Positions 1-64,000 of a stretch of 64,000 bases of DNA are shown piece by piece (the first letter of the stretch is position 1; each line of letters starts with the position of its first letter). The notes beneath the pieces are model-generated. The model was given only the letters and a program-made list of their open reading frames with translations, was not told where the DNA came from and did not search any database. This stretch comes from a virus. The translations under genes and the position numbers were made by a program. The stretch is from positions 1-64,000 of the IMG/VR virus record IMGVR_UViG_3300020438_000012. The stretch is one strand, 5' to 3'.

Positions 1-1025
1 ATATTATCGTTGGGAATGTTACTGGATATTCATTTACAGGCAGTTTAAACAAGTCAGGGTCTTATCTGATTGTTGGTAGCCAAAGCTTAGACAGTACCAG
101 TGTCACACAAACACTGGTCTCAACGGACTACGACGGAACTGCTGCCAAAGCAACGGAATTTTCTGGAAAATTAGCAGAACTTAGGTTTTGGTCAAAAGCA
201 CTTTCAGAAGAAGAATTAGCAGCTCATGCGCTTAACCCGGGCTCTCTTGGCGTTATAAATCCACATGTTAATTTTGATTTTGGAAAAACAGTTTCAGGGT
301 CTTTCGAGAAACTTCGTTTAGCAGCCACGATGCAGCAGCCAGTAACGACCTCAGATGCTTCTGGAAATATTTCGTTTTTTGATTATGCACAAGGAGTAGT
401 GACGGCTGATGGAACAGGCTTTGAGGCTTCTAAAAGGGTTATAGAAAAATCTAGACAAAGAACTGTGAGATTTAGTTCTAATTTTGATGTTAACTCAACT
501 GATGAAAAGATTGAAGTACAATCTTTAAACAATGCCGCCATTGCTGATCTTATCGGTGCGACTAGCATAAACGATATCGACTACTTAAGGCCAACTGAAA
601 TTGAAATTGATAACAGAATGTTAGTTGAAGTTTCAGTAGCTCAGGCTTTGGATGAAGACATTATGAATATTTTTGCTTCTTTCGAAGAACTTGAGAAAGC
701 ACTCGGCGCCGGAGAAAAACTTTTTGCCGATGACTACTCCGACCTTAGACATCTCCGCGAAATTTATTTTAACAGACTAAATGACAAAATTAACCTAGGA
801 ACGTTTTTTGACTTCTTTAGATTCTTTGACAAAACCATAGAAACGTTACTTCGAATTGTACTCCCGCAAAACTCAAATTTCCTAGGTGTCCACTTTGTTG
901 TAGAGCCTCACGTTCTTGAGCGTGGTAAAATCAAATATTATGGTGAAGACATCTATCTTTCTCCGAAAGATAAAATATTTTCCGATGTTCAGAACTTAGA
1001 AAATGTTGAAGGAGGTATTGAATAA
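1..1025 (+). CDS. Virion/tail-fibre protein with LamG-like end, 5' partial
   Basis: The frame is open from base 3, so the gene starts before the window and the ATG at 330 is internal; about 340 C-terminal residues are visible. Bases 150-260 encode AELRFWSKALSEEELAAH, the kind of segment that ends LamG/concanavalin-like jelly-roll domains, followed by a FDFGK strand. The C-terminal part has an aromatic run (FFDFFRFFDK) and ends in a LERGKIKYYG region. The stop overlaps the next start (TAATG at 1023-1027), so the two are probably translationally coupled. LamG-like folds bind carbohydrate or protein ligands, so an adsorption or tail-fibre role is inferred, not shown. Confidence 0.7.
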   Translation, partial: IIVGNVTGYSFTGSLNKSGSYLIVGSQSLDSTSVTQTLVSTDYDGTAAKATEFSGKLAELRFWSKALSEEELAAHALNPGSLGVINPHVNFDFGKTVSGSFEKLRLAATMQQPVTTSDASGNISFFDYAQGVVTADGTGFEASKRVIEKSRQRTVRFSSNFDVNSTDEKIEVQSLNNAAIADLIGATSINDIDYLRPTEIEIDNRMLVEVSVAQALDEDIMNIFASFEELEKALGAGEKLFADDYSDLRHLREIYFNRLNDKINLGTFFDFFRFFDKTIETLLRIVLPQNSNFLGVHFVVEPHVLERGKIKYYGEDIYLSPKDKIFSDVQNLENVEGGIE

Positions 1026-1909
1026 TGGCAAAAATTTCCAAAAGCATTATCGGTGATTCGTTAGGCATTCAAGGCGGGTCTGTACTTGATTTCAAGTTTT
1101 ATGGATCTAGGTCAGGACTTTTTCCGACAATTTCTTCAACGGCAGAACCAAAACTGATTGTCGGCGAATCAAAAGATTTTTCTGATTCACAAACATTCGA
1201 CGATACCGTTGGTACAACAAACATTTCTGGGTCGTCGTTTATCGGAGTAGAAAAGCGACAACTAGCACCTAATCACAAAATAGTCCCCGAGTCACCAGGG
1301 TCACCGATCAATTACGACGGATCAGTAGCTTTCAAGGACCGAGACGACTCTAGTGTTTCTGTATCATCACCAAATCTTACGGTAGATCTAAAATCCCAGT
1401 ATCATGCCGGTCTTCTTGCAAGGCAATTTAGAAACAGCGGTAATGCCGTTGTTTTGACATCACTACCGCAACAAGATATTGTTTACTCGGGGTCCAAGGG
1501 ATCCTCAACTTCAATGCTTGGAACTTTTTTTGGTGCAGCTGAAAGTCATTTTACCGGCGAGACACTTATAACCGATATCTTTGACACGAATGCTGCAGCA
1601 TGCAGAGGTTTTATTGACGGCACAACGTCAAACCTAGGAATGACGAACTTAACAACAGGATCTTTCTTCACAGAAGATATTAGCAATACACCATTTACTG
1701 ACCAGACTGACAAAGAAGTTCTTTTTAAAAAGTTTACCGATACGGAAATTAAGAATACGCTTCCATCATCTGTCAGTGGTTCAGTTTTTTCTAATGAACT
1801 TCTCCCTGGTGAAAGATTTGCAACTGGCGGATTTACATATGAACCGACATCTTTTGGACCAGATACGCATGGAACCGACTCAGTCGCATACGGGGGCTTG
1901 TTAAAGTAA
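1025..1909 (+). CDS. Putative virion protein, unknown
   Basis: 294 residues, rich in Ser, Thr, Gly, Asp and Phe, with no signal peptide, membrane segment or recognisable catalytic motif. It starts inside the previous stop codon and its own stop overlaps the next ATG at 1909, placing it in a tightly coupled structural operon. The N-terminus (MAKISKSIIGDSLG) is only superficially like the tag of the 50.6-54.7 kb array and lacks the (I/L)-x-E site. Composition and neighbours suggest a beta-rich tail or baseplate-attached protein. I do not recognise the family. Confidence 0.6.
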   Translation: MAKISKSIIGDSLGIQGGSVLDFKFYGSRSGLFPTISSTAEPKLIVGESKDFSDSQTFDDTVGTTNISGSSFIGVEKRQLAPNHKIVPESPGSPINYDGSVAFKDRDDSSVSVSSPNLTVDLKSQYHAGLLARQFRNSGNAVVLTSLPQQDIVYSGSKGSSTSMLGTFFGAAESHFTGETLITDIFDTNAAACRGFIDGTTSNLGMTNLTTGSFFTEDISNTPFTDQTDKEVLFKKFTDTEIKNTLPSSVSGSVFSNELLPGERFATGGFTYEPTSFGPDTHGTDSVAYGGLLK

Positions 1910-4362
1910 TGGCTGTTATAAGCGGATCAGTAACGAAGTCCGGGATTGTTTCACTTCCTGGCAAGGTATTAAGAGCAAGGTTTGATCAAAATGTTCAAGC
2001 AACTCCGGCAATAACTAGAACAGGCGATCAAGACTATTCAACTGAGTTCGTTACCCCTTTTGATGATACCGATTCTCTTGTGTTTACATCACAGGCCGTT
2101 GTAGCAGGTACCGGCTTACCAGTGGGTAATTCTTTGATCGAAAGGCTTGTCGCCACACCAAACACCGCCCCAACACTTCAGGTAGCGCAGCCGGTTGAGG
2201 TCAGTGTTCTCGACAACCAATCAATGTACCTTAATCCTGACATTCAGGCTTTTAAAGGATTCAATGATTCAAGGGTTTACGTTGAGGCTGGGGTCAGTGG
2301 GTCATCTTTCTATGCAACAGGAACAAATACCGGAATTCTTCCCGGTTTTGAATCACCGCTTTCTTCAAAGGTACAGATTGTAATTGACTTGCCAAACTCC
2401 GAAGATAGGGTTCTAGGCAGAAATACTGCTACAACATCAGATGCCGCTGATTCTGGTGGCTTTTTTGCAGGCCAAAATCTTACAGGCTTTGTATACTACA
2501 ACTTTTCCCTAAATAGATGGGAACAAATAGGCTTAACAGATCCAGCAACAGGAAATGCAATTCACTACGATTACGCTGTTGCACTAAAAGACTACGGGTC
2601 ATCAGCTGCAACCAGCGTTTATTTAATCGATAGTGGGACAAACAATTTTCCTATGCAATTTAAGCCTCCGCTAGCTCGTTCTACCGGTCCATCGATTACA
2701 AATTCAGCAACTAACAGTAATCAAAAAACTGGTTGTCCGACAATTTCTTCTATGGCACCTTTCAAGACAACGTATCACGCAACGTCTAGTCAGGCAATAA
2801 GCTTAAAAAATACGATTAGTCATCCCTTTCTTTTGGAAAAGGCAGTTCTTGAGTTTCCTTTTACGGCAAGAAAAAAATACGACGATGCAGACACTAGGGC
2901 ATGGGTTCAAGACAATTATACATTTTTTATGTATCGACAGGTAGCAGCTAGGGATTCAAACCGATCAATCAATACTGCCGAAATTGTTTCAGGTTCTACA
3001 AGATTCATTGTATGTAGTGCATCACTCTGTATATTCAACTCATCTGGTGAAAATGCTGATGGAACATTCACAGGATTTTCCCCTACACATACACCGGCTC
3101 AAACCTTTGACTTAGGGATTGATGCAACCTCTACTTTAAACACGCTGGTAGAAGTTACAGGAACAATGAGGCTACAAATTGTTCCGGCAATTACACCAGC
3201 TCAGGATTTAGGGTTTTCATCTTTTCCATGCGCCGGCGAAATACACGGTCTTCAGCAAGCTGTTGTAAACCATACATGGCCTGGTGGCTCAACTTCCTCG
3301 CCATTTTTTGAGCTAGCATCTGGATACACGGGTAAGAACGGTGTTTCTGCCAGTTATGCAATTACAGCATCTGCAGGACATACATTCAACCCTAGGACTT
3401 TCGAACAATTTCCAGAAAGCAGAAATTTATCAACATTTTTTGGTAATTTGCCAATACAAACTTTTGATCCACGGCCTGTAAATACGCTCGGCGGTGTTAA
3501 CTCAGCTTTTGAGGCAGGATCAGATGCACTATCGCAGACTGTTGCCGGCTCAAACTCGGTCACCAGCCCTTATCTGCTACTTCCAGATGATGAGTTGGTT
3601 TTTGGCTTTGACGCAGGGATAGGTCAGCCTTTAAGACAGGCTGCTGATGTTCCTCAAATACTGACATCATCTTTTGCAACTTTGAAAGCTGGGTCTGGAA
3701 AATTAACACTTTTTGGAAGTCTTCTTCAAGACAGTAAAGAATATTTTCCAACCACAAACCAACCACTTACGACTGTGGAAATACAGGAAACGCTACACTA
3801 CGATAACCCTGTTTTAGATCAGTTCGACGTAAGTCGGTTTGAAATGTTTTCGGGATCGAACCAAGAAGAAACTATTGGCGGAGGCTACGGCATTGCCGCA
3901 TGGGATAATCAGTTCTCGGCCGGCGTCTCCGGAGATCGTAGGGTCATCGGAACAAGAAGCAGAGGAACTTTAGGAACGACCGGTTCACTTCAGCGATTCG
4001 ATCGCATACCTTCTGAAAACGAAACATTCGTTGATGATAGCAAAAAGAACTCTGCGGTATTTAGATACAACCACTTCGGCCACGTCCGCGATATGATCGA
4101 GCCGGCTTTAGATGGCGCTTTCCAAGGTGACACTAAACAAAAGAACGCAGGCTTGGTTTCCCCGCCGATCTTTGTAAAGTTCATGAGAGACGGTACGCAA
4201 ACGGATCCCACGGACACCTTTTCTCAAAACCTTAGTACGTTTGCAACTAGTTCTTTAGTATATGTTGATAACCCGGCTTCGACTCTAGAAAATCCGCTAC
4301 CCGGCCAGGATCGTCCAGATAACCCGGACAAAACAATCAACGAAGAGTTGGAGATTGACTGA
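1909..4362 (+). CDS. Large putative virion/tail protein, unknown
   Basis: 817 residues, Ser/Thr/Gly-rich and probably beta-structured, with short strands separated by SGS and GTN turns and many Phe and Tyr. There is no enzymatic motif, coiled coil or membrane segment. The tail of the protein (after about residue 790) is Pro/Asp/Glu-rich and looks flexible. It is coupled to both neighbours by TAATG and TGATG overlaps and lies between the LamG-like gene and the repeat-bearing fibre gene, so it is probably part of the same distal tail assembly. No family assigned. Confidence 0.6.
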   Translation: MAVISGSVTKSGIVSLPGKVLRARFDQNVQATPAITRTGDQDYSTEFVTPFDDTDSLVFTSQAVVAGTGLPVGNSLIERLVATPNTAPTLQVAQPVEVSVLDNQSMYLNPDIQAFKGFNDSRVYVEAGVSGSSFYATGTNTGILPGFESPLSSKVQIVIDLPNSEDRVLGRNTATTSDAADSGGFFAGQNLTGFVYYNFSLNRWEQIGLTDPATGNAIHYDYAVALKDYGSSAATSVYLIDSGTNNFPMQFKPPLARSTGPSITNSATNSNQKTGCPTISSMAPFKTTYHATSSQAISLKNTISHPFLLEKAVLEFPFTARKKYDDADTRAWVQDNYTFFMYRQVAARDSNRSINTAEIVSGSTRFIVCSASLCIFNSSGENADGTFTGFSPTHTPAQTFDLGIDATSTLNTLVEVTGTMRLQIVPAITPAQDLGFSSFPCAGEIHGLQQAVVNHTWPGGSTSSPFFELASGYTGKNGVSASYAITASAGHTFNPRTFEQFPESRNLSTFFGNLPIQTFDPRPVNTLGGVNSAFEAGSDALSQTVAGSNSVTSPYLLLPDDELVFGFDAGIGQPLRQAADVPQILTSSFATLKAGSGKLTLFGSLLQDSKEYFPTTNQPLTTVEIQETLHYDNPVLDQFDVSRFEMFSGSNQEETIGGGYGIAAWDNQFSAGVSGDRRVIGTRSRGTLGTTGSLQRFDRIPSENETFVDDSKKNSAVFRYNHFGHVRDMIEPALDGAFQGDTKQKNAGLVSPPIFVKFMRDGTQTDPTDTFSQNLSTFATSSLVYVDNPASTLENPLPGQDRPDNPDKTINEELEID

Positions 4363-7307
4363 TGGCTTTAAAGCTTAAAAGGGAAGTCGTAGTTAGGTCA
4401 AAGTTTCTAACAAGAAAAAATTCGCTGACTAACGAAATTATCTCCGTGATTGCGCCGAACGGATTGCAGGTGGGCCTCTCAGGGTCCAACAGCGTCTCTG
4501 CAGAATTTAACTCTTATGGTACGTCAAAGTTTTATGAAGGGCTCTCAGGGAGTCTAACACAGCTTACTGACGGCACGTCCTACCTTGTTGCAGGCTCGAA
4601 CATAACAGTTGCTTCGGCTTCAAATGGTTCTGTTACTATTTCTTCAACTGGGGGAGGAAGTGGTTCGCCGGGGGGAAGTGACACACATGTTCAATTTAAC
4701 GACGGCGGTTCTTTCGGCGGTGATGCAGGTTTTACTTACAACAAAACGACAGACACGGTTTCCGTAGCTGGTGCGGTGACTGCTAGTTTAGGCTTGTCTG
4801 GTTCCTTAACACGGCTAGTCGACGGCACGTCTTACCTTGTCGCCGGCTCAAACATGACAGTCACGTCAGCGTCGAACGGTCAGGTTACATTGGCTGCAGC
4901 ATCCGGCGGTAGCACGTCACCAGGCGGTTTAGATACGCAGATTCAGTACAACGATGGTGGCTCATTCGGTGGCGTAGCTTCAATGACCTTTGACGATTCA
5001 TCTGGTCACCTTACAATTATCGACGATAAGAAACTACAGTTCGGAACAGGCAACGACGCATCGATTGAATATGACGAGGACGGCAACGACGTATTGCTAA
5101 TCAATGGAGCGGCAACCAAGTTTACTGTTGCAGGAGTTGAGATTGAAAATGCATCAGGCTCGGGTGCATCAGCTCTGACCATTGATAATGACGATACAGA
5201 CCGGTTTGCTCTTGATATCGACGCAGCAAACATTAACCAAGACGTAATTAATGTTGCAGCCGACGCTCTAACCACAGCCTTTGTTATGGACGTTACGGCA
5301 GATGCTCTCACAACAGGGGGCATCCTAAACCTTGTTTCTGACTCATCGGACACATCAGCCAGAAACCTTGTCACCGTTCACAACGACAACACTAATTCGG
5401 TTCTGACCAACCTAGCTCTTTTTAAGAATGATTCTGCTGGCACGGTTAACTCTACTGCACTGGTTACCATTGAATCAACTGTTGGTGAACGAAACCCTTA
5501 TTTACTGCTAAAGCAAAGCAGTGCTGATACAAATCGACCACCTACCCTTCAGTTTAAGAGGGCTGACACCACGGCAGAGGCTGATGACATGTCAATAGGC
5601 GAAATGTCTTGGCATGCTGCGGACGATGGCAATAATGACACCCGATATATAGCAATACAGGGAAAAGCGTCTGACGTCACGGGTGGCTCTGAAAGCGGTA
5701 AATTAGAATTTGATTTAATGAATGGGGGCTCTGGTAACGTAGAGTTTCTTTCCCTTGGTGGAGCAGACGCTAATGCCGGAGATAACGCGGCAGTGGTTAT
5801 TAATGACTCCGGTGCAAACATTGACTTCCGTGTTGAATCAGACAATCATGACCATTTCCTAGCCATTGACGCTTCAGCAAATAAGATGATTATTGGCTAT
5901 TCTGGCGCTATGCCCGCCACTACTTCATTGCTTGAAATACATAATGACGATGCAGACGAAACCCTAACAATAACCCACTCTGTGCAGGCTGGTCAGGCTC
6001 TTGATATTGTTGATAGTTCTGAACAAGGTGAATCAATTAAAGTAACAGCTAACAGCCTTACAACCGGCGGTATGCTAAACCTCACGTCAAATGCTAGTAG
6101 CACTAGTAATAGAACCCTTGTTACAGTCAAAAATGACAACACAGCCGCAACCGGCGTCCAAATGGTTCACTTCCTCAACGATGCAATTGGTGGCGCAGGT
6201 GATCCTATCTTATTGGTTGAGTCTACAGCAGCCGAAACCGAGGCACTTGTAGAATTAAGAAATTCTAACGCTGCAACAGATAAGCCCCCAATTCTTAAGT
6301 TCAACCGCTCAGATACCTCAGCCGAAGCCAGTGGTATGGATCTTGGTAGCATTGTTTTTCAAGGTGCAGACGACGCCAACAATGAAACAGTATATGCAAC
6401 AATATTAGTAGAAGCAAAAGACGTTAACAATGGAAATGAATCCGGCGAGGTATTTTTTAAAGCATTGTCGGACGGTACGGAATTAACTTTTCTTAGCTAC
6501 CATGGCACTGGAGGCGCAGATGGCGAAGTCGTTATTAATGAAAATAGCTCCGCTAATGTAAACTTCCGTGTTGAATCAGACGGCGAAGACAATGCTATCT
6601 TTTTGGATTCAAGCACAAATAAGCTTTCTATCAACAAAGGTGAAACAGCTTTTACAACCGAAATTCACAGCACTAACGATGTTGCAATATCGGTTGATGC
6701 TACAGGCGTTGTTTTAAACGAAGATGGACATGCCACAAATGATTTCAGGGTCGAATCTGACAACAACACTCATATGCTTCATGTTGATGCTGGTGATGAT
6801 ACAGCCTCCGCAGGAGGAATCGACGCCACAAATCACAAAGACGGGTTTGCTGTCTTTAATGATTTTCAAGGAACAGCTTTTGAAAGCAAGCTAGCTGATG
6901 GTCAATTCGGAAGTGGCGAAGTATTAAGAATATCAACAGGCACTTCCACGCTTACTTCAGGTCAAATCTATTATTTACGCACTGCTGGAAACTGGGTCGC
7001 AGCAGATGCAGACGGAACATCTGAAGCTCAATCAAACCTATTGGGCGTCGGGTTGGGCGGAAGCGAACAAACAGTAGGCGTTCTTCTAAAAGGGTTTATC
7101 AGAATACCTTCGACTGAAATTCTTAATACTCCGACAAATTGTCCCGGTTTACCGATTTATTTATCTACAACTGCTGGACATTTTGATTTTACAGCACCCT
7201 CTTCAAGTGGGGATGTTGTACGAATTGTCGGTTACGCTATTGATCAAGACAGTTCAGATGTCCTTGTATACTTTAGCCCAGATTCGACCTTCGTGGAGAT
7301 TGCATAA
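4362..7307 (+). CDS. Long tail-fibre-like protein with internal duplications
   Basis: 981 residues. Two near-identical N-terminal modules (about residues 60-95 and 145-180) share the core DGTSYLVAGSN, each followed by a QFNDGGSFGG or QYNDGGSFGG block. Two longer modules follow, about 250 residues apart, starting at LTTGGILNL (about 315) and LTTGGMLNL (about 566); each runs through a VTV.NDNT block, an IES/VES block and an FRVESD block, and a third partial FRVESD copy sits near 790. Such repeats are typical of trimeric fibre shafts. The last 150 residues, non-repetitive and ending in a beta-rich region, are the likely tip. Function as an adsorption fibre is inferred from architecture and position. 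Confidence 0.65.
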   Translation: MALKLKREVVVRSKFLTRKNSLTNEIISVIAPNGLQVGLSGSNSVSAEFNSYGTSKFYEGLSGSLTQLTDGTSYLVAGSNITVASASNGSVTISSTGGGSGSPGGSDTHVQFNDGGSFGGDAGFTYNKTTDTVSVAGAVTASLGLSGSLTRLVDGTSYLVAGSNMTVTSASNGQVTLAAASGGSTSPGGLDTQIQYNDGGSFGGVASMTFDDSSGHLTIIDDKKLQFGTGNDASIEYDEDGNDVLLINGAATKFTVAGVEIENASGSGASALTIDNDDTDRFALDIDAANINQDVINVAADALTTAFVMDVTADALTTGGILNLVSDSSDTSARNLVTVHNDNTNSVLTNLALFKNDSAGTVNSTALVTIESTVGERNPYLLLKQSSADTNRPPTLQFKRADTTAEADDMSIGEMSWHAADDGNNDTRYIAIQGKASDVTGGSESGKLEFDLMNGGSGNVEFLSLGGADANAGDNAAVVINDSGANIDFRVESDNHDHFLAIDASANKMIIGYSGAMPATTSLLEIHNDDADETLTITHSVQAGQALDIVDSSEQGESIKVTANSLTTGGMLNLTSNASSTSNRTLVTVKNDNTAATGVQMVHFLNDAIGGAGDPILLVESTAAETEALVELRNSNAATDKPPILKFNRSDTSAEASGMDLGSIVFQGADDANNETVYATILVEAKDVNNGNESGEVFFKALSDGTELTFLSYHGTGGADGEVVINENSSANVNFRVESDGEDNAIFLDSSTNKLSINKGETAFTTEIHSTNDVAISVDATGVVLNEDGHATNDFRVESDNNTHMLHVDAGDDTASAGGIDATNHKDGFAVFNDFQGTAFESKLADGQFGSGEVLRISTGTSTLTSGQIYYLRTAGNWVAADADGTSEAQSNLLGVGLGGSEQTVGVLLKGFIRIPSTEILNTPTNCPGLPIYLSTTAGHFDFTAPSSSGDVVRIVGYAIDQDSSDVLVYFSPDSTFVEIA

Positions 7308-7921
7308 TGGGATACAAAGAAGCAACACTAACTTTTCATGAAGACAAAATTACATATGTCGGACTTCCAATGGAAGGTATGGATCCAGAATTAGAAGAGA
7401 CGCTTCCCGAACAAGAGCTAGAAGTCATGATGAGTTGGGAGACACCCATCATGCAAAAAGCGGCTGCTTTTGTGTGTGAAAATGGCGGTGACATTCTGGA
7501 AATCGGGTTTGGCATGGGCATTGCTTCTAATGCGATTCAGTCTCATGACCTCGCATCTCATACGATCATAGAGATGCACCCTCAGATAGCTCAAAAAGCA
7601 AGAGAGTGGGCTGCGGGAAAATCCAATATCACGGTTATCGAAGGAGATTGGGTTAATGAAGTGCCCCTTTTAGGTAAATATGCCGGCATATTCTATGACA
7701 CATACGGCTTTTTTGGACATTGGGGCAAGCTTGCAGAGCTTATTGTGCCGCATGCAAATACGGGGTGTCACATAACATTTTGGAATGCTGCTAAAAGTGA
7801 GACAAACGGTTGCGGATTTGATAATTCATACAATATTGTTTACGAGCAAATGCATGTCTCGCCACCTCAAAACACGTATTTCAATGATCATGTATATTAT
7901 TTTCCTAAAGTTGTTATCTAA
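7307..7921 (+). CDS. GAMT/RMT2-like SAM-dependent methyltransferase
   Basis: 204 residues with a class I methyltransferase core. Motif I is ILEIGFGMGIASNAI (about 62-76), followed by HTIIEMHP, the acidic end of strand 2 with the His-Pro seen in guanidinoacetate and arginine-delta (RMT2) methyltransferases, and by GIFYDTYGF (about 127-135), matching the DGILYDTY motif of GAMT, where the Asp sits in the guanidino-binding site. Known family members methylate a guanidino nitrogen of guanidinoacetate or a protein arginine. It lies inside a tail-fibre operon with overlaps on both sides (7307 and 7921), so it is made together with virion proteins. Modification of an Arg in a neighbouring fibre protein is one idea; a host metabolite is another. 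The substrate cannot be read from sequence. Confidence 0.75.
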   Translation: MGYKEATLTFHEDKITYVGLPMEGMDPELEETLPEQELEVMMSWETPIMQKAAAFVCENGGDILEIGFGMGIASNAIQSHDLASHTIIEMHPQIAQKAREWAAGKSNITVIEGDWVNEVPLLGKYAGIFYDTYGFFGHWGKLAELIVPHANTGCHITFWNAAKSETNGCGFDNSYNIVYEQMHVSPPQNTYFNDHVYYFPKVVI

Positions 7922-8652
7922 TGCCTACGATTTATGGTGCAACAACAGATGGTAATGTAGGCAAGGGCGCAACTGGAGGACCAAGTTGGTCTGATGTTCG
8001 GGATGCTGGTACAGGAAGTATTATTCGTGCAACTTCCACTCGCAGGTCTACGGCTGTATTGGTTGCTGCCTCAACCTCACGAGGCGGTAACTACACCGTA
8101 TATCGTTCGTACTATGCATTTGATACAAGCAGTATCACCGCAAACGTTGCATCAGCTACAATAAACATTTTTGGCTATTTTCTATTTACACTAGCGGACG
8201 GTCTAATAGCTGTCAAGGCAACAAAACCTGACTTATCAACAAATCTTGCTGCAGCAGACTATGATGCAATTGATGGATTTGTCGCAGGTGCCTCAATGTC
8301 TGGAAATGCCACAGACTACACAGCGAAAGTTACTTCGTGGAACACTAGCGCCTATAATAGTATAACCTTAACTTCGGACGCCCTTGCAGACTTAAAAAAC
8401 CAAAGTGTTTTTTCTGTTGCTTTTGTCGACCACGCTTATGACTACCTAAACGTAGATCCGGGGACGTCTTTAGGAACAAAACGTGCCGGTATGTATTATG
8501 CCGAATATACAGGTACATCTAGAGATCCTTTTATCGATTATACTTTGGCAGCAGGCGGCTACGGAAACAATGTTAATGGAGTTGCTTCGGCAAACATCGG
8601 TAGTGTCATAGGCGTGGCAACAGCTAACATTGACAAAATCAATGGTGTCTGA
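7921..8652 (+). CDS. Putative jelly-roll virion protein with ANI repeats
   Basis: 243 residues. The main part (about 1-205) is Ser/Thr/Ala-rich with alternating hydrophobic strands (YYAFDTSSI, ATINIFGY, FIDYTL), resembling a carbohydrate-binding-type beta sandwich. The last 28 residues carry a short repeat, NGVASANIGSV, IGVATANIDKI, NGV. Repeats of this kind occur at the ends of phage tail proteins, possibly as a docking peptide. The start overlaps the methyltransferase stop (TAATG). It is the last gene before a gap holding a late-promoter motif, so it probably closes the first transcription unit. Adhesin or fibre role is inferred. Confidence 0.6.
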   Translation: MPTIYGATTDGNVGKGATGGPSWSDVRDAGTGSIIRATSTRRSTAVLVAASTSRGGNYTVYRSYYAFDTSSITANVASATINIFGYFLFTLADGLIAVKATKPDLSTNLAAADYDAIDGFVAGASMSGNATDYTAKVTSWNTSAYNSITLTSDALADLKNQSVFSVAFVDHAYDYLNVDPGTSLGTKRAGMYYAEYTGTSRDPFIDYTLAAGGYGNNVNGVASANIGSVIGVATANIDKINGV

Positions 8653-8678
8653 CGTTTACTGAGCACTAAACATGCGAG

Positions 8679-8686
8679 ATACTTAA
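8679..8686 (+). promoter_or_regulatory. Late-promoter motif ATACTTAA
   Basis: ATACTTAA in a 38-base gap, in the context GAGATACTTAATACT. It is one of about ten near-identical octamers found in front of transcription units in this window. Here it ends only 4 bases before the ATG at 8691 and no Shine-Dalgarno sequence is visible, so the transcript would be almost leaderless. Confidence 0.5.
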
Positions 8687-8690
8687 TACT

Positions 8691-9530
8691 ATGGCTGGAA
8701 TATTAAATCAAAACTCGAGAATCCTAGATTTCATTCTCACGACTGCAGGCCGCCGCCGGCTAGCAGAAGACGGAAACTTAGATATTTCTTTTGCATCGTT
8801 TTCTGACAAGGGAGCGTATTACACAAAGTTGTCTAAGACCGGTTCGGTTGCAGATGATGGTTCTCGAAGGTTATACGTCGAAGCAAATTCTCCAACATCA
8901 GACAACTTATACTTTGTCAGCGGATCCGAATCTGCAGCCGCAAGGGTTGAAATATCAGCGGACCAAATGTCCAGTCACTTCTTTACAAACTTTACAAACC
9001 TAAGTGTTCTTACCACGAAGCCAGTTGATGCAATTCAGGATTTTAAGTTTGATAGCACAGGGTTTAATATTGAGTTTGTTCCGGAACAACTTGACGTAGA
9101 ATCAGGCGTCACTTTAGATGTTTCAAACATGAGTGCCGTGTTTCAGGACAAGAGATTTCAGCATTTCGACAACTACAAGTTCCTTCCTCCTATCAATGGT
9201 GATGACGGAAGCCCGCTGGCAGATTATCAAAAACTAAACTCTGAAGAAATTGTAACGCCACAAGCTCTTGAAGATGAGCTAGCCGGGAAAAAAAAGTTTG
9301 TAATAAATTTTGAAGGTGACGCAACCCCGAGAAATATCAGATTTAGAATTTTAGAAAATCAAGTATCCGCAACTGGCAATGCTTGTGAACCCTTACAGAT
9401 TATTGACTACGGTTCCTACACGCTTCGTGATGGACTTAAGAAAAAAGTTTTCTTTGTTGGAAGGGTGTACGAAACAACTGAAGCGATTCCCGTGTTTGCA
9501 AACATGTTTACGTTGGTGTTCAATGATTAG
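8691..9530 (+). CDS. Putative virion protein, LTxxGRxxL family
   Basis: 279 residues. The N-terminus (DFILTTAGRRRLAEDGNLDISFASFSD) matches the pattern of the gene at 18920 (DAVLTDLGRATLSRNDGTFSIARYSFGD), so these are paralogs over the first 45 residues or so. I have seen such N-termini in structural proteins of large marine myophages, but the role is not known to me. The rest is beta-rich with no enzymatic motif. It is the first gene of a unit running to 18886, and it overlaps the next gene by 8 bases. A tail or baseplate role is inferred from position. Confidence 0.6.
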   Translation: MAGILNQNSRILDFILTTAGRRRLAEDGNLDISFASFSDKGAYYTKLSKTGSVADDGSRRLYVEANSPTSDNLYFVSGSESAAARVEISADQMSSHFFTNFTNLSVLTTKPVDAIQDFKFDSTGFNIEFVPEQLDVESGVTLDVSNMSAVFQDKRFQHFDNYKFLPPINGDDGSPLADYQKLNSEEIVTPQALEDELAGKKKFVINFEGDATPRNIRFRILENQVSATGNACEPLQIIDYGSYTLRDGLKKKVFFVGRVYETTEAIPVFANMFTLVFND

Positions 9531-11793
9531 AGTCAAAAGAAAATCGTCAAAAATTCTAAAATTCAGCTCAAGACAGCCGGTCGTTGTTGCCCCTAGTGAC
9601 ACTGGCCTTACCGGTATTACTGTAAATTTTGTTATTGATCCTATTGCTGCCTTAAAGTCAGGGGCAGAAAACGTAAGCCTTTCGATTGTACGAAAGAAAT
9701 TCCTAAGACCTACCGTTATTGATGATTATCAAAAAAATGGTGACATTGCTAGCAAAATTCGTAACTTTTCACAAACAAATGAAAAGGCAAACCAAGAATA
9801 TAACCAATCAACAGTATTGCAGTCTTCGTTCTCAGTTCAAGAAATAATTCAAAACAACGCACCTCAGCTGCTAGATGTTGACTTAGATGACACGAGAGCA
9901 CTTAATCGCTCTTTCTCAAAAACAGAAATTTTAGTCACAGAAAAAACACTTGCTGCTCGTGATAAAAAATCCGCCATTACTATCCCGGCTTCTGCAGACT
10001 TTGTGTTCTCTGGTCAAGAACAGTTGTTTAACCCAAATAATTCTAAGTCATCATTACGTCCGTCCTCCTCTAAGCTTTCTTCAATCTCACAGAATATCGA
10101 TTCTTTAGCAGCAGGGGTGTTTATAGCAAACTGCGCTAGATTCCCATTCCCGCTTCAACAAACCCAGAGAATACACCGTGATCTAAAGGTTTCCCAATAC
10201 GGAGAACTGATTATAGAGCAGGATTTGGCTTTTCTCGATTCATTAAACGAACAAGTAGTCAATGAAACCGTTGTACTGAATGCAGATCAAGCAAAAACGC
10301 GCGCGCCAGTTCAGACAATTAACGTTAATAGCTACCCGCCAAATTCAAACACCGAAGTTTATAATGAATTTTCTGGAATTACTTCTAGTTCAGAAAAGCT
10401 GTTTCTCATTGCTAAGCGACTAAGAAAATTTGAGTTTGGTGTAACCGCAGGTTACGTTGACCCTGCAGGTATAAATAATTTTATAGTCATAGCAACGGTA
10501 CGCAATTCAAACGGTGTTGCACTTCAGAAAATTGAAAAAGAGATTGATGCAACGAAGGTGATCAACTCAGTTTCTAATCCGCTTTCTAAGCCAGGTCTTT
10601 TGGCTACTAGCGGAAACACCGATTCGGATGGAAACTTTAGCATAAGCTGTATCGTAAGTAGGCGTGATTTTTTTAACAGCGGCATTATTATTCTTGCAAA
10701 AGAGCCTGGTGGCAGATTTGAAAAAATCTCTAGCCTAAATCTAAACTTAGACGAACCTTTAGAATTTAGCATAATACCTGAGGCTGAAAAAGGCTTCCTT
10801 AGAATTAGAGCAATTACGGTTTCCGGAAATGAAAGCACATCACAACAGTTTTCTGAAATTGCTGTAAACATTGGCGAAGCATTTGAAATCTTTGAACAGC
10901 CAGTTGGTTCTCAACAAGCTTCAGGGAAGTCTGGATCAATCGATGTCAGAAGCTTGGTTCGGAGTTTAGAAGACGGGTTGTATGAAGTTACGTTAAGTAC
11001 ACTACTACGCACCGCCATCGGCGGTAGAACTTTACCACCTCTGTTTGATCAATTAACAATGAGAAGAGTGAATTTAGCTAATGGTGAACGTCCTGAAGAT
11101 CCGACTTCGGGCATTACGGTATTTGAAACCGGTACAACATTTACCGGTCAATTTGGTGGATCTGTTCGTAATAATGATTTTATAGATCGGGTTGAGGCTG
11201 GATCTTATGTCTATGTTTTTGATGGAACAAACTCAGAGAGCGGCTTTGAAGAACATGCCGTAACATCAATTCCTGTCACTATCCCTGAGGGATTTGTTAG
11301 TGAACCTCGCGGAAAAAAGACTGGATCCGATGGAACGTTGATCCGCTCAGCAGCTTCTGCATCACTAAATTCAGAAAGGTTAGTCGGCAATATTACAATA
11401 AACACTGAAACTGAAGACATAGTGGTTTTGCAAAGCGGAATAGGTCTTGTGTTAGAAGGGTCGAACGATTTTTCAAAGCAAGCTGAAATAAAAATTGAAC
11501 CCTATATAACTGGGATTGAAGAAAAAGAAGACGGAACATTGGAGATTGCTTTTAGCATTCCTGAGGATGATATTCCCGAGGATGTAAAGGATGAAGGCGG
11601 TCGGCTAGTTTCATCTACTTCTTCGGCATCTTTTCAATACGAAAATCGATCACGCGCCCGTCGCCGCCGGCGGCTCATCGAAAGGCAGCGCCGTAGAAGA
11701 GCTAGGGCAGACGGATCTAAGGAAAACATTTCGGAAACAACCGAAGGTATTTCGACGGCAAAAATTGTTAGTAGCTTTGAGGAAGAAAAATGA
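9523..11793 (+). CDS. Large virion protein with Arg-rich tail, unknown
   Basis: 756 residues counted from ATG 9523, which overlaps the previous stop; an in-frame ATG at 9379 lies deep inside the upstream gene and is rejected. The first 300 residues are polar and Asn/Ser-rich. Beta-sandwich-like segments begin near residue 303 (FEFGVTAGYVDP, FIVIATVRNSNG). The end (about 709-735) is very Arg-rich (RARRRRRLIERQRRRRARAD), which could bind nucleic acid or an acidic partner. It is linked to the next gene by an ATGA overlap. No family recognised; probably part of the distal tail or baseplate. Confidence 0.6.
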   Translation: MIRVKRKSSKILKFSSRQPVVVAPSDTGLTGITVNFVIDPIAALKSGAENVSLSIVRKKFLRPTVIDDYQKNGDIASKIRNFSQTNEKANQEYNQSTVLQSSFSVQEIIQNNAPQLLDVDLDDTRALNRSFSKTEILVTEKTLAARDKKSAITIPASADFVFSGQEQLFNPNNSKSSLRPSSSKLSSISQNIDSLAAGVFIANCARFPFPLQQTQRIHRDLKVSQYGELIIEQDLAFLDSLNEQVVNETVVLNADQAKTRAPVQTINVNSYPPNSNTEVYNEFSGITSSSEKLFLIAKRLRKFEFGVTAGYVDPAGINNFIVIATVRNSNGVALQKIEKEIDATKVINSVSNPLSKPGLLATSGNTDSDGNFSISCIVSRRDFFNSGIIILAKEPGGRFEKISSLNLNLDEPLEFSIIPEAEKGFLRIRAITVSGNESTSQQFSEIAVNIGEAFEIFEQPVGSQQASGKSGSIDVRSLVRSLEDGLYEVTLSTLLRTAIGGRTLPPLFDQLTMRRVNLANGERPEDPTSGITVFETGTTFTGQFGGSVRNNDFIDRVEAGSYVYVFDGTNSESGFEEHAVTSIPVTIPEGFVSEPRGKKTGSDGTLIRSAASASLNSERLVGNITINTETEDIVVLQSGIGLVLEGSNDFSKQAEIKIEPYITGIEEKEDGTLEIAFSIPEDDIPEDVKDEGGRLVSSTSSASFQYENRSRARRRRRLIERQRRRRARADGSKENISETTEGISTAKIVSSFEEEK

Positions 11794-12215
11794 GCGAGTT
11801 TGAAAGTGATAGGTCAACTGTAACCGAAACACTCGGAGATGGACGAGAAGTACCCGTTGTTGCTTCGTCAATAAATCCCCTAGGGTCATCATCAAATATT
11901 TCAATTCGCAATGCCAGAACATCAATAAACCCTCTTGGTGAAATTGTTTTGCGCTGGTCCGTATCTAGTTCTGATTTAGCTCCTGAAACTTTTATTATTT
12001 GCTGCAGCTTCGGAAGCTATTTTGCACCAGTAGGGGCAGTTCCAGCAGTTTTAGGGGTTAGAAAATATCGTTTTGTAGATCATGTTTTAAATGCTTACGT
12101 AGGCAAAAAAACTTATTCTATCGTTGTTGTTTTTGCTAATGGAGCTGTGAAAACATTTGAGTCTGTTGCGTCGGCAATAAAGAATTCAAGCGTTCCAAGA
12201 GAGTTGTATCAATGA
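11790..12215 (+). CDS. Small FN3/Ig-like virion protein
   Basis: 141 residues. After a polar N-terminus, residues 45-125 read as a single beta sandwich (GEIVLRWSVSSSDL, FIICCSFGSYF, YRFVDHVL, KTYSIVVVFANG), with the Trp in strand B and the Tyr in strand F that fibronectin type III domains use. ATGA overlaps join it to both neighbours, so it is made in step with two structural proteins. I infer a virion accessory or bridging domain. The fold call is by pattern only. Confidence 0.55.
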   Translation: MSEFESDRSTVTETLGDGREVPVVASSINPLGSSSNISIRNARTSINPLGEIVLRWSVSSSDLAPETFIICCSFGSYFAPVGAVPAVLGVRKYRFVDHVLNAYVGKKTYSIVVVFANGAVKTFESVASAIKNSSVPRELYQ

Positions 12216-12631
12216 GCATTAACTCAAAATCTTTTAGTTTGGCTCGAACTCAGCAGCCAAGATCAAGAATTAGAAAAAACATTCCGATTGAATCAAAGAG
12301 CAGTTCGAGAAGCCCTACTAGTACTAATGGTAGAACAGTTGCTCGTAGAAACCCACAAGCAAAAACCTTACCAGAACAACCTGCCCAAAGAAGCTCGGTC
12401 TCTCAGGGTAATTCTAGGTCCGATGACAATCAATCTACGCAAAGAAAATCAGCAAAAAAACAGCGCCCAAAAGACTTACGGCGCGTAAGAGCATTTCAGG
12501 CCGGTGCTTCAAGGCCTAAATTTCAAAAGTCAAGAATTAATGTTGCAAATCCTAGCCAGCAAATTACGAAAAAAAGAAGAAAAGCAAAAACTTCTGTAAT
12601 CAAACCAGGGTTCAAGAAGGTTAAAATATGA
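12212..12631 (+). CDS. Highly basic low-complexity protein
   Basis: 139 residues made largely of Lys, Arg, Ser, Gln, Asn and Pro, with almost no hydrophobic core, so it is predicted to be disordered and strongly basic. ATGA overlaps on both sides (12212-12215 and 12628-12631) and an intact frame argue that it is real. It may be a flexible linker or clamp between negatively charged virion parts, or it may bind nucleic acid. No homolog recognised. Confidence 0.55.
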   Translation: MSINSKSFSLARTQQPRSRIRKNIPIESKSSSRSPTSTNGRTVARRNPQAKTLPEQPAQRSSVSQGNSRSDDNQSTQRKSAKKQRPKDLRRVRAFQAGASRPKFQKSRINVANPSQQITKKRRKAKTSVIKPGFKKVKI

Positions 12632-14415
12632 GCGAAAAATTCTTTATCCAAGATCGAGCACAACTGTTGGCAGTTTGCGACTTTAAGCCGTTCGGAAATA
12701 AGATTGATGATACGCCTTCTGATTCTGAAACTATCTTAAAGCTTCGTGCAACGCTTCGGCAGCTTTCGGAAATTTCTGTTTCTGAAAACTTGGAATCATA
12801 CAGAAGTCAGGGGTCTGCTCTTTCAGCAGATTTTAATGGAGTTCAGCCATACGTTGTTATAAAAGAAGCTGCTGAGTCAGTGTTCGGACCTTCTTTAGAC
12901 GGTAACAGTGGAAAAATTAGACAAGATATTGACGACCTTAACGAGTTAAATCAGACTATTGAAAAAGCAATTCTTTCAATGGATTTTAACAAGTCGTCTG
13001 GTTTTAACGGTGATCTTAAAAACAACGTCTTGGTGCGTGTCGATGATCTCGTTCAAGAAAACCCGCAGCCATATTTTAATGATATCAAGTTCAGTGTCTC
13101 CGACTACCTGACAAATCTTCGCAACCAAGTTCTAGAAGATGCAGGGTTTACCGATGGGGAAAAATCGCAATTTTCATCAACGAAAGTTTTTCACCATTTA
13201 ATAGATTTAGCAGCTCAGTTAATGAATTCACCTAGGCCCAAAGTACTCGAAGGCTCGGTTCCCGGAGTAGGGGTCAGAAGAGCAGATTCAGATGCATTCA
13301 CTTTCAGGCCGACAATTGATTACGATTTAATAAATCCATTGTTGGCAGAAAAACCTCCATTTGCTGTAAGAAATGTAGCAACAAGTCTTTGGAATGATAT
13401 TAAATCTAGCGAGTCCGGAAAATTAGGCAGTGGCTCTAGTGCACTTACGGGCGAGCAAGCTTTTGATGACGAGTATACTATGTCTCAGCACTTTGTTGCC
13501 ATGGCAAGAGAGTTATCAACTTCGGTCGTCGCCGGAAAGTATGAAACTGAACTAAATGATCAAAGCTCTGCTTCATCTGTTGCTTTAAGGGCTCGGTTTT
13601 CTAATCTTTTAGATCCAGCAGGGGCAACACTAAGTTTAAATCGCCAAGTCACAAATCCAAAAACGCTAAATGCAGATGCAACATTCCCAGTTTTGCCGAT
13701 GATTGTCGTAGGATCTTCTGGTCCAATCAAATCTGATCCGGGGCCAAGAGTGGTTTCTCCAGTTCCAGGTTCCGATCTTTTCTTTCCAGACAGATTTCTT
13801 TCCGTTAGAATCATAGATGGTGAATTTCCAGAGCACGAGACTCGCCCCGAATCAGTTGTTGCAGATCAAGCTCAAGCCAGTATTTTTGAGCAACTTGATG
13901 TCAATGGTCCAGCACCAATCGGCAACGTTGAAGGAACAAGGAATTACTTGATCCAAGCGCTTGTTCAATCTGAAGCTCCATCTATTAGATCGGAATCATC
14001 TGGCAACTTGTCAAACAGGGCAAACAGGCTTACTTCGGTTGAAGATGCATTCCAATCTGCGGTAGAAGACTACATTACATATATTTCTCAGTGCGCCAGT
14101 ATAGCCGGCCTAGGTTCAGAAAACAACTTGGACCCGGTTAGAGTTTCAAAAATGCTTTTCTGTCAACCTAAGTTAAGGGAACTGTTGCTCACAATGGGGG
14201 GTCTTGCTATTACTACTGGCTTTGATACTGGCAATACCGATGACGACAATACCGGTGGCGGTGCGAATGATGAAACTCCGTCTCTCGAAATACCAAGTGG
14301 AGACCCCTTTAATCCAGACGGAGACTCCGAGATCGCTACCACTACTACCGGTAATGCTAGTACATTACTTTCAAGCAATACGACACTTCTTACCAGTTTT
14401 ATCCCAGAGCTTTAA
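12628..14415 (+). CDS. Putative virion protein, 595 aa, unknown
   Basis: 595 residues. The first 220 are helical and polar, with regular Leu/Glu/Arg spacing; the middle is mixed, and the C-terminus (about 530-595) is a low-complexity Thr/Asn/Gly/Asp linker. There is no enzyme motif, signal peptide or membrane segment. The ATGA overlap with the basic protein upstream and the 11-base gap to the next gene place it in the same operon. It could be a baseplate or fibre-connector protein. I do not recognise it. Confidence 0.55.
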   Translation: MSEKFFIQDRAQLLAVCDFKPFGNKIDDTPSDSETILKLRATLRQLSEISVSENLESYRSQGSALSADFNGVQPYVVIKEAAESVFGPSLDGNSGKIRQDIDDLNELNQTIEKAILSMDFNKSSGFNGDLKNNVLVRVDDLVQENPQPYFNDIKFSVSDYLTNLRNQVLEDAGFTDGEKSQFSSTKVFHHLIDLAAQLMNSPRPKVLEGSVPGVGVRRADSDAFTFRPTIDYDLINPLLAEKPPFAVRNVATSLWNDIKSSESGKLGSGSSALTGEQAFDDEYTMSQHFVAMARELSTSVVAGKYETELNDQSSASSVALRARFSNLLDPAGATLSLNRQVTNPKTLNADATFPVLPMIVVGSSGPIKSDPGPRVVSPVPGSDLFFPDRFLSVRIIDGEFPEHETRPESVVADQAQASIFEQLDVNGPAPIGNVEGTRNYLIQALVQSEAPSIRSESSGNLSNRANRLTSVEDAFQSAVEDYITYISQCASIAGLGSENNLDPVRVSKMLFCQPKLRELLLTMGGLAITTGFDTGNTDDDNTGGGANDETPSLEIPSGDPFNPDGDSEIATTTTGNASTLLSSNTTLLTSFIPEL

Positions 14416-14426
14416 GGAATTAAATC

Positions 14427-17057
14427 ATGGCAGCAGTAACCCCAAGTTCAACCACTCCGCCACCCACTACCACAACGACGCAAGATACAAACACTGCCGA
14501 AGCTTTCTTCGCGGATGATCAAATATTTTTTGCTGAAGAGTTTGACAACGCGTCGAGTGATTTAACGAAAATTGTTCACGCTTGCCTTTTTTCTGTTGAC
14601 AATCCCAGGTTTTTGATAGCGCTAGAAAGATATTCGTGGATGTATTTTTTAGCGTCTAGACTCTCTTCCGAAGGAACACGCATTGGTGCTCCTTGGTCAG
14701 ATTTTGTTCTTTCGGCAGGAACAGGAATAACAACAAACTTAGACACAGACGAAGTAAAAAATTCGCTGATTACGGACGCTGTCACTGGCGACGGGTGGAC
14801 TGGAGCGGACAACGGGAAAATACCTGCTGTTATTGCTTCAACCTTGGCTACGTACGCCGAACTTGGCGGCACAACGTCGGATGTCGGTTACGTAAAGGTT
14901 GCATTTACCGCTGCACAGCTATGCGATAGTCTTTCGTATGAAGGGTCTCATGCCGAAAACTTTGTTCATTCGGAAAGTCCGTTTGAAATGCTAGCTCAGT
15001 TTTTTGAGGATGTACTAGATGCAACACATGATAAGAGCGTTGCGCTCGACGCAGTTGGCCGATGGAATAAAAGAGGCAATGTAAGTCCCTCCGATCCTCA
15101 GAATATTCAAAGAAGACGTACTTCGTCAAGGGGCTTGTCAGCAGCTAGTTTGTTTGTGGTTTGTTTTAACACGTTTAGAAAATTGTTTTCTGCCGCGCAA
15201 GGTTACGCCGACGCTCCTGTACTTTCAAGAATTCCCACAAAACAGAGGTCAGATTTTGGCCTTAATAATGTTGGGGATTTGACTAAATTCTTGATACCAG
15301 TGAGTGAAACACATACAGGGGGACTCGCCTCCGCTGAAGATCCCGACACCGTCGGTTTGAAACGCGGAACAACATTTCAATTTTCAATCTCTAATGATTT
15401 TAGAAACCGAGGCACAAATGCTGGCAATGCTTGCGGCGCAAATGAGCCTACCGTAAGTTTCACATTGTTCACTGACATAACAAAATCACTCGAACAAGAA
15501 AACAAGTCCGTAGTTAGAACACTTGCGCATATCGGTGCAATAGCCGACACTATACAGGAAAAACGGATTGCAATTGGCAAGAAGACCGTCGGTCTTCAGG
15601 CGCCTGAAATAATTCAGGAACTCTTTCCACGCGGAAGTACGCCGCCTAAGATTGCTGAAGAAATATTTTCAAGAACTGGATCACCACATGTCGCTGGTGT
15701 TTTTAAGACGCTAGAAAGAAGGCTTCCATTTCCAGAAGTGTCTTCTGGAATTCCAAATTCAACTGCATTCTTGCCGTTATCTAAAACTACATCCGGATCT
15801 CCAGCTGGAGCCACAAAGGGAAGGCTGGCTGCTCTAAAATTGCTGCTAAATTCAGAATACCTTAGCGTGTCTGAGGACAATAAATTTGACCCCACTAACG
15901 CCCGTGTATTCTGCGTTGGAATTCCACTTTCAGCTTATTTATCTCTTGCAAATCAGAGGTCTGCAGACTTAGCAACTTCATCGGAGACAGGAGGTTCTGA
16001 CGGTACAGCTACCTCCGAAAATGAGTTAGTTCAAGACCAAACACTAGTCAAAATTATCTTTTCAAAAAAAGATAACATGCTTCCAACGGTAACATTTTCA
16101 GATATATCATATTACTACGACCCCAATCTTTTTGTTGCAGCAAACGGATTCTTTAATATTGATGAAGGCTCAGAAAGCATTGAAGATGTTTTAGGCCTTG
16201 TGGAATTTAAAAGAGCGGTCGTAGCTGAAGATGCTACAGTTTCTATAGAAAACGTTAGATTAGGTGACGATGGAAAGTTTGAGGGTGGTGGATACCTTCC
16301 ATCGTTAAGTCCAGCGGTGTCCAGGCAGCTCGCATATATTACTGTGGTGTCAGATCTTTTGTCTTATTACAATTCGATTGTAGCGGGTTTAGATGTTAAT
16401 GAAGATGCATTTTCTACCGATCCACTATTACTAAACCAACTTGTAGATTCGTCCATTGGCCTAACGGCTCCTATCCCTATCGAACAATTGCTAGGCAGTA
16501 TTGCTGCTTCGACCAATGTTCCCGTTGCACAAAGTGTTGCGGAATCAATGGCATCTGAAGAAGAAATTTTAGAATCTTCTAAAAAGATAAAGTCCTTGCA
16601 GGAAGCGTTCGATGAAGGTTTGCTAGAAGATTCTGATCAGCCTGGAAATTACGTTCAGGCTCAAAAAACAATTTCATCGCTTCTATTTAAACCTGCTTCC
16701 GAAAGATTATTTTCCCTTGTTCCAAAAAGACTTGCAGGAGTTGCCTTCTTACCAGTCGACCCAGATGCATTTAAGGTGGAAGATCCAGGAAACGATGGGT
16801 TTGGAAATGCTTCTGTAGTAGGTGAAGATCCTAGCGTTATTCGTGGTCAAATACAGCAAGCTGGTTTAGAAGTAGAAATTGGCGACAACGTTTTCATAGT
16901 TAAGTCTGGAAACTCAGAGGACTCTACATCTTTAAGCGAAATACTAGTAACAGCAGAATTTGTTTCTTTAGATCTGGGAGGGGTAGAGACAGCAATTGCA
17001 ATTGAAAATGGACTTCCAGATAATCCATTCGATGCTCTCGGCGAGGTTGACCAATAA
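14427..17057 (+). CDS. Large putative virion protein, 876 aa, unknown
   Basis: 876 residues. Residues 3-22 are a Thr/Pro/Ser-rich stretch, then comes an acidic Phe-rich block (FFADDQIFFAEEF) followed by a mixed alpha/beta body. A flexible Gly/Ser/Thr segment occurs near 525-535 and the C-terminal region is acidic. No catalytic motif is seen. A weak AAGGAA site precedes the ATG, and the stop overlaps the next start by TAATG. Position points to a large structural protein of the tail tip or baseplate periphery; no family assigned. Confidence 0.55.
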   Translation: MAAVTPSSTTPPPTTTTTQDTNTAEAFFADDQIFFAEEFDNASSDLTKIVHACLFSVDNPRFLIALERYSWMYFLASRLSSEGTRIGAPWSDFVLSAGTGITTNLDTDEVKNSLITDAVTGDGWTGADNGKIPAVIASTLATYAELGGTTSDVGYVKVAFTAAQLCDSLSYEGSHAENFVHSESPFEMLAQFFEDVLDATHDKSVALDAVGRWNKRGNVSPSDPQNIQRRRTSSRGLSAASLFVVCFNTFRKLFSAAQGYADAPVLSRIPTKQRSDFGLNNVGDLTKFLIPVSETHTGGLASAEDPDTVGLKRGTTFQFSISNDFRNRGTNAGNACGANEPTVSFTLFTDITKSLEQENKSVVRTLAHIGAIADTIQEKRIAIGKKTVGLQAPEIIQELFPRGSTPPKIAEEIFSRTGSPHVAGVFKTLERRLPFPEVSSGIPNSTAFLPLSKTTSGSPAGATKGRLAALKLLLNSEYLSVSEDNKFDPTNARVFCVGIPLSAYLSLANQRSADLATSSETGGSDGTATSENELVQDQTLVKIIFSKKDNMLPTVTFSDISYYYDPNLFVAANGFFNIDEGSESIEDVLGLVEFKRAVVAEDATVSIENVRLGDDGKFEGGGYLPSLSPAVSRQLAYITVVSDLLSYYNSIVAGLDVNEDAFSTDPLLLNQLVDSSIGLTAPIPIEQLLGSIAASTNVPVAQSVAESMASEEEILESSKKIKSLQEAFDEGLLEDSDQPGNYVQAQKTISSLLFKPASERLFSLVPKRLAGVAFLPVDPDAFKVEDPGNDGFGNASVVGEDPSVIRGQIQQAGLEVEIGDNVFIVKSGNSEDSTSLSEILVTAEFVSLDLGGVETAIAIENGLPDNPFDALGEVDQ

Positions 17058-18886
17058 TGCCAAAAGAACTTAAGACATCAAAATCATACATGGCCCCAGA
17101 CGTTCCGGAAGTTTCCGGGTTCGTAGCATCATTTGAATACTTCGGCTATGAAATTAATGAATCGGTTTCTCCAACAAGTGCCGGTACTCGAGTTGTTAGA
17201 GTTGGTTTTAACACGGTTGAAGACACTTCTGATTTTTCAGAAACCCTTGCATCCGGAGCTCAAAACCTTGCAGCTAACATTGACATATCAGAAGTTTTTG
17301 ATGCGCTGAGTTCTGAGGGGGATTTTCTTGATGAATCTTCTGGCGGTTCGGCCGGAGTTGGGGATTCACATAATTTTTCTTCCCTACTAATTCAAGATGT
17401 TTACTCACCTGAAAAATCAATTCAAGAATTAGATGCGGCACTCGCAGGGTTTAATACAGAAATTGATATATTGTCCCCTTCCGAAGGTTCTTCAGCAATA
17501 GCTTCGGAGGTTGCCGGTTCGTATCCGGATGCTGGATCTTCGGTGTTTGAGGAAATTGTTTCTGCAATTATCGGCCAACGCGTAATTGAAGAGTCTGAAC
17601 CAGAAGGTGCAGCAACACCTGGGTCTTCTGTGCTGTCAATTGCATCCGGCGTCCAGTATCTTCATAGTATTGATGCAAGAGTTGCAGCGGACGTTGTGAG
17701 GTTTTCTTCTTCTGATCCCATGAATTCATTTTCATCAAATTTATCTTATGCCGCCGGCCAGTACGACGCATCTCAATCAGACTCTAGGACGCTGTTTGAT
17801 CCAACCTCCTTGTCAGAAGAGGACTATTCGTTTAGCGCTGCGCCGATTGCAGAGTTTAACTACATTACTTCGACTCCGACAAAGATAGGAGATGCACAAG
17901 TTTTCGGTTATTTACTTGAAAAATCAGTAATTGGTAATAACGGAGCTTTGACCAATCTGCCAAGCGTGCTGTTAACTCAACCCCCCGGTGCTTCTGGTGA
18001 GCAGTTTATTTATGATGATTCTGACATCACTCTAGGGGAATCTTATGTCTATGGAATTAGTACAATTGCCCTTGCTAACGTTCCTGATATTCAACTAGAG
18101 GACGGAACGGGATCAGCACTGTTTGTAGTTAAGTCCAGAGTTCAGACTACGACCATTACAGCAGGAACACCCTTCCCAAGTCCACCAGTAGACATAGAAT
18201 TCTTTTACGACGTAGATTCTGGAAATCTTGCTATATCGTGGAACGATAGTCCCGAAACTAAGAACACAACAAAATTTCAAATCCTTCGACGAGACAACAT
18301 ACAGTCGCCGTTTTCTCTACTAAGGCAATACGATTTTGATAATTCGATTGTCAACTTTGAGTCAATAGAGGAAGTAAACTATGGACTTAATGTAAAAATG
18401 GAAAGTCCACTAACGTTCTATATTGATGAAAAATTTGATTCACTTAAACAGTACATATATGCGCTAAGCTCTGTTGATAGTATGGGAACTATTTCACCCT
18501 ACAGTGCTCAGTTTCTTATTAGCATAGATTCTTCGATCGGTGATGTTCGTGTCATTCAGGTTTCACCTAGCGGTGCACCAAGACCTTACCCTAATTTCTT
18601 CATTGACAATCAGTTAACTTCTGAGTCAGCATCTTTGACCGGTGCTTCTAATGTCGAGATTTACTTTACGCCAGAAGTTTACAATGTAACGAAAAATGAG
18701 TTCAATGTATCAACTGGGGTAGTTGAATCAGAAGAGTCATTTAACGTATTCAGAATAGATGGATCGCCTGCTAACTCTGGTGACTATTTATTTGAGATGG
18801 TTGAGTTATCAACAATCGAAAAGCAAACACGGACGATCAAGATTACGAACTCTGAAAGCAGTTCAACCTTATTTGTTGAGACTTGA
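17057..18886 (+). CDS. Virion protein with FN3-like domain
   Basis: 609 residues. The first 250 are acidic and Ser-rich. Residues 374-489 look like a fibronectin type III domain: a Pro-rich entry (FPSPPVDIEF), a strand with Trp (LAISWNDSPE), FQILRRD, and a final YIYALSSVDSMG strand with the usual Tyr. FN3 domains are common in tail proteins, where they help surface contact or assembly. It ends the unit that began at 8691; the next gene sits behind a late-promoter motif. Whether it is exposed is unknown. Confidence 0.6.
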   Translation: MPKELKTSKSYMAPDVPEVSGFVASFEYFGYEINESVSPTSAGTRVVRVGFNTVEDTSDFSETLASGAQNLAANIDISEVFDALSSEGDFLDESSGGSAGVGDSHNFSSLLIQDVYSPEKSIQELDAALAGFNTEIDILSPSEGSSAIASEVAGSYPDAGSSVFEEIVSAIIGQRVIEESEPEGAATPGSSVLSIASGVQYLHSIDARVAADVVRFSSSDPMNSFSSNLSYAAGQYDASQSDSRTLFDPTSLSEEDYSFSAAPIAEFNYITSTPTKIGDAQVFGYLLEKSVIGNNGALTNLPSVLLTQPPGASGEQFIYDDSDITLGESYVYGISTIALANVPDIQLEDGTGSALFVVKSRVQTTTITAGTPFPSPPVDIEFFYDVDSGNLAISWNDSPETKNTTKFQILRRDNIQSPFSLLRQYDFDNSIVNFESIEEVNYGLNVKMESPLTFYIDEKFDSLKQYIYALSSVDSMGTISPYSAQFLISIDSSIGDVRVIQVSPSGAPRPYPNFFIDNQLTSESASLTGASNVEIYFTPEVYNVTKNEFNVSTGVVESEESFNVFRIDGSPANSGDYLFEMVELSTIEKQTRTIKITNSESSSTLFVET

Positions 18887-18895
18887 TCTAGCGAA

Positions 18896-18903
18896 ATACT
18901 TAT
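18896..18903 (+). promoter_or_regulatory. Late-promoter motif ATACTTAT
   Basis: A perfect ATACTTAT in the 33-base gap between 18886 and 18920, followed by a GAGGAA ribosome-binding site (18909-18914) and the ATG at 18920. Confidence 0.6.
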
Positions 18904-18919
18904 GTCTTGAGGAAAAGTA

Positions 18920-19639
18920 ATGGGATTTCTTGACGGTAGTACAAATAATATTATAATCGACGCAGTCTTAACAGACTTAGGGCGAGCAACACTTTCTAGA
19001 AACGATGGAACGTTTTCGATTGCTAGATACTCTTTCGGTGACGATGAGGTCGATTACGGCATCATCAAGAAGTTCGGAAGAACGGTCGGAAAGGAGAAGA
19101 TTATCAAGAACACTCCAGTCCTTGATGCTAATACAAACTCTGCAGTTGCACTAAACAACAAGTTAATCACTCAGGGAGACCAGGGACTTTCAAGGCTTCC
19201 GATTATTGAGTTGACAGCTGCGCAAGGTGTTCTTAACACATCCGGAAATATTCCTGTCCTATCCGTTTCTAAGAACAAGAATGCACGTTTTACATTGCAG
19301 CAATCAATCATTAACGAAGACAGAATTCCAACTGGCTTGGTTGACACTGCTTTCGTAGTACAGGCAGACAATCGTTTCATTGCAGTTAACAATCGATCAC
19401 CAAACTTTGTCAACGCAAATAACACGGCAGTGTACCGAATTGTTAGAGGCAATACCGGTGTTTCTGCTCAGGGCGGCGCACTTGTCACCTTCGATGTAAG
19501 AGCAAAGGCAATTACAGATTCACAATTTACGACTTTCGGAAACGTGTCTGATAAAACTGTCATTACGACATTTTTAAAGATTCAAGGCATTCAGTCTGGG
19601 GCCACGCAGACCGTCGAAGTTCAGATTTCAAAGACTTGA
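18920..19639 (+). CDS. Putative virion protein, LTxxGRxxL family
   Basis: 239 residues, related over its N-terminus to the 279-residue product of the gene at 8691 (DAVLTDLGRATL against DFILTTAGRRRL, then a Gly-Asp turn). The remainder is beta-rich with many Asn, Thr and Gln and no enzyme motif. Both paralogs are the first gene after a late-promoter motif. An 11-base gap with GAGGAA leads to the next gene. Assigned as a tail or baseplate structural protein by context only. Confidence 0.6.
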   Translation: MGFLDGSTNNIIIDAVLTDLGRATLSRNDGTFSIARYSFGDDEVDYGIIKKFGRTVGKEKIIKNTPVLDANTNSAVALNNKLITQGDQGLSRLPIIELTAAQGVLNTSGNIPVLSVSKNKNARFTLQQSIINEDRIPTGLVDTAFVVQADNRFIAVNNRSPNFVNANNTAVYRIVRGNTGVSAQGGALVTFDVRAKAITDSQFTTFGNVSDKTVITTFLKIQGIQSGATQTVEVQISKT

Positions 19640-19650
19640 GGAATTCATAA

Positions 19651-20898
19651 ATGGCAACTACAAAAGAGCTAGCACCTTCTGACGTTACAACCAGAAGGTC
19701 AAACCTTCGCCAGCTTGTTGACGTAATTCAAGAAGATGTTTCAGGGTCCTCGACTAGAAAAACTTATCAACAGTTTATTACCGGCGGTTTAGGCCCTGGT
19801 GTAACATCTTCATTGTTTCAGACCGTTTTTGATCAAGACTTCTCTCTTCAGACAGCAAATGCAATCTTTGACATGACGATCGGGCTTCGTTCTGGATCAA
19901 CATTGATTGCGAATGCTTCTACTGGAGAGGATTCCGCCGGCAAAATTCTGTTTCCTTCAAACTCGGTAATGATGAGAGAGAAGATTGACAACTACTCTCA
20001 GTTTGCCCAGCTTCTTCTCGGCGATGCAACTAGCCAGTTCTTTGCACCGTTTGCTAGTACGACTGCTGCAGACGGAATTGACGAAGCTCTTTTCATCAAT
20101 TTCAGAAGACTGTTTGCAAGAGACAAAATCGCTCGTGAAACTTTTGCAATGCGTTTCTTCATGACTGGTGTCCTAGATGGATCTGCAAACGACGCCGCTG
20201 TTAACAAAGCTATAGTCCAGGGTCTAACTTCATCAAACCTAAATCGAACCACGACATCTGGGTCTGCAATCTTTACAGATGTAGGGTCTGCTGCAAACCA
20301 AATTCAGTCGTACGCCGGCGAAGTTGGAAACATTGTTGATAGCGCAGATACAACAAGAAAAGTTGGTCTAATGTTCTACGATCTTGGTATCGGCGTGTTT
20401 AACCTAGATCGAATCGTGATGAGCGATCAACACATGTCTGGTGTAATTGATTCGGTAACGGCTGCTAATGACGCTAGTGAAGGCGTTGGCAAAATGGTTC
20501 TCGGAAGCGCAACAGGTAATCCAGCTGCAAAATTTAGTCCAGATTTCCTTGTTTCCGGATCGATCGACAGTATTGTAAACCACATCGCGTCAACAAGGTT
20601 CTCTAGTAGCACAACCACAGCTATGACATTCCAGAACAACACGGAAATTAACTCAACACTAATTACATGTCGAGCTGGAGTCAACGACTTTAACTACTCT
20701 TCAAATTCAACGTTTACGGATGCGAACGGCCAGATTGTTGTTCTAACTCCGAACACTGAGGAGAAGTCATTCTCTTTCATTACGACTGTCGGACTTTACG
20801 ATGCAAACAACCGACTGCTTGCTGTTGCAAAGTTAAGTCGACCGGTCGAAAAGAACGACACGAGGGAGCTAGCATTCAGGGTTCGCCTCGACTTCTAG
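19651..20898 (+). CDS. Putative virion protein, 415 aa
   Basis: 415 residues. The N-terminal half has long regular helices (VTTRRSNLRQLVDVIQEDV, FINFRRLFARDKIARETF). The last 40 residues (ITTVGLYDANNRLLAVAKLS to the FRVRLDF terminus) match the end of the next protein (ITQVLLHDKDLNVVGRATVS to FKLKKDY), so the two share a C-terminal beta module. Shared ends on neighbouring structural proteins suggest a common docking site. GAGGAATT precedes the ATG. Codon choice is more C-rich than in the fibre genes, hinting at strong expression. Function unknown. Confidence 0.6.
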   Translation: MATTKELAPSDVTTRRSNLRQLVDVIQEDVSGSSTRKTYQQFITGGLGPGVTSSLFQTVFDQDFSLQTANAIFDMTIGLRSGSTLIANASTGEDSAGKILFPSNSVMMREKIDNYSQFAQLLLGDATSQFFAPFASTTAADGIDEALFINFRRLFARDKIARETFAMRFFMTGVLDGSANDAAVNKAIVQGLTSSNLNRTTTSGSAIFTDVGSAANQIQSYAGEVGNIVDSADTTRKVGLMFYDLGIGVFNLDRIVMSDQHMSGVIDSVTAANDASEGVGKMVLGSATGNPAAKFSPDFLVSGSIDSIVNHIASTRFSSSTTTAMTFQNNTEINSTLITCRAGVNDFNYSSNSTFTDANGQIVVLTPNTEEKSFSFITTVGLYDANNRLLAVAKLSRPVEKNDTRELAFRVRLDF

Positions 20899-20907
20899 GG
20901 GTGACTT

Positions 20908-23508
20908 TTGGCAATCATAAAATTCGATCGCCAGTTTGATTTTTCAAACCGGTTTGTCCTTCACCCGAGCCGATCTTTTTCGACCGGGGCAGGAGGATCG
21001 ACGGGCTCTGTTCGCCTCACGCAATTCAAACAAGGTATCCGAAAAGACATTGAATTGCGTAACACTGAGGTTGGCGGTACTTCCGCAGTCGTTGAAGACG
21101 ATCCTGTGCACTTCTATAACGAAGCAATTAACGGTGGTAACTCGAGCGACATAACGTTACAGTTTCTCAGCAAAATATCTGATATTCCTACGTATCCAAC
21201 TGACCTAAAGTCTTTTGAAGTTGAAAGATTTACTCCGCATCTAGCAACAGTAACTCTTGATGATTCATCTGGCGCGCCGATCCAATTATCAATAGCCTCG
21301 ACTGGATCATATAGGAAAAACATTGTTAGAAAGTCAATGTACGAGCGAAACGCCGGAACATTTCGAAAGTGCGACTGGGCATACTCTAATGCACACAGCG
21401 TCAACTTTTTCACAGATCCAGATACATCTGTTTCAACAAATCCTCAGCAGCACGCCGTAATATATCCAGACCCGACAGGTTCAGACGGCTCTGCTTTTTA
21501 TAGACCGGACGCTGGATTTACTTTCGAGTTCTACATAAACCCTAGATATACGACAAAAAATAGCAGCACAGCTTTTGATGCCGGAACAATTCTTCACTAT
21601 TCCAGTGCTTATGCACTTAGTCTTGTTTCGGGGTCAAGTACCGATACACAGGGTCGACCAGATGGTTTTAGGCTTCTTCTGCAACTGAGCTCGAGTGCCG
21701 AGTTACCTCCTAACGAAGTTCCTTTAGCCGCTCCTCCTGCCGGTAGTCCGATGATCTATTCCAGTAGTGATAATTCGCTGACTAAAGGCAAGTGGCATCA
21801 CGTTGCTGTAAGGTGGGGTGGATTAGACGTTCTGGGTTCAACCGGAAGTTTTGTTATCGATGGCTTAGTTGATTCAACGTTTGTCATTCCAAGTGCATCA
21901 ATTACCGCCCCTCCAGGCCAAACTAGCTACGCGGGCTTTAACGCAGGAACCGACGATGCAAATGCACTCTTCATCGGAAATTTTGTTCGAGATGCCAACT
22001 CTTCGGCTTCTGGTATCAAGAATTTCTTTAACAGCAACGCAGCTTCTGACGAGGGCCTCATAACTTGGCCAAATGCGGGAATCGGAACAACAGATCCCGC
22101 GAATACATTGAAAAACAAGTTAAATGCTGAAATTCATGAAGTGAGAATTTTTAAGGAACACAGGGATATTGAGCAAATCAAGAAACATATGAACGCTGGA
22201 TTTGGGCAGGCTCAGCTTGAAACAGAAAAGTCGGGATCTCTTGCCTTCTACCTTCCTCCTATGTTTGTAGTAGAAAGCCGTAGTAAGAAATCTTTCGTAA
22301 GGCCTTTCAATCTTCAGACTAGTGCAAGGCCTTTATTTACCCCGTTTAACGTTACCGCATCATTTTCTAGTGAAATGTTCTCACTTAATGCTCCAAACTT
22401 TTTTAGAGATTTTTCAAACAATCGATATCCAAGATTCTTTAATCTTACCGGCTCTACTTCTTTTACCGCCACCGACAGTCAGCCATCAAATCAACAAATT
22501 CTTCAAGATCCTCAAATAACGGCAAGAAACTTTCTAATCATGCCAAATGATAATGGATCCTTCAGTCCGGACTATACGCTTCTTCTAACCGGAACGTTTA
22601 GCCAACTTCCTACGACCTCGAGTCTACTAAGAAGGTTTGTCAATGATCGAGAGGTTACAGATCTTTCAATTATATCTTTAAACAGAATGCTTGGAGGCAA
22701 AGCGCCAGTAAAATCTGGCAGACTGCCAAATGACAATCTTCGTGAGCCCGAATATGTTGAGGAGCACCAGTCTTTTTACAATGATCAAAAATTTGATTCA
22801 AGCTCCGAAACGGCTGCATCTAGAATAGAGACTGAGCGAATTGTTGCGCCACCATTTAATTTAAATGTCAGACTTAGGCCAAATGCATCGAGGAGAAACT
22901 CCCCGAGTTCACCTTCAGCTGGCGGGTTTGATCAGAAAACATTCTATGTTTTTGAAACAACGGGAGATGAATCTTCGAACCAAGCGGTCTTCTTCAATAT
23001 TCCAAACATTTTCTATGGCAAGAGGATAAAGCCGGGAACGCTGACGCTTAAAGACTCCGGTATGACAGGGAGTTACGGCAAGGTTTCGATGACACTTAAG
23101 GACGACGGTTTTGGAAGTCTCTATCGATCAGATTCTCAAAATCCAAACAAACTGCATTCTGTTGGTAATGTTTTCTATGAAGACGGCATTGTTGCCGTTA
23201 AGTCTCCTCACCTGTTTTCTTTCGGGTCAGGGAGCTTTGAGATTGGATTTGAAGGAACTCAAGAAATATTCAATCGCGAAATGTATATTGAAGCTCCTGA
23301 AGGTCTGGTTAATTCATCATCAAATGCAACGTTTGAAAAGCTTGCGCCAACAGATGATGCAAATGAAACCGCTAATGAGTTTGTATACATCACACAAGTT
23401 TTACTACACGACAAAGATTTGAATGTGGTTGGAAGAGCAACTGTTTCTCAGCCGATTAAAAAGAGGCCAACCGATTCTATCACATTTAAACTGAAGAAGG
23501 ACTATTGA
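20908..23508 (+). CDS. Virion protein with central LamG-like domain
   Basis: 866 residues, starting at TTG 20908 behind AGGGGTG. A LamG/concanavalin-like jelly roll spans about 200-420: FTFEFYINPRYTT, then GKWHHVAVRWGG (the classic W-H-H-V-A strand), FVIDG and finally IHEVRIFKEHRD. The C-terminal 40 residues match those of the 415-residue protein upstream. The same domain type occurs in the partial gene at the left edge. LamG-like domains often bind sugars, so receptor or surface contact is plausible. The stop overlaps the TTG start of the resolvase gene. Confidence 0.65.
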   Translation: MAIIKFDRQFDFSNRFVLHPSRSFSTGAGGSTGSVRLTQFKQGIRKDIELRNTEVGGTSAVVEDDPVHFYNEAINGGNSSDITLQFLSKISDIPTYPTDLKSFEVERFTPHLATVTLDDSSGAPIQLSIASTGSYRKNIVRKSMYERNAGTFRKCDWAYSNAHSVNFFTDPDTSVSTNPQQHAVIYPDPTGSDGSAFYRPDAGFTFEFYINPRYTTKNSSTAFDAGTILHYSSAYALSLVSGSSTDTQGRPDGFRLLLQLSSSAELPPNEVPLAAPPAGSPMIYSSSDNSLTKGKWHHVAVRWGGLDVLGSTGSFVIDGLVDSTFVIPSASITAPPGQTSYAGFNAGTDDANALFIGNFVRDANSSASGIKNFFNSNAASDEGLITWPNAGIGTTDPANTLKNKLNAEIHEVRIFKEHRDIEQIKKHMNAGFGQAQLETEKSGSLAFYLPPMFVVESRSKKSFVRPFNLQTSARPLFTPFNVTASFSSEMFSLNAPNFFRDFSNNRYPRFFNLTGSTSFTATDSQPSNQQILQDPQITARNFLIMPNDNGSFSPDYTLLLTGTFSQLPTTSSLLRRFVNDREVTDLSIISLNRMLGGKAPVKSGRLPNDNLREPEYVEEHQSFYNDQKFDSSSETAASRIETERIVAPPFNLNVRLRPNASRRNSPSSPSAGGFDQKTFYVFETTGDESSNQAVFFNIPNIFYGKRIKPGTLTLKDSGMTGSYGKVSMTLKDDGFGSLYRSDSQNPNKLHSVGNVFYEDGIVAVKSPHLFSFGSGSFEIGFEGTQEIFNREMYIEAPEGLVNSSSNATFEKLAPTDDANETANEFVYITQVLLHDKDLNVVGRATVSQPIKKRPTDSITFKLKKDY

Positions 23509-24065
23509 TTTTAGCGTTAGATATTTCAACCTCCATTACAGGTTATTCAGTTGTAAGCAAAGACGGGAAAATCCAAGCATCTGGTTATGTGGATCTTAGA
23601 AAAAAGAAAAGCTTTGTTGAAAAAGTTTCGCACGCAAAGAATGAGATCATCATGAACTGCGTTGGGTATGATATCGAGGTCGTTGCCGTTGAAAAAAACC
23701 TGCAAGCTTTTAGAAGAGGGTTTTCATCTGCTGCAACAATTGATGCGCTGGCAAGAATGAACGGAGCTCTTTCATATGCTTGTGCCTCGTTTTATGACAC
23801 CCCTCTCAAAAACATTGATGTCAATGAAGCCAGAAAAAAAATGAGCATCAAGATCTATAAAGAAAAGCTGTGCGGAATAAACAAGAAGGAGCAAGTTAAG
23901 AGAGCTCTTGACAGCATCCTGGAAGCTTCCGGACAAAAGATTGTGTGGTCCAAGAAGGTTTTAAAGGGCGGCCCCAGAAAAGGTCAAGAGGTTCTAGCGG
24001 ACGGAGTATATGATGAGGTTGACGCAATTGTTATTGGGCTAGCATATCTGAAAATTGCCGACTAA
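23505..24065 (+). CDS. RuvC-like Holliday-junction resolvase
   Basis: 186 residues, starting at TTG 23505 (TTGA overlap with the previous stop). The RNase H-like fold is marked by LALDISTSITGYSV (Asp6, strand 1), VVAVEKN (Glu near 64) and a C-terminal DEVDAIVIGLAYL with the last acidic residues (about 171-174), the carboxylate set of RuvC-type nucleases. Such enzymes cut branched DNA; in a phage this resolves recombination intermediates before packaging. T4 uses the unrelated endonuclease VII for that job. Position beside primase, Mre11-Rad50 and terminase fits. Exact junction specificity is not determinable. Confidence 0.8.
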   Translation: MILALDISTSITGYSVVSKDGKIQASGYVDLRKKKSFVEKVSHAKNEIIMNCVGYDIEVVAVEKNLQAFRRGFSSAATIDALARMNGALSYACASFYDTPLKNIDVNEARKKMSIKIYKEKLCGINKKEQVKRALDSILEASGQKIVWSKKVLKGGPRKGQEVLADGVYDEVDAIVIGLAYLKIAD

Positions 24066-24082
24066 CTGCGTTATATTCGTAC

Positions 24083-25048
24083 ATGGCAAGCTTAAGTGAA
24101 AGACTACAGCTGTTGCAGAGAGCGTTTGGCAGATGCGTCTTGGGAAAAGACGGCGTCAATGCTGCGCTTCGATGCGTAAATCCTGAATGCAGCTCTAGGC
24201 TTAGTGCATCAAAGCTTAAGCTTATTATAAGGCTTGATACGGAGCAATATCACTGTTGGGTTTGCGGAATGAAGGGAGGAAAAGTTTATCCCCTTTTTGC
24301 AAAGTACGCACCTTCCTACGCCCAAGACGCAAAAGGGCTTTTTAGAGGACCTTCATCTACTGTTGAAGAAAAGAAAAAAGATATAGTCAAGCTGCCAAAA
24401 GGATTTCAGCTTCTAGCTATGTCAAAGGCAGATCGAGACCCGGATATTCGAGCGGTATTCAAGTATCTTCACAGCAGAGGGATTGACGATTGTGATCTGT
24501 GGAGAATGAGGCTTGGGGCAGTAAAAACAGGAAAACTTCGGCGTCGCGTCATCTTTCCATCGCTAAATTCAGAAGGCGAATTAAATTATTGGGTTTCACG
24601 GGCTGTTGACAAGGAAGTAAAGTTTAAGTACTTTAATTCAAAAGCTCAGAAAAAAGACATTGTCTTTAACGAGTGCGATATAAATTTTAGCGAACAGGTT
24701 ACAATTGTTGAGGGCCCGTTTGATCTTATCAGGTGTGATCGTAACGCAACATGTTTGCTAGGCTCGAGTCTATCAAAAGGTCATGAGTTATTTAAACGAC
24801 TAATGCTTCACAGGACGTCTGTCTTACTTGCTCTTGACTCTGACATGGTTGACAAAACTCACAAGATAGCATCTTTGTTATATTCGGCCGGCTGCGACGT
24901 GTCTATCATGCCACTGGGTAGGTTTGGGGATGTCGGAGAAATGTCAAAGCAAGAATTTATGCAACAAAAAACAAAGGCTTCCCTGTGGAATCCTATGAGC
25001 TCTCTGAGCAACAAAATTTCATCTATTAAGAGTGGGTCTATTTTATGA
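24083..25048 (+). CDS. DnaG-type primase (zinc ribbon plus TOPRIM)
   Basis: 321 residues. A zinc ribbon is formed by CVNPEC (about 31-36) and HCWVCGMKGG (about 57-66). A TOPRIM core follows, with VTIVEGPFDLIRC (about 205-217; the Glu is catalytic) and LLALDSDMVDKT (about 248-259; the DxD). This is the layout of phage DnaG-like primases, which make RNA primers for lagging-strand synthesis; there is no helicase domain, so it must work with a separate helicase. The 17-base upstream gap (GTTATATTCGTAC) has no clear copy of the late motif. It overlaps the Mre11-Rad50 gene by ATGA. Confidence 0.8.
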   Translation: MASLSERLQLLQRAFGRCVLGKDGVNAALRCVNPECSSRLSASKLKLIIRLDTEQYHCWVCGMKGGKVYPLFAKYAPSYAQDAKGLFRGPSSTVEEKKKDIVKLPKGFQLLAMSKADRDPDIRAVFKYLHSRGIDDCDLWRMRLGAVKTGKLRRRVIFPSLNSEGELNYWVSRAVDKEVKFKYFNSKAQKKDIVFNECDINFSEQVTIVEGPFDLIRCDRNATCLLGSSLSKGHELFKRLMLHRTSVLLALDSDMVDKTHKIASLLYSAGCDVSIMPLGRFGDVGEMSKQEFMQQKTKASLWNPMSSLSNKISSIKSGSIL

Positions 25049-28000
25049 GTTTTCGCTGTGCACACATTGCAGATATTCACTTTAGAGGCCTTTCAAGGCA
25101 CGATCAATATCGTGCGGTCTTTCAAAAGTTTTTTGATCAAATGCAACAAGAAAAGCCTGATGTAATTTTTGTCGGTGGAGACATTGTTCATAGTAAGACG
25201 CAAGGCATTTCACCAGAACTTATCGATGTTTTGAACTGGTGGTTTCGAGGTCTTTCAGAAAGTGCAAAAGAAGTTCATGTTATTTTAGGAAACCATGACG
25301 GGCTTATTCTAAACAATGAACGACAAGACGCAATTTCTCCAATTGTGTCAGCTCTAGAGCTTGACAACGTTTATCTGCACAAAAAGTCTGGAACCTATAA
25401 GACTTGCGTTCCAGGTTACAACTTCTGCGTTTTTTCCTGTTTCGATGAAGATGGTTGGAAAAATGTGAAGCCGATTCCCGGCGAGGTTAATATTGCTTGC
25501 TACCATGGCTGTGTCGTAGGATCATTAACCGACATCGACTGGGAACTTGATGGTGAAGTTGAGGCTAGCTTTTTTGATGCTTTTGATTTTGCGTTTCTTG
25601 GCGACATTCACAGATGGCAATTCCTGGGTAACGACGATCGCATTGCCTACTGCGGCTCTACAATTCAGCAAAACTTTGGTGAGAGTATTGAGAAAGGGTA
25701 TCTGTTTTGGCACATCGTCGACCGAAATCGGTTTGACGTCAATTTCAGGGCTTTAGAAAACCCAACGCCTTTTGTCACAATCGACTGGGCAGGAACTGCT
25801 CAAGAAACCTTGGATAACATCGATATTCCATACGGATCTAGAATCAGAGTGCAAAGCAAGCGACCGATCGAACAAACTAGCTGGTCACACTTAAAAAGTT
25901 ATCTCAAAGAAAGTTACGGCGCAAAGGAATTAGTGTATGATCTCCGCCGCGAGGAAAGAAAAAAGATAAAAGAAGTAACCGTAAAATCGGGAAGTGAAGA
26001 CTATAGAGACTTTTCTGTTCTTAACAAGTATTACCATAAGTGGTTCAAGTCTTTAGAGCTTACCGATGAAGAGATCGAATCTGCCACCCAGTATCTTAAG
26101 AAGGTATTCGATGCTTTGCCTCCACCTGATGGGCTTAGGAATGTTAGGTGGACAGTTGATTCACTAGAGTTTGACAACGCGTATGCTTACGGAAAAGGAA
26201 ACAGGATTGACTTTGAATCCCTGAGAGGTCTTGTTGGGATTTTTGGAAAGAATAGGGCAGGAAAGTCTTCGATCCCCGGAACCCTTATGTACACTTTATT
26301 TAACGGATCCGATCGCGGCTCTTTAAAGAATATTCACATTGTCAATGTTCGAAAAAGCTATTGTAAGGCATCTGCAGATATTTCAGTAAACGGGTATCGG
26401 TATCGCATTGAAAGACAAACCACTAAGCGTTCAAACAGGAAGGGCATTGTCAGTGCTGCAACACACCTAAACATGTTTGAAATCGATGCTGCTGGAAATA
26501 TCATTAAGGACATGACGGATGAACAAAGAAGGGAAACCGAGAAGCATGTTCGTAAGCTAATTGGAACAGGCGAAAATTTCCTGATGACTACATTTGCATC
26601 TCAGGGCGCAATGAACAACTTTATCAAGGAGAGAGCGACAAACCGAAAGTCGGTTCTAACATCCTTCCTTGACTTTGGAGTTTTTGAAGAAATAAGCAAG
26701 TCCGCAAGATCCGATATGGGTTCCCTAAAAGCAAGACTTTCAGACGTTCAGAGGAGAGATTTTGTATCGATTGAACAAGAAAAATCGCTAGATCTAACGA
26801 GAGCTCAGAAAAACTTAGATCTTTTGACAGAGGGCCTTGAAAAAAACAACGAAAAGCTTGACGAAATCCAAGACAAACTTGCACAGCTGCCGTCCGATTC
26901 AGTTGTTCAGTCTGACATCGATGCTCAGCAGAATAAAATCACGGCCGCTCAGAAAGAGATAGCTAGACTCGAATCTGAAAAGGAAGATTTTCTTCAACAA
27001 TGGAGAGATAAGAAAGAAAAGATCGACTACTTGAAAGAAGTGGTTAGTGGCACCGCCGTTGATCAACTGAGTCAAGACGTTGAAAAGGCAAAAAAGATTA
27101 CTTCAGAGCTTGAAAAACTGCGAAGAAATATGTCTCTGATTGAAAAAAAGGTCAAGTCATTAAGCGACCCAGAGTTCTTAAAAGGCTGCAAGTGTCTACG
27201 GGAAGCCGAAGGTGCACTTGAGAAAAAGCCTGGTGTTGAAAGCAGAATTGAGGTTCTACAGACAACCTACGGCATGTTGGACATTGATTCAGTTAACGAA
27301 AGGCTCGGTAAAATCAAGAAGATAAACCAGACTATCGATACCATCGAAAGAGAGTTGAAGTCGAGTGTTTCTATGTCTTCAATCTACGATGAGAAGATCA
27401 CCGTTGCAACAGAAAGATTTCAGATAAACGAAACCAAGCTTTCAAAAATGCAAATGCATTTAACCGATGCCCCTGTTGACGAGATGCTTTCTAATTTAAA
27501 GAAGCAGAAAAGAGAATTAGAGAAGTTGATTAGAGGCGACGACGGTAAAAGAATTTCTGCCGCAAAGACTATTGGGATGATTCAGACACAGATTAAGAAA
27601 CTCCAAGAAGAAAGAAAAAAGTTTCAAGAACTAAATGGAGAATGGAAGATTGCAGAAGTTGTTGCAGAAGCTTCTTCCAAGAAGGGTATTCCTCTACAGA
27701 TCCTTAACGGAAAGCTTCCACAGGTAAATGAGGAAATTGCTCAAATCCTACAAGGGACTACTGGATTTACAGTTGAGCTGGAAGCTGATTCTGAGTCAAA
27801 TGCAATGGACATCTATATCAACTACGGAGATAGTAGGAGAATCATCGAATGTGCTTCTGGAATGGAAAAAATGATGGCTTCACTTGCAATCAGAGTTGCA
27901 TTAATGAACTTGACTGCACTTCCTCGCTGTGATCTCCTAATCATCGACGAGGGGTTTGGGGCTTTGGATGAAACAAACGTTGAAGCTTGTTCTGCTTTAC

Positions 28001-28131
28001 TTCACGGTTTAACAAAGTACTTTAAAACGATTTTGATTATCTCACATGTCGACGCAGTCAAGGATTCTGTTGACAATGTGCTATCAATTTCTAAGAAAGG
28101 ACAAGACTCATATGTCAACACAGACCGATAG
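25045..28131 (+). CDS. Fused Mre11-Rad50 (SbcD-SbcC, gp47-gp46) nuclease-ATPase
   Basis: 1028 residues in one frame. The N-terminal 350 are an Mre11/SbcD phosphoesterase: ADIHFRG (9-15), GGDIVH (about 47-52), LGNHDG (about 81-86), YHGC (about 152) and LGDIHRW (about 188-194). The rest is Rad50/SbcC: Walker A GKNRAGKSS (about 401-409), coiled coil, a Cys pair GCKC at about 714-717, a second coiled coil, signature ASGMEKMM (about 935), Walker B LLIIDEGFG (about 965-973) and a SHVD switch (about 1000). In T4 these are separate genes 47 and 46, which process ends for recombination-dependent replication. The hook has C-x-C instead of C-x-x-C. The fusion fixes a 1:1 ratio of the two activities. Confidence 0.85.
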   Translation: MSFRCAHIADIHFRGLSRHDQYRAVFQKFFDQMQQEKPDVIFVGGDIVHSKTQGISPELIDVLNWWFRGLSESAKEVHVILGNHDGLILNNERQDAISPIVSALELDNVYLHKKSGTYKTCVPGYNFCVFSCFDEDGWKNVKPIPGEVNIACYHGCVVGSLTDIDWELDGEVEASFFDAFDFAFLGDIHRWQFLGNDDRIAYCGSTIQQNFGESIEKGYLFWHIVDRNRFDVNFRALENPTPFVTIDWAGTAQETLDNIDIPYGSRIRVQSKRPIEQTSWSHLKSYLKESYGAKELVYDLRREERKKIKEVTVKSGSEDYRDFSVLNKYYHKWFKSLELTDEEIESATQYLKKVFDALPPPDGLRNVRWTVDSLEFDNAYAYGKGNRIDFESLRGLVGIFGKNRAGKSSIPGTLMYTLFNGSDRGSLKNIHIVNVRKSYCKASADISVNGYRYRIERQTTKRSNRKGIVSAATHLNMFEIDAAGNIIKDMTDEQRRETEKHVRKLIGTGENFLMTTFASQGAMNNFIKERATNRKSVLTSFLDFGVFEEISKSARSDMGSLKARLSDVQRRDFVSIEQEKSLDLTRAQKNLDLLTEGLEKNNEKLDEIQDKLAQLPSDSVVQSDIDAQQNKITAAQKEIARLESEKEDFLQQWRDKKEKIDYLKEVVSGTAVDQLSQDVEKAKKITSELEKLRRNMSLIEKKVKSLSDPEFLKGCKCLREAEGALEKKPGVESRIEVLQTTYGMLDIDSVNERLGKIKKINQTIDTIERELKSSVSMSSIYDEKITVATERFQINETKLSKMQMHLTDAPVDEMLSNLKKQKRELEKLIRGDDGKRISAAKTIGMIQTQIKKLQEERKKFQELNGEWKIAEVVAEASSKKGIPLQILNGKLPQVNEEIAQILQGTTGFTVELEADSESNAMDIYINYGDSRRIIECASGMEKMMASLAIRVALMNLTALPRCDLLIIDEGFGALDETNVEACSALLHGLTKYFKTILIISHVDAVKDSVDNVLSISKKGQDSYVNTDR

Positions 28132-28354
28132 GGCAACTGTTCCTGATGCATGTCCATTATGCGATACTTTACTAAGAACATCTGAAGTTGATACTTATAC
28201 TGAGTTTGGGGTATGCACTAACTGTGATATGTCTTTTCGACAACCTAGAATGAAAGATTGGAATTGTGGCTGGAGACCTTCACAGGAGCAAGTTGACAAC
28301 ATGCTAAAGTCTCTTAGAAAACAACCGTTTTTCTATAATCGCAACATTATTTAG
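28112..28354 (+). CDS. Small zinc-ribbon protein
   Basis: 80 residues from ATG 28112, which follows an AAGAAAGGA site and overlaps the end of the fusion gene by 20 bases; an in-frame ATG at 28046 would lie deeper in that gene and is rejected. CPLC (residues 14-17) and CTNC (about 36-39) form a two-knuckle zinc ribbon, followed by a basic, Trp-containing tail. Small zinc ribbons of this type occur in phage transcription or DNA-binding factors, but I cannot name a function. It could act with the neighbouring DNA enzymes. Confidence 0.6.
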   Translation: MSTQTDRATVPDACPLCDTLLRTSEVDTYTEFGVCTNCDMSFRQPRMKDWNCGWRPSQEQVDNMLKSLRKQPFFYNRNII

Positions 28355-28370
28355 ATTGAGAGGTAAAAAA

Positions 28371-28739
28371 ATGCTTTGTGTTAAAGGACTGCGAGCGCTT
28401 TCGCAAGAACTTGATTACACTTTTGGCGGTTCAAATGGCGACTACAAAGTTTCTTATGACATTACTGAAGGAAGCTTCAAATTAAGATATAAGTCAATCT
28501 TTCAGTTTGCCGATAATCAAACGCTCAGACTACAAACTGATCGCTTAAACCAAACATCAGAAGACATGCTTAAAGAAGCTATGCGTCGAGGAAAGAGCGC
28601 TTACAATGATGCTTCTGAAGAAAGTTTGTCTACCAAGCTTGTTGGAGACAATGACGACGTTCAGTTGGTTGGAACAACCATTTACTCTCCTCGTAGGACC
28701 GCTTACTACACAAGGGTCATGACGTATAAGCTTGATTGA
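28371..28739 (+). CDS. Small protein upstream of terminase, unknown
   Basis: 122 residues from ATG 28371, chosen because GAGAGG (28358-28363) is well placed; a TTG at 28356 is in frame but lies upstream of that site. The middle is beta-rich (YKVSYDITEGSFKLRYKS), followed by a short helix (SEDMLKEAMRRGKSA). It overlaps the terminase start by ATGA. That is the usual place for a small terminase subunit, but it lacks the long helices and DNA-binding region I would expect, so I do not call it one. Confidence 0.55.
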   Translation: MLCVKGLRALSQELDYTFGGSNGDYKVSYDITEGSFKLRYKSIFQFADNQTLRLQTDRLNQTSEDMLKEAMRRGKSAYNDASEESLSTKLVGDNDDVQLVGTTIYSPRRTAYYTRVMTYKLD

Positions 28740-30343
28740 TGGCGCCGCGATCTAAACAGCGACAAATCAAGGAAATCGTAAAGTGCGGAAAGGAGCCTGT
28801 TTATTTCTTCAATCGTTATGTGAAGATTCAGCATCCTAACCGCGGCCTTATTGATTTTAAGACCTACGATTTTCAGGATGATTGTACGAAGGAATTTAAC
28901 GACCATCGCTTTAATATCGTCTTGAAGTCTAGGCAACTTGGTTTATCAACCCTTGTTGCAGCTTATGCTGCATGGCTAGCGGTGTTCTACAAAGACAAGA
29001 ATATCCTAGTCATTGCAACAAAGTTGGCTGTTGCTCAGAACTTTATCAGGAAAGTCAAGACTGTTATTCGTAACATGCCACCTTGGCTTTTAATTCCTGC
29101 AATAGTTGAGAACAACAAACAAAGTATCTTGTTCTCGAATGGAAGTCAAATTAAAGCAGTCCCTACGTCGGAAGATGCCGGTCGTTCCGAGGCCCTGTCT
29201 CTCTTGATTGTAGATGAGGCTGCTTTTGTTAGAAACTTTGACGAAGTTTGGAGAGGCCTGTATTCAACGCTTTCTACCGGTGGACGTGCAATTATCTTAA
29301 GCACACCAAATGGCGTTGGTAACATGTATCATAAATTGTACATCGACGCCGAAGCAGGGGTCAATCAGTTTAACGCCATTAAGCTTCTTTGGGACGTTCA
29401 TCCGGACAGAGGCGATAGTTGGTTTGAAGAAGAATGCAGGAACATGACCAAAATGCAAATTGCACAAGAATTAATGTGTGACTTTGCAGCTAGTGGAAAT
29501 ACGTTCCTAGAAAATTCAGACATTGAGTATTTGAGATCCTCGGTTCGACAACCAATAGAGAAATGGGGTCCGCAAGCTGGGGTTTGGTTGTGGAAATATC
29601 CAAAGCCTGGAACCAAATATGTTATTTCTGCAGATGTTGCAAGAGGAGACGGCGCAGACTTTAGTGCGTTTACAGTAATCGATACTAGCGAAAGTGAAAT
29701 TGTCTGCGAGTTTAAAGGCAAAAGTCCTCCCGACGAGTTTGCTTTGGTTCTTGCAGAAGCAGGAAGAAAATACAACGATGCATTACTCTGTCCAGAAAAC
29801 AATTCTTATGGTTATGCGTTAATCATGAAGCTCGTAGAGCTAGGTTACGAAAACATGTACTATGTCAACCCTAAACATAAGTTCGCTGCATCATATGGCT
29901 CGACAGACATATCAAAAATAGGCTTTGCAACAAACTCTAAAACAAGGAATCAAATTCTCACAAAACTTGAAGAAGTTCTTAGAAGGCACGAAATAAAGTC
30001 ATATTCATCTCGACTTTACGAAGAACTAAAAACATTTATTTGGAAGAATGGAAAGCTTCAAGCGCAGAAAGGGAAAAACGATGATTTAGTTATGTCGTTA
30101 GCAATAGGCGTGTGGCTTTACGATACCTCGCCGGCTCTGACACAGCAAGGCCAAAAAATGGCCGATGCAATGCTTGCAGCATTTGCGGTAAACTCAGCAC
30201 CACAAGAAAAGGATACGAGCCCTTTCTTTAACGATCGTGTGAAATCTAGGTATTATGACATATCAAGACCTATACTTACTAGTCAGGACCTTGCTCCTAA
30301 AAGCGAATCAACGATTCCTGATTACTGGTGGTTATTTAAATAA
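28736..30343 (+). CDS. Terminase large subunit (gp17-like)
   Basis: 535 residues. The packaging ATPase has Walker A KSRQLGLST (about 63-71) and Walker B LLIVDEAAF (about 156-164), followed by a coupling segment ILSTPNGVGNM. The RNase H-like nuclease has ISADVARGDGADFSAF (first Asp near 300), PENNSYG (about 352-358) and a late NDDLVMSLAIG (about 447-457). This two-domain enzyme cuts concatemeric DNA and pumps it into the prohead through the portal encoded next. Size is close to T4 gp17 (610). The start overlaps the preceding gene, and a 12-base gap with AGAGGG leads to the portal gene. Confidence 0.93.
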   Translation: MMAPRSKQRQIKEIVKCGKEPVYFFNRYVKIQHPNRGLIDFKTYDFQDDCTKEFNDHRFNIVLKSRQLGLSTLVAAYAAWLAVFYKDKNILVIATKLAVAQNFIRKVKTVIRNMPPWLLIPAIVENNKQSILFSNGSQIKAVPTSEDAGRSEALSLLIVDEAAFVRNFDEVWRGLYSTLSTGGRAIILSTPNGVGNMYHKLYIDAEAGVNQFNAIKLLWDVHPDRGDSWFEEECRNMTKMQIAQELMCDFAASGNTFLENSDIEYLRSSVRQPIEKWGPQAGVWLWKYPKPGTKYVISADVARGDGADFSAFTVIDTSESEIVCEFKGKSPPDEFALVLAEAGRKYNDALLCPENNSYGYALIMKLVELGYENMYYVNPKHKFAASYGSTDISKIGFATNSKTRNQILTKLEEVLRRHEIKSYSSRLYEELKTFIWKNGKLQAQKGKNDDLVMSLAIGVWLYDTSPALTQQGQKMADAMLAAFAVNSAPQEKDTSPFFNDRVKSRYYDISRPILTSQDLAPKSESTIPDYWWLFK

Positions 30344-30354
30344 GAGGGTAAAGA

Positions 30355-32283
30355 ATGGCTGACGAAGAAAGCCTTTTCAGTAGGCTGACAAAGTTGTTCA
30401 GGAGCGGTCCAACCGTTCGAAGAAAAGTTAAGAACTACAAAGTACCACTGGCGAGTGAAGAGTTAGACGTTTTTGGCTATGGCTCAAACAACGTTTATAA
30501 TGCCGCCTTAAGTGCATACGGCGCGTTTGATAGAATGAGCCGATACAGCGATTTCTCTGAAATGGAAGCAACACCAGAAATCGCTTCAGCTCTTGACATT
30601 TACTCGGAAGAAACCGTTTCTGTAGATGACAAAGGCAGGTCACTGCACATTTATAGTGATAACAGAAAGATCAAAGAGCTTTTAGATAACCTGTTCTACG
30701 ATATTTTAAATGTTGAATTTAACCTATCAATGTGGGTCAGAAATCTTTGTAAGTACGGAGACTTTTTCTTATTCATCGATGTGAATCCGGAATTTGGAGT
30801 TATGAACGCTTATCCGATTCCAATTGCTGAAATCGAAAGAGAAGAAGGCTTTGATCCTTCAGATCCAGCTGCGGTTAGGTTTAGATGGATATCGAGAGGA
30901 AACCAAGTCCTTGAAAATTGGCAAATTATCCATTTCAGACTTCTCGGCAATGATGCGTTTCTACCTTACGGATCCAGTGTTTTAGAAAGCGCAAGAAGAA
31001 TCTGGCGACAACTAATCCTTATTGAAGACGCAATGCTTGTGTATCGAGTTATTCGTGCACCTGAACGCAGAGTATTCTATATCGATGTTGGAAACATTTC
31101 TCCTGAAGATATTCCAACGTTCATGAAACAGGCACAGGATAGTCTTAAGAGAAACAAGGTCGTTGACAAAAACACCGGCCGCGTCGATCTTAGATATAAC
31201 CCACTATCTGTCGACGAAGATTACTTCCTTCCAGTTCGAGGAACTGAATCTGGAACAAGGATTGATACTCTAGCCGGTGGCCAAAACACTGCTGCTATCG
31301 AAGATGTCGAGTACATTCAGAAGAAACTGTTTGCAGCTCTAAAGATTCCTCGTGCTTACCTAGGTTATGACGAAGATATTGGTTCAAAGGCAACTTTAGC
31401 ACAGGAAGATATTAGATTCTCCCGAGCCATTCAGAGAATTCAGAAGACAGTTCTTTCCGAACTAAACAAGCTTGCAATCATTCACCTATACGCTCATGGC
31501 TTTTCGAACGAAGATCTTCTTGATTTTGAACTTAAGCTTTCGAATCCTTCATCGATTGCTCAACAGCAGAAGCTTGAACTGATTAGAACTAAGTTTGAGA
31601 TTGCTGCAGCAGCCCCTGAAGGAATCGCTGATCGAGAGTGGGTTCGTAGAAACGTTATGGGTTTCAACACTTCTGAAATCGAGGCAATCGAAAAAGGAAG
31701 AGAAGAAGACAAAAAGAGAGACGTTGAACTAGAGGCCGTTATCGCAGAGCCTGAACCTGGCGCTGCTCCGTCTGAAGCACCTCCGGGAGACGAAGGCGGC
31801 GGAAAAGATGACGCAGAAGATCTGTTCGCTAGCGACAATCGGGACGGTAAACTCCTAACCTCTCAGCGGCCTGAAAGCGATGAAGATGACGAACTGGCGC
31901 TTTCAATTGATGACATTGATGCACCAATCAAAGCCCAACAGAAAATTAAGAATGCTTTTGGTGAGCCGCTAAAAATTAAGAGAAGATCTAAGACATCTGC
32001 TAGTACGGCTGAAATGCCAAACATGTCAAAGATGGTTGCTGTTGGAAAGAAAGCCAGGACCCAAGACACAATGTCCCGCCCGTTTGATCGTGATTCCTTG
32101 AAAGGATTTTCAAAGATTAAGCTCGGCGAAGGCGACGATCCGTTTGCTGATCTTGTCGACAGACATACGAAGCAACATGCAACTATGACAAAAGAGTTGA
32201 GATCAACGCTAACTTCGATGAATACGAATCTAAATATTGATGTAAGTTCTTTGCTAAAAGAATCGGGGAACAATGATGAGTAA
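30355..32283 (+). CDS. Portal protein (gp20-like)
   Basis: 642 residues. The body (about 40-440) follows the T4 gp20 pattern: an early SDFSEMEATPEIASALDIY helix, RRIWRQLILIEDAMLVYRVI, then RAPERRVFYIDVG and a KIPRAYLGYDE stretch. The C-terminal 180 residues are Glu/Asp/Ser/Pro-rich and likely flexible, longer than in many relatives. Twelve copies form the ring at the special vertex that starts prohead assembly, docks the terminase and later binds the neck. It directly follows the terminase gene and overlaps the next gene by 11 bases. Confidence 0.9.
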   Translation: MADEESLFSRLTKLFRSGPTVRRKVKNYKVPLASEELDVFGYGSNNVYNAALSAYGAFDRMSRYSDFSEMEATPEIASALDIYSEETVSVDDKGRSLHIYSDNRKIKELLDNLFYDILNVEFNLSMWVRNLCKYGDFFLFIDVNPEFGVMNAYPIPIAEIEREEGFDPSDPAAVRFRWISRGNQVLENWQIIHFRLLGNDAFLPYGSSVLESARRIWRQLILIEDAMLVYRVIRAPERRVFYIDVGNISPEDIPTFMKQAQDSLKRNKVVDKNTGRVDLRYNPLSVDEDYFLPVRGTESGTRIDTLAGGQNTAAIEDVEYIQKKLFAALKIPRAYLGYDEDIGSKATLAQEDIRFSRAIQRIQKTVLSELNKLAIIHLYAHGFSNEDLLDFELKLSNPSSIAQQQKLELIRTKFEIAAAAPEGIADREWVRRNVMGFNTSEIEAIEKGREEDKKRDVELEAVIAEPEPGAAPSEAPPGDEGGGKDDAEDLFASDNRDGKLLTSQRPESDEDDELALSIDDIDAPIKAQQKIKNAFGEPLKIKRRSKTSASTAEMPNMSKMVAVGKKARTQDTMSRPFDRDSLKGFSKIKLGEGDDPFADLVDRHTKQHATMTKELRSTLTSMNTNLNIDVSSLLKESGNNDE

Positions 32284-33100
32284 GCACAACAAGAAAAGAA
32301 ATGTTGGAATCGTGTACCAGCAAGTACTAAGAAGGGCTGCCGAAGCTGCTATTGATGGCGATAAGCCGCATGTAAACGAATGCGTAGAACTTCTAGGCCG
32401 CCATTTTAGACCAGGTACTGAACTGTATAAAGAGCATAAACTATTCAGCTCTATTCTGGAAACCGGTGGAGTTGATGAAAAAACTTCTGAGAAAGTTTTG
32501 TCTATCGTAAAGGAAGTTTCAAGATCTATTGACCAAAATGTAATTGAAAAACAGAAAGGTACATTTATCAACGAAGCAAATCGTGTTTTTGGGAAAGGTC
32601 AACTCTTTAATACACGCGTAAGCAACTACCGAGGACTTGCGACCGTTCAGTTGCTTCTTAACGAATGGAGAAACCCAGGTACTCTAACACCGACTCAGAC
32701 AGCGGAGTACGAAAGACGCCTTCAGGCATACATGATAACCGAAAAACAAGTCCCAACGCTTCAAAAAGAATCTAAGGTTGATGATTTAACCGTCGCAATG
32801 TTTAGAAAGAGATTTGATGATTCCTATGGATCAAAGCTCAGCAACCTTCAGAAAAACTTTGTAGCTGCCGTTGCTTTTAACAAACATGATGTAGTTGAGC
32901 AAATGATTTCAGAAGCAAAGGATAAGGCTATCGAGCTTCTAGATCGTAGACACTTAGGAGAAACTAACAAGCTTCTCTCGGAAAGATATGAAATTGTAAG
33001 AAAAAACATCATAGCATTTAATGGAAGCAGCGAAAGTACGGCATCTATGGCCATGACGCTGTTCAACCTAATCAAAGAGTTGGAGAGTGGCGATGTCTGA
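32273..33100 (+). CDS. Prohead-operon protein, helical, unknown
   Basis: 275 residues, almost entirely helical and charged, with a Lys-rich start (KHNKKRN). The start is ATG 32273 or 32276, both inside the portal gene. It sits between portal and prohead protease, where T4 has the small core genes 67 and 68. An assembly or core role is therefore likely, but it is larger than gp67/gp68 and I see no direct sequence match. It overlaps the protease gene by 8 bases. Confidence 0.6.
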   Translation: MMSKHNKKRNVGIVYQQVLRRAAEAAIDGDKPHVNECVELLGRHFRPGTELYKEHKLFSSILETGGVDEKTSEKVLSIVKEVSRSIDQNVIEKQKGTFINEANRVFGKGQLFNTRVSNYRGLATVQLLLNEWRNPGTLTPTQTAEYERRLQAYMITEKQVPTLQKESKVDDLTVAMFRKRFDDSYGSKLSNLQKNFVAAVAFNKHDVVEQMISEAKDKAIELLDRRHLGETNKLLSERYEIVRKNIIAFNGSSESTASMAMTLFNLIKELESGDV

Positions 33101-33698
33101 TATTAGACTGATTACATCATGGCAGCCTTTTGAGTATGACTCAAAGATGGTAGCAGAGTCTCGTTTAGAAAATGCCGGAAAAATTATGATGAAAGGTATT
33201 TTGCAAAAAGCAAATACACTAAATCAAAACGGCAGAATTTACCCTCTCCCTATTCTTGAAAGAGAAGTGAGAAACTATCAGAAGTTTATTGAGGAAAAAC
33301 GAGCGCTCGGCGAGTGTGACCATCCAGAAAGTTCTGTGGTAGAACTAAAAAATGCTTCCCACATAATCAGGGAAGCTTACATGGAAGGAGATGTTTGTTG
33401 GGGAACTGTTGAACTCTTAGATACACCATCTGGCAAAATATTACAAAGCCTTGTTGAGTCCGGGGTCACCCTTGGAATATCTTCCCGTGGAGTTGGTTCA
33501 ACTAGAAGGGAAGGCGACTATCAGGTCGTTCAAGATGACTTTCAGCTAATTTGCTGGGATTTTGTTTCAGAGCCTTCAACCCCCGGAGCATTTATGATGA
33601 GAGAAGGTGTTGAAGTAAGAAGATCCGAACTAAACAAGCTGTTTACGAAGTCTGATAGGCTCTTTAGAATATACAACGAAATTACTGAATGGAAGTGA
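33093..33698 (+). CDS. Prohead protease (gp21-like, U9)
   Basis: 201 residues from ATG 33093, preferred over GTG 33087 because GGAGAG (33082-33087) spaces correctly to the ATG. NQNGRIYP near 45 and GECDHPES (His77) match the T4 gp21/U9 family, followed by LGISSRGVGS (Ser130/131), the nucleophile region; His and Ser form the active site of this serine protease. Known enzymes of this family cut after (I/L)-x-E in scaffold, capsid and internal proteins during head maturation. This matters here because (I/L)-x-E sites recur in the capsid protein and in the tagged small proteins of this window. Confidence 0.9.
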   Translation: MSDIRLITSWQPFEYDSKMVAESRLENAGKIMMKGILQKANTLNQNGRIYPLPILEREVRNYQKFIEEKRALGECDHPESSVVELKNASHIIREAYMEGDVCWGTVELLDTPSGKILQSLVESGVTLGISSRGVGSTRREGDYQVVQDDFQLICWDFVSEPSTPGAFMMREGVEVRRSELNKLFTKSDRLFRIYNEITEWK

Positions 33699-33708
33699 GG
33701 AAAATAAT

Positions 33709-34167
33709 ATGGCAAAGATTTCTAAGACAGCGCTAAAAGGACTAATCAAGGAATGCCTTGTGGAAATCCTGCAAGAAGGATTGGCTACACAATTAATGGC
33801 TTCAGGTCCAACGCCAAGAAAGAAAAGCCGCCGCAAGCTATCTTCGATTAATTCTGCATCCCCAGGCATGAACGAGCGTTCTGATCCTAGAAATCGCAGA
33901 AACTTCAATCCAACACTCGATACCCCGGTTGCCAGTCTATCTGAAAGAATTTCTCCAACCATCGCGCGCGTATCTAGTGACCCTTCAATTCAGGCATTAC
34001 TTGAAGATACAGCCGCAACAACGTTAAAAAATCAACACAGCGCAGAAAATCAGAGAGGGCCTCAAGCTCAAACCGATGTTCCTCTAGAATCCCTGGGTGT
34101 CAATGTTCGCAACTGGGCAGCCATGGCTTTTTCTGAAGAGAAGAACGATTCGTCTAAACTGGGATAA
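33709..34167 (+). CDS. Tagged prohead-operon protein, candidate internal head protein
   Basis: 152 residues. Residues 4-23 (ISKTALKGLIKECLVEILQE) align without gaps with the tag of the array at 50.6-54.7 kb, including I-K-E and L-Q-E sites for the prohead protease. The rest is polar and disordered-looking: a basic KKSRRK patch near 40, then Ser/Pro/Asn-rich sequence. It follows the protease gene with GAGGAAAAT before the ATG. I infer a core or internal head protein that is cut during maturation. No family recognised. Confidence 0.6.
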   Translation: MAKISKTALKGLIKECLVEILQEGLATQLMASGPTPRKKSRRKLSSINSASPGMNERSDPRNRRNFNPTLDTPVASLSERISPTIARVSSDPSIQALLEDTAATTLKNQHSAENQRGPQAQTDVPLESLGVNVRNWAAMAFSEEKNDSSKLG

Positions 34168-34171
34168 CGGC

Positions 34172-34179
34172 ATACTTAT
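34172..34179 (+). promoter_or_regulatory. Late-promoter motif ATACTTAT
   Basis: A perfect ATACTTAT in the 31-base gap 34168-34198, followed by GTGGAGG as ribosome-binding site and the ATG at 34199. Confidence 0.6.
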
Positions 34180-34198
34180 CACATGTGGAGGTTGACGC

Positions 34199-34465
34199 AT
34201 GAAAAAAATGTCGGTCACAAGACTTCGTAAATTTATTTTAGAAGAAGCTGCAAAAGTAAACGAGACACTCGAACAAGGTAAAGCAGATGTTGAATCTGTT
34301 AATGCGGATGAAACAGACGCAGAAGATCTTGCTAATACTTTAGAGAAAGATTTAGATCACATGAAAGCTTTAAAGATTCACGAAACAAGAATCCGAAGAA
34401 AGCTTGAAAAGATCTCAGAGGCAAAGAAAACTGTCCGCTCTAGAATTATGAAGAGGCTAAAGTAA
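34199..34465 (+). CDS. Small tagged helical protein, candidate prohead core
   Basis: 88 residues, highly charged and helical throughout (long Glu/Lys/Ala heptad-like runs). The first 22 residues (MSVTRLRKFILEEAAKVNE at 4-22) resemble the shared tag of the array at 50.6-54.7 kb, with an I-L-E protease-type site. Small size, charge and place in the head operon resemble T4 gp67/gp68-type core proteins. It has its own late-promoter motif and a strong GGAGG site. The stop abuts the next ATG. Confidence 0.6.
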   Translation: MKKMSVTRLRKFILEEAAKVNETLEQGKADVESVNADETDAEDLANTLEKDLDHMKALKIHETRIRRKLEKISEAKKTVRSRIMKRLK

Positions 34466-34960
34466 ATGCCAAGCGTGAAGCAGACAACAGTTGACCCAGC
34501 TGCATCAACAAGAGGCATGGGATCTAGCGATACCGAAGCTTTGACTGAGGCATTTCCTGCTTCACCAATTCATGCTGGTGATATTACTAGAAATTCTCTA
34601 GAGGTCCAATATAACGACCTTGCACTCCAGGGTGTTGTAAGAAACGGTCTTGGAATTTCGTCATACGATCGAGATTTTACAGGGGCAGACTCCGGAGTTG
34701 CGTTTCCAGACGGCGATGTTGCAACTGGTGCCGCAGGACTACCGGCGTCTCAATACGTTCCAAACCCAGCTTCACCTGGACCTGGAAGTCAAAACCCAAC
34801 GGATTTACCAGCGCCACCTGCTGGATTTGGCGAAACACCGAATGGGGATACATACGGTTCAGGCACCGGCGCACTTACAAGGCCAGCTGATACTTCAAAA
34901 ACCATTGCTCGCCACACACTTGGTTCTTATGGGTTAGGAACTTCAGAACCAACAAAGTAG
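34466..34960 (+). CDS. Gly/Pro-rich head-operon protein, unknown
   Basis: 164 residues with a low-complexity C-terminal half (Pro, Gly, Ala, Thr) and little predicted structure. A short segment (NSLEVQYNDLALQGVVRNGL, about 44-63) may be helical. It starts directly after the previous stop and ends 7 bases before the next gene. It lies between protease and scaffold, so a head-assembly or minor head role is possible. I do not recognise it. Confidence 0.55.
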   Translation: MPSVKQTTVDPAASTRGMGSSDTEALTEAFPASPIHAGDITRNSLEVQYNDLALQGVVRNGLGISSYDRDFTGADSGVAFPDGDVATGAAGLPASQYVPNPASPGPGSQNPTDLPAPPAGFGETPNGDTYGSGTGALTRPADTSKTIARHTLGSYGLGTSEPTK

Positions 34961-34967
34961 GCGCTAA

Positions 34968-35561
34968 ATGCCTAAAATAAAAAAGTACGGCCTTAACCGA
35001 GAAAACCACTCGCGCTTTCCGCAGATGGATACGCGAAACGATCTTGGTTATGGCCGTACTAAGTTAAAATTTAGTAAACCTAGACCTTCGGCGAGTTCCT
35101 ACCCCTATAGCATGAACGATGAACAAGAGAAAGAATCTGAAAATTTGCAAGATGTAGAGGTCGAGGACGTCCCTAGAAAAGCGATGACAAAAGTTCGTCG
35201 ACACGTAAGGGTTAACGATTTTGGTGCTGCAGCAGGAACAGACCCTTTTTATTATGCTGGTGCAGCAACTAAAATTAGCGAACAGCAATCTGCAAATAGC
35301 AAAGGTGGAATTGGCGTAACTCTTCCAGCCGGCATAGGATCTTCGACCTCTGGGTTTAGGTCAATTACTAGACCTACTGGAACTAAGAGAGGGTTTTCCT
35401 CTGCACCGTATACGATCGATAATTCTGAAACCAAAAATCGACTCGTAGATTTTGTTGATGACGACGATAAAAGTCTAAGATTATTTGTCAGAACAATCTT
35501 GGCAAAAGAAAAAGAGCGAAACTCAAAACAGAATAATCGGTTTCAAAAGAATACTTACTAA
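34968..35561 (+). CDS. Basic head-operon protein, unknown
   Basis: 197 residues. The N-terminus is Lys/Arg-rich (KIKKYGLNRENHSRF), the middle holds an acidic patch (EKESENLQDVEVEDV) and the end is basic again. Ser and Gly are abundant and little regular structure is evident. Its last codons contain the late-promoter motif that serves the scaffold gene. Position between protease and scaffold suggests a head-assembly function, but no family is recognised. Confidence 0.55.
   Translation: MPKIKKYGLNRENHSRFPQMDTRNDLGYGRTKLKFSKPRPSASSYPYSMNDEQEKESENLQDVEVEDVPRKAMTKVRRHVRVNDFGAAAGTDPFYYAGAATKISEQQSANSKGGIGVTLPAGIGSSTSGFRSITRPTGTKRGFSSAPYTIDNSETKNRLVDFVDDDDKSLRLFVRTILAKEKERNSKQNNRFQKNTY
35551..35558 (+). 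promoter_or_regulatory. Late-promoter motif ATACTTAC
   Basis: ATACTTAC, one mismatch from the consensus, overlapping the last codons of the upstream gene and 20 bases before the scaffold ATG at 35579. AGAGGA lies between as ribosome-binding site. It would drive scaffold and major capsid protein. Confidence 0.5.
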
Positions 35562-35578
35562 AGTCCAAGAGGATTTGA

Positions 35579-37093
35579 ATGAAAAATTCAATGTACGAAC
35601 AAGCAATTCTGGATGCTCAAAACCTTCGAAAGATGGCTGAAGAGTCCGCAAAAAACAAGCTCATCGAAGCTGTAATGCCACAACTTCGAGAAATTATTGA
35701 GAACGATGTAATTTCTCCAGTAGTGAGCGAATCTATGGAGATCGAAGAAGATCACTGTATGAACGATGCGGAAGAGAAGGAAAATGACGATCTTCTCCTT
35801 GATGAAAACGAGGATGATGAAGACGACATGAATGAAGCCGACATGATGGCGCTGGCGGCATTGGTTGAGGCAACGTCTCACCAAAAAAAGGGTAACCTTA
35901 ACGAAAGACTTTCAATTGTTAGGAAAAAGCTGGCAAGAATGCTGGTGATTTCTGAATCAATAGATCCTAAGCAACTTCAGGCAGACCATGCGTTTGTTTT
36001 TATGAAGAAGCTGAATGCTCTCATTAAAGAAACTATGCAAATCAAAAATGAGGCAATACTTATAAAAGAATCCGGAGACCACCGGTTCTACAATAAATCT
36101 GATAAAACTCTACAGGAGATAAAAGAAATGGCACGTCGTATGAACAGGGGAGTCTTTGCTAGGCTCTTTGAAGCAGATAAGCTTAATGAGCTTGATGCTA
36201 CCCTCGTGCTCGAGCCTTCCGAGGACGAAGCTGATGAGGTCGAGGAGCTACTAGGCGACCTGGACATCGATGTTGAGCTCGGTGGTGCAGACGAGGATGA
36301 GGATGAGGATGATGCAGGCGACATGGACGCTGACGAGGAAGAGGACGATGAAGAAATCGAACTTGACCTTGGCGAAGCTGACATGGACGAAATGGATCAT
36401 GGCAAAAAGGAAGGGTACCACGAGATGGACGAGATGGACGAGATGGATGAGGACATGGACGAGGTCTATGAAATCGACGAGTCTACTCTTCGCCGTGCAC
36501 TTCGAGCCCTTCGAGAAGGTGATGCTGCCGAAAAGGCAGATCAATTTGGTGGAGCTGAAGTCGAAGGCGACGTAATTGTCGACCTTGACGAAGATGATCT
36601 ACTACATGCACTTAATGATGTACTTGGCGACGCTCCGGTTCCGAGACCACCACTTGGTGAGTCACGCCGCAGCCGCCGAAAGTCTAGACGTTCGCGAGTA
36701 AATGAGAGTCGCAAGAATCGTACTCTTATCTCCGAGCTTTCACGGGCCAAAAAGGCCAACGGCGAATTGAAGAAGCATCTCCAAGAGATGAACCTTTTTA
36801 ACGCCAAGCTACTCTACGCAAACAAGCTGATGCAGAATAAGAGCCTCAGTACGCGTCAGCAGAGAGCTGTTGTCGAGGCACTCGATAGTGCCAAGACACT
36901 TAGGGAAGCAAAGCTTCTCTTCCAGAGCCTGTCAAGCGGAGTCAAGAAGGGCAAGGCCCTTTCTGAGTCAACTAGCAGGGTCCGCGGTTCTTCGTCAAAA
37001 TCAACGCCACGTGCTAGCGCTAAGCCGCTACAAGAAGGTGCTGGGCAGACGGATCGTTGGGCAATCTTGGCTGGCATTCCAGGCAAGAAGTAA
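35579..37093 (+). CDS. Prohead scaffolding core protein (gp22-like)
   Basis: 504 residues. After a helical N-terminus comes a very acidic centre (about 215-305): runs of Asp/Glu with Met, including a tandem MDE repeat at about 281-290. A basic patch (SRRSRRKSRRSR, near 361-372) and a helical C-terminus follow. Acidic, helical scaffolds placed just before the major capsid gene are the gp22 pattern; they form the core on which the shell assembles and are then degraded by the prohead protease. It is longer than T4 gp22 (269). A 29-base gap leads to the capsid gene. Confidence 0.8.
   Translation: MKNSMYEQAILDAQNLRKMAEESAKNKLIEAVMPQLREIIENDVISPVVSESMEIEEDHCMNDAEEKENDDLLLDENEDDEDDMNEADMMALAALVEATSHQKKGNLNERLSIVRKKLARMLVISESIDPKQLQADHAFVFMKKLNALIKETMQIKNEAILIKESGDHRFYNKSDKTLQEIKEMARRMNRGVFARLFEADKLNELDATLVLEPSEDEADEVEELLGDLDIDVELGGADEDEDEDDAGDMDADEEEDDEEIELDLGEADMDEMDHGKKEGYHEMDEMDEMDEDMDEVYEIDESTLRRALRALREGDAAEKADQFGGAEVEGDVIVDLDEDDLLHALNDVLGDAPVPRPPLGESRRSRRKSRRSRVNESRKNRTLISELSRAKKANGELKKHLQEMNLFNAKLLYANKLMQNKSLSTRQQRAVVEALDSAKTLREAKLLFQSLSSGVKKGKALSESTSRVRGSSSKSTPRASAKPLQEGAGQTDRWAILAGIPGKK
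36250..36480 (+). repeat. Acidic low-complexity and 9-base tandem repeat region
   Basis: GAG/GAC/GAT-rich DNA inside the scaffold gene encoding Asp/Glu/Met runs. Around 36421-36450 the nonamer GAGATGGAC is repeated in tandem (MDE MDE MDE). The repeat keeps the frame, so copy number can vary without disrupting the protein. Confidence 0.7.
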
Positions 37094-37122
37094 CAACAAC
37101 AAACCCATTAGGAGAGATAAAG

Positions 37123-39030
37123 ATGTCACGTAAGTTTAGTCTTAATACGCTCACCGAGGGTATCCGTCAAAGGCACCTTGGTCAGCAAAACTCCCGTCTC
37201 CTCGAGAAGTGGTCACGTACCGGTCTTCTTCGTGGACTCGACGGGCAGAAGAGAGAAAACATGTCGATGCTCTTGGAGAATCAGGCCGCCCAGGCCCTCC
37301 GTGAGTCATCCACAATCGGTGCAGGCGGCGGAGCCGGCACTGCTTCAGGCGATCTCGGTGGTTTCACCAACATCGCATTCCCAATCGTTCGTAGAGTATT
37401 CGGCGGCCTAGTTGCCAACGAGCTCGTTTCAATCCAGCCGATGAGCCTGCCTTCTGGCCTGCTTTTCTACTTGGATTACACCTATGGTTCCGTGAATGGT
37501 TCAGCTCAGTCTGATAATGATGTGTATACGTCTGGTTCATCGATCTACGGAAACCCTTCAGGCAAGTCACTTCAAACCGGCGCAGCGCAGGCTGGCGGTA
37601 TGTACGACCTCGCTGGTTCAGGTTACTCTAGAGTTTATCAGGAAGCAGGTGCTATTAACCTAATCACTTCAGGTGCTTTTAAGGGTACCTCGGCGATGGT
37701 TGCTACCGCTGTTCTTGACGCTACCGGCTCCGATGGCGCCCTGATTCAGTTTGACCCAGCCCTTACAACTCTCATCGAGGGCGTAAAGGGTGCAGGTGCA
37801 ACAGCCGACAGTTACTCGGCCGTTGTTGTCAAGGCTAACACGATCCAAGCGTCGTCAAATCAGCCTGTTGACTTTACTGCGATTAAGGAAATTGGTCTAT
37901 TCGCCCCGGGTGATACAACTCCATACGGCCCAGTTAGTTCTGACCTCCAAGGTCAAGGCAAGGGACTGATTAACGTTCGTCGCCTTAACCAGCTAGTTAG
38001 AGTTTCTCCTTCCGGTGCAACTGGTGCTTCTGTTACGGGGATCACACCAATTTCGACTATCACTGATCCTACTGGTGATGCTGATGTCGGCGTTCTGTTT
38101 ATCGTCTCAGGTACACAGACTGCAGCTACCGCGGCAACTTTAAAGCTTCAGTACGTCCAGGATCCAAACTTCACGTCATCTAGTGGCGAGACGCTTGTTA
38201 TCCCAACGTTCGAGTCTAACTTTGGCGCAACTCCTTCTCCTGAGATCCCAGAGATCGACATCAAGATTGAGTCTATTCCGGTTGTCGCTGACACCCGTAA
38301 GTTGCGTGCGAAGTGGTCGCCAGAGCTTGCTCAGGACCTCAACGCCTACCACAGCCTTGACGCTGAGGTTGAGCTTACCCAGATTCTTTCGGCTCAGATC
38401 GCTCTTGAGATCGACCGTGAGATCCTTAACGACTTGTTGCAGGGCGCCGCTGGTGCTAACTTCTTCTGGTCACGTTCGCCTGGTAACTTCGTTGACAAGA
38501 CCACCGGCGTTGAAGCTTTCCGTTCTTCTACTCTTGCGTCTGGTCCGGCATTCACCGGTACGGTTCGTGAGTGGTATGAGACTCTTATCGAGACGATCAT
38601 CGACGTTGGTAATACCATCCACCGTAAGACTCTCCGCGGCGCGGCGAACTTCATCGTGGTTGGCCCAGACGTTGCAACGATCCTCGAGGCTTCTGTCTAC
38701 TACCGTCCGTCTCTGAGCATCGACGGTGATGGTCAGGTTGCTACTCCATTCAGCCTAGGTGCTGAAAAGGTTGGCACTCTTTCCAATCGTTTCACAGTCT
38801 ACAAGGATCCATACTTCCCACGGAACAAGATTCTCGTCGGATACAAGGGTGGTTCCTACCTCGAGACTGGTTACGTCTACGCTCCGTACGTGCCGTTGAT
38901 CATCACGCCTACAATCTTTGCCCCAGAGGACTTCACCCCGCGTAAGGGTGTTATGACTCGCTACGGCAAGAAGCTTGTTCGTGCCGACTTCTACGGTACC
39001 GTCACCTGCCTTAAGATGAACATTATTTAA
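37123..39030 (+). CDS. Major capsid protein (gp23-like)
   Basis: 635 residues from ATG 37123, which follows a strong AGGAGAG (37110-37116); a TTG at 37057 is in frame but lies in the scaffold gene. As in T4 gp23, the N-terminus is helical and ends in a prohead-protease site, ALRE-S after residue 61 (T4 cuts after 65), followed by a Gly-rich linker and IAFPIVRRVFGGLVANELVS, matching the gp23 start of the HK97-like fold. The mature protein would have 574 residues. Codons are strongly C-ending compared with neighbours, as expected for the most abundant protein. A terminator follows. Confidence 0.93.
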   Translation: MSRKFSLNTLTEGIRQRHLGQQNSRLLEKWSRTGLLRGLDGQKRENMSMLLENQAAQALRESSTIGAGGGAGTASGDLGGFTNIAFPIVRRVFGGLVANELVSIQPMSLPSGLLFYLDYTYGSVNGSAQSDNDVYTSGSSIYGNPSGKSLQTGAAQAGGMYDLAGSGYSRVYQEAGAINLITSGAFKGTSAMVATAVLDATGSDGALIQFDPALTTLIEGVKGAGATADSYSAVVVKANTIQASSNQPVDFTAIKEIGLFAPGDTTPYGPVSSDLQGQGKGLINVRRLNQLVRVSPSGATGASVTGITPISTITDPTGDADVGVLFIVSGTQTAATAATLKLQYVQDPNFTSSSGETLVIPTFESNFGATPSPEIPEIDIKIESIPVVADTRKLRAKWSPELAQDLNAYHSLDAEVELTQILSAQIALEIDREILNDLLQGAAGANFFWSRSPGNFVDKTTGVEAFRSSTLASGPAFTGTVREWYETLIETIIDVGNTIHRKTLRGAANFIVVGPDVATILEASVYYRPSLSIDGDGQVATPFSLGAEKVGTLSNRFTVYKDPYFPRNKILVGYKGGSYLETGYVYAPYVPLIITPTIFAPEDFTPRKGVMTRYGKKLVRADFYGTVTCLKMNII

Positions 39031-39052
39031 TCTTTTAGATTATTAATTTTCT

Positions 39053-39083
39053 GGGTCGCCCTTTTGGGCGACCCTTTTTTTTT
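39053..39083 (+). terminator. Intrinsic terminator after major capsid gene
   Basis: Perfect 9-bp stem GGGTCGCCC (39053-39061) and GGGCGACCC (39066-39074), TTTT loop, then nine T residues (39075-39083). It closes the head operon 22 bases after the capsid stop, and the next late-promoter motif starts 16 bases further on. Confidence 0.93.
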
Positions 39084-39098
39084 ATAAAGCGTACAAAC

Positions 39099-39106
39099 AT
39101 ACTTAG
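39099..39106 (+). promoter_or_regulatory. Late-promoter motif ATACTTAG
   Basis: ATACTTAG, one mismatch, directly after the terminator. The leader to the ATG at 39178 is about 70 bases, the longest in the window, and contains a CCCCGGGG palindrome near 39137-39145 and GGAGAAAG before the start. Confidence 0.5.
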
Positions 39107-39177
39107 TAATAGTTCGGTTCAAATAATCACTCAACACCCCGGGGGGACCGAAGCATGGGGAGCAAGGAGAAAGATTT

Positions 39178-39666
39178 ATGCCAAAAGTAACAATTGATAA
39201 CAGTAGAGGTCTCGTTCAAGAGACGGGGACCGGCGTGGTAATTAAAGCATCCGGGGCAATCGGTCAGAAATATACCGCAGTCACATCACTCATCTCTGGC
39301 GGTGCCAACGATGTAGAAATGACACTAACACAACCTGCAAACTCTGTTCTTTGTGATGTAGGGTTTATTTTGACAACTGCAATTGCAGGTTCTAGTGGTA
39401 ACTCAAACTTTAAGGTAGGAACTGCCGACGATGGCGCACAAATTGTTGCAGCAACTGCTTTGATGAGTTCAGCAACGGCTGCGGCAATTGGTTCCGGCAT
39501 TACACTTTCTGGTCTTAAGAGTGAAGGAGCAGCAGCCCTTGCCATTGTAGCCGATGCTGCAGTCTACACGGCAACAGAGCGAACACTTTTTCTTCGTCTT
39601 GAAAATTCTGCAGCAATTACTGCCGGTGCTGGAAAAGCATTCATTAGTTACATGATCTTGCCGTAG
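39178..39666 (+). CDS. Decoration-like virion protein, copy 1
   Basis: 162 residues, beta-rich and Ala/Thr/Ser-rich, with the N-terminus MPKVTIDNSRGLVQETGTG. The next gene encodes a clear paralog of the same length. Small abundant proteins encoded right after the major capsid gene are often capsid decoration proteins, which bind the shell after expansion; that role is inferred. It has its own late-promoter motif and a strong GGAGAAAG site, so high expression is likely. I cannot exclude a head-fibre or neck role. Confidence 0.65.
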   Translation: MPKVTIDNSRGLVQETGTGVVIKASGAIGQKYTAVTSLISGGANDVEMTLTQPANSVLCDVGFILTTAIAGSSGNSNFKVGTADDGAQIVAATALMSSATAAAIGSGITLSGLKSEGAAALAIVADAAVYTATERTLFLRLENSAAITAGAGKAFISYMILP

Positions 39667-39692
39667 GGTTAGGATTACAAAGGAGAAAAATT

Positions 39693-40184
39693 ATGCCAAA
39701 AGTTGTAATTACAAATTCTAAAGGTTTGGTTCAAGAGACCGGAACTGGCTTCGAGCCAAACACGTCGGGTCTAGCAAGAGTTTTTTGGACTGCCACTACG
39801 ACCTTAAACGCTGTAGGGGCTAATGATGTAGAAATGACACTAACACAGCCTGCAAACACGGTCATTACTGATATGGGCTGGGTCTTTGATACGAATCAAA
39901 TTGCAGGTACATCGGGAAATAGCAAAATTAAATTCGGAACTGCTGACGACGGTGCTGAGCTAGTTGCTCTTACCGACATCATGAGCAGTGCAACTGCAAC
40001 TGCTGCCGGATCTGGTATCTCGCTTTCAGGTCTTCGAAGCGAAGGAGATGCGGCTCTTGTCGTAGTTAACAGTGCACCGATGTACACGGCAACTGCGAGA
40101 ACTGTTTTTATTCGCATTGAAAATTCAGCTGCAGTTACAGCAGGGGAAGGTCGTGCGTTTATAGTCTGCGAGAATCTTGGATAA
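39693..40184 (+). CDS. Decoration-like virion protein, copy 2
   Basis: 163 residues, a paralog of the gene just upstream along its whole length: MPKVVITNSKGLVQETGTG at the start, then NDVEMTLTQPAN, FGTADDGAELVA, SGISLSGLRSEGDAAL and RTVFIRIENSAAVTAGEG. The most different parts are around residues 20-40 and the C-terminus. A 26-base gap with AAAGGAGAAAAAT separates the copies. Inferred decoration or head-surface protein; two copies may fill different capsid positions or vary the outer surface. Confidence 0.65.
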   Translation: MPKVVITNSKGLVQETGTGFEPNTSGLARVFWTATTTLNAVGANDVEMTLTQPANTVITDMGWVFDTNQIAGTSGNSKIKFGTADDGAELVALTDIMSSATATAAGSGISLSGLRSEGDAALVVVNSAPMYTATARTVFIRIENSAAVTAGEGRAFIVCENLG

Positions 40185-40204
40185 ACATAGTTTGTTAAAT
40201 GGTG

Positions 40205-40232
40205 GGAAAGGCTTTCCAAAAAAAGCCTTTCC
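40205..40232 (+). terminator. Hairpin without U-tract, possible weak terminator
   Basis: Perfect 11-bp stem GGAAAGGCTTT (40205-40215) and AAAGCCTTTCC (40222-40232) around a CCAAAA loop, in the gap after the second decoration-like gene. Only TACTTGAATT follows, so there is no U-tract and termination is uncertain. It could be an RNA 3'-end stabiliser or processing site. Confidence 0.4.
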
Positions 40233-40265
40233 TACTTGAATTGATACATAGAATACGAGGTAAAA

Positions 40266-40517
40266 ATGGCGACAAGAAAACTTAGCAATAAAGCTAGCAA
40301 TGAGAAAGTAACAACATCAAAAAAAACTTCCACAACAAAGAAAGTTTCTACAGCAAAGAAAACTACGGTTGCAAAAAGACCGCTGCTTAGAAAACCTACC
40401 CATGAAGAACTCATGAGTGGCGGAAAAGGACTAAGTGGAGAAGCTAAACAGGTTGTAGAAGATTTTCTTGCAAACAACCCTGATGCGCGTTTGTTTCTAG
40501 ATCTAGCAAAAAAGTAG
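40266..40517 (+). CDS. Lys/Thr-rich small protein, histone-like tail
   Basis: 83 residues. The first 45 are almost only Lys, Thr, Ser, Ala and Val (KKTSTTKKVSTAKKTTVAKR), resembling histone H1 tails; the last 35 form a likely helical end (EAKQVVEDFLANNPDARLFL). CGAGG lies before the ATG. The basic tail suggests nucleic-acid or acidic-surface binding, possibly inside the head. I do not recognise a family. The ORF is short, but composition and a clean ribosome-binding site support it. Confidence 0.55.
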   Translation: MATRKLSNKASNEKVTTSKKTSTTKKVSTAKKTTVAKRPLLRKPTHEELMSGGKGLSGEAKQVVEDFLANNPDARLFLDLAKK

Positions 40518-40571
40518 CTTATACAAATTCGGATTTGAAGTTAGCTTAGCTTGCTTCATCTCCGTTTGTTC

Positions 40572-40596
40572 CACCTGTGATACTTATGTACAGGTG
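40572..40596 (+). promoter_or_regulatory. Late promoter inside an RBS-sequestering hairpin
   Basis: The inverted repeat CACCTGT (40572-40578) and ACAGGTG (40590-40596) encloses GATACTTATGT, which contains a perfect ATACTTAT motif (40580-40587). The right arm contains the AGGTG ribosome-binding site of the gene at 40602. Read-through RNA can fold and hide the site, whereas RNA started at the internal promoter lacks the left arm. T4 genes e and soc use this arrangement. Confidence 0.6.
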
Positions 40597-40601
40597 AAAC
40601 A

Positions 40602-41792
40602 ATGTCCTCCTTTACTACAACAGCAAATCCAACACCTTTTGGGTTCTTTGATGCCGATAGCGGCTTCCAGTCAGATGCCGACAGCATGGTCACTTTTGTC
40701 AAGCGAAAGCTTGGTGATGACGTTCTTTCTGTAGAGCTGACGAAAAAAATGGTCTGGGCATGCTTTGAAGAGGCAACCTTAGAATATAGTTCTATTATCA
40801 ACATGCACGAAGCAGAAAGCACGTTGATGAATCTATTAGGTGTTGCAACTGGATCTGCAGTTTCCGGAAGCTTTAACATTGGACCTCACGGAAAAGAAGC
40901 ACTGCTCCAGAGGTTTAATCTAGATTTTGCATCGAGGACTGCTTCTGCTTTTTCTACGGAAGCTTTTGTGGGTGGAGATTATAATCAAATTAGCGGGTCG
41001 ATTCAGCTAGTTAGCGGACAGCAAGATTATGACATCTATTCAGAACTTAAAGATGAAGCCGGAACTGCGCTTACTGCTTCAATGTCTTCTCCTGGGAAAA
41101 TGAGAGTTACAGAAGTATTTCACTTCGACCCTCAGGCTGCCTATAGATTCTTCGATACGACTTCGGCCATGAACTATCTTTCTAACGAATTTGCTTTTGA
41201 AAGTTTTACTCCCGAAACTGTTTTCTATGTTTTGCCTGTCTTTGAAGATGTTCTTCGAGCAGGGCAAATGGATCTCTCTAATAGAGTTCGGCGCTCTAAT
41301 TTTTCTTACAAGATTATTGGAACAAAGATTCGAGTGTATCCTACGCCAACGGCAGAAAGTCCTAAAAAGCTTTTTATGAGAGTTCTTCTCGGCGCAGATC
41401 CGTTTAATCCTGCGTATGAGGATGCATCAATATTTGGAACATCAAATGCTTCAAATGCCCCACTTGGACACCTAACATATCAGAACGTCAACTCGACGGG
41501 CAGACAGTGGATCAGGCAGTACTCGCTCTCTTGCGCAAAAGAACTTCTTGGAATGGTAAGAAATAAATTTTCATCTGTCCCTATTCCTGGAGGCGACGTT
41601 ACTTTAAATGGCGCCGAACTTGTATCACAGGGCCAAGCAGAAAAAGAAGCTTATCGAACTCAGCTAAAGGAGCAGCTCGACAAATTAACTTATGGCGCAC
41701 TGATTACATCTGCTGCCGACGAAGCAGAAGCTTTAAACAGGTTGCTTAGGCTTATTCCAATGCCTAACGGTCTAACAATTTTTACGGGGTGA
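40602..41792 (+). CDS. Neck protein (gp13-like)
   Basis: 396 residues. The C-terminal third matches the T4 gp13 pattern: RQWIRQYSLSCAKELLGMVR, then KFSSVPIPGGDVTLNGAELV and a helical QAEKEAYRTQLKEQLDK segment. The N-terminal region contains a helix with FVKRKLGDDVLSVELTKKM. In T4, gp13 and gp14 seal the filled head and form the collar to which the tail joins. The gene is first in the neck/tail unit and the gp14-like gene follows after 3 bases. Translation is probably controlled by the hairpin just upstream. Confidence 0.85.
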   Translation: MSSFTTTANPTPFGFFDADSGFQSDADSMVTFVKRKLGDDVLSVELTKKMVWACFEEATLEYSSIINMHEAESTLMNLLGVATGSAVSGSFNIGPHGKEALLQRFNLDFASRTASAFSTEAFVGGDYNQISGSIQLVSGQQDYDIYSELKDEAGTALTASMSSPGKMRVTEVFHFDPQAAYRFFDTTSAMNYLSNEFAFESFTPETVFYVLPVFEDVLRAGQMDLSNRVRRSNFSYKIIGTKIRVYPTPTAESPKKLFMRVLLGADPFNPAYEDASIFGTSNASNAPLGHLTYQNVNSTGRQWIRQYSLSCAKELLGMVRNKFSSVPIPGGDVTLNGAELVSQGQAEKEAYRTQLKEQLDKLTYGALITSAADEAEALNRLLRLIPMPNGLTIFTG

Positions 41793-41795
41793 TAA

Positions 41796-42467
41796 ATGGC
41801 CAGACTATTCATTACTTCTAGAGAGATTGACTTTATTGCCGACGTCACTAAAGAGCTGACGAAGGATGTCATAGGCCAGAAAATTTACTACTACCATGTT
41901 AGAGAAGACCTTTCCGAAGTAAACGAGGTTTACGAAGAAGCTCCCGAGAAAGTATTTGATCCTCCAGTTGAAATTGAATGCCTCGTAGCCTTTCAGCCTG
42001 GCGAATTTGTTTCTAACCGTTTCGGCGTCGACGAAAAATACAAGCAAGAAGTCTACATTCAATGGAGAGATCTCGTTGACAAAGGTTTAAACGAAACCGT
42101 ACAAACTGGTGATTATTACAGCTATGGTCCTAACTTCTTTGAGATTACATCCGTTGTTTTTGATAAAGAAGTATTTGGACAGATCGATCACTATGTTGGC
42201 GTTACGATGTTAGGTGTTCAAGCACGTCAAGGTCAGATCAGGTTTCAGCCTATTGGCCCAATCGGCGAGGAGTATACTGACGAAGGTGCCGTACAAGACG
42301 TATTTGTGCAGCAGAGGGGACTTGAAGAAAATAGACTTGGTGCTACTAACGATAAAAGAGCGTTGCAAGAGAACGGTGTTCTAGACAGTCCAATTACAGG
42401 TCCTGCAGAGGTTAGCCCCCAGGGCTCCGATAGTAAGGCCGGTTCTTCATTTTATGATGAGTCATAA
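41796..42467 (+). CDS. Neck protein (gp14-like)
   Basis: 223 residues. Starts MARLFITSREIDFIADVTKE and carries a YYYHVRED and YNEVYEEAP-type block followed by a beta-rich core (EIECLVAF, VYIQWRDLVD), as in T4-like gp14 head-closure proteins; the tail is polar. It partners the gp13-like protein in closing the head. Its stop overlaps the next start (TAATG at 42465-42469). Assignment rests on gene order (13-14-15-18-19) and this pattern. Confidence 0.8.
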   Translation: MARLFITSREIDFIADVTKELTKDVIGQKIYYYHVREDLSEVNEVYEEAPEKVFDPPVEIECLVAFQPGEFVSNRFGVDEKYKQEVYIQWRDLVDKGLNETVQTGDYYSYGPNFFEITSVVFDKEVFGQIDHYVGVTMLGVQARQGQIRFQPIGPIGEEYTDEGAVQDVFVQQRGLEENRLGATNDKRALQENGVLDSPITGPAEVSPQGSDSKAGSSFYDES

Positions 42468-43762
42468 TGTCAACAAGATACTCAAAAACTTCGAATCACG
42501 AATTTGACACTCCGCAAGGATATGAAGGGTCTACAGCTCCGGAAGACTTTACTATTCCTTCGTGCACCATTGAAGACGTTGACAAGGCCGTATTTAATCT
42601 TTTTGAAAAAGATATACCGCTTTTTTACCTGATAGGGAAAGAGACTAGAAGAATACCGGTAATATTCGCAACAGGCGAGCGTTTTGCTATACTTCGTAGA
42701 AAACAACCTTTAAGAGACGAAAATAGCGTTGTTATTCTTCCCTTAATATCAATCATGAGAACAAGCGTCGATCAGAAACCTTCGATTGGTAACGGACCTC
42801 AGCAAACACTCCCGCAAGTTATTAGGCGGCGACTTAGTAAAGAAGATCCAAAATATCAAAGACTCTTAAACAAACTAGGTCTAAAAAACCAAGGCGAGCT
42901 TGGAGCAGAAGACACAAGAAGAACGACAGAGGGTGTTGACGATTATTTAAAGGAATCTGGGAATGTTTTACGTTCGGTTCTTAATAACAACTTAGTAGAA
43001 ACGATAGAAATTCCACCGGTAAAATACTACCAAGCTAGTTACGAAATCACTGTTTGGACTCAGTATACCGCTCAGATGAATGACGTTCTATCTGCAATTA
43101 TGTCATCATACACCAATATGCATATGCGTGAGTTTCGTCTCGAGACAGACAAAGGCTACTGGTTTGTTGGATATGTCGATAGCACGTTTTCCCCAGGCAA
43201 TAACTTTGATGAGTTCTCGTCCGAAGAAAGGATTGTAAGGTATTCTTTTAATTTAGATGTCGTTGCATACCTTATTGAACCAGACATTCCAGGAAGGCCT
43301 GTTGGCGTTAGAAGCTTTGTGTCTGCACCAACACTCGAGTTTGTCGTAGAAGACATACCCGCATTACCACTTGCCGTTGGAGGTCCTGCCTCTGGCGATA
43401 TCAATGCTTATGTTCTACAGGATTTAGATGCTGTTGATGCTTTACTTCCTGGTCAAGCCATTGGATCGTCTTCAACAGCTTCGGCTGCTATGGCTGCAAA
43501 TGGCGAATCTGGAACCGGGGCTTATCGAGCATCTTCCGATGCCCGAAGCCCACAATCATCTGAGCCACCACTTCAGAAATCGACGTCTGTAGGAACGACA
43601 AGCTCCGGTCCGGGTACAGAAATAATTAGAAGAACAATTGTTGATGAACAGACAGGTAATCGGAAAGAAGTGCTAGTTAGAGTAAAGGGAAGAAACTCTA
43701 GAAAAGGTGAGACGGTTCTTCGCGGAGAGATAGGAACTACTCTTGAAGACATTGTCTCTTGA
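42467..43762 (+). CDS. Tail completion/sheath terminator (gp15-like)
   Basis: 431 residues. The core resembles T4 gp15: RRIPVIFATGERFAILRR, ILPLISIMRTS, then PPVKYYQASYEITVWTQYTA (position about 185-204), followed by a helix and FNLDVVAYLIEP. gp15 caps the tail tube and sheath and joins the head. Longer than T4 gp15 (272) because of an inserted basic segment near 110-165 and a Gly/Ser/Ala-rich, probably flexible tail after about 300. Position between gp14-like and the sheath genes supports the call. Confidence 0.75.
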   Translation: MSTRYSKTSNHEFDTPQGYEGSTAPEDFTIPSCTIEDVDKAVFNLFEKDIPLFYLIGKETRRIPVIFATGERFAILRRKQPLRDENSVVILPLISIMRTSVDQKPSIGNGPQQTLPQVIRRRLSKEDPKYQRLLNKLGLKNQGELGAEDTRRTTEGVDDYLKESGNVLRSVLNNNLVETIEIPPVKYYQASYEITVWTQYTAQMNDVLSAIMSSYTNMHMREFRLETDKGYWFVGYVDSTFSPGNNFDEFSSEERIVRYSFNLDVVAYLIEPDIPGRPVGVRSFVSAPTLEFVVEDIPALPLAVGGPASGDINAYVLQDLDAVDALLPGQAIGSSSTASAAMAANGESGTGAYRASSDARSPQSSEPPLQKSTSVGTTSSGPGTEIIRRTIVDEQTGNRKEVLVRVKGRNSRKGETVLRGEIGTTLEDIVS

Positions 43763-43780
43763 CTTATCAAATTTGAAAGC

Positions 43781-43788
43781 ATATTTAT
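43781..43788 (+). promoter_or_regulatory. Late-promoter motif ATATTTAT
   Basis: ATATTTAT, one mismatch from the consensus and followed by CG, in the 53-base gap before the first sheath gene (ATG 43816). GGGAG (43802-43806) is the ribosome-binding site. Confidence 0.5.
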
Positions 43789-43815
43789 CGATGAACATAT
43801 TGGGAGATAAGCTCC

Positions 43816-46800
43816 ATGGCGGAACAGACATTTAGATCACCAGGCTTCTTTGAGCAGGAGATCGACTTATCCGGTCGAACGCAAGCTGTTGAAGGCGTCC
43901 CGGCAGGAATTATTGGAACATCAAAGCGTGGACCAGCTTTTGTACCTGTTACAATCGGTACTTTTGCCGATTTTCAGCAAACATTCGGTGGACTAGATCC
44001 GAAGCGTTTTGCTCCTTATGCGGTTGAGCAATGGCTTAAGAATAGAACCGCTGTAACTTTTACAAGGGTCTTAGGCGCCGGCGCAAATAGAACAGCCGAA
44101 GATATTGCTCGAACGCGCCAGTATGGCGTTGCAAAGGCTGCAGGGTTCATCATCAGTGGATCTCAGAACGCAGGGGCTTCCTATGCACGTTCACAGGGTT
44201 CTGTAAAGTTTCTCTGTGCTGTGCACGATGCCGTTGCTCAAGAAACGCAAGGTTTCCCTGTCCTTACTGACAATGCGTCGATTGCTAGTGCAGATGCTGC
44301 AAACCTAGTAAGAGGAATGGTTCTTCTAGCTTCCGGAACTTCGATGTTTGTTACGGGAACTGAGTTAGGCCTTAGTTCTATGACTCCAGCCTTGATTGCC
44401 GGAGATACGCTGGCTGACGACGCAACTGCTGATGCATCGGGAGACTTTAGAATTATTCTCTCATCGTCTGCCACTAACTTTACAAACGATGCAGGCAAAA
44501 AGGGTGGAAACACTCAAGCAAAAATCTTTGCAGCATCTTTTGTTCCACAAAGTGAAAACTACATCGGAAAAGTTCTTAACACTGATCCACTAAAATTCCA
44601 GCAAGAGCAGCATCTATTATATGCCGACTTCCTTGTTGAAGACGAACTTGCAACTACAAAGTCAAAAGCGGTAGCAATCGTTTCAGGTTCGGCAACAACC
44701 GCCGCGCAGAGCGCAGCGGGCGGAACAACGGGTAAGTTTGAAGACTTCTTTGGAAGATTCGATGCTAGGTACACAACACCAACCACGACAAACGTAACAT
44801 CTCAGCCTTTCGGAAAAAAGGTTTATGATCTATTCAGGTTTGAAACGCTGGATGATGGTGAGTTTGCAAATAATCGATTTAAGATTTCGATTGCAAACAT
44901 TGTTGCTTCTACAGATCCTTCCAACAAGTTTGGAAAGTTTGATGTTCAGGTAAGAGCATTTAGTGACACGGATCTAGCACCTCAGATTTTAGAAGTATTC
45001 CCAGAGTGTAATCTTGACCCTACGAGTGATCGATATATCGCCGCGGTAGTCGGTGACAAGAAAGTTGTCTTTGATCATGATGCTCAAATTGCGGAAGAGC
45101 GCAGGCTTGTTATTACAGGCAAATATGCGAACGTTTCGAGATTCATAAGAGTGCTTCCGGAAACAGGCGTTCAAGATGGAGACGTTCCTAACGATGCACT
45201 TCCTTTCGGTTTCAGAGGCATTCCGGTTGTTAAGACATCAGATACAATGACCGACACTAAGGCCGCCCTGGCTTTTGATGGGCGGACCCTAGGCGTAGAA
45301 TCAGCATTCAGACTGCACGGCGTTGTTTCGGAGACTAAGGCAACTGCCGCGGCCAACGGTCTAACAGGCTCAATTGTTCCTCCGCTACCTCTTCGCTACA
45401 AAGTCACTCGCGGAGCTACTCTTGGAACTGGATACGAAGGCAATCCTGGCGCCGATGAAAGAACCGACGGTAGATTCTATTGGGGTGTCAAGTTTGAAAA
45501 AATGGCACACACAGAATCGCTAGGAACCCCGGTTCTAAATCCCAATGTTTCTTCAACACCTAATCCTCTAGTTGCAGCATATACCAAGTTAACTGGAATC
45601 TCTAAGCTTGATATGAGCGTTACGGGATCCGGCGCCGATGCGTTTAACAATAATGCTTTCACTCTTTCTCGAGTGGCTGTCGGCCCTGATACGGATAACG
45701 GTACCCCTGCAACTCCGCCTACAAAGTTTGCTGAGATTACTGGATCTGCAAAAGCACACATGCTTTCATCGGTCTACGTAAGAAATGGTACTCTTAAGTC
45801 TAACGTTGTAGACTCAGTTACGCAACAATACGTTGTTGATACTTCGCTAAACTCTAACCGAGTTACTTTGGCGACTTTGCTTGCGTCCTCTTCGGTTGTG
45901 TTTAATAGGTTTACTCCTTTTGCTAAGTTTACAATTCCATTCCACGGTGGCACAGACGGATTCAACTTGCTTGATCCCGATGCCGGCTTTGGCAATGATC
46001 GATCTACGTCACAAGATGCAGGTGGTTTAGCAGGATCGACAGCAGATATCGGCCTAAGAGCAACTTCTTACATTGCTGATGCTCCTGGGGAAAGCACTAA
46101 CGCCATGGGAATTGGTTTTAACAACAACTCAATTTCTTCCTTTAGGACTGCTGCAGAAATTAACACAGACCCGTTTGCGGTTAGGATTAATCTTCTGGCG
46201 ATTCCTGGAATTAAGGATGCGGCAGTTTCAGACTTTGCAAGTGAGCGCATGCGAGATTACAGCCAAGGGTTGTACGTTATGGATATTCCTGAATTTGGAA
46301 TGAAAGACGGAACTACATCAACTCGGCTGTTTGATGACAGCACTCTTCGCGCGGACGTTTTAGAAACTGCTGAGCAATTTGCCGGAAGAGCGCTTGACAA
46401 CAGTTTCGTTACATCATATTTCCCAAGCGTTATTATTGAAGATAGTCAAAACAAGCGTCGAGTCAAGGTTCCGCCTTCGATTGCTGCGCTTGCTGCTTTT
46501 GGTTTTAATGATCGTGTTGCTTATCCATGGTTTGCGCCGGCAGGGTTTAACAGAGGCGCTCTTGAGTTTGTCAAGAATACATCTACTAGACTTACGCAAG
46601 CCGATAGAGATACCCTGTATGAAAACAGGATCAATCCGATTGCAAACTTCCCAACAGGTGGATTTGTTATCTTCGGGCAGAAGACACTTCAGCAGACCTC
46701 CTCTGCACTCGACCGTGTAAATGTTAGAAGAATGTTGCTTGAAGTGAAGAGAATTATTTCCCAAGTTGCAAGAAACCTCTTGTTCGAACAGAATAACGCA

Positions 46801-47025
46801 ACTACGAGGAATCGCTTTGTCTCTCAGACAACGCCGCTTCTTGCGCTTATTCAAGCTCAGCAGGGAATTGAATCTTTTCAAGTTGTCATGGACAATACAA
46901 ATAATACCGAGCTCGACAGAGAGCAAAATAGGCTTAACGGCAGAATTGTTGTGGTCCCAACAAGAGCAATCGAGTTTGTTGCTATTGACTTCATCATAAC
47001 AAATGCCGGAGTATCCTTCGAATGA
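43816..47025 (+). CDS. Tail sheath protein, copy 1 (gp18-like)
   Basis: 1069 residues, far longer than T4 gp18 (659). The start (TFRSPGFFEQEIDLSGRT) and end (SALDRVNVRRMLLEVKRIIS, FVAIDFIITNAG) are the conserved sheath parts forming the inner, contracting core; a long central region (about 100-700) is extra and probably makes outer domains. Sheath subunits surround the tube and contract to drive it into the cell. The next gene encodes a paralog. Codon use is A/T-ending compared with copy 2. Confidence 0.9.
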   Translation: MAEQTFRSPGFFEQEIDLSGRTQAVEGVPAGIIGTSKRGPAFVPVTIGTFADFQQTFGGLDPKRFAPYAVEQWLKNRTAVTFTRVLGAGANRTAEDIARTRQYGVAKAAGFIISGSQNAGASYARSQGSVKFLCAVHDAVAQETQGFPVLTDNASIASADAANLVRGMVLLASGTSMFVTGTELGLSSMTPALIAGDTLADDATADASGDFRIILSSSATNFTNDAGKKGGNTQAKIFAASFVPQSENYIGKVLNTDPLKFQQEQHLLYADFLVEDELATTKSKAVAIVSGSATTAAQSAAGGTTGKFEDFFGRFDARYTTPTTTNVTSQPFGKKVYDLFRFETLDDGEFANNRFKISIANIVASTDPSNKFGKFDVQVRAFSDTDLAPQILEVFPECNLDPTSDRYIAAVVGDKKVVFDHDAQIAEERRLVITGKYANVSRFIRVLPETGVQDGDVPNDALPFGFRGIPVVKTSDTMTDTKAALAFDGRTLGVESAFRLHGVVSETKATAAANGLTGSIVPPLPLRYKVTRGATLGTGYEGNPGADERTDGRFYWGVKFEKMAHTESLGTPVLNPNVSSTPNPLVAAYTKLTGISKLDMSVTGSGADAFNNNAFTLSRVAVGPDTDNGTPATPPTKFAEITGSAKAHMLSSVYVRNGTLKSNVVDSVTQQYVVDTSLNSNRVTLATLLASSSVVFNRFTPFAKFTIPFHGGTDGFNLLDPDAGFGNDRSTSQDAGGLAGSTADIGLRATSYIADAPGESTNAMGIGFNNNSISSFRTAAEINTDPFAVRINLLAIPGIKDAAVSDFASERMRDYSQGLYVMDIPEFGMKDGTTSTRLFDDSTLRADVLETAEQFAGRALDNSFVTSYFPSVIIEDSQNKRRVKVPPSIAALAAFGFNDRVAYPWFAPAGFNRGALEFVKNTSTRLTQADRDTLYENRINPIANFPTGGFVIFGQKTLQQTSSALDRVNVRRMLLEVKRIISQVARNLLFEQNNATTRNRFVSQTTPLLALIQAQQGIESFQVVMDNTNNTELDREQNRLNGRIVVVPTRAIEFVAIDFIITNAGVSFE

Positions 47026-47059
47026 AATATATATTACTAGCAAGATTGGAGCATAACAG

Positions 47060-50000
47060 ATGGCTGAGCTGACTTTTAGAAGCCCCGGCGTTAGCACGAG
47101 GGAGATCGACCTCAGCGGTCCTCAACCGACACAACCTCAGGGAACACCTGCAGCGGTCGTTGGTACCGCAGAGAAAGGTCCGGCATTCGTTCCTGTGACC
47201 TTTGCATCCTATCGGGATTTTGCGTCAAAATTTGGCAACACCGATGGTGAAAAGTTTGGACCAATTGCAATTGCGCAGTGGTTTGCAAACAGGCAAGCCG
47301 GAACTTACTTAAGGGTTCTCGGCGCCGGCGATGGAAAAACAAGAGCCTCAGACGGATCTGTTACGAGAGCAGGCTTTGTCGTTGGCAGCCGGCTTCCTCA
47401 AGCCAGTGGATTGCTGGGAGATAATGTTCATGCAAACACAGGTGGCGTTGGTGAAGGTAGAACATTTTTTCTTGGCTGCTTCATGTCTGAATCAGCCGGA
47501 AGCACGATTTTTTCTGAAGCGGGATTAACTGGTAATAAGGCACACTCTATTCTCCGTGGCGTTATTCTGGCTCCTTCCGGAGTTGTTCCATTCCTTTCTT
47601 CAACACTCGAAACCGATAACGCTCCAAACGCCGCGGCTGGAGCTGCTGGTATTCCAAACTCGGCAGGTGGATCAGATGCCGGAGCATTGATTGGAACTGT
47701 TAATAAAGTTTCTCAAGAGTTTGTTCTTCTCCTTAATGGTCTTAAGCAAACCGAAAGCGAAGGAAAGAATATTATTACAGCTTCTTTCGATCCGCAAGCT
47801 TCCAATTATTTCCCTAATGTCCTTAACACTGATCCGCTTCTTATCGAGTCTCAAGGTCATTTACTTTACCGTCATTATGACGTCTACAGTTCATATGCTC
47901 AAATTACAGGAAGCGGATATGCCGGAAGCCTAGGCGCTCCCGTTCTCGGTGGAAATTTAGAGCAGGCAGCCTTTATTACAACAGGGTCACTTGCTAAGAA
48001 TACCCAGTCTGCAGAAGTTCCAAACTTCGAAGCATTCAAAGATCGCTTCCAACATGCATTCTCTCCGTTCGTTGTTTCACAGAAATTTGGTGGTTCACCT
48101 ACAAACCTCTTTAAGGTCCACTGCTTAGATGCTGGCTTGTATCCAAATAAGCGGTTTAAGGTAAGTGTTGAAAACATTCAGAAGTCCAACAATCCAGACG
48201 TTAAGTTTGGAAAGTTTGACGTTGTTGTGCGAGAATTTGGCGATGATGACAGAAACCTAAGAGTTCTCGAAGCTTTCCGTGGCCTCTCTATTGATCCAAA
48301 TTCAGAGAGATATGTCGCACGCGTCATTGGCGATCTAAACACTTTCTACGACTTTGATCAGAGACCCGGTAGCCAGAAGGTTGTTGTTGAGGGTAAGTTC
48401 CCTAATTCGTCAAACCTTATTCGAGTTCAGATGAACTCTGTGGTTGATGACGGAGAAATTGACCAAGAAGCTCTCCCGGTTGGCTTCAGAGGATTAAACC
48501 ACCTCGTCACATCAGGAACTACCGCTGCTGGAAACGTTATGTTAGCGTCAACCGGTTCAACGGTTGGAGCTGTCGTTCATGTTTCGGCTTCATTGTTTAA
48601 GGGAACACCTGTTGAGCCACCTGTTCCATTCCGCAGAAACGTTGCAGTTGGAACCGGTACTGCTAAGAGATCAGATGCTCAGCTTTACTGGGGCGCTCAA
48701 TTTGAGCCTCTGGACAGCTTGACACTGCCCAACAAGAATAACGCACCTCAAATCCAGCGTTCTCCGATGGATGCATACACAAATTACTTTGCAAACTACC
48801 ATGTTGGTTCAAGAAATCCATCTGTCGGTGGTAACGAAGGAACGGCAAACGACGGCGGTGTTGTTCTAGACGCAGATGCGTTTAACAACAACATCTTCTC
48901 CCTAGAGAGGGTTCAGGTCGTAACAAGTTCAACCGACGTTGTTGATTCCAAGGAATGGCAGGCAGCCGTTTACAGAAGAGACGAAGCACTGGCTTCGAGC
49001 CTTACTAAGAATGATGGAGTCACTCAACCTGGAAGATTCTTGAACATTGATAAAGACTTTGGTGATATTGCATCTAAGCAATTCTTTAAGTTCTCATTCC
49101 CGGTTCAAGGTGGGTTTGACGGAGTAAACATCTTCGACGATGACAAGTCAAACCTTCTTGATGTTGCTATCAAGCGAGAGGTTGCCGACTCTAATCAGGG
49201 CGGCATCAACGGACCAACCGTACAGTCTTACAGAAAGGCTATAGACATTCTAGAAGAAAAGTCAGATGTCGACATTCAGTTGCTTGCAATTCCAGGTATC
49301 CGTCAGTCGCAGGTCACAGACTATGCCATTGACGCCGTTGAGAACAGGTTCGATGCTCTCTACATTATGGACATCCCTGTTAGCGATGCCGAAAACAATG
49401 AAATTACCGGGTCGGCCGGCCTGCCAAATGTAACAAACACTGTTACGACATTCAAGGGTCGCCCACTCGATAGCAGCTTTGCCGCAGCGTACTTCCCCGA
49501 CGTCGTCGTCACTGATCCAACTACCAACACTAACGTGCAAGTGCCGCCAAGTGTTGCTGTTCTCGGTGCCTTCGGTCTCAACGATGCCGTGGCTTTCCCT
49601 TGGTTCGCGCCTGCCGGGTTTGCCCGCGGTGCTCTTGCAGCCTCTGAGGTCGCAGTTAAGACGAACAGATCAAACCTCGATGCTCTATACGACGCTAGGA
49701 TTAATCCGATTACGGTATTCCCAGGTCAGGGTGGCCCAACGATCTTTGGACAGAAAACGTTGCAGGCCGCAGAGTCTGCGCTTGATCGTGTTAATGTTCG
49801 TCGCCTCCTTATCGAGATCAGACGCCAGGTCCGGCAGGTCGCGAACACCTTTATCTTCGAGCCGAACAGGGAGACGACGCTTGCTCGATTCTCTGGCGCG
49901 GTAACTCCGATCCTTAATAGAATTCAGCAGCAGCAAGGTGTTGATAGGTTCAGAGTGCAGATTGATACGACAACAACGACCCAGGCGGACGTTGAGAACA

Positions 50001-50095
50001 ACACGGTGAGAGGAAAGATTTTCCTCCAGCCTACTCGCTCCGTCGAGTTCATCTCTCTTGACTTCGTCGTTTCGAACGCCGGTGCAGAGATCTAA
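47060..50095 (+). CDS. Tail sheath protein, copy 2 (gp18-like)
   Basis: 1011 residues, a paralog of the gene upstream: TFRSPGVSTREIDLSGPQ at the start, RGPAFVPVT-like EKGPAFVPVT near 40, and SALDRVNVRRLLIEIRRQVR plus FISLDFVVSNAG at the end. The central parts diverge. The last third (about 49400-50095) switches to C-ending codons, like the tube and major capsid genes, which suggests high expression. Both copies keep the polymerising core, so both could enter the sheath; a mixed or layered sheath is inferred. A GGAG site precedes ATG 47060. Confidence 0.9.
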   Translation: MAELTFRSPGVSTREIDLSGPQPTQPQGTPAAVVGTAEKGPAFVPVTFASYRDFASKFGNTDGEKFGPIAIAQWFANRQAGTYLRVLGAGDGKTRASDGSVTRAGFVVGSRLPQASGLLGDNVHANTGGVGEGRTFFLGCFMSESAGSTIFSEAGLTGNKAHSILRGVILAPSGVVPFLSSTLETDNAPNAAAGAAGIPNSAGGSDAGALIGTVNKVSQEFVLLLNGLKQTESEGKNIITASFDPQASNYFPNVLNTDPLLIESQGHLLYRHYDVYSSYAQITGSGYAGSLGAPVLGGNLEQAAFITTGSLAKNTQSAEVPNFEAFKDRFQHAFSPFVVSQKFGGSPTNLFKVHCLDAGLYPNKRFKVSVENIQKSNNPDVKFGKFDVVVREFGDDDRNLRVLEAFRGLSIDPNSERYVARVIGDLNTFYDFDQRPGSQKVVVEGKFPNSSNLIRVQMNSVVDDGEIDQEALPVGFRGLNHLVTSGTTAAGNVMLASTGSTVGAVVHVSASLFKGTPVEPPVPFRRNVAVGTGTAKRSDAQLYWGAQFEPLDSLTLPNKNNAPQIQRSPMDAYTNYFANYHVGSRNPSVGGNEGTANDGGVVLDADAFNNNIFSLERVQVVTSSTDVVDSKEWQAAVYRRDEALASSLTKNDGVTQPGRFLNIDKDFGDIASKQFFKFSFPVQGGFDGVNIFDDDKSNLLDVAIKREVADSNQGGINGPTVQSYRKAIDILEEKSDVDIQLLAIPGIRQSQVTDYAIDAVENRFDALYIMDIPVSDAENNEITGSAGLPNVTNTVTTFKGRPLDSSFAAAYFPDVVVTDPTTNTNVQVPPSVAVLGAFGLNDAVAFPWFAPAGFARGALAASEVAVKTNRSNLDALYDARINPITVFPGQGGPTIFGQKTLQAAESALDRVNVRRLLIEIRRQVRQVANTFIFEPNRETTLARFSGAVTPILNRIQQQQGVDRFRVQIDTTTTTQADVENNTVRGKIFLQPTRSVEFISLDFVVSNAGAEI

Positions 50096-50108
50096 GCAAG
50101 CAAACCTG

Positions 50109-50116
50109 ATACTTAT
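50109..50116 (+). promoter_or_regulatory. Late-promoter motif ATACTTAT
   Basis: A perfect ATACTTAT in the 39-base gap between sheath copy 2 and the tube gene, followed by CGCTAGGAG as ribosome-binding site and the ATG at 50135. It probably drives the tube and the downstream tagged array. Confidence 0.6.
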
Positions 50117-50134
50117 CGCTAGGAGAACAAAAAA

Positions 50135-50623
50135 ATGGCAGAGACACTTTCAGTCACCGATATGTTGCCGAACAAGTTTGAGCCGAAGCGACAGTTTCGG
50201 TGGGTGTTCGCGATCGAGGGTATCGACGCGTTCCTCATGAAGACTGCTGCTCGTCCAACAATTAACACCGAGGAAGTGACGATTCCTTTTATCAACTCAA
50301 CTCGCTACATCGCCGGCAAAACAACGTTTGATACGCTCAGCGTTACGCTCCACGATCCGATTGCACCTTCCGGTGCACAGCAGGTTATGGAATGGATCCG
50401 CACCCACTTTGAGTCTGTTTCAGGCCGCGCTGGTTATGCCGACTTTTACAAGCGAGATTGCCAGATCAAGATGCTTGACCCGGTCGGCACCGTCGTAGAG
50501 CTTTGGGACATCAAAGGATCGTTTATTACTTCTGCCGGGTTTGGAGACTTGAGCTACGATTCCTCAGATCCTTCTGAGATTTCGCTAACACTTAGGTTTG
50601 ATAATTGCGTCCTGCAGTTCTGA
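50135..50623 (+). CDS. Tail tube protein (gp19-like)
   Basis: 162 residues, the same size as T4 gp19 (163). FRWVFAIEGIDAFLMKTAARP and TFDTLSVTLHDPIAPSGAQQ (positions 25-45 and 69-88) are the two beta-sheet halves of the tube fold, and the C-terminus LRFDNCVLQF is typical. Hexameric rings of this protein form the inner tube that passes DNA. It follows the sheath genes as in T4. Codons are strongly C-ending. Confidence 0.9.
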   Translation: MAETLSVTDMLPNKFEPKRQFRWVFAIEGIDAFLMKTAARPTINTEEVTIPFINSTRYIAGKTTFDTLSVTLHDPIAPSGAQQVMEWIRTHFESVSGRAGYADFYKRDCQIKMLDPVGTVVELWDIKGSFITSAGFGDLSYDSSDPSEISLTLRFDNCVLQF

Positions 50624-50639
50624 TGTAGGGAAAACACTG

Positions 50640-50930
50640 ATGAAAATCACAAAACGACAACTTAGAAGAATCATCAAGGAGGCAATGCACTCCGAGTATG
50701 AGGATCTCTTCGACAACTCCCCGCCTCGACGCAAGGAGTCAATGCACTCCGACCCTCGCGAAGAAGCGCGAGATATTCTGCGACACTACGATATGATAGC
50801 GTCAGATGTTGGCGAGATCTATGTTGATGATTTAATCGATCACTGGGTTGGTCAAGGAAACCCTTCGCCAGGCCCTGGTGTTCGGGCGGAATTGATCAAG
50901 CTAAATTACGGAAACGAATATTTTAGGTGA
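50640..50930 (+). CDS. Tagged array protein 1, candidate internal head protein
   Basis: 96 residues from ATG 50640; the in-frame start at 50598 lies in the tube gene and would precede the tag. Tag MKITKRQLRRIIKEA with an I-K-E site at 12-14. The body is acidic and His/Asp-rich with a HSD/HSE repeat (MHSEY, MHSDP) and a helix EEARDILRHYDMIASDV. It lies 17 bases after the tube gene. No known domain. Packaging into the head through the tag is inferred. Confidence 0.7.
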   Translation: MKITKRQLRRIIKEAMHSEYEDLFDNSPPRRKESMHSDPREEARDILRHYDMIASDVGEIYVDDLIDHWVGQGNPSPGPGVRAELIKLNYGNEYFR

Positions 50931-50939
50931 TGGTTTAAA

Positions 50940-51206
50940 ATGCGAATTACAAAGCGACAGCTTAAAACAATCATTAAGGAAGAGAGGTTCCGTCTTTTGA
51001 ACGAGGCCTCGCTTCAGCGTTCCAAGGCCCAGGTAGAAAATGCTTTGGGCAGCTTGCTCGTTGATTACATGGAAGAGCACTTGGACATGAGCGGCTCAAA
51101 TAGAGAAGACGCTTTGCGTCGTGCAAAGGAAGACCTCAAAAGCTTCGTTCGTGGCGCAATTGCAAACGCAGTAGACTTTGAACGAGATCCGCAGTCATAC
51201 ACTTGA
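50940..51206 (+). CDS. Tagged array protein 2, candidate internal head protein
   Basis: 88 residues. Tag MRITKRQLKTIIKEERFRLLNE, with possible protease sites I-K-E (12-14) and L-N-E (20-22). The body is a helical, charged polypeptide (KAQVENALGSLLVDYMEEHL, then DALRRAKEDLKSFVRGAI) of about 65 residues, enough for a small helical bundle. Nine bases separate it from the preceding gene. No homolog recognised. Confidence 0.7.
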   Translation: MRITKRQLKTIIKEERFRLLNEASLQRSKAQVENALGSLLVDYMEEHLDMSGSNREDALRRAKEDLKSFVRGAIANAVDFERDPQSYT

Positions 51207-51224
51207 TACACTTAGGGAAATACA

Positions 51225-51488
51225 ATGAAAATTACAAAGAGACAACTTAGAAGAATCATCAAGGAAGAGAGAACGCGCATTCTCAGTGAGAACATGCATG
51301 ACGCTCAGGGTTTCTACGAGAAGAAGCTCACAATTCTCAACACAGCACTTTCGGCCCTAGAGGCAGCCAAGGATCACGAGAGAACAAGTGCAATGGGCGA
51401 AGATCCTGATCTAAACCAGCTTGTTAACATGGTCATTGGTTACATCGATGCCGTTGGTTCCATGGTTCAAATGGGAAGGCGCAGATAA
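51225..51488 (+). CDS. Tagged array protein 3, candidate internal head protein
   Basis: 87 residues. Tag MKITKRQLRRIIKEERTRILSE, with I-K-E and L-S-E sites. The body is helical (GFYEKKLTILNTALSALEAA, then LVNMVIGYIDAVGSMVQM), with hydrophobic faces that could pack as a two-helix hairpin or associate with membrane. The leader contains ATACACTTGATACACTTAG (51198-51214), a doubled ATACACTT that only loosely resembles the late motif. Confidence 0.7.
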   Translation: MKITKRQLRRIIKEERTRILSENMHDAQGFYEKKLTILNTALSALEAAKDHERTSAMGEDPDLNQLVNMVIGYIDAVGSMVQMGRRR

Positions 51489-51489
51489 A

Positions 51490-51828
51490 ATGAAAATCAC
51501 TAAAAGACAACTAAGAAGAATCATCAAGGAAGCCGCTATGCCGGGAGAAATGGTCAAAGTCACCGTTTCAATGGACGTTCCGTTCGGCTTGTTCCTTGAT
51601 GTCGACGACCGCCGGCCGAACCCAGAAATGGAAAGTTTGGAAGATATTGAGATGAATATCGAGGACGCATTGCGCGACTGGTTACAGCAATCTCTCAGAG
51701 AATTTCAGGGAGGCAACAGTGCTGCGTTTAAGGGCAAGCAGGGTGTTGAGCAACTTAGTCATGTCGAAATAATTGAAACCGCAACCTATTCAGCAATGGA
51801 TGACATCAAAGTATCAGTGAAGAGGTAA
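51490..51828 (+). CDS. Tagged array protein 4, candidate internal head protein
   Basis: 112 residues from ATG 51490, two bases after the previous stop; the in-frame start at 51421 is internal to that gene. Tag MKITKRQLRRIIKEA. The body differs from the others: beta-rich (MVKVTVSMDVPFGLFLDVDD) followed by an acidic helix and a final beta pair (HVEIIETATYSAMDDIKVSV), suggesting a small alpha/beta domain with the central helix carrying DIEMNIEDALRDWLQQSL. No known family recognised. Confidence 0.7.
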   Translation: MKITKRQLRRIIKEAAMPGEMVKVTVSMDVPFGLFLDVDDRRPNPEMESLEDIEMNIEDALRDWLQQSLREFQGGNSAAFKGKQGVEQLSHVEIIETATYSAMDDIKVSVKR

Positions 51829-51830
51829 CC

Positions 51831-52091
51831 ATGAAAATCACAAAGTCACAACTGAAGAGAATCATCAAGGAAGAAAGAGCTAAACTCGTGAACGAGGCTC
51901 CTTCGGAAGACCTTATTACACTAGCCGCCATAGAAAACCATATTGGCATGCTAAAGCGTATGCTTGATGTGGCGGTAGACGGGGGCATGATGTCCTACAA
52001 TGAACATGACGACCTGGTCGACGCGCTCTACGATGTGGAAGGCGCGCTTCAAAAAGTAGCAGAAGGCGGCTCCGGCGCTCCGAGTTTCTAA
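51831..52091 (+). CDS. Tagged array protein 5, candidate internal head protein
   Basis: 86 residues. Tag MKITKSQLKRIIKEERAKLVNE followed by Ala, with I-K-E and V-N-E sites. The body is helical and acidic (LITLAAIENHIGMLKRMLDV, then HDDLVDALYDVEGALQKVAE) and ends in a Gly/Ser tail. The start lies two bases after the preceding stop. Similar helical pairs of this kind occur in proteins 3 and 8, but I see no convincing sequence match between the bodies. Confidence 0.7.
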   Translation: MKITKSQLKRIIKEERAKLVNEAPSEDLITLAAIENHIGMLKRMLDVAVDGGMMSYNEHDDLVDALYDVEGALQKVAEGGSGAPSF

Positions 52092-52107
52092 AAGGATTAC
52101 CAAGCAT

Positions 52108-52524
52108 ATGAAAATCACGAAGCGCCAGCTTAGAAGAATCATCAAGGAAGAGTTGACTCGCGGTAGATACGATGAGTTAACCGACGAGTTGTCAGACTTG
52201 TACTCCAAGATCGAAGACGCAAAAAGTTTACCTGAACCAAATCGCACTGCCTCTTTTCAGTTTTACCAGAATGCCATCAATCAGCTTCAAGCTTATCTTG
52301 CAAAAGCTCGTGCGGAAGGCCTTTCAGAAATAAGCGAAGACTCGAATCCCGGTGATTACTACGCCAGAAAGGATCGAGAAGCTCGCGCACTTTCCGGCCA
52401 AGTTAATGCAATGCGTAAAAAGTTAAGCGGTTTACGTCAAGGTTCTCCCGAGCATCGCAAAGCCACTAAAGAACTCCGGGGACTAGAACAACGCCTTGAG
52501 TTAGCAAAGTATGTAGGAGATTAA
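52108..52524 (+). CDS. Tagged array protein 6, candidate internal head protein
   Basis: 138 residues. Tag MKITKRQLRRIIKEELTRGR, with the I-K-E site but no second L-x-E. The body is a charged coiled-coil-like set of helices: RYDELTDELSDLYSKIEDAK, INQLQAYLAKARAEGL, then ARALSGQVNAMRKKLSGLRQ and ATKELRGLEQRLELAKYVGD. Heptad spacing of Leu suggests an antiparallel coiled coil. No catalytic motif is seen. Confidence 0.7.
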   Translation: MKITKRQLRRIIKEELTRGRYDELTDELSDLYSKIEDAKSLPEPNRTASFQFYQNAINQLQAYLAKARAEGLSEISEDSNPGDYYARKDREARALSGQVNAMRKKLSGLRQGSPEHRKATKELRGLEQRLELAKYVGD

Positions 52525-52525
52525 C

Positions 52526-52795
52526 ATGAAAATTGCAAAACGACAGCTTAGAAGAATTATCAGGGAAGAGAAGCAGAGAGTCATCAATGAAAAACTTGCC
52601 GGACACCAGCATCAAAGACTGCTTGAAGACATTAGCATCATGTTTGAGAAAGAAATAAACACAAGGCTCAGCCAGGTCGACGGCGACTGGTATAGAGACC
52701 CTGAAACAGTGCAGGCTGTATCCGATATGCTTGACATGCTAAAGCGGCAAATGAAGTCATATGGGAAAGAGCGCTCTTGGTGGAGGGAGCGGTGA
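52526..52795 (+). CDS. Tagged array protein 7, candidate internal head protein
   Basis: 89 residues. Tag MKIAKRQLRRIIREEKQRVINE, with I-R-E and I-N-E sites. The body is helical and amphipathic (LLEDISIMFEKEINTRLSQV, then VQAVSDMLDMLKRQMKSYGK) with a Trp-rich end (SWWRER). It begins right after the previous stop and overlaps the next gene by GTGA (52792-52795), so proteins 7 and 8 are translationally coupled. Confidence 0.7.
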   Translation: MKIAKRQLRRIIREEKQRVINEKLAGHQHQRLLEDISIMFEKEINTRLSQVDGDWYRDPETVQAVSDMLDMLKRQMKSYGKERSWWRER

Positions 52796-53058
52796 AAATC
52801 ACAAGGCACCAACTCAGAAGAATCATTAAGGAAGAGAAGGCCCGGCTAGCCGAGGCAAACCCTGACGGAACTGTGTCCGACAACGAGGATGCAGAGATTT
52901 TTGTCTTTCTTGCCGACGTTGAGGAACGCATCGAAGAGCTCGCGCAATTCATTGTAATGGAGTCTGAGAGAATCGGTGGTCGCTTCAGAGCACCCGGGCT
53001 TAGAAAGAGAGCGTTTCAGTCGATCCTCGAAATCATTCGTGAAGACTATAGGTTTTAG
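52792..53058 (+). CDS. Tagged array protein 8 (GTG start), candidate internal head protein
   Basis: 88 residues from GTG 52792, chosen because it places the tag at the N-terminus and lies behind GGAGGGAG; an in-frame TTG at 52777 would add five residues before the tag. Tag (V/M)KITRHQLRRIIKEEKARLAE. The body is acidic and helical (AEIFVFLADVEERIEELAQF) with a basic C-terminal helix (RKRAFQSILEIIRED). It is coupled to protein 7. The 72-base gap after it holds no gene or clear signal. Confidence 0.7.
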   Translation: MKITRHQLRRIIKEEKARLAEANPDGTVSDNEDAEIFVFLADVEERIEELAQFIVMESERIGGRFRAPGLRKRAFQSILEIIREDYRF

Positions 53059-53130
53059 AGTTTCGCGACGAAGCTCGTCAGCGTATCATGAACAATTTAG
53101 AGCACGCTTCAAACCAAAAAGGAAAGTAAA

Positions 53131-53556
53131 ATGAGAATCACAAAGAGGCAGCTTAGAAGAATTATTAAGGAAGAGAGATCACGTCTGCTTGCGGAGACCC
53201 GCGTTCGCCGTTTTGTAAGACGAAAGCTTATGGAACAGCGCGGAACTGCGGTCATTGATGAACTTGCCGTGGACTTGCTGAGGGATCTCACCATGTATCA
53301 CCAGCGAGGCGTCGACTCTCTGGCTAATGAGTACAGATCTAGAGTTGCTGCACTTGGGCTTAGCAGAGAAGATTTCGAGGAGCAACTCGGCGATGCCTTC
53401 ACTGACGGTGATCCAGAGGCTGCATCTCGTTTTGAAGAGTATCGTGATGAGGAAGACGCAATGCGCGACGGAATGCCTCACAACGAAGAGATGGCTGCAG
53501 CATGGGACGACTTTGGTTTGATCCGGCGTGATTTGGCAGCAGCACTGTACCGATAG
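53131..53556 (+). CDS. Tagged array protein 9, shares C-terminal module with protein 10
   Basis: 141 residues. Tag MRITKRQLRRIIKEERSRLLAE with I-K-E and L-A-E sites, then an Arg-rich segment (TRVRRFVRRKLMEQR). From about residue 38 the sequence (AVIDELAVDLLRDL, then LGLSREDFEEQLGDAFTDGD) matches the C-terminal 90 residues of protein 10. An AAAGGAAAG site precedes the ATG. The shared module is the only clear body homology in the array and is helical and acidic. Function unknown. Confidence 0.7.
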   Translation: MRITKRQLRRIIKEERSRLLAETRVRRFVRRKLMEQRGTAVIDELAVDLLRDLTMYHQRGVDSLANEYRSRVAALGLSREDFEEQLGDAFTDGDPEAASRFEEYRDEEDAMRDGMPHNEEMAAAWDDFGLIRRDLAAALYR

Positions 53557-53564
53557 GAAGTTCT

Positions 53565-54455
53565 GTGCGAATTAGAATTACGAGAACTCAGCTGCGTAGA
53601 GTCATTAGGGAATCCTGCCGCAGGATGGGTTCTCGTAATTCCTCTATTCGCTTGCTAGAAGATAATCACACCTATTGGGACCGATACCACGCGAAATGGC
53701 TCGAAACCGCACAGATGAGTGAGGAAGATTTTCAAGCGCTCGCGGACGAGTACAGGGCCATGGCCGCCGCCGGTGAAAAGGCGGCGAAGGGATACAAGGA
53801 GCGCGACCCAGACAACGTCCCTCAGGGTCCATGGACCGGTAATCGCGAGTATTGGAAAAACCCTGACATGAAAGGTTACAAGTTTACAGCGCGTCATCGG
53901 AATGTCGTCCCGCCCATGAATCTTGACATTCGACCCGAATACCCTATATTGTTTGGTATGTCTCTCGAAGATGCTTACAATATCCACGCGGCCTCGCCCG
54001 CCGGGTTATATCCCTATGGTTCTGGCAAGCCGGCGGGGACGGGGTACGCGGACTACGTGGAATACTACACGCGGAAAGACGTGAAGGCTCGCATTGCTCA
54101 AGCGAAAAAAAAATTCGCAAGTACACCGAAAGCCAAGCGTGATTTTGAAGACGAGCGCTACAGATGGGCGATCTGGCAGGTCGGCGACGAAGGACCTCCA
54201 GAAGCAGTCATAGATGATCTTGCTTTGGACTTGTTGAGAAACGTTCGCAAGTACGCCAAGAGCGGCGTCGGGCGCCTGGCCGGCAGATACAGGAAAAAAA
54301 TCCTTAAGCTTGGAATGAGTAAGGAAGATTTTGACACTGCGTTTGGCGATGCCATGACGGACGGTGATCCAGAAGTCTCTGACCGATTTTACAGGTACAA
54401 GGGTGATGATCTCCCGCAACTCATAAATGACTTAGTGTCAAAAATATATCGATAA
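53565..54455 (+). CDS. Tagged array protein 10, longest, multi-segment
   Basis: 296 residues from GTG 53565. Divergent tag MRIRITRTQLRRVIRESCRR with an I-R-E site. The middle (about 35-190) has a helical SEEDFQALADEYRAMAAAGE segment, a Trp/Tyr-rich stretch (GPWTGNREYWKNPDMKGYKF) and a Gly/Tyr-rich part with YADYVEYYTRKDVKARI. The C-terminal 90 residues (AVIDDLALDLLRNVRKYAKS, then KLGMSKEDFDTAFGDAMTDG) match protein 9. It looks like an extra domain added between tag and shared module. I see no catalytic motif I can name. Confidence 0.7.
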   Translation: MRIRITRTQLRRVIRESCRRMGSRNSSIRLLEDNHTYWDRYHAKWLETAQMSEEDFQALADEYRAMAAAGEKAAKGYKERDPDNVPQGPWTGNREYWKNPDMKGYKFTARHRNVVPPMNLDIRPEYPILFGMSLEDAYNIHAASPAGLYPYGSGKPAGTGYADYVEYYTRKDVKARIAQAKKKFASTPKAKRDFEDERYRWAIWQVGDEGPPEAVIDDLALDLLRNVRKYAKSGVGRLAGRYRKKILKLGMSKEDFDTAFGDAMTDGDPEVSDRFYRYKGDDLPQLINDLVSKIYR

Positions 54456-54464
54456 GGAATTTCA

Positions 54465-54659
54465 ATGCGAATCACAAAGCGCCAGCTTAAAAGAATCATT
54501 CTCGAAATGTACCATGATGACCAGCCGGATAGCATCTCGCAGAGACTAAAACTACGAAATGATATCGGAGAGCTGTCAATGAGCTTTGTTAGAACCGGTC
54601 TTGACAGAGACGAGGTTGCAGGAATCTTGCGTGACGTTGCAGACGGAATTGAGAGATAG
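54465..54659 (+). CDS. Tagged array protein 11, short
   Basis: 64 residues, the smallest. Tag MRITKRQLKRIILEMYHDD with an I-L-E site (12-14). The remainder is helical and acidic (LKLRNDIGELSMSFVRTGLD, then DEVAGILRDVADGIER), about 45 residues. An AAGGAATTT site precedes the ATG. It ends the array; a 68-base gap with a late-type motif and small hairpin follows before the baseplate genes. Confidence 0.65.
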   Translation: MRITKRQLKRIILEMYHDDQPDSISQRLKLRNDIGELSMSFVRTGLDRDEVAGILRDVADGIER

Positions 54660-54677
54660 TAAAAAAACGTAAGCTCT

Positions 54678-54685
54678 CTATTTAT
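54678..54685 (+). promoter_or_regulatory. Late-promoter-like motif CTATTTAT
   Basis: CTATTTATC, close to the ATATTTATC in front of the first sheath gene, in the 68-base gap 54660-54727. A 6-bp inverted repeat ACACAA (54691-54696) and TTGTGT (54708-54713) lies between it and GAGAGG, the ribosome-binding site of the gene at 54728. The motif match is weaker than elsewhere. Confidence 0.4.
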
Positions 54686-54727
54686 CTTTTACACAACCAC
54701 GTTATGATTGTGTGAGAGGTTTATAGT

Positions 54728-55555
54728 ATGAGCAACCGTGGATCAAACGCCGTCTTTTCGGGTGGCATTCAACAAACAGACGTAATGAAGGATTCTTTCG
54801 GCTACGAAGTGCCGGTTGAATCTGTTCCCCTGCCATCGCTTGGAAAGGCGTATCCAGAAGGAAACCCTCTCAGCGGTCAGGAAACCGTTGAGATTCGGGC
54901 AATGACAGCAAGAGAGGAAGATATCCTAACCTCTCGTGCGCTTATTAAAAAGGGCACTGTTATCACCCATCTTATTAAGTCTTGCCTCACAAACAAGTCT
55001 ATCGATGTCCGGAACATGATTTCTGGCGATCGTAACGCTTTGATGATCTCGCTGCGAATCACGGGTTACGGCCAAGAGTACGGTGTCGAGGTTGAGTGTC
55101 CGGCATGCGGAACTCGCTCAAAACAAGACTTTGATCTTGCAGCACTCGAGGTTAAGACCCTTGATATCGACCCGGTCACTCCCGGTACAAACGAATTTGA
55201 ATTTGTTCTTCCGGTTACAAAGAAAAAAGTAACCTTTAAGTTTCTAACAGGGGCAGACGAAGAAGAGATTGCAGTTGTTCAAGAGCGCAAGAAGAAGAGT
55301 GGCTTTAAGTCCGATAATCTTATTACAACGCGCCTTATGTATTCCATTGTTTCAATCGACGGAATTACGGACAAATCAAAAATCAACGGCTTTATTCGAA
55401 ACATGCCGGCTCGAGACTCACTCTTACTTCGCCGCTATATTGATCAGAATGAGCCAGGCATCGACATGAAGTCTTGGATGTCCTGCCAGAGTTGCTTTAC
55501 TGATTCGGAGGTACGGTTGCCACTGGGCGCCACGTTTTTTTGGCCTGACGCCTAG
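54728..55555 (+). CDS. gp26-like baseplate/tail-assembly chaperone, upstream frame
   Basis: 275 residues. The pattern fits the T4 gp26-type baseplate family: PLPSLGKAYPEG near 35, a TAREEDILTSRALIKKG helix, then ISGDRNALMISLRITGYGQE and a Cys pair CPAC (about 125-128) before DFDLAAL; a second pair CQSC lies near 257. It sits just upstream of the tape-measure gene, where long-tailed phages keep their tail-assembly chaperone. A run of seven T (55535-55541) lies 12 bases before its stop and may allow frameshifting into the next frame. Zinc binding by the four Cys is possible. Confidence 0.75.
   Translation: MSNRGSNAVFSGGIQQTDVMKDSFGYEVPVESVPLPSLGKAYPEGNPLSGQETVEIRAMTAREEDILTSRALIKKGTVITHLIKSCLTNKSIDVRNMISGDRNALMISLRITGYGQEYGVEVECPACGTRSKQDFDLAALEVKTLDIDPVTPGTNEFEFVLPVTKKKVTFKFLTGADEEEIAVVQERKKKSGFKSDNLITTRLMYSIVSIDGITDKSKINGFIRNMPARDSLLLRRYIDQNEPGIDMKSWMSCQSCFTDSEVRLPLGATFFWPDA
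55535..55541 (+). other. Slippery T7 run, candidate programmed frameshift site
   Basis: TTTTTTT at 55535-55541, read as TTT-TTT-T by the gp26-like gene. The downstream frame, which lacks an ATG/GTG/TTG from 55470 to 55589, begins to look coding around here (GLTPSDKEVYLEQ). The frame offset corresponds to a +1 or -2 shift. Phage tail chaperones commonly use such slips; Mu-like phages use -2. Confidence 0.6.
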
Positions 55556-55805
55556 CGACAAAGAGGTCTACCTCGAACAGATCTTTCTCTTGATGTACTA
55601 CATGGGCTTCAGCTATAACGAAGGCTATGACCTTCCGATCTGGAAGCGGGTGTGGTTTATCAAGAGAATTAACGATGAGATTAAGAAGTCTAACGATGCC
55701 AACGCCCCGGCTTCTCGTGCTGCTCACGATAACACACCCGATCAAAGAGCGGTTTCAGGTAGAAGTCGTGCAAACGTTCCTGCAAAGCTCAGAAGGTTCA
55801 CATAA
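55542..55805 (+). CDS. Tail-assembly chaperone, downstream frame (frameshift extension)
   Basis: 88 codons from the T7 run to the stop at 55803-55805. It is open from 55470 but has no standard start codon before TTG 55590 and ATG 55593. Residues before those starts (GLTPSDKEVYLEQIFLL) already look coding and are continuous with MYYMGFSYNEGYDLPIWKRV and the basic helix KRINDEIKKSN. It is therefore best read as a C-terminal extension of the gp26-like protein, as lambda T extends G. If the ATG is used instead, the product is a separate 70-residue protein. It directly precedes a small gene and the tape measure. Confidence 0.6.
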   Translation, partial: GLTPSDKEVYLEQIFLLMYYMGFSYNEGYDLPIWKRVWFIKRINDEIKKSNDANAPASRAAHDNTPDQRAVSGRSRANVPAKLRRFT

Positions 55806-55807
55806 CG

Positions 55808-56029
55808 ATGGATAAAAAACAGCGGCATGATATTGCGACCTATTTGTTAGGTGCCTCAGAGATGCCAACTGGAATCTCTGGAAACACTCAGCAGGCCGCC
55901 TTTGCAACCAAAAAGCTTAAGATGGCTCTTGACACTGGTGACATTGGTGGTATTTCTGATGCGATAAAGGTCAGGAGCACCGCCGCGGCGGCATACACGG
56001 TTCAAACTAAAAAGCCTTGGCCCTTTTGA
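55808..56029 (+). CDS. Small protein before tape measure, unknown
   Basis: 73 residues, two bases after the preceding stop. Mostly helical (KKQRHDIATYLLGASEM, FATKKLKMALDTGDI), with an Ala/Thr-rich end and a Trp-Pro-Phe terminus. Small proteins at this position may assist tail or tape-measure assembly, but no family is recognised. A 41-base gap with a perfect late-promoter motif follows. Confidence 0.5.
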   Translation: MDKKQRHDIATYLLGASEMPTGISGNTQQAAFATKKLKMALDTGDIGGISDAIKVRSTAAAAYTVQTKKPWPF

Positions 56030-56045
56030 GCACCCGCGCAAGAGA

Positions 56046-56053
56046 ATACTTAT
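56046..56053 (+). promoter_or_regulatory. Late-promoter motif ATACTTAT
   Basis: A perfect ATACTTAT in the 41-base gap before the tape-measure gene, followed by CCTGAGG as ribosome-binding site and a GTG start at 56071. Confidence 0.6.
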
Positions 56054-56070
56054 AGCCTGAGGATTCTGAC

Positions 56071-59000
56071 GTGGCAGACGATCTAGGAACACAACTGGGC
56101 ATTCAGAACGAGATCAACAAAGTTCTCGTTGCACGCGAAGCAATAATGAAGCGTAATGCAAGCTTGCTTCAAGGACAGGCTCAGCTTGCTAAAGAACTTT
56201 GCAATGCTCTGCGCTGCGAAAATTTAGACGGCATGGATGACCGGCTAAGAGGCATCAACGATGCCATGGAAGATGCTGCAAATGCTGCTCAAAATGCCGG
56301 AAATAACTTTAATAGCACAACAGAAGAAATTGGGCAAATGGTCGATGAGCTCGATAGCGCTTCGACTTCGACCAAAGCCTTAACCGCTGCGTCTCAAGGA
56401 CTTAAGGCCGTCGGCTCGGCTTTTAAGGTTGTCGGCGGATCGATTATGGGAGCCTTTAGTGCTGCATTTAACGCGGTATCTGCAGTGGCGGCCGGCATTG
56501 GAAAAGCATTTAGTGCAATCTTGGCGGCTTCAAATGAAGCTGCAGCTGCCGGAAGGGCCGTGGCGGAAGCGTTTGAGGACGTTCGTGAAACATTCGGAGA
56601 CCTTTCGACAGGCGAAGGCTTAGCGGTTACCGAAGCTTTTCATCACGTCGATAAAGCGGCTAACGATTTTGGCGTAAGCCTAGGAAGCCGTTTTGGTCCT
56701 TTTGCCGAGGGTACTGTTGCAAAGCTAAAGGCTATGTCGGCGGCGATGGAGAATCTAGGATCTTTAGGTCCGCTACTTGAAAAGCAATTTACTGGAAAAG
56801 TCGTATTTGCAATGGATAGCCTTGCAAAGGGAGCAGGAATTAGCGGAGAAGCTTTCCAGTCCCTTGCAAATAGATCCCTAAACGCAGGCCAGTCCCTGGA
56901 AGGAGTTCTTGAGCAGACTTCCAAAAGCATTGCGGCTGTCGCAAGGGGAATCGGCGTTAGTACAAAAACCCTTGGCAAGAGCTTTGATGCAATCGCTAAA
57001 GATGTTTCAAACTTTGGACATCTAACCGTTCAGGAGATGACAAACCTTGCGGCCGTCATGACAAAGACCGGTATCACGATGACAACGGTTCAAGGGGTTG
57101 CTTCAAAGTTCGATCAGTTCGACAGTGCGGCAGAAAGTGTTGCAAAACTGACTCAAGCGTTTGGCTTAAACCTTAATGCGATTGATCTGCTAAACGCATC
57201 CGATGAAGAGCGACTTCAAATGCTTAAGACTTCCTTCATGCAGCAAGGAAAGTCGATCGACCAACTTAGTAGACAAGAGAGAGCTTACCTAGCATCTAGC
57301 GCCGGTATAGCAGATTCCGATCTCGAGCGTGTCTTCGGAGACCAAGCTGGCTCAATTGATGAAACTGCAACGGCGGCCGAGAGAGCACAGGAAGCTCAGA
57401 TCACCATGGCAGCTTCAATGCAGGAAATGGAGAAGAGCATCAAGAAAATATTCGGCCCTCTTCTTTCTCTAACCGGCTTGTTTTCATCTTTCTTTGAAGG
57501 GTTTGACAAAGCGTTCTTATTGAGTGGAATCCTAAGTCCTCTTAGGCAAGTACTTCAGGAAATATTTGATCTAGGTTTTAAGTCCGGGACTGACTTTGCG
57601 GCGGCGATTAAAAGTATCAATGAAAATCTAGGCGGCTTGGACGGAGCTCTGGGGGGCTTAAAGAAACCGTTTGAGATACTCAGGGATTTTTTCTTTGAGA
57701 TTAAAATTGCATTTCAGGAAGGGTTTGAAGAAGACATTTTTGGAAATAAAACTTTCAACCCCGGCTATCTCAAAACTGCGTTTCTCAACTTTTTCAATCG
57801 TTCTATAACAGTGATTGAATCAGTTGTAACCGAAGTTGCACCTACAATTGCAACTGCCATGGGATCCGTGTTTGGTGCTGCGATGCAGGCAGTCAAAAAT
57901 AACCCTGGTGCTATTGCTTCAATTCAGACAGGGGTTAGTGAAGCGCTTACTTTTGTGTTTGATCAACTTACTAGTTTTCTTACAAGTGGCCCTGGGAAAG
58001 CACTAATGATGGCTTCGGCCGGCGCCATTGCTGTCTCTTACGGTCCGATGATAATTGCGATGTTTGCTCCTCTAATGGCGTTTGCTGGTCCTTCAATCAA
58101 AACCGGCCTTGAAGCAGTCGGATCTATATCACCGGCAACGGTCGGCAAAGCTGCCCTAGCAATTGGGGCTCTGGCACTTCTGGCGTCAGGTAGTCTGTTT
58201 CTGTTTGGTCAAGCGCTAGGATCTATGGCCGGATTAACGATGCAAAACGTAAAAGTCGGTGCAGCGGTAATGTTGTTTGCGCTTGGTAGCATTGGTGCAA
58301 TTGCAGTAGCGGCCGGTATTATGGGGGCCGTATTGTCCGCACCGCCGATTGTGTTTGCCGTTGGCGTCGGAGCAGTTGCTATTGCAGCGTTTGGGGTCTT
58401 TCTAACAAAGGTTCTGGTTCCGTTAGCTGTTCAAATGGTGGATGGTTTAAAGAAAATTAAGCCTGGAGCTGCGAAAAAAGCTTCTGAAGTTGCCTCTGAC
58501 CTAACGTCTGCAGCAGCATCTCTGGCTGCCCTCGGCGCCGTTCTTGCAGGGACAAGTGTGGCTGGTGCAGCATCGGGAGTTGTTTCATTCCTAACCGGCG
58601 GCAAAATAAGCCCGGAAGATGGTATGAAAAAACTGGTTAGCGTTGGAATGCTTGCTGCAAAACACATGCCTAGGCTTGACAGAGCTATATCGAAAGCCAA
58701 CGTCGATGCGGATGCGATTTCAGCATTTACAAGAGACACGATCCGAACCGGTATCAATATATCGAAATTTGCCGGCGGGATCAAAGAAATGTCTGAAAGT
58801 CTAGACATTGCCAAAGAAGCACTTGGTTCTGGAAATGCAGGAGCGCTGGCTGTTGCAACCGCCCTAGTGACAGATTATAACTTGGTTGTCGACGAACTTC
58901 GAAAGCTAGGACACAACGGTGTTGATCTTGACGCTACGATTGACACGATTCAGAAAGGAATTACAACCAATAAAACGAAAATTACAATCGATAGAGATAA

Positions 59001-59127
59001 GATTGAGTTGAACGTTAAGCTAAATGTCAACCTTGTTGCGGACAAGCTAGCCGAAGCTCTTTCTGACCGAAGCGTTGTTAGCGACGAATTCAGACTGGTA
59101 AGATCCGGCGGCGGAGTGAATGTATAA
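56071..59127 (+). CDS. Tape measure protein
   Basis: 1018 residues from GTG 56071, behind CTGAGGA. The N-terminal 110 residues are helical and Ala/Asn-rich; a long helical body follows with Ala/Gly-rich and hydrophobic repeats; residues 640-790 hold several hydrophobic segments (MMASAGAIAVSYGPMIIAMF, IGALALLASGSLFLF, IAVAAGIMGAVL), common in tape measures and thought to act during DNA entry. The C-terminus is a charged helix. The length sets tail length; at about 0.15 nm per residue this suggests a tail near 150 nm. Functional analog of T4 gp29. Confidence 0.8.
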   Translation: MADDLGTQLGIQNEINKVLVAREAIMKRNASLLQGQAQLAKELCNALRCENLDGMDDRLRGINDAMEDAANAAQNAGNNFNSTTEEIGQMVDELDSASTSTKALTAASQGLKAVGSAFKVVGGSIMGAFSAAFNAVSAVAAGIGKAFSAILAASNEAAAAGRAVAEAFEDVRETFGDLSTGEGLAVTEAFHHVDKAANDFGVSLGSRFGPFAEGTVAKLKAMSAAMENLGSLGPLLEKQFTGKVVFAMDSLAKGAGISGEAFQSLANRSLNAGQSLEGVLEQTSKSIAAVARGIGVSTKTLGKSFDAIAKDVSNFGHLTVQEMTNLAAVMTKTGITMTTVQGVASKFDQFDSAAESVAKLTQAFGLNLNAIDLLNASDEERLQMLKTSFMQQGKSIDQLSRQERAYLASSAGIADSDLERVFGDQAGSIDETATAAERAQEAQITMAASMQEMEKSIKKIFGPLLSLTGLFSSFFEGFDKAFLLSGILSPLRQVLQEIFDLGFKSGTDFAAAIKSINENLGGLDGALGGLKKPFEILRDFFFEIKIAFQEGFEEDIFGNKTFNPGYLKTAFLNFFNRSITVIESVVTEVAPTIATAMGSVFGAAMQAVKNNPGAIASIQTGVSEALTFVFDQLTSFLTSGPGKALMMASAGAIAVSYGPMIIAMFAPLMAFAGPSIKTGLEAVGSISPATVGKAALAIGALALLASGSLFLFGQALGSMAGLTMQNVKVGAAVMLFALGSIGAIAVAAGIMGAVLSAPPIVFAVGVGAVAIAAFGVFLTKVLVPLAVQMVDGLKKIKPGAAKKASEVASDLTSAAASLAALGAVLAGTSVAGAASGVVSFLTGGKISPEDGMKKLVSVGMLAAKHMPRLDRAISKANVDADAISAFTRDTIRTGINISKFAGGIKEMSESLDIAKEALGSGNAGALAVATALVTDYNLVVDELRKLGHNGVDLDATIDTIQKGITTNKTKITIDRDKIELNVKLNVNLVADKLAEALSDRSVVSDEFRLVRSGGGVNV

Positions 59128-59351
59128 TGAAAGTTTATGACTATATGATGGAAAACAAGATGCTAAGTGGACTGATCGATGCGTGCGAATCGGATGATCA
59201 GAAAGAAGCCATTAAGGCATACGCAAAAGATGTTTGCGAAAAGTACGAACCATTCCTGAAGAGCGTTAGAGAAAACGTTAAGACAAAAGATGACAGAGAC
59301 GCTCTTTTAAAAGCAATTATGAATTCAAGGAAGCGTGGAAATGCCGACTGA
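59127..59351 (+). CDS. Small acidic helical protein after tape measure, unknown
   Basis: 74 residues, beginning inside the tape-measure stop (TAATG) and overlapping the next gene by 11 bases, so it is tightly coupled to both. Helical and charged (MENKMLSGLIDACESDDQKE, KAYAKDVCEKYEPFLKSV), with two Cys. It may be a tail or baseplate assembly factor. I do not recognise a family. Confidence 0.55.
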   Translation: MKVYDYMMENKMLSGLIDACESDDQKEAIKAYAKDVCEKYEPFLKSVRENVKTKDDRDALLKAIMNSRKRGNAD

Positions 59352-62300
59352 TCCACCTGACAATTATCTAATCGATGATACGAATGGAAGCGGAGACTTT
59401 AACGAGGGCGACGATCTTAAGCCCGCGTTAAAAAGAACTCTTGGTAGCTTTATTTCTGAGCTTACAAAGACGCAACCTACCAAGAATTCGTATCAGATTG
59501 AACCTGATATTGTCGAGCCGGCATCTTTTCAAGAAGTAACAAACCGAACTCCCGGAATGGTTTCTGCAACAAGTACGCTTTCTGATTCTTTTATTAAAGA
59601 AGTTTCAGAAGATGCAAAGGCTTATTTCGAGTCTCTTAACCAGGGCGACTACGGCGGCGGAAAAAATCCTCTCATTGATATATTTGACAAAGAGCTTCGC
59701 CAGGCAAAGCACGGTGAAAAAATTGCGGCCATTACCGGGAAAGGCCGAAAAACAAAAATTGAGAAAAAAGTTTCAGAAGTTCTAAAGAATAACAGGTTTC
59801 ACCCCGGCGGAAACACTCCGTATGTAAACAATAGAGGGATTTCAAAAGATCTCAGAGTTCAGAAACTTTTTGGCGAGTACATACCCGAAGGCGAAAACGG
59901 CGCTTCCGATTATAGCATCGACGACATGCAGCGAATTGCATATTCGCTTTTGCTCAAAGCATCAGGAAGATTACAGTCCGATGACAACCCAGATGAATTT
60001 GACTCCGGAAAAATTCTAACGACAACCGGCGGTGAAGGAGTTCAGGTTGCTACGGTACGTGTTGGAAATAAAAAGGTAGACACCGGCGATATGTACGCCG
60101 CAAACGCTTACCAAGGTCCAAACAACGAAAAGATCGTAAAAGAAAATGCTGCCGAATACTTTGTCAACGACCCTGAATTAAACGAGAAGGCAGGTCCAGG
60201 TGGATTCAGAAAGCCTGGAACATCGTTCGGTCAGACGTACAGTCACCTCGAACAATTTGCTCCGTTTGGCGCTTATTCACCATCGCCTATCGCTCTACTG
60301 GTCCCTCAGTTTGTCACAATTGCTGCGTCCACTGCAGCCGTCGGAGCTCTTCTTCAGCTTCTTGTTTTAGGGTTTGATCTTGGTGCTAACGATTTAGACC
60401 CTAATTCTAATGTTTTACCTTTTGGAAAGTCAAAAGAATCCGTAAGAGACACTTCTCCCTTAGGTTTTCCTCCAAGCTTTCGAAGTATATTAGGGATTCC
60501 TTACTTAGAGCACGGTCCTTCTTTGATAGTCAATGTTGCATTAGGTCTTGGCTGGTTTCAGGCAGCTTCGTTATGGGGCGGAGCAGGATTTGTAACCTCT
60601 GTCCAAAGAACTGTTGCACGAGACGTTGTCGATTTTATGGGAACTTTTACTGATCCCAATGGGCCTTTCTCTGGTGGACCAATCTCTGACTTATTCGGGG
60701 TTGGGGTTGTCATAGACTCGCTACTTAGATCACCGTTCTATCGCTTTGTAGTCGTAATGATGATTATTGGCGACAAGATTCAAGCAAAGCGTCTCTACAA
60801 GACTGACGATATTGATCCCAAGGATCTCCCCAAGCATAGGGGAGGCGCAAACAGAAAAGTCTCTGGTGAAAAATCACTTGTATGGGCCTCGAACCAATCT
60901 AAAAGTGCTTACATCGAACCTACACTGTTGCCTAAGGATAACCAATTTAAAAAACCTACAAGTGGCAACGATCAATTTTTCCCCCTTGAAAAAGGAATCT
61001 CTAGAATCTCTGCCGACAATGTAAGGGAAATTGAAGACAACCTCGACGCCGAGTACATGCCTTTCTATTTTCAAGACCTTAGAACGAATGAAATAATTTC
61101 TTTTCATGCGTTTTTGTCTAACATATCTGATTCATATTCTCCAACCATTAATTCACAGACTGGCATTGGTAGAATTGAGCCTGTATTGATTTATGGAGGA
61201 ACAAGCAGATCAATTTCGCTTGAATTTGTTGTTGCTTCACTTAATCCTGCTGACCATAATTCAATGTACACAAAAATCAATAAGCTTACGACCATGGTCT
61301 ATCCTCAGTTTTCACGCGGTAAGCAGCTTTTAATTGAAGATGGCGGCAAGTTTGTGCAGCCTTTCTCACAAGTTCAGACGTCTAGTCCCTTAATTCGAGT
61401 CAGACTTGGTGACATTCTTTCTTCGAATTATACAACAGCTGCAATCCAAAGACTTTTTGGCTTACAGAAAGAAGGTACTTTTGAGTCACCAACGCCACAG
61501 CCTGAGGGACAAAGCGCCGGCGACGATAATGCCGCTGAAGTGTCTCAGAAAGAAATTGAAATAGAAGCATCACGATACGAAACACCTAAGTTTCCCGGGG
61601 ATCCAAGCAGCGGACTAAAGCCAGGTGATAAGGTTGATCTAATTGGTCTTCCTAGCATCGGCGTTAAAAAACCGACAACTTTACCTACGTCACCGTTTGA
61701 TTTTCAAGTTCCGGTAATTGGTGGCGCCCCGATATCTTTGACAATTAACGCCATGGTCGGGTTTCAGTATTACAGAAAAGACCCTTCAGGGTTAAGTCCG
61801 AATGCGTTAGTATTAGCCGGTGCCGGCGCTAAGCCGTCGCCAGATTCGGACATAATTTTAAGTGACCCGATATACTCCGCAACATACTCTAAAGAAACTT
61901 TTGATGAACTCAGTCGAAACGTTGATTTTCCAATAGTTCAAACTACTACGATTACGCATCGCACATTCCAGGGTTTTGGATTTTTAAATGGAAAATTTTT
62001 AACAGACGAGGCAAGAAGACAGATAGGTGGTGATGCTGCGAACCAAGCGTTTAAAGAAGATTTTTTCGCACCAGAAAAGAACGCAATTATTCGTAGCTTC
62101 GAATCTACGCGCGGAAGAGGCTTGGCGGGCATGATTACAAACCTTGACATTAAGTGGGGAGATACATGGTCGGTCGACAAAGGATCGAGGGCTCCTAAGT
62201 ACTGCACAATTTCAATCGGATTCTCGCCGATACATGATATTACTCCGGGAATCGACCATAACGGAATCAATAGATCTCCAATATACGGTGTTGGATCTAC

Positions 62301-62352
62301 GTCTAGATCAATTAGAGGTGGAGACGTTTACGACAGTGAGGACGAATCATGA
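59341..62352 (+). CDS. Large baseplate/tube-initiation-like protein
   Basis: 1003 residues from ATG 59341, preferred over GTG 59335 because AAGGAAG (59327-59333) spaces correctly to the ATG. Residues about 585-690 have a block (YFQDLRTNEIISFHAFLSNI, SDSYSPTINSQTGIGRIEP, ISLEFVVASL, KLTTMVYPQF) like the domain in baseplate proteins that start the tail tube (T4 gp48/gp54-type). A second such region lies near 785-985. Residues 310-345 and 390-480 contain hydrophobic stretches. The following gene is LysM-like. Placed in the baseplate by domain pattern and position. Confidence 0.6.
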   Translation: MPTDPPDNYLIDDTNGSGDFNEGDDLKPALKRTLGSFISELTKTQPTKNSYQIEPDIVEPASFQEVTNRTPGMVSATSTLSDSFIKEVSEDAKAYFESLNQGDYGGGKNPLIDIFDKELRQAKHGEKIAAITGKGRKTKIEKKVSEVLKNNRFHPGGNTPYVNNRGISKDLRVQKLFGEYIPEGENGASDYSIDDMQRIAYSLLLKASGRLQSDDNPDEFDSGKILTTTGGEGVQVATVRVGNKKVDTGDMYAANAYQGPNNEKIVKENAAEYFVNDPELNEKAGPGGFRKPGTSFGQTYSHLEQFAPFGAYSPSPIALLVPQFVTIAASTAAVGALLQLLVLGFDLGANDLDPNSNVLPFGKSKESVRDTSPLGFPPSFRSILGIPYLEHGPSLIVNVALGLGWFQAASLWGGAGFVTSVQRTVARDVVDFMGTFTDPNGPFSGGPISDLFGVGVVIDSLLRSPFYRFVVVMMIIGDKIQAKRLYKTDDIDPKDLPKHRGGANRKVSGEKSLVWASNQSKSAYIEPTLLPKDNQFKKPTSGNDQFFPLEKGISRISADNVREIEDNLDAEYMPFYFQDLRTNEIISFHAFLSNISDSYSPTINSQTGIGRIEPVLIYGGTSRSISLEFVVASLNPADHNSMYTKINKLTTMVYPQFSRGKQLLIEDGGKFVQPFSQVQTSSPLIRVRLGDILSSNYTTAAIQRLFGLQKEGTFESPTPQPEGQSAGDDNAAEVSQKEIEIEASRYETPKFPGDPSSGLKPGDKVDLIGLPSIGVKKPTTLPTSPFDFQVPVIGGAPISLTINAMVGFQYYRKDPSGLSPNALVLAGAGAKPSPDSDIILSDPIYSATYSKETFDELSRNVDFPIVQTTTITHRTFQGFGFLNGKFLTDEARRQIGGDAANQAFKEDFFAPEKNAIIRSFESTRGRGLAGMITNLDIKWGDTWSVDKGSRAPKYCTISIGFSPIHDITPGIDHNGINRSPIYGVGSTSRSIRGGDVYDSEDES

Positions 62353-62642
62353 TTAGACGCTACACTAATGACAACAAGATTCGTACTGGCAGAATGATTG
62401 GAACTCCAAAGGCTTCAAGAATTCTTTCAAAGGCAGTTCGAAACGGAACAATTCGAGTAAACAATCGAGTGCTTAAAGAAGGCGAACGGCTAGACTCTAT
62501 CGCCGGAGAACTCTACGGAGATGCAAGACTCTGGTGGATCATTGCTGCGTGTAGCGGCGTCGGATGGGCGCTACAAGCTCCGGGCGGAACAATTCTGAAA
62601 ATACCGGCTTCGCTGGCGCAAGTTCGGGCATTGGTGGGTTAA
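62349..62642 (+). CDS. LysM-like baseplate protein (gp53-like)
   Basis: 97 residues, overlapping the previous gene by ATGA. The C-terminal half, from LKEGERLDSIAGELYGDARL through WWIIAACSGV to ILKIPAS, follows the LysM pattern found in T4 gp53-type wedge proteins and in small baseplate LysM proteins of other contractile tails. These bind neighbouring baseplate subunits or, possibly, peptidoglycan. The N-terminal 40 residues are basic. The next gene begins one base after the stop. Confidence 0.7.
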   Translation: MIRRYTNDNKIRTGRMIGTPKASRILSKAVRNGTIRVNNRVLKEGERLDSIAGELYGDARLWWIIAACSGVGWALQAPGGTILKIPASLAQVRALVG

Positions 62643-62643
62643 A

Positions 62644-64000
62644 ATGGCCGTTGATTCTAATGGCACAAGCCTTGCTGCGCTGCAAGAGCTGGCGGCTTAC
62701 TTCGGAGGAAAAAGCGAGGTTGAAAACCAGGCATTCACCGTTTCCGAAGGAAAGATGCTTCTTGATGAAGTCAGAAGCTACTTGCACAAAGAAGTCCTTC
62801 CAAGGATTACTCGGAGTGAACTTGGCGGAGCAACAGCTCTGCAGCTTGCACAAATCATAACAACTGGCATCGATCAAGAAGATGTCAACGCCGCAAGGAA
62901 GATTATTGCAATCACGGCAGAGGCTGGTGCTGGTAAATTTGAAACGGCAGTAAAGCCTTCCGAATGTGTTTTTGGCCTCGAGTCTGGAGACAACGAAAGC
63001 GTGTCGGCAATACAGGTATTTCCGGTGGATCTCAGTTTTTCCGGAAGAAGCAGCGAGATTCTCGATGTTTTTTTCAACGGAATCCCGAACATCGAATGGT
63101 CAAGGTGCGTTCCGTTCTTCGACCTCATGATTGTGTCATCGAGATTTCCCACAGATGAAGGGGGCAAACCGAGCACCATGAGCCAGTCGTTGTTCCTGTC
63201 AAGCGGTGAGTCACTAGATCCAGACATCGGCATGAAGATTGCAAAAGCGAAGCCGGAGGGATTCAAACCACCAGGCGGTGCCGATGAGGATGAGCAGTTC
63301 ACGGTTTCCGGGATGGAGCTGTTTACCTCACCACAGACGCTAGTAAACGCCGATAACGAATACTTCGAGGTTGACGAAACCGGGCAGGGAGGCACTGCGA
63401 TCCTAGACCGCTTCCGGCCGTTCATGACAATCAAGTCGTTCGCCGTTAACGTTACACCGGCTTTCGGTCTTCAGGGATTCAAGAAGGCAAAGATGTCCCT
63501 CACCCTGCACGATCGATCTCGCCTAGGGCAGATCGAGCCGCTTGTCCAGCCAGACATGTACGGAAAAACAGAGCTAAGGGTTGAGTACGGTTGGTCACAT
63601 CCAGCAATCAACGATCCCGGAACGAATCCTATAGGTGAGTTCCTCAACTCTCTTCGCGTAAAAGAAAAGTACGGAATCATCAATTCAAGCTTTTCGTTTA
63701 CTGACGATGGCCAGGTCGACATAAACCTAGAGCTTGCGATGAGAGGTGCTTCGGACTCATTCACCACAAACGTGAATGACACGGCCACGTCCTCAAACTT
63801 GCTCGAGCAGCTGGATGGCACGGTAGAGAAACTGCAGGAAGAATTGTCAAGAATCCGAGGTGCGAACACGAAGCTCTCGGATGTTGTCGGAAAAACAATC
63901 ATTCCCGCATCGTCAAGCACGAGCTCGGTTTTAAGAATCAGCGATAAGGATCGAGTCGTAATCCAGCAGTTCATAAGAAACAGATCAAATAAAGGGACCG
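62644..64000 (+). CDS. Putative baseplate hub protein, 3' partial
   Basis: The frame is open from ATG 62644 to the right edge: 452 codons, with no stop. It starts with a helical segment, then has a mixed beta-rich body (about 100-350) and ends with a block around residue 280-370 (KMSLTLHDRSRLGQIEPLVQ, GKTELRVEYGWSHP, NSSFSFTDDGQVDINLEL), which I associate with baseplate hub-type proteins of large myophages. After about 380 a coiled-coil-like segment begins (LEQLDGTVEKLQEELSRIRG). It follows the LysM-like gene at once. The hub assignment is tentative. Confidence 0.55.
   Translation, partial: MAVDSNGTSLAALQELAAYFGGKSEVENQAFTVSEGKMLLDEVRSYLHKEVLPRITRSELGGATALQLAQIITTGIDQEDVNAARKIIAITAEAGAGKFETAVKPSECVFGLESGDNESVSAIQVFPVDLSFSGRSSEILDVFFNGIPNIEWSRCVPFFDLMIVSSRFPTDEGGKPSTMSQSLFLSSGESLDPDIGMKIAKAKPEGFKPPGGADEDEQFTVSGMELFTSPQTLVNADNEYFEVDETGQGGTAILDRFRPFMTIKSFAVNVTPAFGLQGFKKAKMSLTLHDRSRLGQIEPLVQPDMYGKTELRVEYGWSHPAINDPGTNPIGEFLNSLRVKEKYGIINSSFSFTDDGQVDINLELAMRGASDSFTTNVNDTATSSNLLEQLDGTVEKLQEELSRIRGANTKLSDVVGKTIIPASSSTSSVLRISDKDRVVIQQFIRNRSNKGT

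What the first reader, a model, noticed from the sequence alone, without database searches (positions are those of the whole stretch)
33709..34465. The same tag in two prohead-operon genes
Residues 4-23 of the protein at 33709 (ISKTALKGLIKECLVEILQE) align without gaps with the array tag, and the protein at 34199 (TRLRKFILEE) is close. Both lie between the prohead protease and the scaffold, where core and internal head proteins are expected. This links the tag to head assembly independently of the array.
Basis: partly seen in the sequence, partly recalled or inferred. Interest (0 to 1): 0.72.

Follow-up and report, generated by a model that had tools for sequence, protein, structure and literature searches.

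The report
Shared head-targeting tag on phage proteins
Two core head-assembly proteins of this uncultured T4-like phage begin with the same short address label as an array of unrelated small proteins, and the label is built like the T4 signal that sends proteins into the phage head and is then cut off, so the array is probably a set of proteins packaged in the head and injected into the host.

Summary
Genes 33709-34167 (G1) and 34199-34465 (G2) begin with the array leader (KITKRQLRRIIKEE). Against same-pattern shuffles each single protein is only borderline (P about 0.05). At family level the match is decisive: among 6208 profile windows from 20 gene families of about 110 related loci, the N-termini of G1 and G2 rank first and second (23.5 and 22.0; next 12.3). 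The label has the anatomy of the T4 capsid targeting sequence: hydrophobic residues at -6, -3 and -2 before a Glu, ending in the gp21 cleavage motif [LI]xE. In 166 of 167 tagged proteins a [LIV]xE ends at residue 13-15, then conservation stops. The major capsid protein carries L-[RK]-E where T4 gp23 is cut. The phage has an S77 (gp21-type) protease; relatives carry up to about 40 tagged genes with unrelated bodies. A second T4-like clade has a related leader on the equivalent core gene. The tag is nearly absent from 85,000 prokaryote genomes. Best reading: a prohead-targeting, protease-removed propeptide shared by core proteins and a large cargo set. Packaging, cleavage and injection are inferred, not shown.

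The parts
33087..33698 (+). prohead protease, gp21 type (Peptidase_S77); likely start ATG at 33093
   Evidence: PF03420 E 1.2e-25; phrog_207 head maturation protease E 1e-48
33709..34167 (+). G1: conserved head-operon core protein; residues 3-16 = tag, residues 13-23 hold serial [LI]xE sites IKE, LVE, LQE; predicted N-terminal helix 6-31, flexible linker, C-terminal helices
   Evidence: present in 111 of 116 related loci; rank 1 profile window; 90 of 91 homologues have at least 3 [LIV]xE in the first 45 residues; AF2 model
34199..34465 (+). G2: conserved head-operon protein, tag residues 3-16 (family consensus KLTPALLRKIVLEE), coiled body
   Evidence: present in 100 of 116 related loci; rank 2 profile window
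34466..34960 (+). conserved head-operon protein without the tag (not enriched in [LI]xE)
34968..35561 (+). conserved head-operon protein without the tag (not enriched in [LI]xE)
35579..37093 (+). scaffold candidate (gp22 position); [LI]xE 1.7-fold and [LI][KR]E 2.4-fold enriched
   Evidence: position and composition; no Pfam family above cut-off
37123..39030 (+). major capsid protein gp23; L-[RK]-E at the column of the T4 gp23 cleavage site
   Evidence: PF07068 E 6e-75; 73 of 74 homologues L-x-E
32273..33100 (+). candidate further core protein (position of T4 gp67/gp68), [LI]xE 2.2-fold enriched
50640..50930 (+). tagged array gene 1
   Evidence: MKITKRQLRRIIKEAM
50940..51206 (+). tagged array gene 2
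51225..51488 (+). tagged array gene 3
51490..51828 (+). tagged array gene 4 (ATG 51490, not TTG 51421)
51831..52091 (+). tagged array gene 5
52108..52524 (+). tagged array gene 6
52526..52795 (+). tagged array gene 7
52792..53058 (+). tagged array gene 8 (GTG start)
53131..53556 (+). tagged array gene 9 (body paralogous to gene 10)
53565..54455 (+). tagged array gene 10, longest cargo
54465..54659 (+). tagged array gene 11

Best explanation
The tag is a prohead-targeting propeptide that works like the T4 capsid targeting sequence (CTS). A roughly 14-residue basic amphipathic helix docks its protein on the growing prohead core, using hydrophobic residues at -6, -3 and -2 from a conserved Glu. 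The gp21-type protease then cuts after [LI]xE and releases the body inside the head. G1 (33709) and G2 (34199) are core proteins of the prohead that carry this signal. The 11+2 tagged genes are cargo bearing the same label; they are packaged with the DNA and probably injected into the host, like the T4 internal proteins. Shown by sequence: the shared label, the cleavage motif at its end, the matching motif in the capsid protein, the gp21-type protease, many unrelated bodies, and presence in relatives and in a second clade. Inferred: docking on the core, cleavage, packaging, injection, and the function of the bodies.
For: Family-level profile scan, G1 and G2 ranks 1 and 2 of 6208; hhalign P 3e-6 in register. 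In 167 tagged proteins information peaks at L8, E14, Q7, I12 and I11, is low at P2 (13), and collapses after 15; 166 of 167 have [LIV]xE ending at 13-15. The T4 motif is L/I-x-E and mutagenesis maps CTS targeting to residues 4 and 7 and processing to 8 and 10 (PMC9026906). The spacing Y4..F7 I8 x E10 equals L8..I11 I12 x E14 in the tag, L9..L12 I13 x E15 in G1 and I4..L7 L8 x E10 in T4 gp24. S77 protease in the operon and in 20 of 24 tag-bearing records. MCP L-[RK]-E in 72 of 74, with the same K/R preference at P2 as the tags. [LI]xE enriched in G1, scaffold candidate, protease, MCP and the 32273 protein, not in portal, 34466 or 34968. 169 tagged proteins fall into 118 body clusters. A second clade has an IKEC leader on a gene after the protease, and in G037 and G040 a leader-bearing gene sits inside the head operon.
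Against: No virion proteomics or cleavage data exist for these uncultured phages. The tag has no detectable sequence homology to the T4 CTS beyond the spacing pattern and [LI]xE, and the T4 CTS is 10 residues, not 14. G1's KECLVEILxEG stretch is more conserved than any tag, so it does something beyond addressing. The scaffold is identified only by position and composition. G1 did not match T4 gp67, nor any viral fold. The regions from which the 167 tags were taken had been chosen with a profile that includes E14, although the seed itself used only residues 1-8.
Confidence: 0.76

Rival explanations
1. The likeness is only that of any basic amphipathic helix at an N-terminus; G1 and G2 have nothing to do with the array tag.
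For: Shuffles that keep the hydrophobic and charge pattern reach the score of the two single proteins in 5% of cases.
Against: Family profiles rank 1 and 2 of 6208 windows with a wide gap; no other gene of the genome comes near; the shared Glu and the spacing are fixed.
Confidence: 0.06
2. The tag is a docking signal for the scaffold or portal but is not cut, or is cut by another protease; the tagged proteins are structural or assembly helpers and are not injected.
For: Cleavage and injection are not shown; almost no bodies match known effector or counter-defence families.
Against: Invariant P1 Glu and P3 I/L with a free P2, and conservation stopping right after the site, are what a gp21-type site predicts; the bodies are highly diverse and mostly singletons, unlike structural proteins.
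Confidence: 0.13
3. The tag is a non-virion signal, for example for host-membrane docking, RNA or DNA binding or regulated turnover, that core proteins and small accessory proteins happen to share.
For: Basic amphipathic helices commonly bind membranes or nucleic acid; T4 prohead assembly starts at the membrane (established knowledge).
Against: Tag-bearing long records carry the gp21-type protease, or lack the T4-type MCP and are probably fragments; the [LI]xE ending is unexplained by this reading.
Confidence: 0.05

Closest known systems
T4 capsid targeting sequence (CTS) of the internal proteins IPI, IPII and IPIII
   Same: Short N-terminal leader shared by unrelated small proteins; hydrophobic residues at -6, -3 and -2 and a terminal [LI]xE for the prohead protease.
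   Different: Sequence is different and 14 rather than 10 residues; strongly basic; up to about 40 tagged genes per record against 3 in T4 and at least 10 reported in related phages; the same leader also sits on two conserved core-operon proteins.
T4 prohead core proteins gp67 and gp68, and vertex protein gp24
   Same: Small head-operon proteins with [LI]xE sites; gp24 starts MAKINELLRE, same spacing.
   Different: G1 is not a detectable homologue of gp67 (hhalign probability 0.2%); G1 and G2 lie after, not before, the protease gene.
Propeptides of giant-phage head proteins (phiKZ, 201phi2-1, SPN3US)
   Same: Cleaved after xxE by a gp21-related protease; paralogues sharing identical N-termini (PMC5694885).
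   Different: Propeptides there are often more than 100 residues, the motif is S/A-x-E, and these papers report no array of dozens of identically tagged small genes.

Membership tests
T4-type capsid targeting sequence | short N-terminal leader (10-20 aa) shared by proteins with unrelated bodies | tested here: met
   167 tagged proteins, conservation ends at residue 15; 169 proteins in 118 body clusters
T4-type capsid targeting sequence | ends in the prohead protease motif L/I-x-E | tested here: met
   [LI]xE at E14 in 91%, [LIV]xE ending at 13-15 in 166 of 167
T4-type capsid targeting sequence | targeting residues equivalent to T4 positions 4 and 7 (-6 and -3 from the cut) | tested here: met
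   L8 and I11 at -6 and -3 are among the most conserved positions; same spacing in T4 IPII, IPIII and gp24. The T4 residues are aromatic, these are aliphatic.
T4-type capsid targeting sequence | gp21-type (S77) prohead protease in the same phage | tested here: met
   PF03420 E 1.2e-25; 20 of 24 tag-bearing records
T4-type capsid targeting sequence | sequence homology to the T4 CTS | tested here: inconclusive
   only the spacing pattern and [LI]xE are shared; too short to decide
T4-type capsid targeting sequence | leader drives packaging into the prohead and is removed in the virion | not testable with these tools
   needs virion proteomics or fusion assays
T4 gp67 prohead core protein | G1 homologous to gp67 | tested here: not met
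   hhalign P 0.27, probability 0.2%

The most novel reading that the evidence does not exclude
Uncultured T4-like phages carry swappable arsenals of up to about 40 small proteins per genome, each addressed into the head by a copy of the leader used by the head's own core proteins, cut loose there and injected with the DNA. The label would be a search key that reveals hundreds of unknown injected effectors.
Probability: 0.5. Interest if true: 0.85.

Novelty: new variant of a known kind. Interest (0 to 1): 0.66.

Why it matters
T4 internal proteins are injected inhibitors of host restriction, each specific to one nuclease variant (PMC12373910), but only a few are known. A label that can be read from sequence, is tied to conserved core proteins and is nearly absent from prokaryote genomes would let one list injected proteins directly from metagenomes. 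Nearly none of the 144 tagged proteins scanned here match a known family, so they would be a new pool of candidate host-takeover and counter-defence proteins. It would also show that head-packaging signals evolve as a transferable label outside the T-even phages.

Tried and rejected
Single-sequence class-preserving shuffles did not separate G1 and G2 from same-pattern helices (P about 0.054); the family-level test replaced them. G1 as a homologue of T4 gp67, suggested by LIKE...LxEG, was not significant. The fold search with the G1 model found no viral relative, as expected for a mostly flexible protein. Tagged proteins gave almost no family matches in Pfam, PHROGs or PADLOC. Relatives of the longest cargo (53571) were not found in IMG/VR, and close relatives of G2 only once by seed search, although BLAST in fetched loci found 100. 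The G1 protein and the tag peptide find nothing useful among deposited phages. No paper in the library prints the tag strings I searched. A DNA-level origin of the similarity was considered and disfavoured: synonymous codons vary freely (Leu8 uses all six codons), so selection is on the protein. The weak Pfam hit PF25734 on G1 residues 4-23 (E 0.03, below cut-off) was set aside. A T4-late-type TATAAATA promoter box occurs once in the window, far from these genes.

Full report
WHAT THE WINDOW IS. The window is the first 64 kb of a 102,473-base IMG/VR virus record. It carries a T4-type head operon: large terminase 28736 (by position and sequence), portal 30355 (PF07230, E 1e-75), a 275-aa protein 32273, prohead protease 33087 (Peptidase_S77, the gp21 family, E 1e-25), then 33709 (G1), 34199 (G2), 34466, 34968, a scaffold-like acidic protein 35579, and the gp23 major capsid protein (start 37123; E 6e-75). 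The array is at 50640-54659, just after a tail tube protein: 11 small genes beginning M[KR]I[TA][KR]xQL[RK]xI[IV]xE (the tenth with a two-residue extension), with two more at 68439 and 68654, beyond the window.

WHAT IS THE LABEL? In 167 tagged proteins gathered with a seed on residues 1-8 only, the most informative positions are L8 (4.13 bits), E14 (4.03), Q7, I12 and I11. Position 13 is loose (2.23) and conservation collapses after 15. [LI]xE ends at residue 14 in 91%; counting V and a shift of one residue, 166 of 167 have it. That is the T4 gp21 motif L/I-x-E (PMC9026906). The same paper reports that in the T4 IPIII leader (MKTYQEFIAE in NC_000866), residues 4 and 7 govern targeting and residues 8 and 10 govern processing. 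Counted from the cut, those are -6, -3, -2 and 0, exactly where the tag has L8, I11, I12 and E14, where G1 has L9, L12, I13 and E15, and where T4 gp24 has I4, L7, L8 and E10 (T4 sequences read from NC_000866). Searching T4 proteins of two regions for this spaced pattern in the first 20 residues finds 6 of 55, among them gp24, IPII, IPIII and gp2; in the present record it finds 13 of 109 genes, of which 11 are tagged genes or G1 and G2.

IS THE PROTEASE SPECIFICITY RIGHT FOR THIS PHAGE? The major capsid proteins of the clade have L-x-E in 73 of 74, with R or K at x in all but one of those, at the alignment column of the T4 gp23 cleavage site. The tags share the K/R preference at P2 (134 of 167). 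[LI]xE is enriched over shuffles in G1 (3.6-fold), the protease (2.3), the 32273 protein (2.2), the MCP (2.1) and the scaffold candidate (1.7), but not in the portal (0.97), 34466 (1.1) or 34968 (0.94). G1 carries a ladder, LIKE-CLVE-ILxE-G, and 90 of 91 homologues have at least three sites in the first 45 residues. Tags often have a second site at 18-26 (46% against 9.6% in the body).

HOW WIDESPREAD? Tag-profile searches find 39, 40 and 30 tagged genes in relatives G003, G013 and G012, and none in others (for example the contigs of L062, L082, L084, L088, L104, L112, L119) that nevertheless keep the labelled G1. The leader is therefore a fixed property of the head operon and the array is the variable part. 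Bodies are very diverse: 169 tagged proteins make 118 clusters, 93 of them singletons, and nearly none match Pfam, PHROGs or PADLOC. The exact DNA pattern of the tag saturates a scan of viral contigs, but in 85,000 prokaryote genomes it occurs in 8 stretches of four MAGs. The two of these MAGs that I searched also hold an S77 protease and G1, so they contain phage sequence. Of 24 long tag-bearing records 20 have the S77 protease; the four without it also lack the T4-type capsid protein, and one of them breaks off inside the portal gene. Six of the 24 had first been found through the protease itself and are not independent.

A SECOND CLADE. In other T4-like records found through the tag alone, a gene soon after the protease starts M[KN]KxELKxx[IL]KPL[VI]K[EQ]CI.E[VC][LI].E[ED]G, a recognisable G1 leader (hhalign to G1 P 3e-6). 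In G040 and G037 a leader-bearing gene is inserted between protease and G1.

MECHANISM. I read this as a prohead-targeting propeptide that works like the T4 CTS. The helix docks the protein to the core, core proteins G1 and G2 use it, cargo copies it, and the S77 protease cuts after [LI]xE. The AF2 model of G1 has a confident helix at 6-31, a flexible linker and C-terminal helices, as expected for a leader followed by a released body. That the cargo is injected is an inference from T4, where IPs are injected and inhibit type IV restriction enzymes (PMC12373910).

LIMITS. No protein of this clade is known to me from a virion. The tag is not a proven homologue of the T4 CTS, and G1 is not a detectable homologue of gp67. 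The extreme conservation of KECLVEILxEG in G1 implies a role beyond addressing, perhaps as the core component to which the label docks.

Noticed in passing
L009 4439-4654 and 4654-4887 (genome 68439, 68654): Two further tagged genes outside the window and outside the main array.
   Followed up: yes
genome 87466-88746 (L010 from 3966) and genome 89298: Two more proteins whose first 16 residues fit the spaced pattern with [LIV]xE (MSKKNLDRLVESVIFE, 426 aa; MNTRKAKLLKRLISE, 170 aa): candidate additional head-targeted proteins.
   Followed up: partly
L128 2287-4000, L132 42-1731, L136 365-1006: A second leader type, MKLLREYIRSLLIE, next to tagged genes in relatives; it resembles the N-terminus of the second clade's own prohead protease (MGKKLLREYYEL...LLTE).
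   Followed up: partly
L278, L284, L285, L252, L202, L261: A third recurring leader, M..MK.IMERW...L.E, on proteins of the second clade, some of them next to the protease.
   Followed up: no
window 32273-33100: Conserved 275-aa protein between portal and protease, twofold enriched in [LI]xE: likely another cleaved core protein.
   Followed up: partly
window 43816-47025 and 47060-50095: Two adjacent, very large, related proteins that look like paralogous tail sheath proteins.
   Followed up: no
window 39178-39666 and 39693-40184: Two adjacent paralogous proteins of about 162 aa right after the capsid protein, possibly decoration proteins.
   Followed up: no
genome 97471-97938, residue 94 on: Internal sequence KMTKRQLYHIAKNA scores like the tag but lies inside the protein, not at an N-terminus.
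   Followed up: partly
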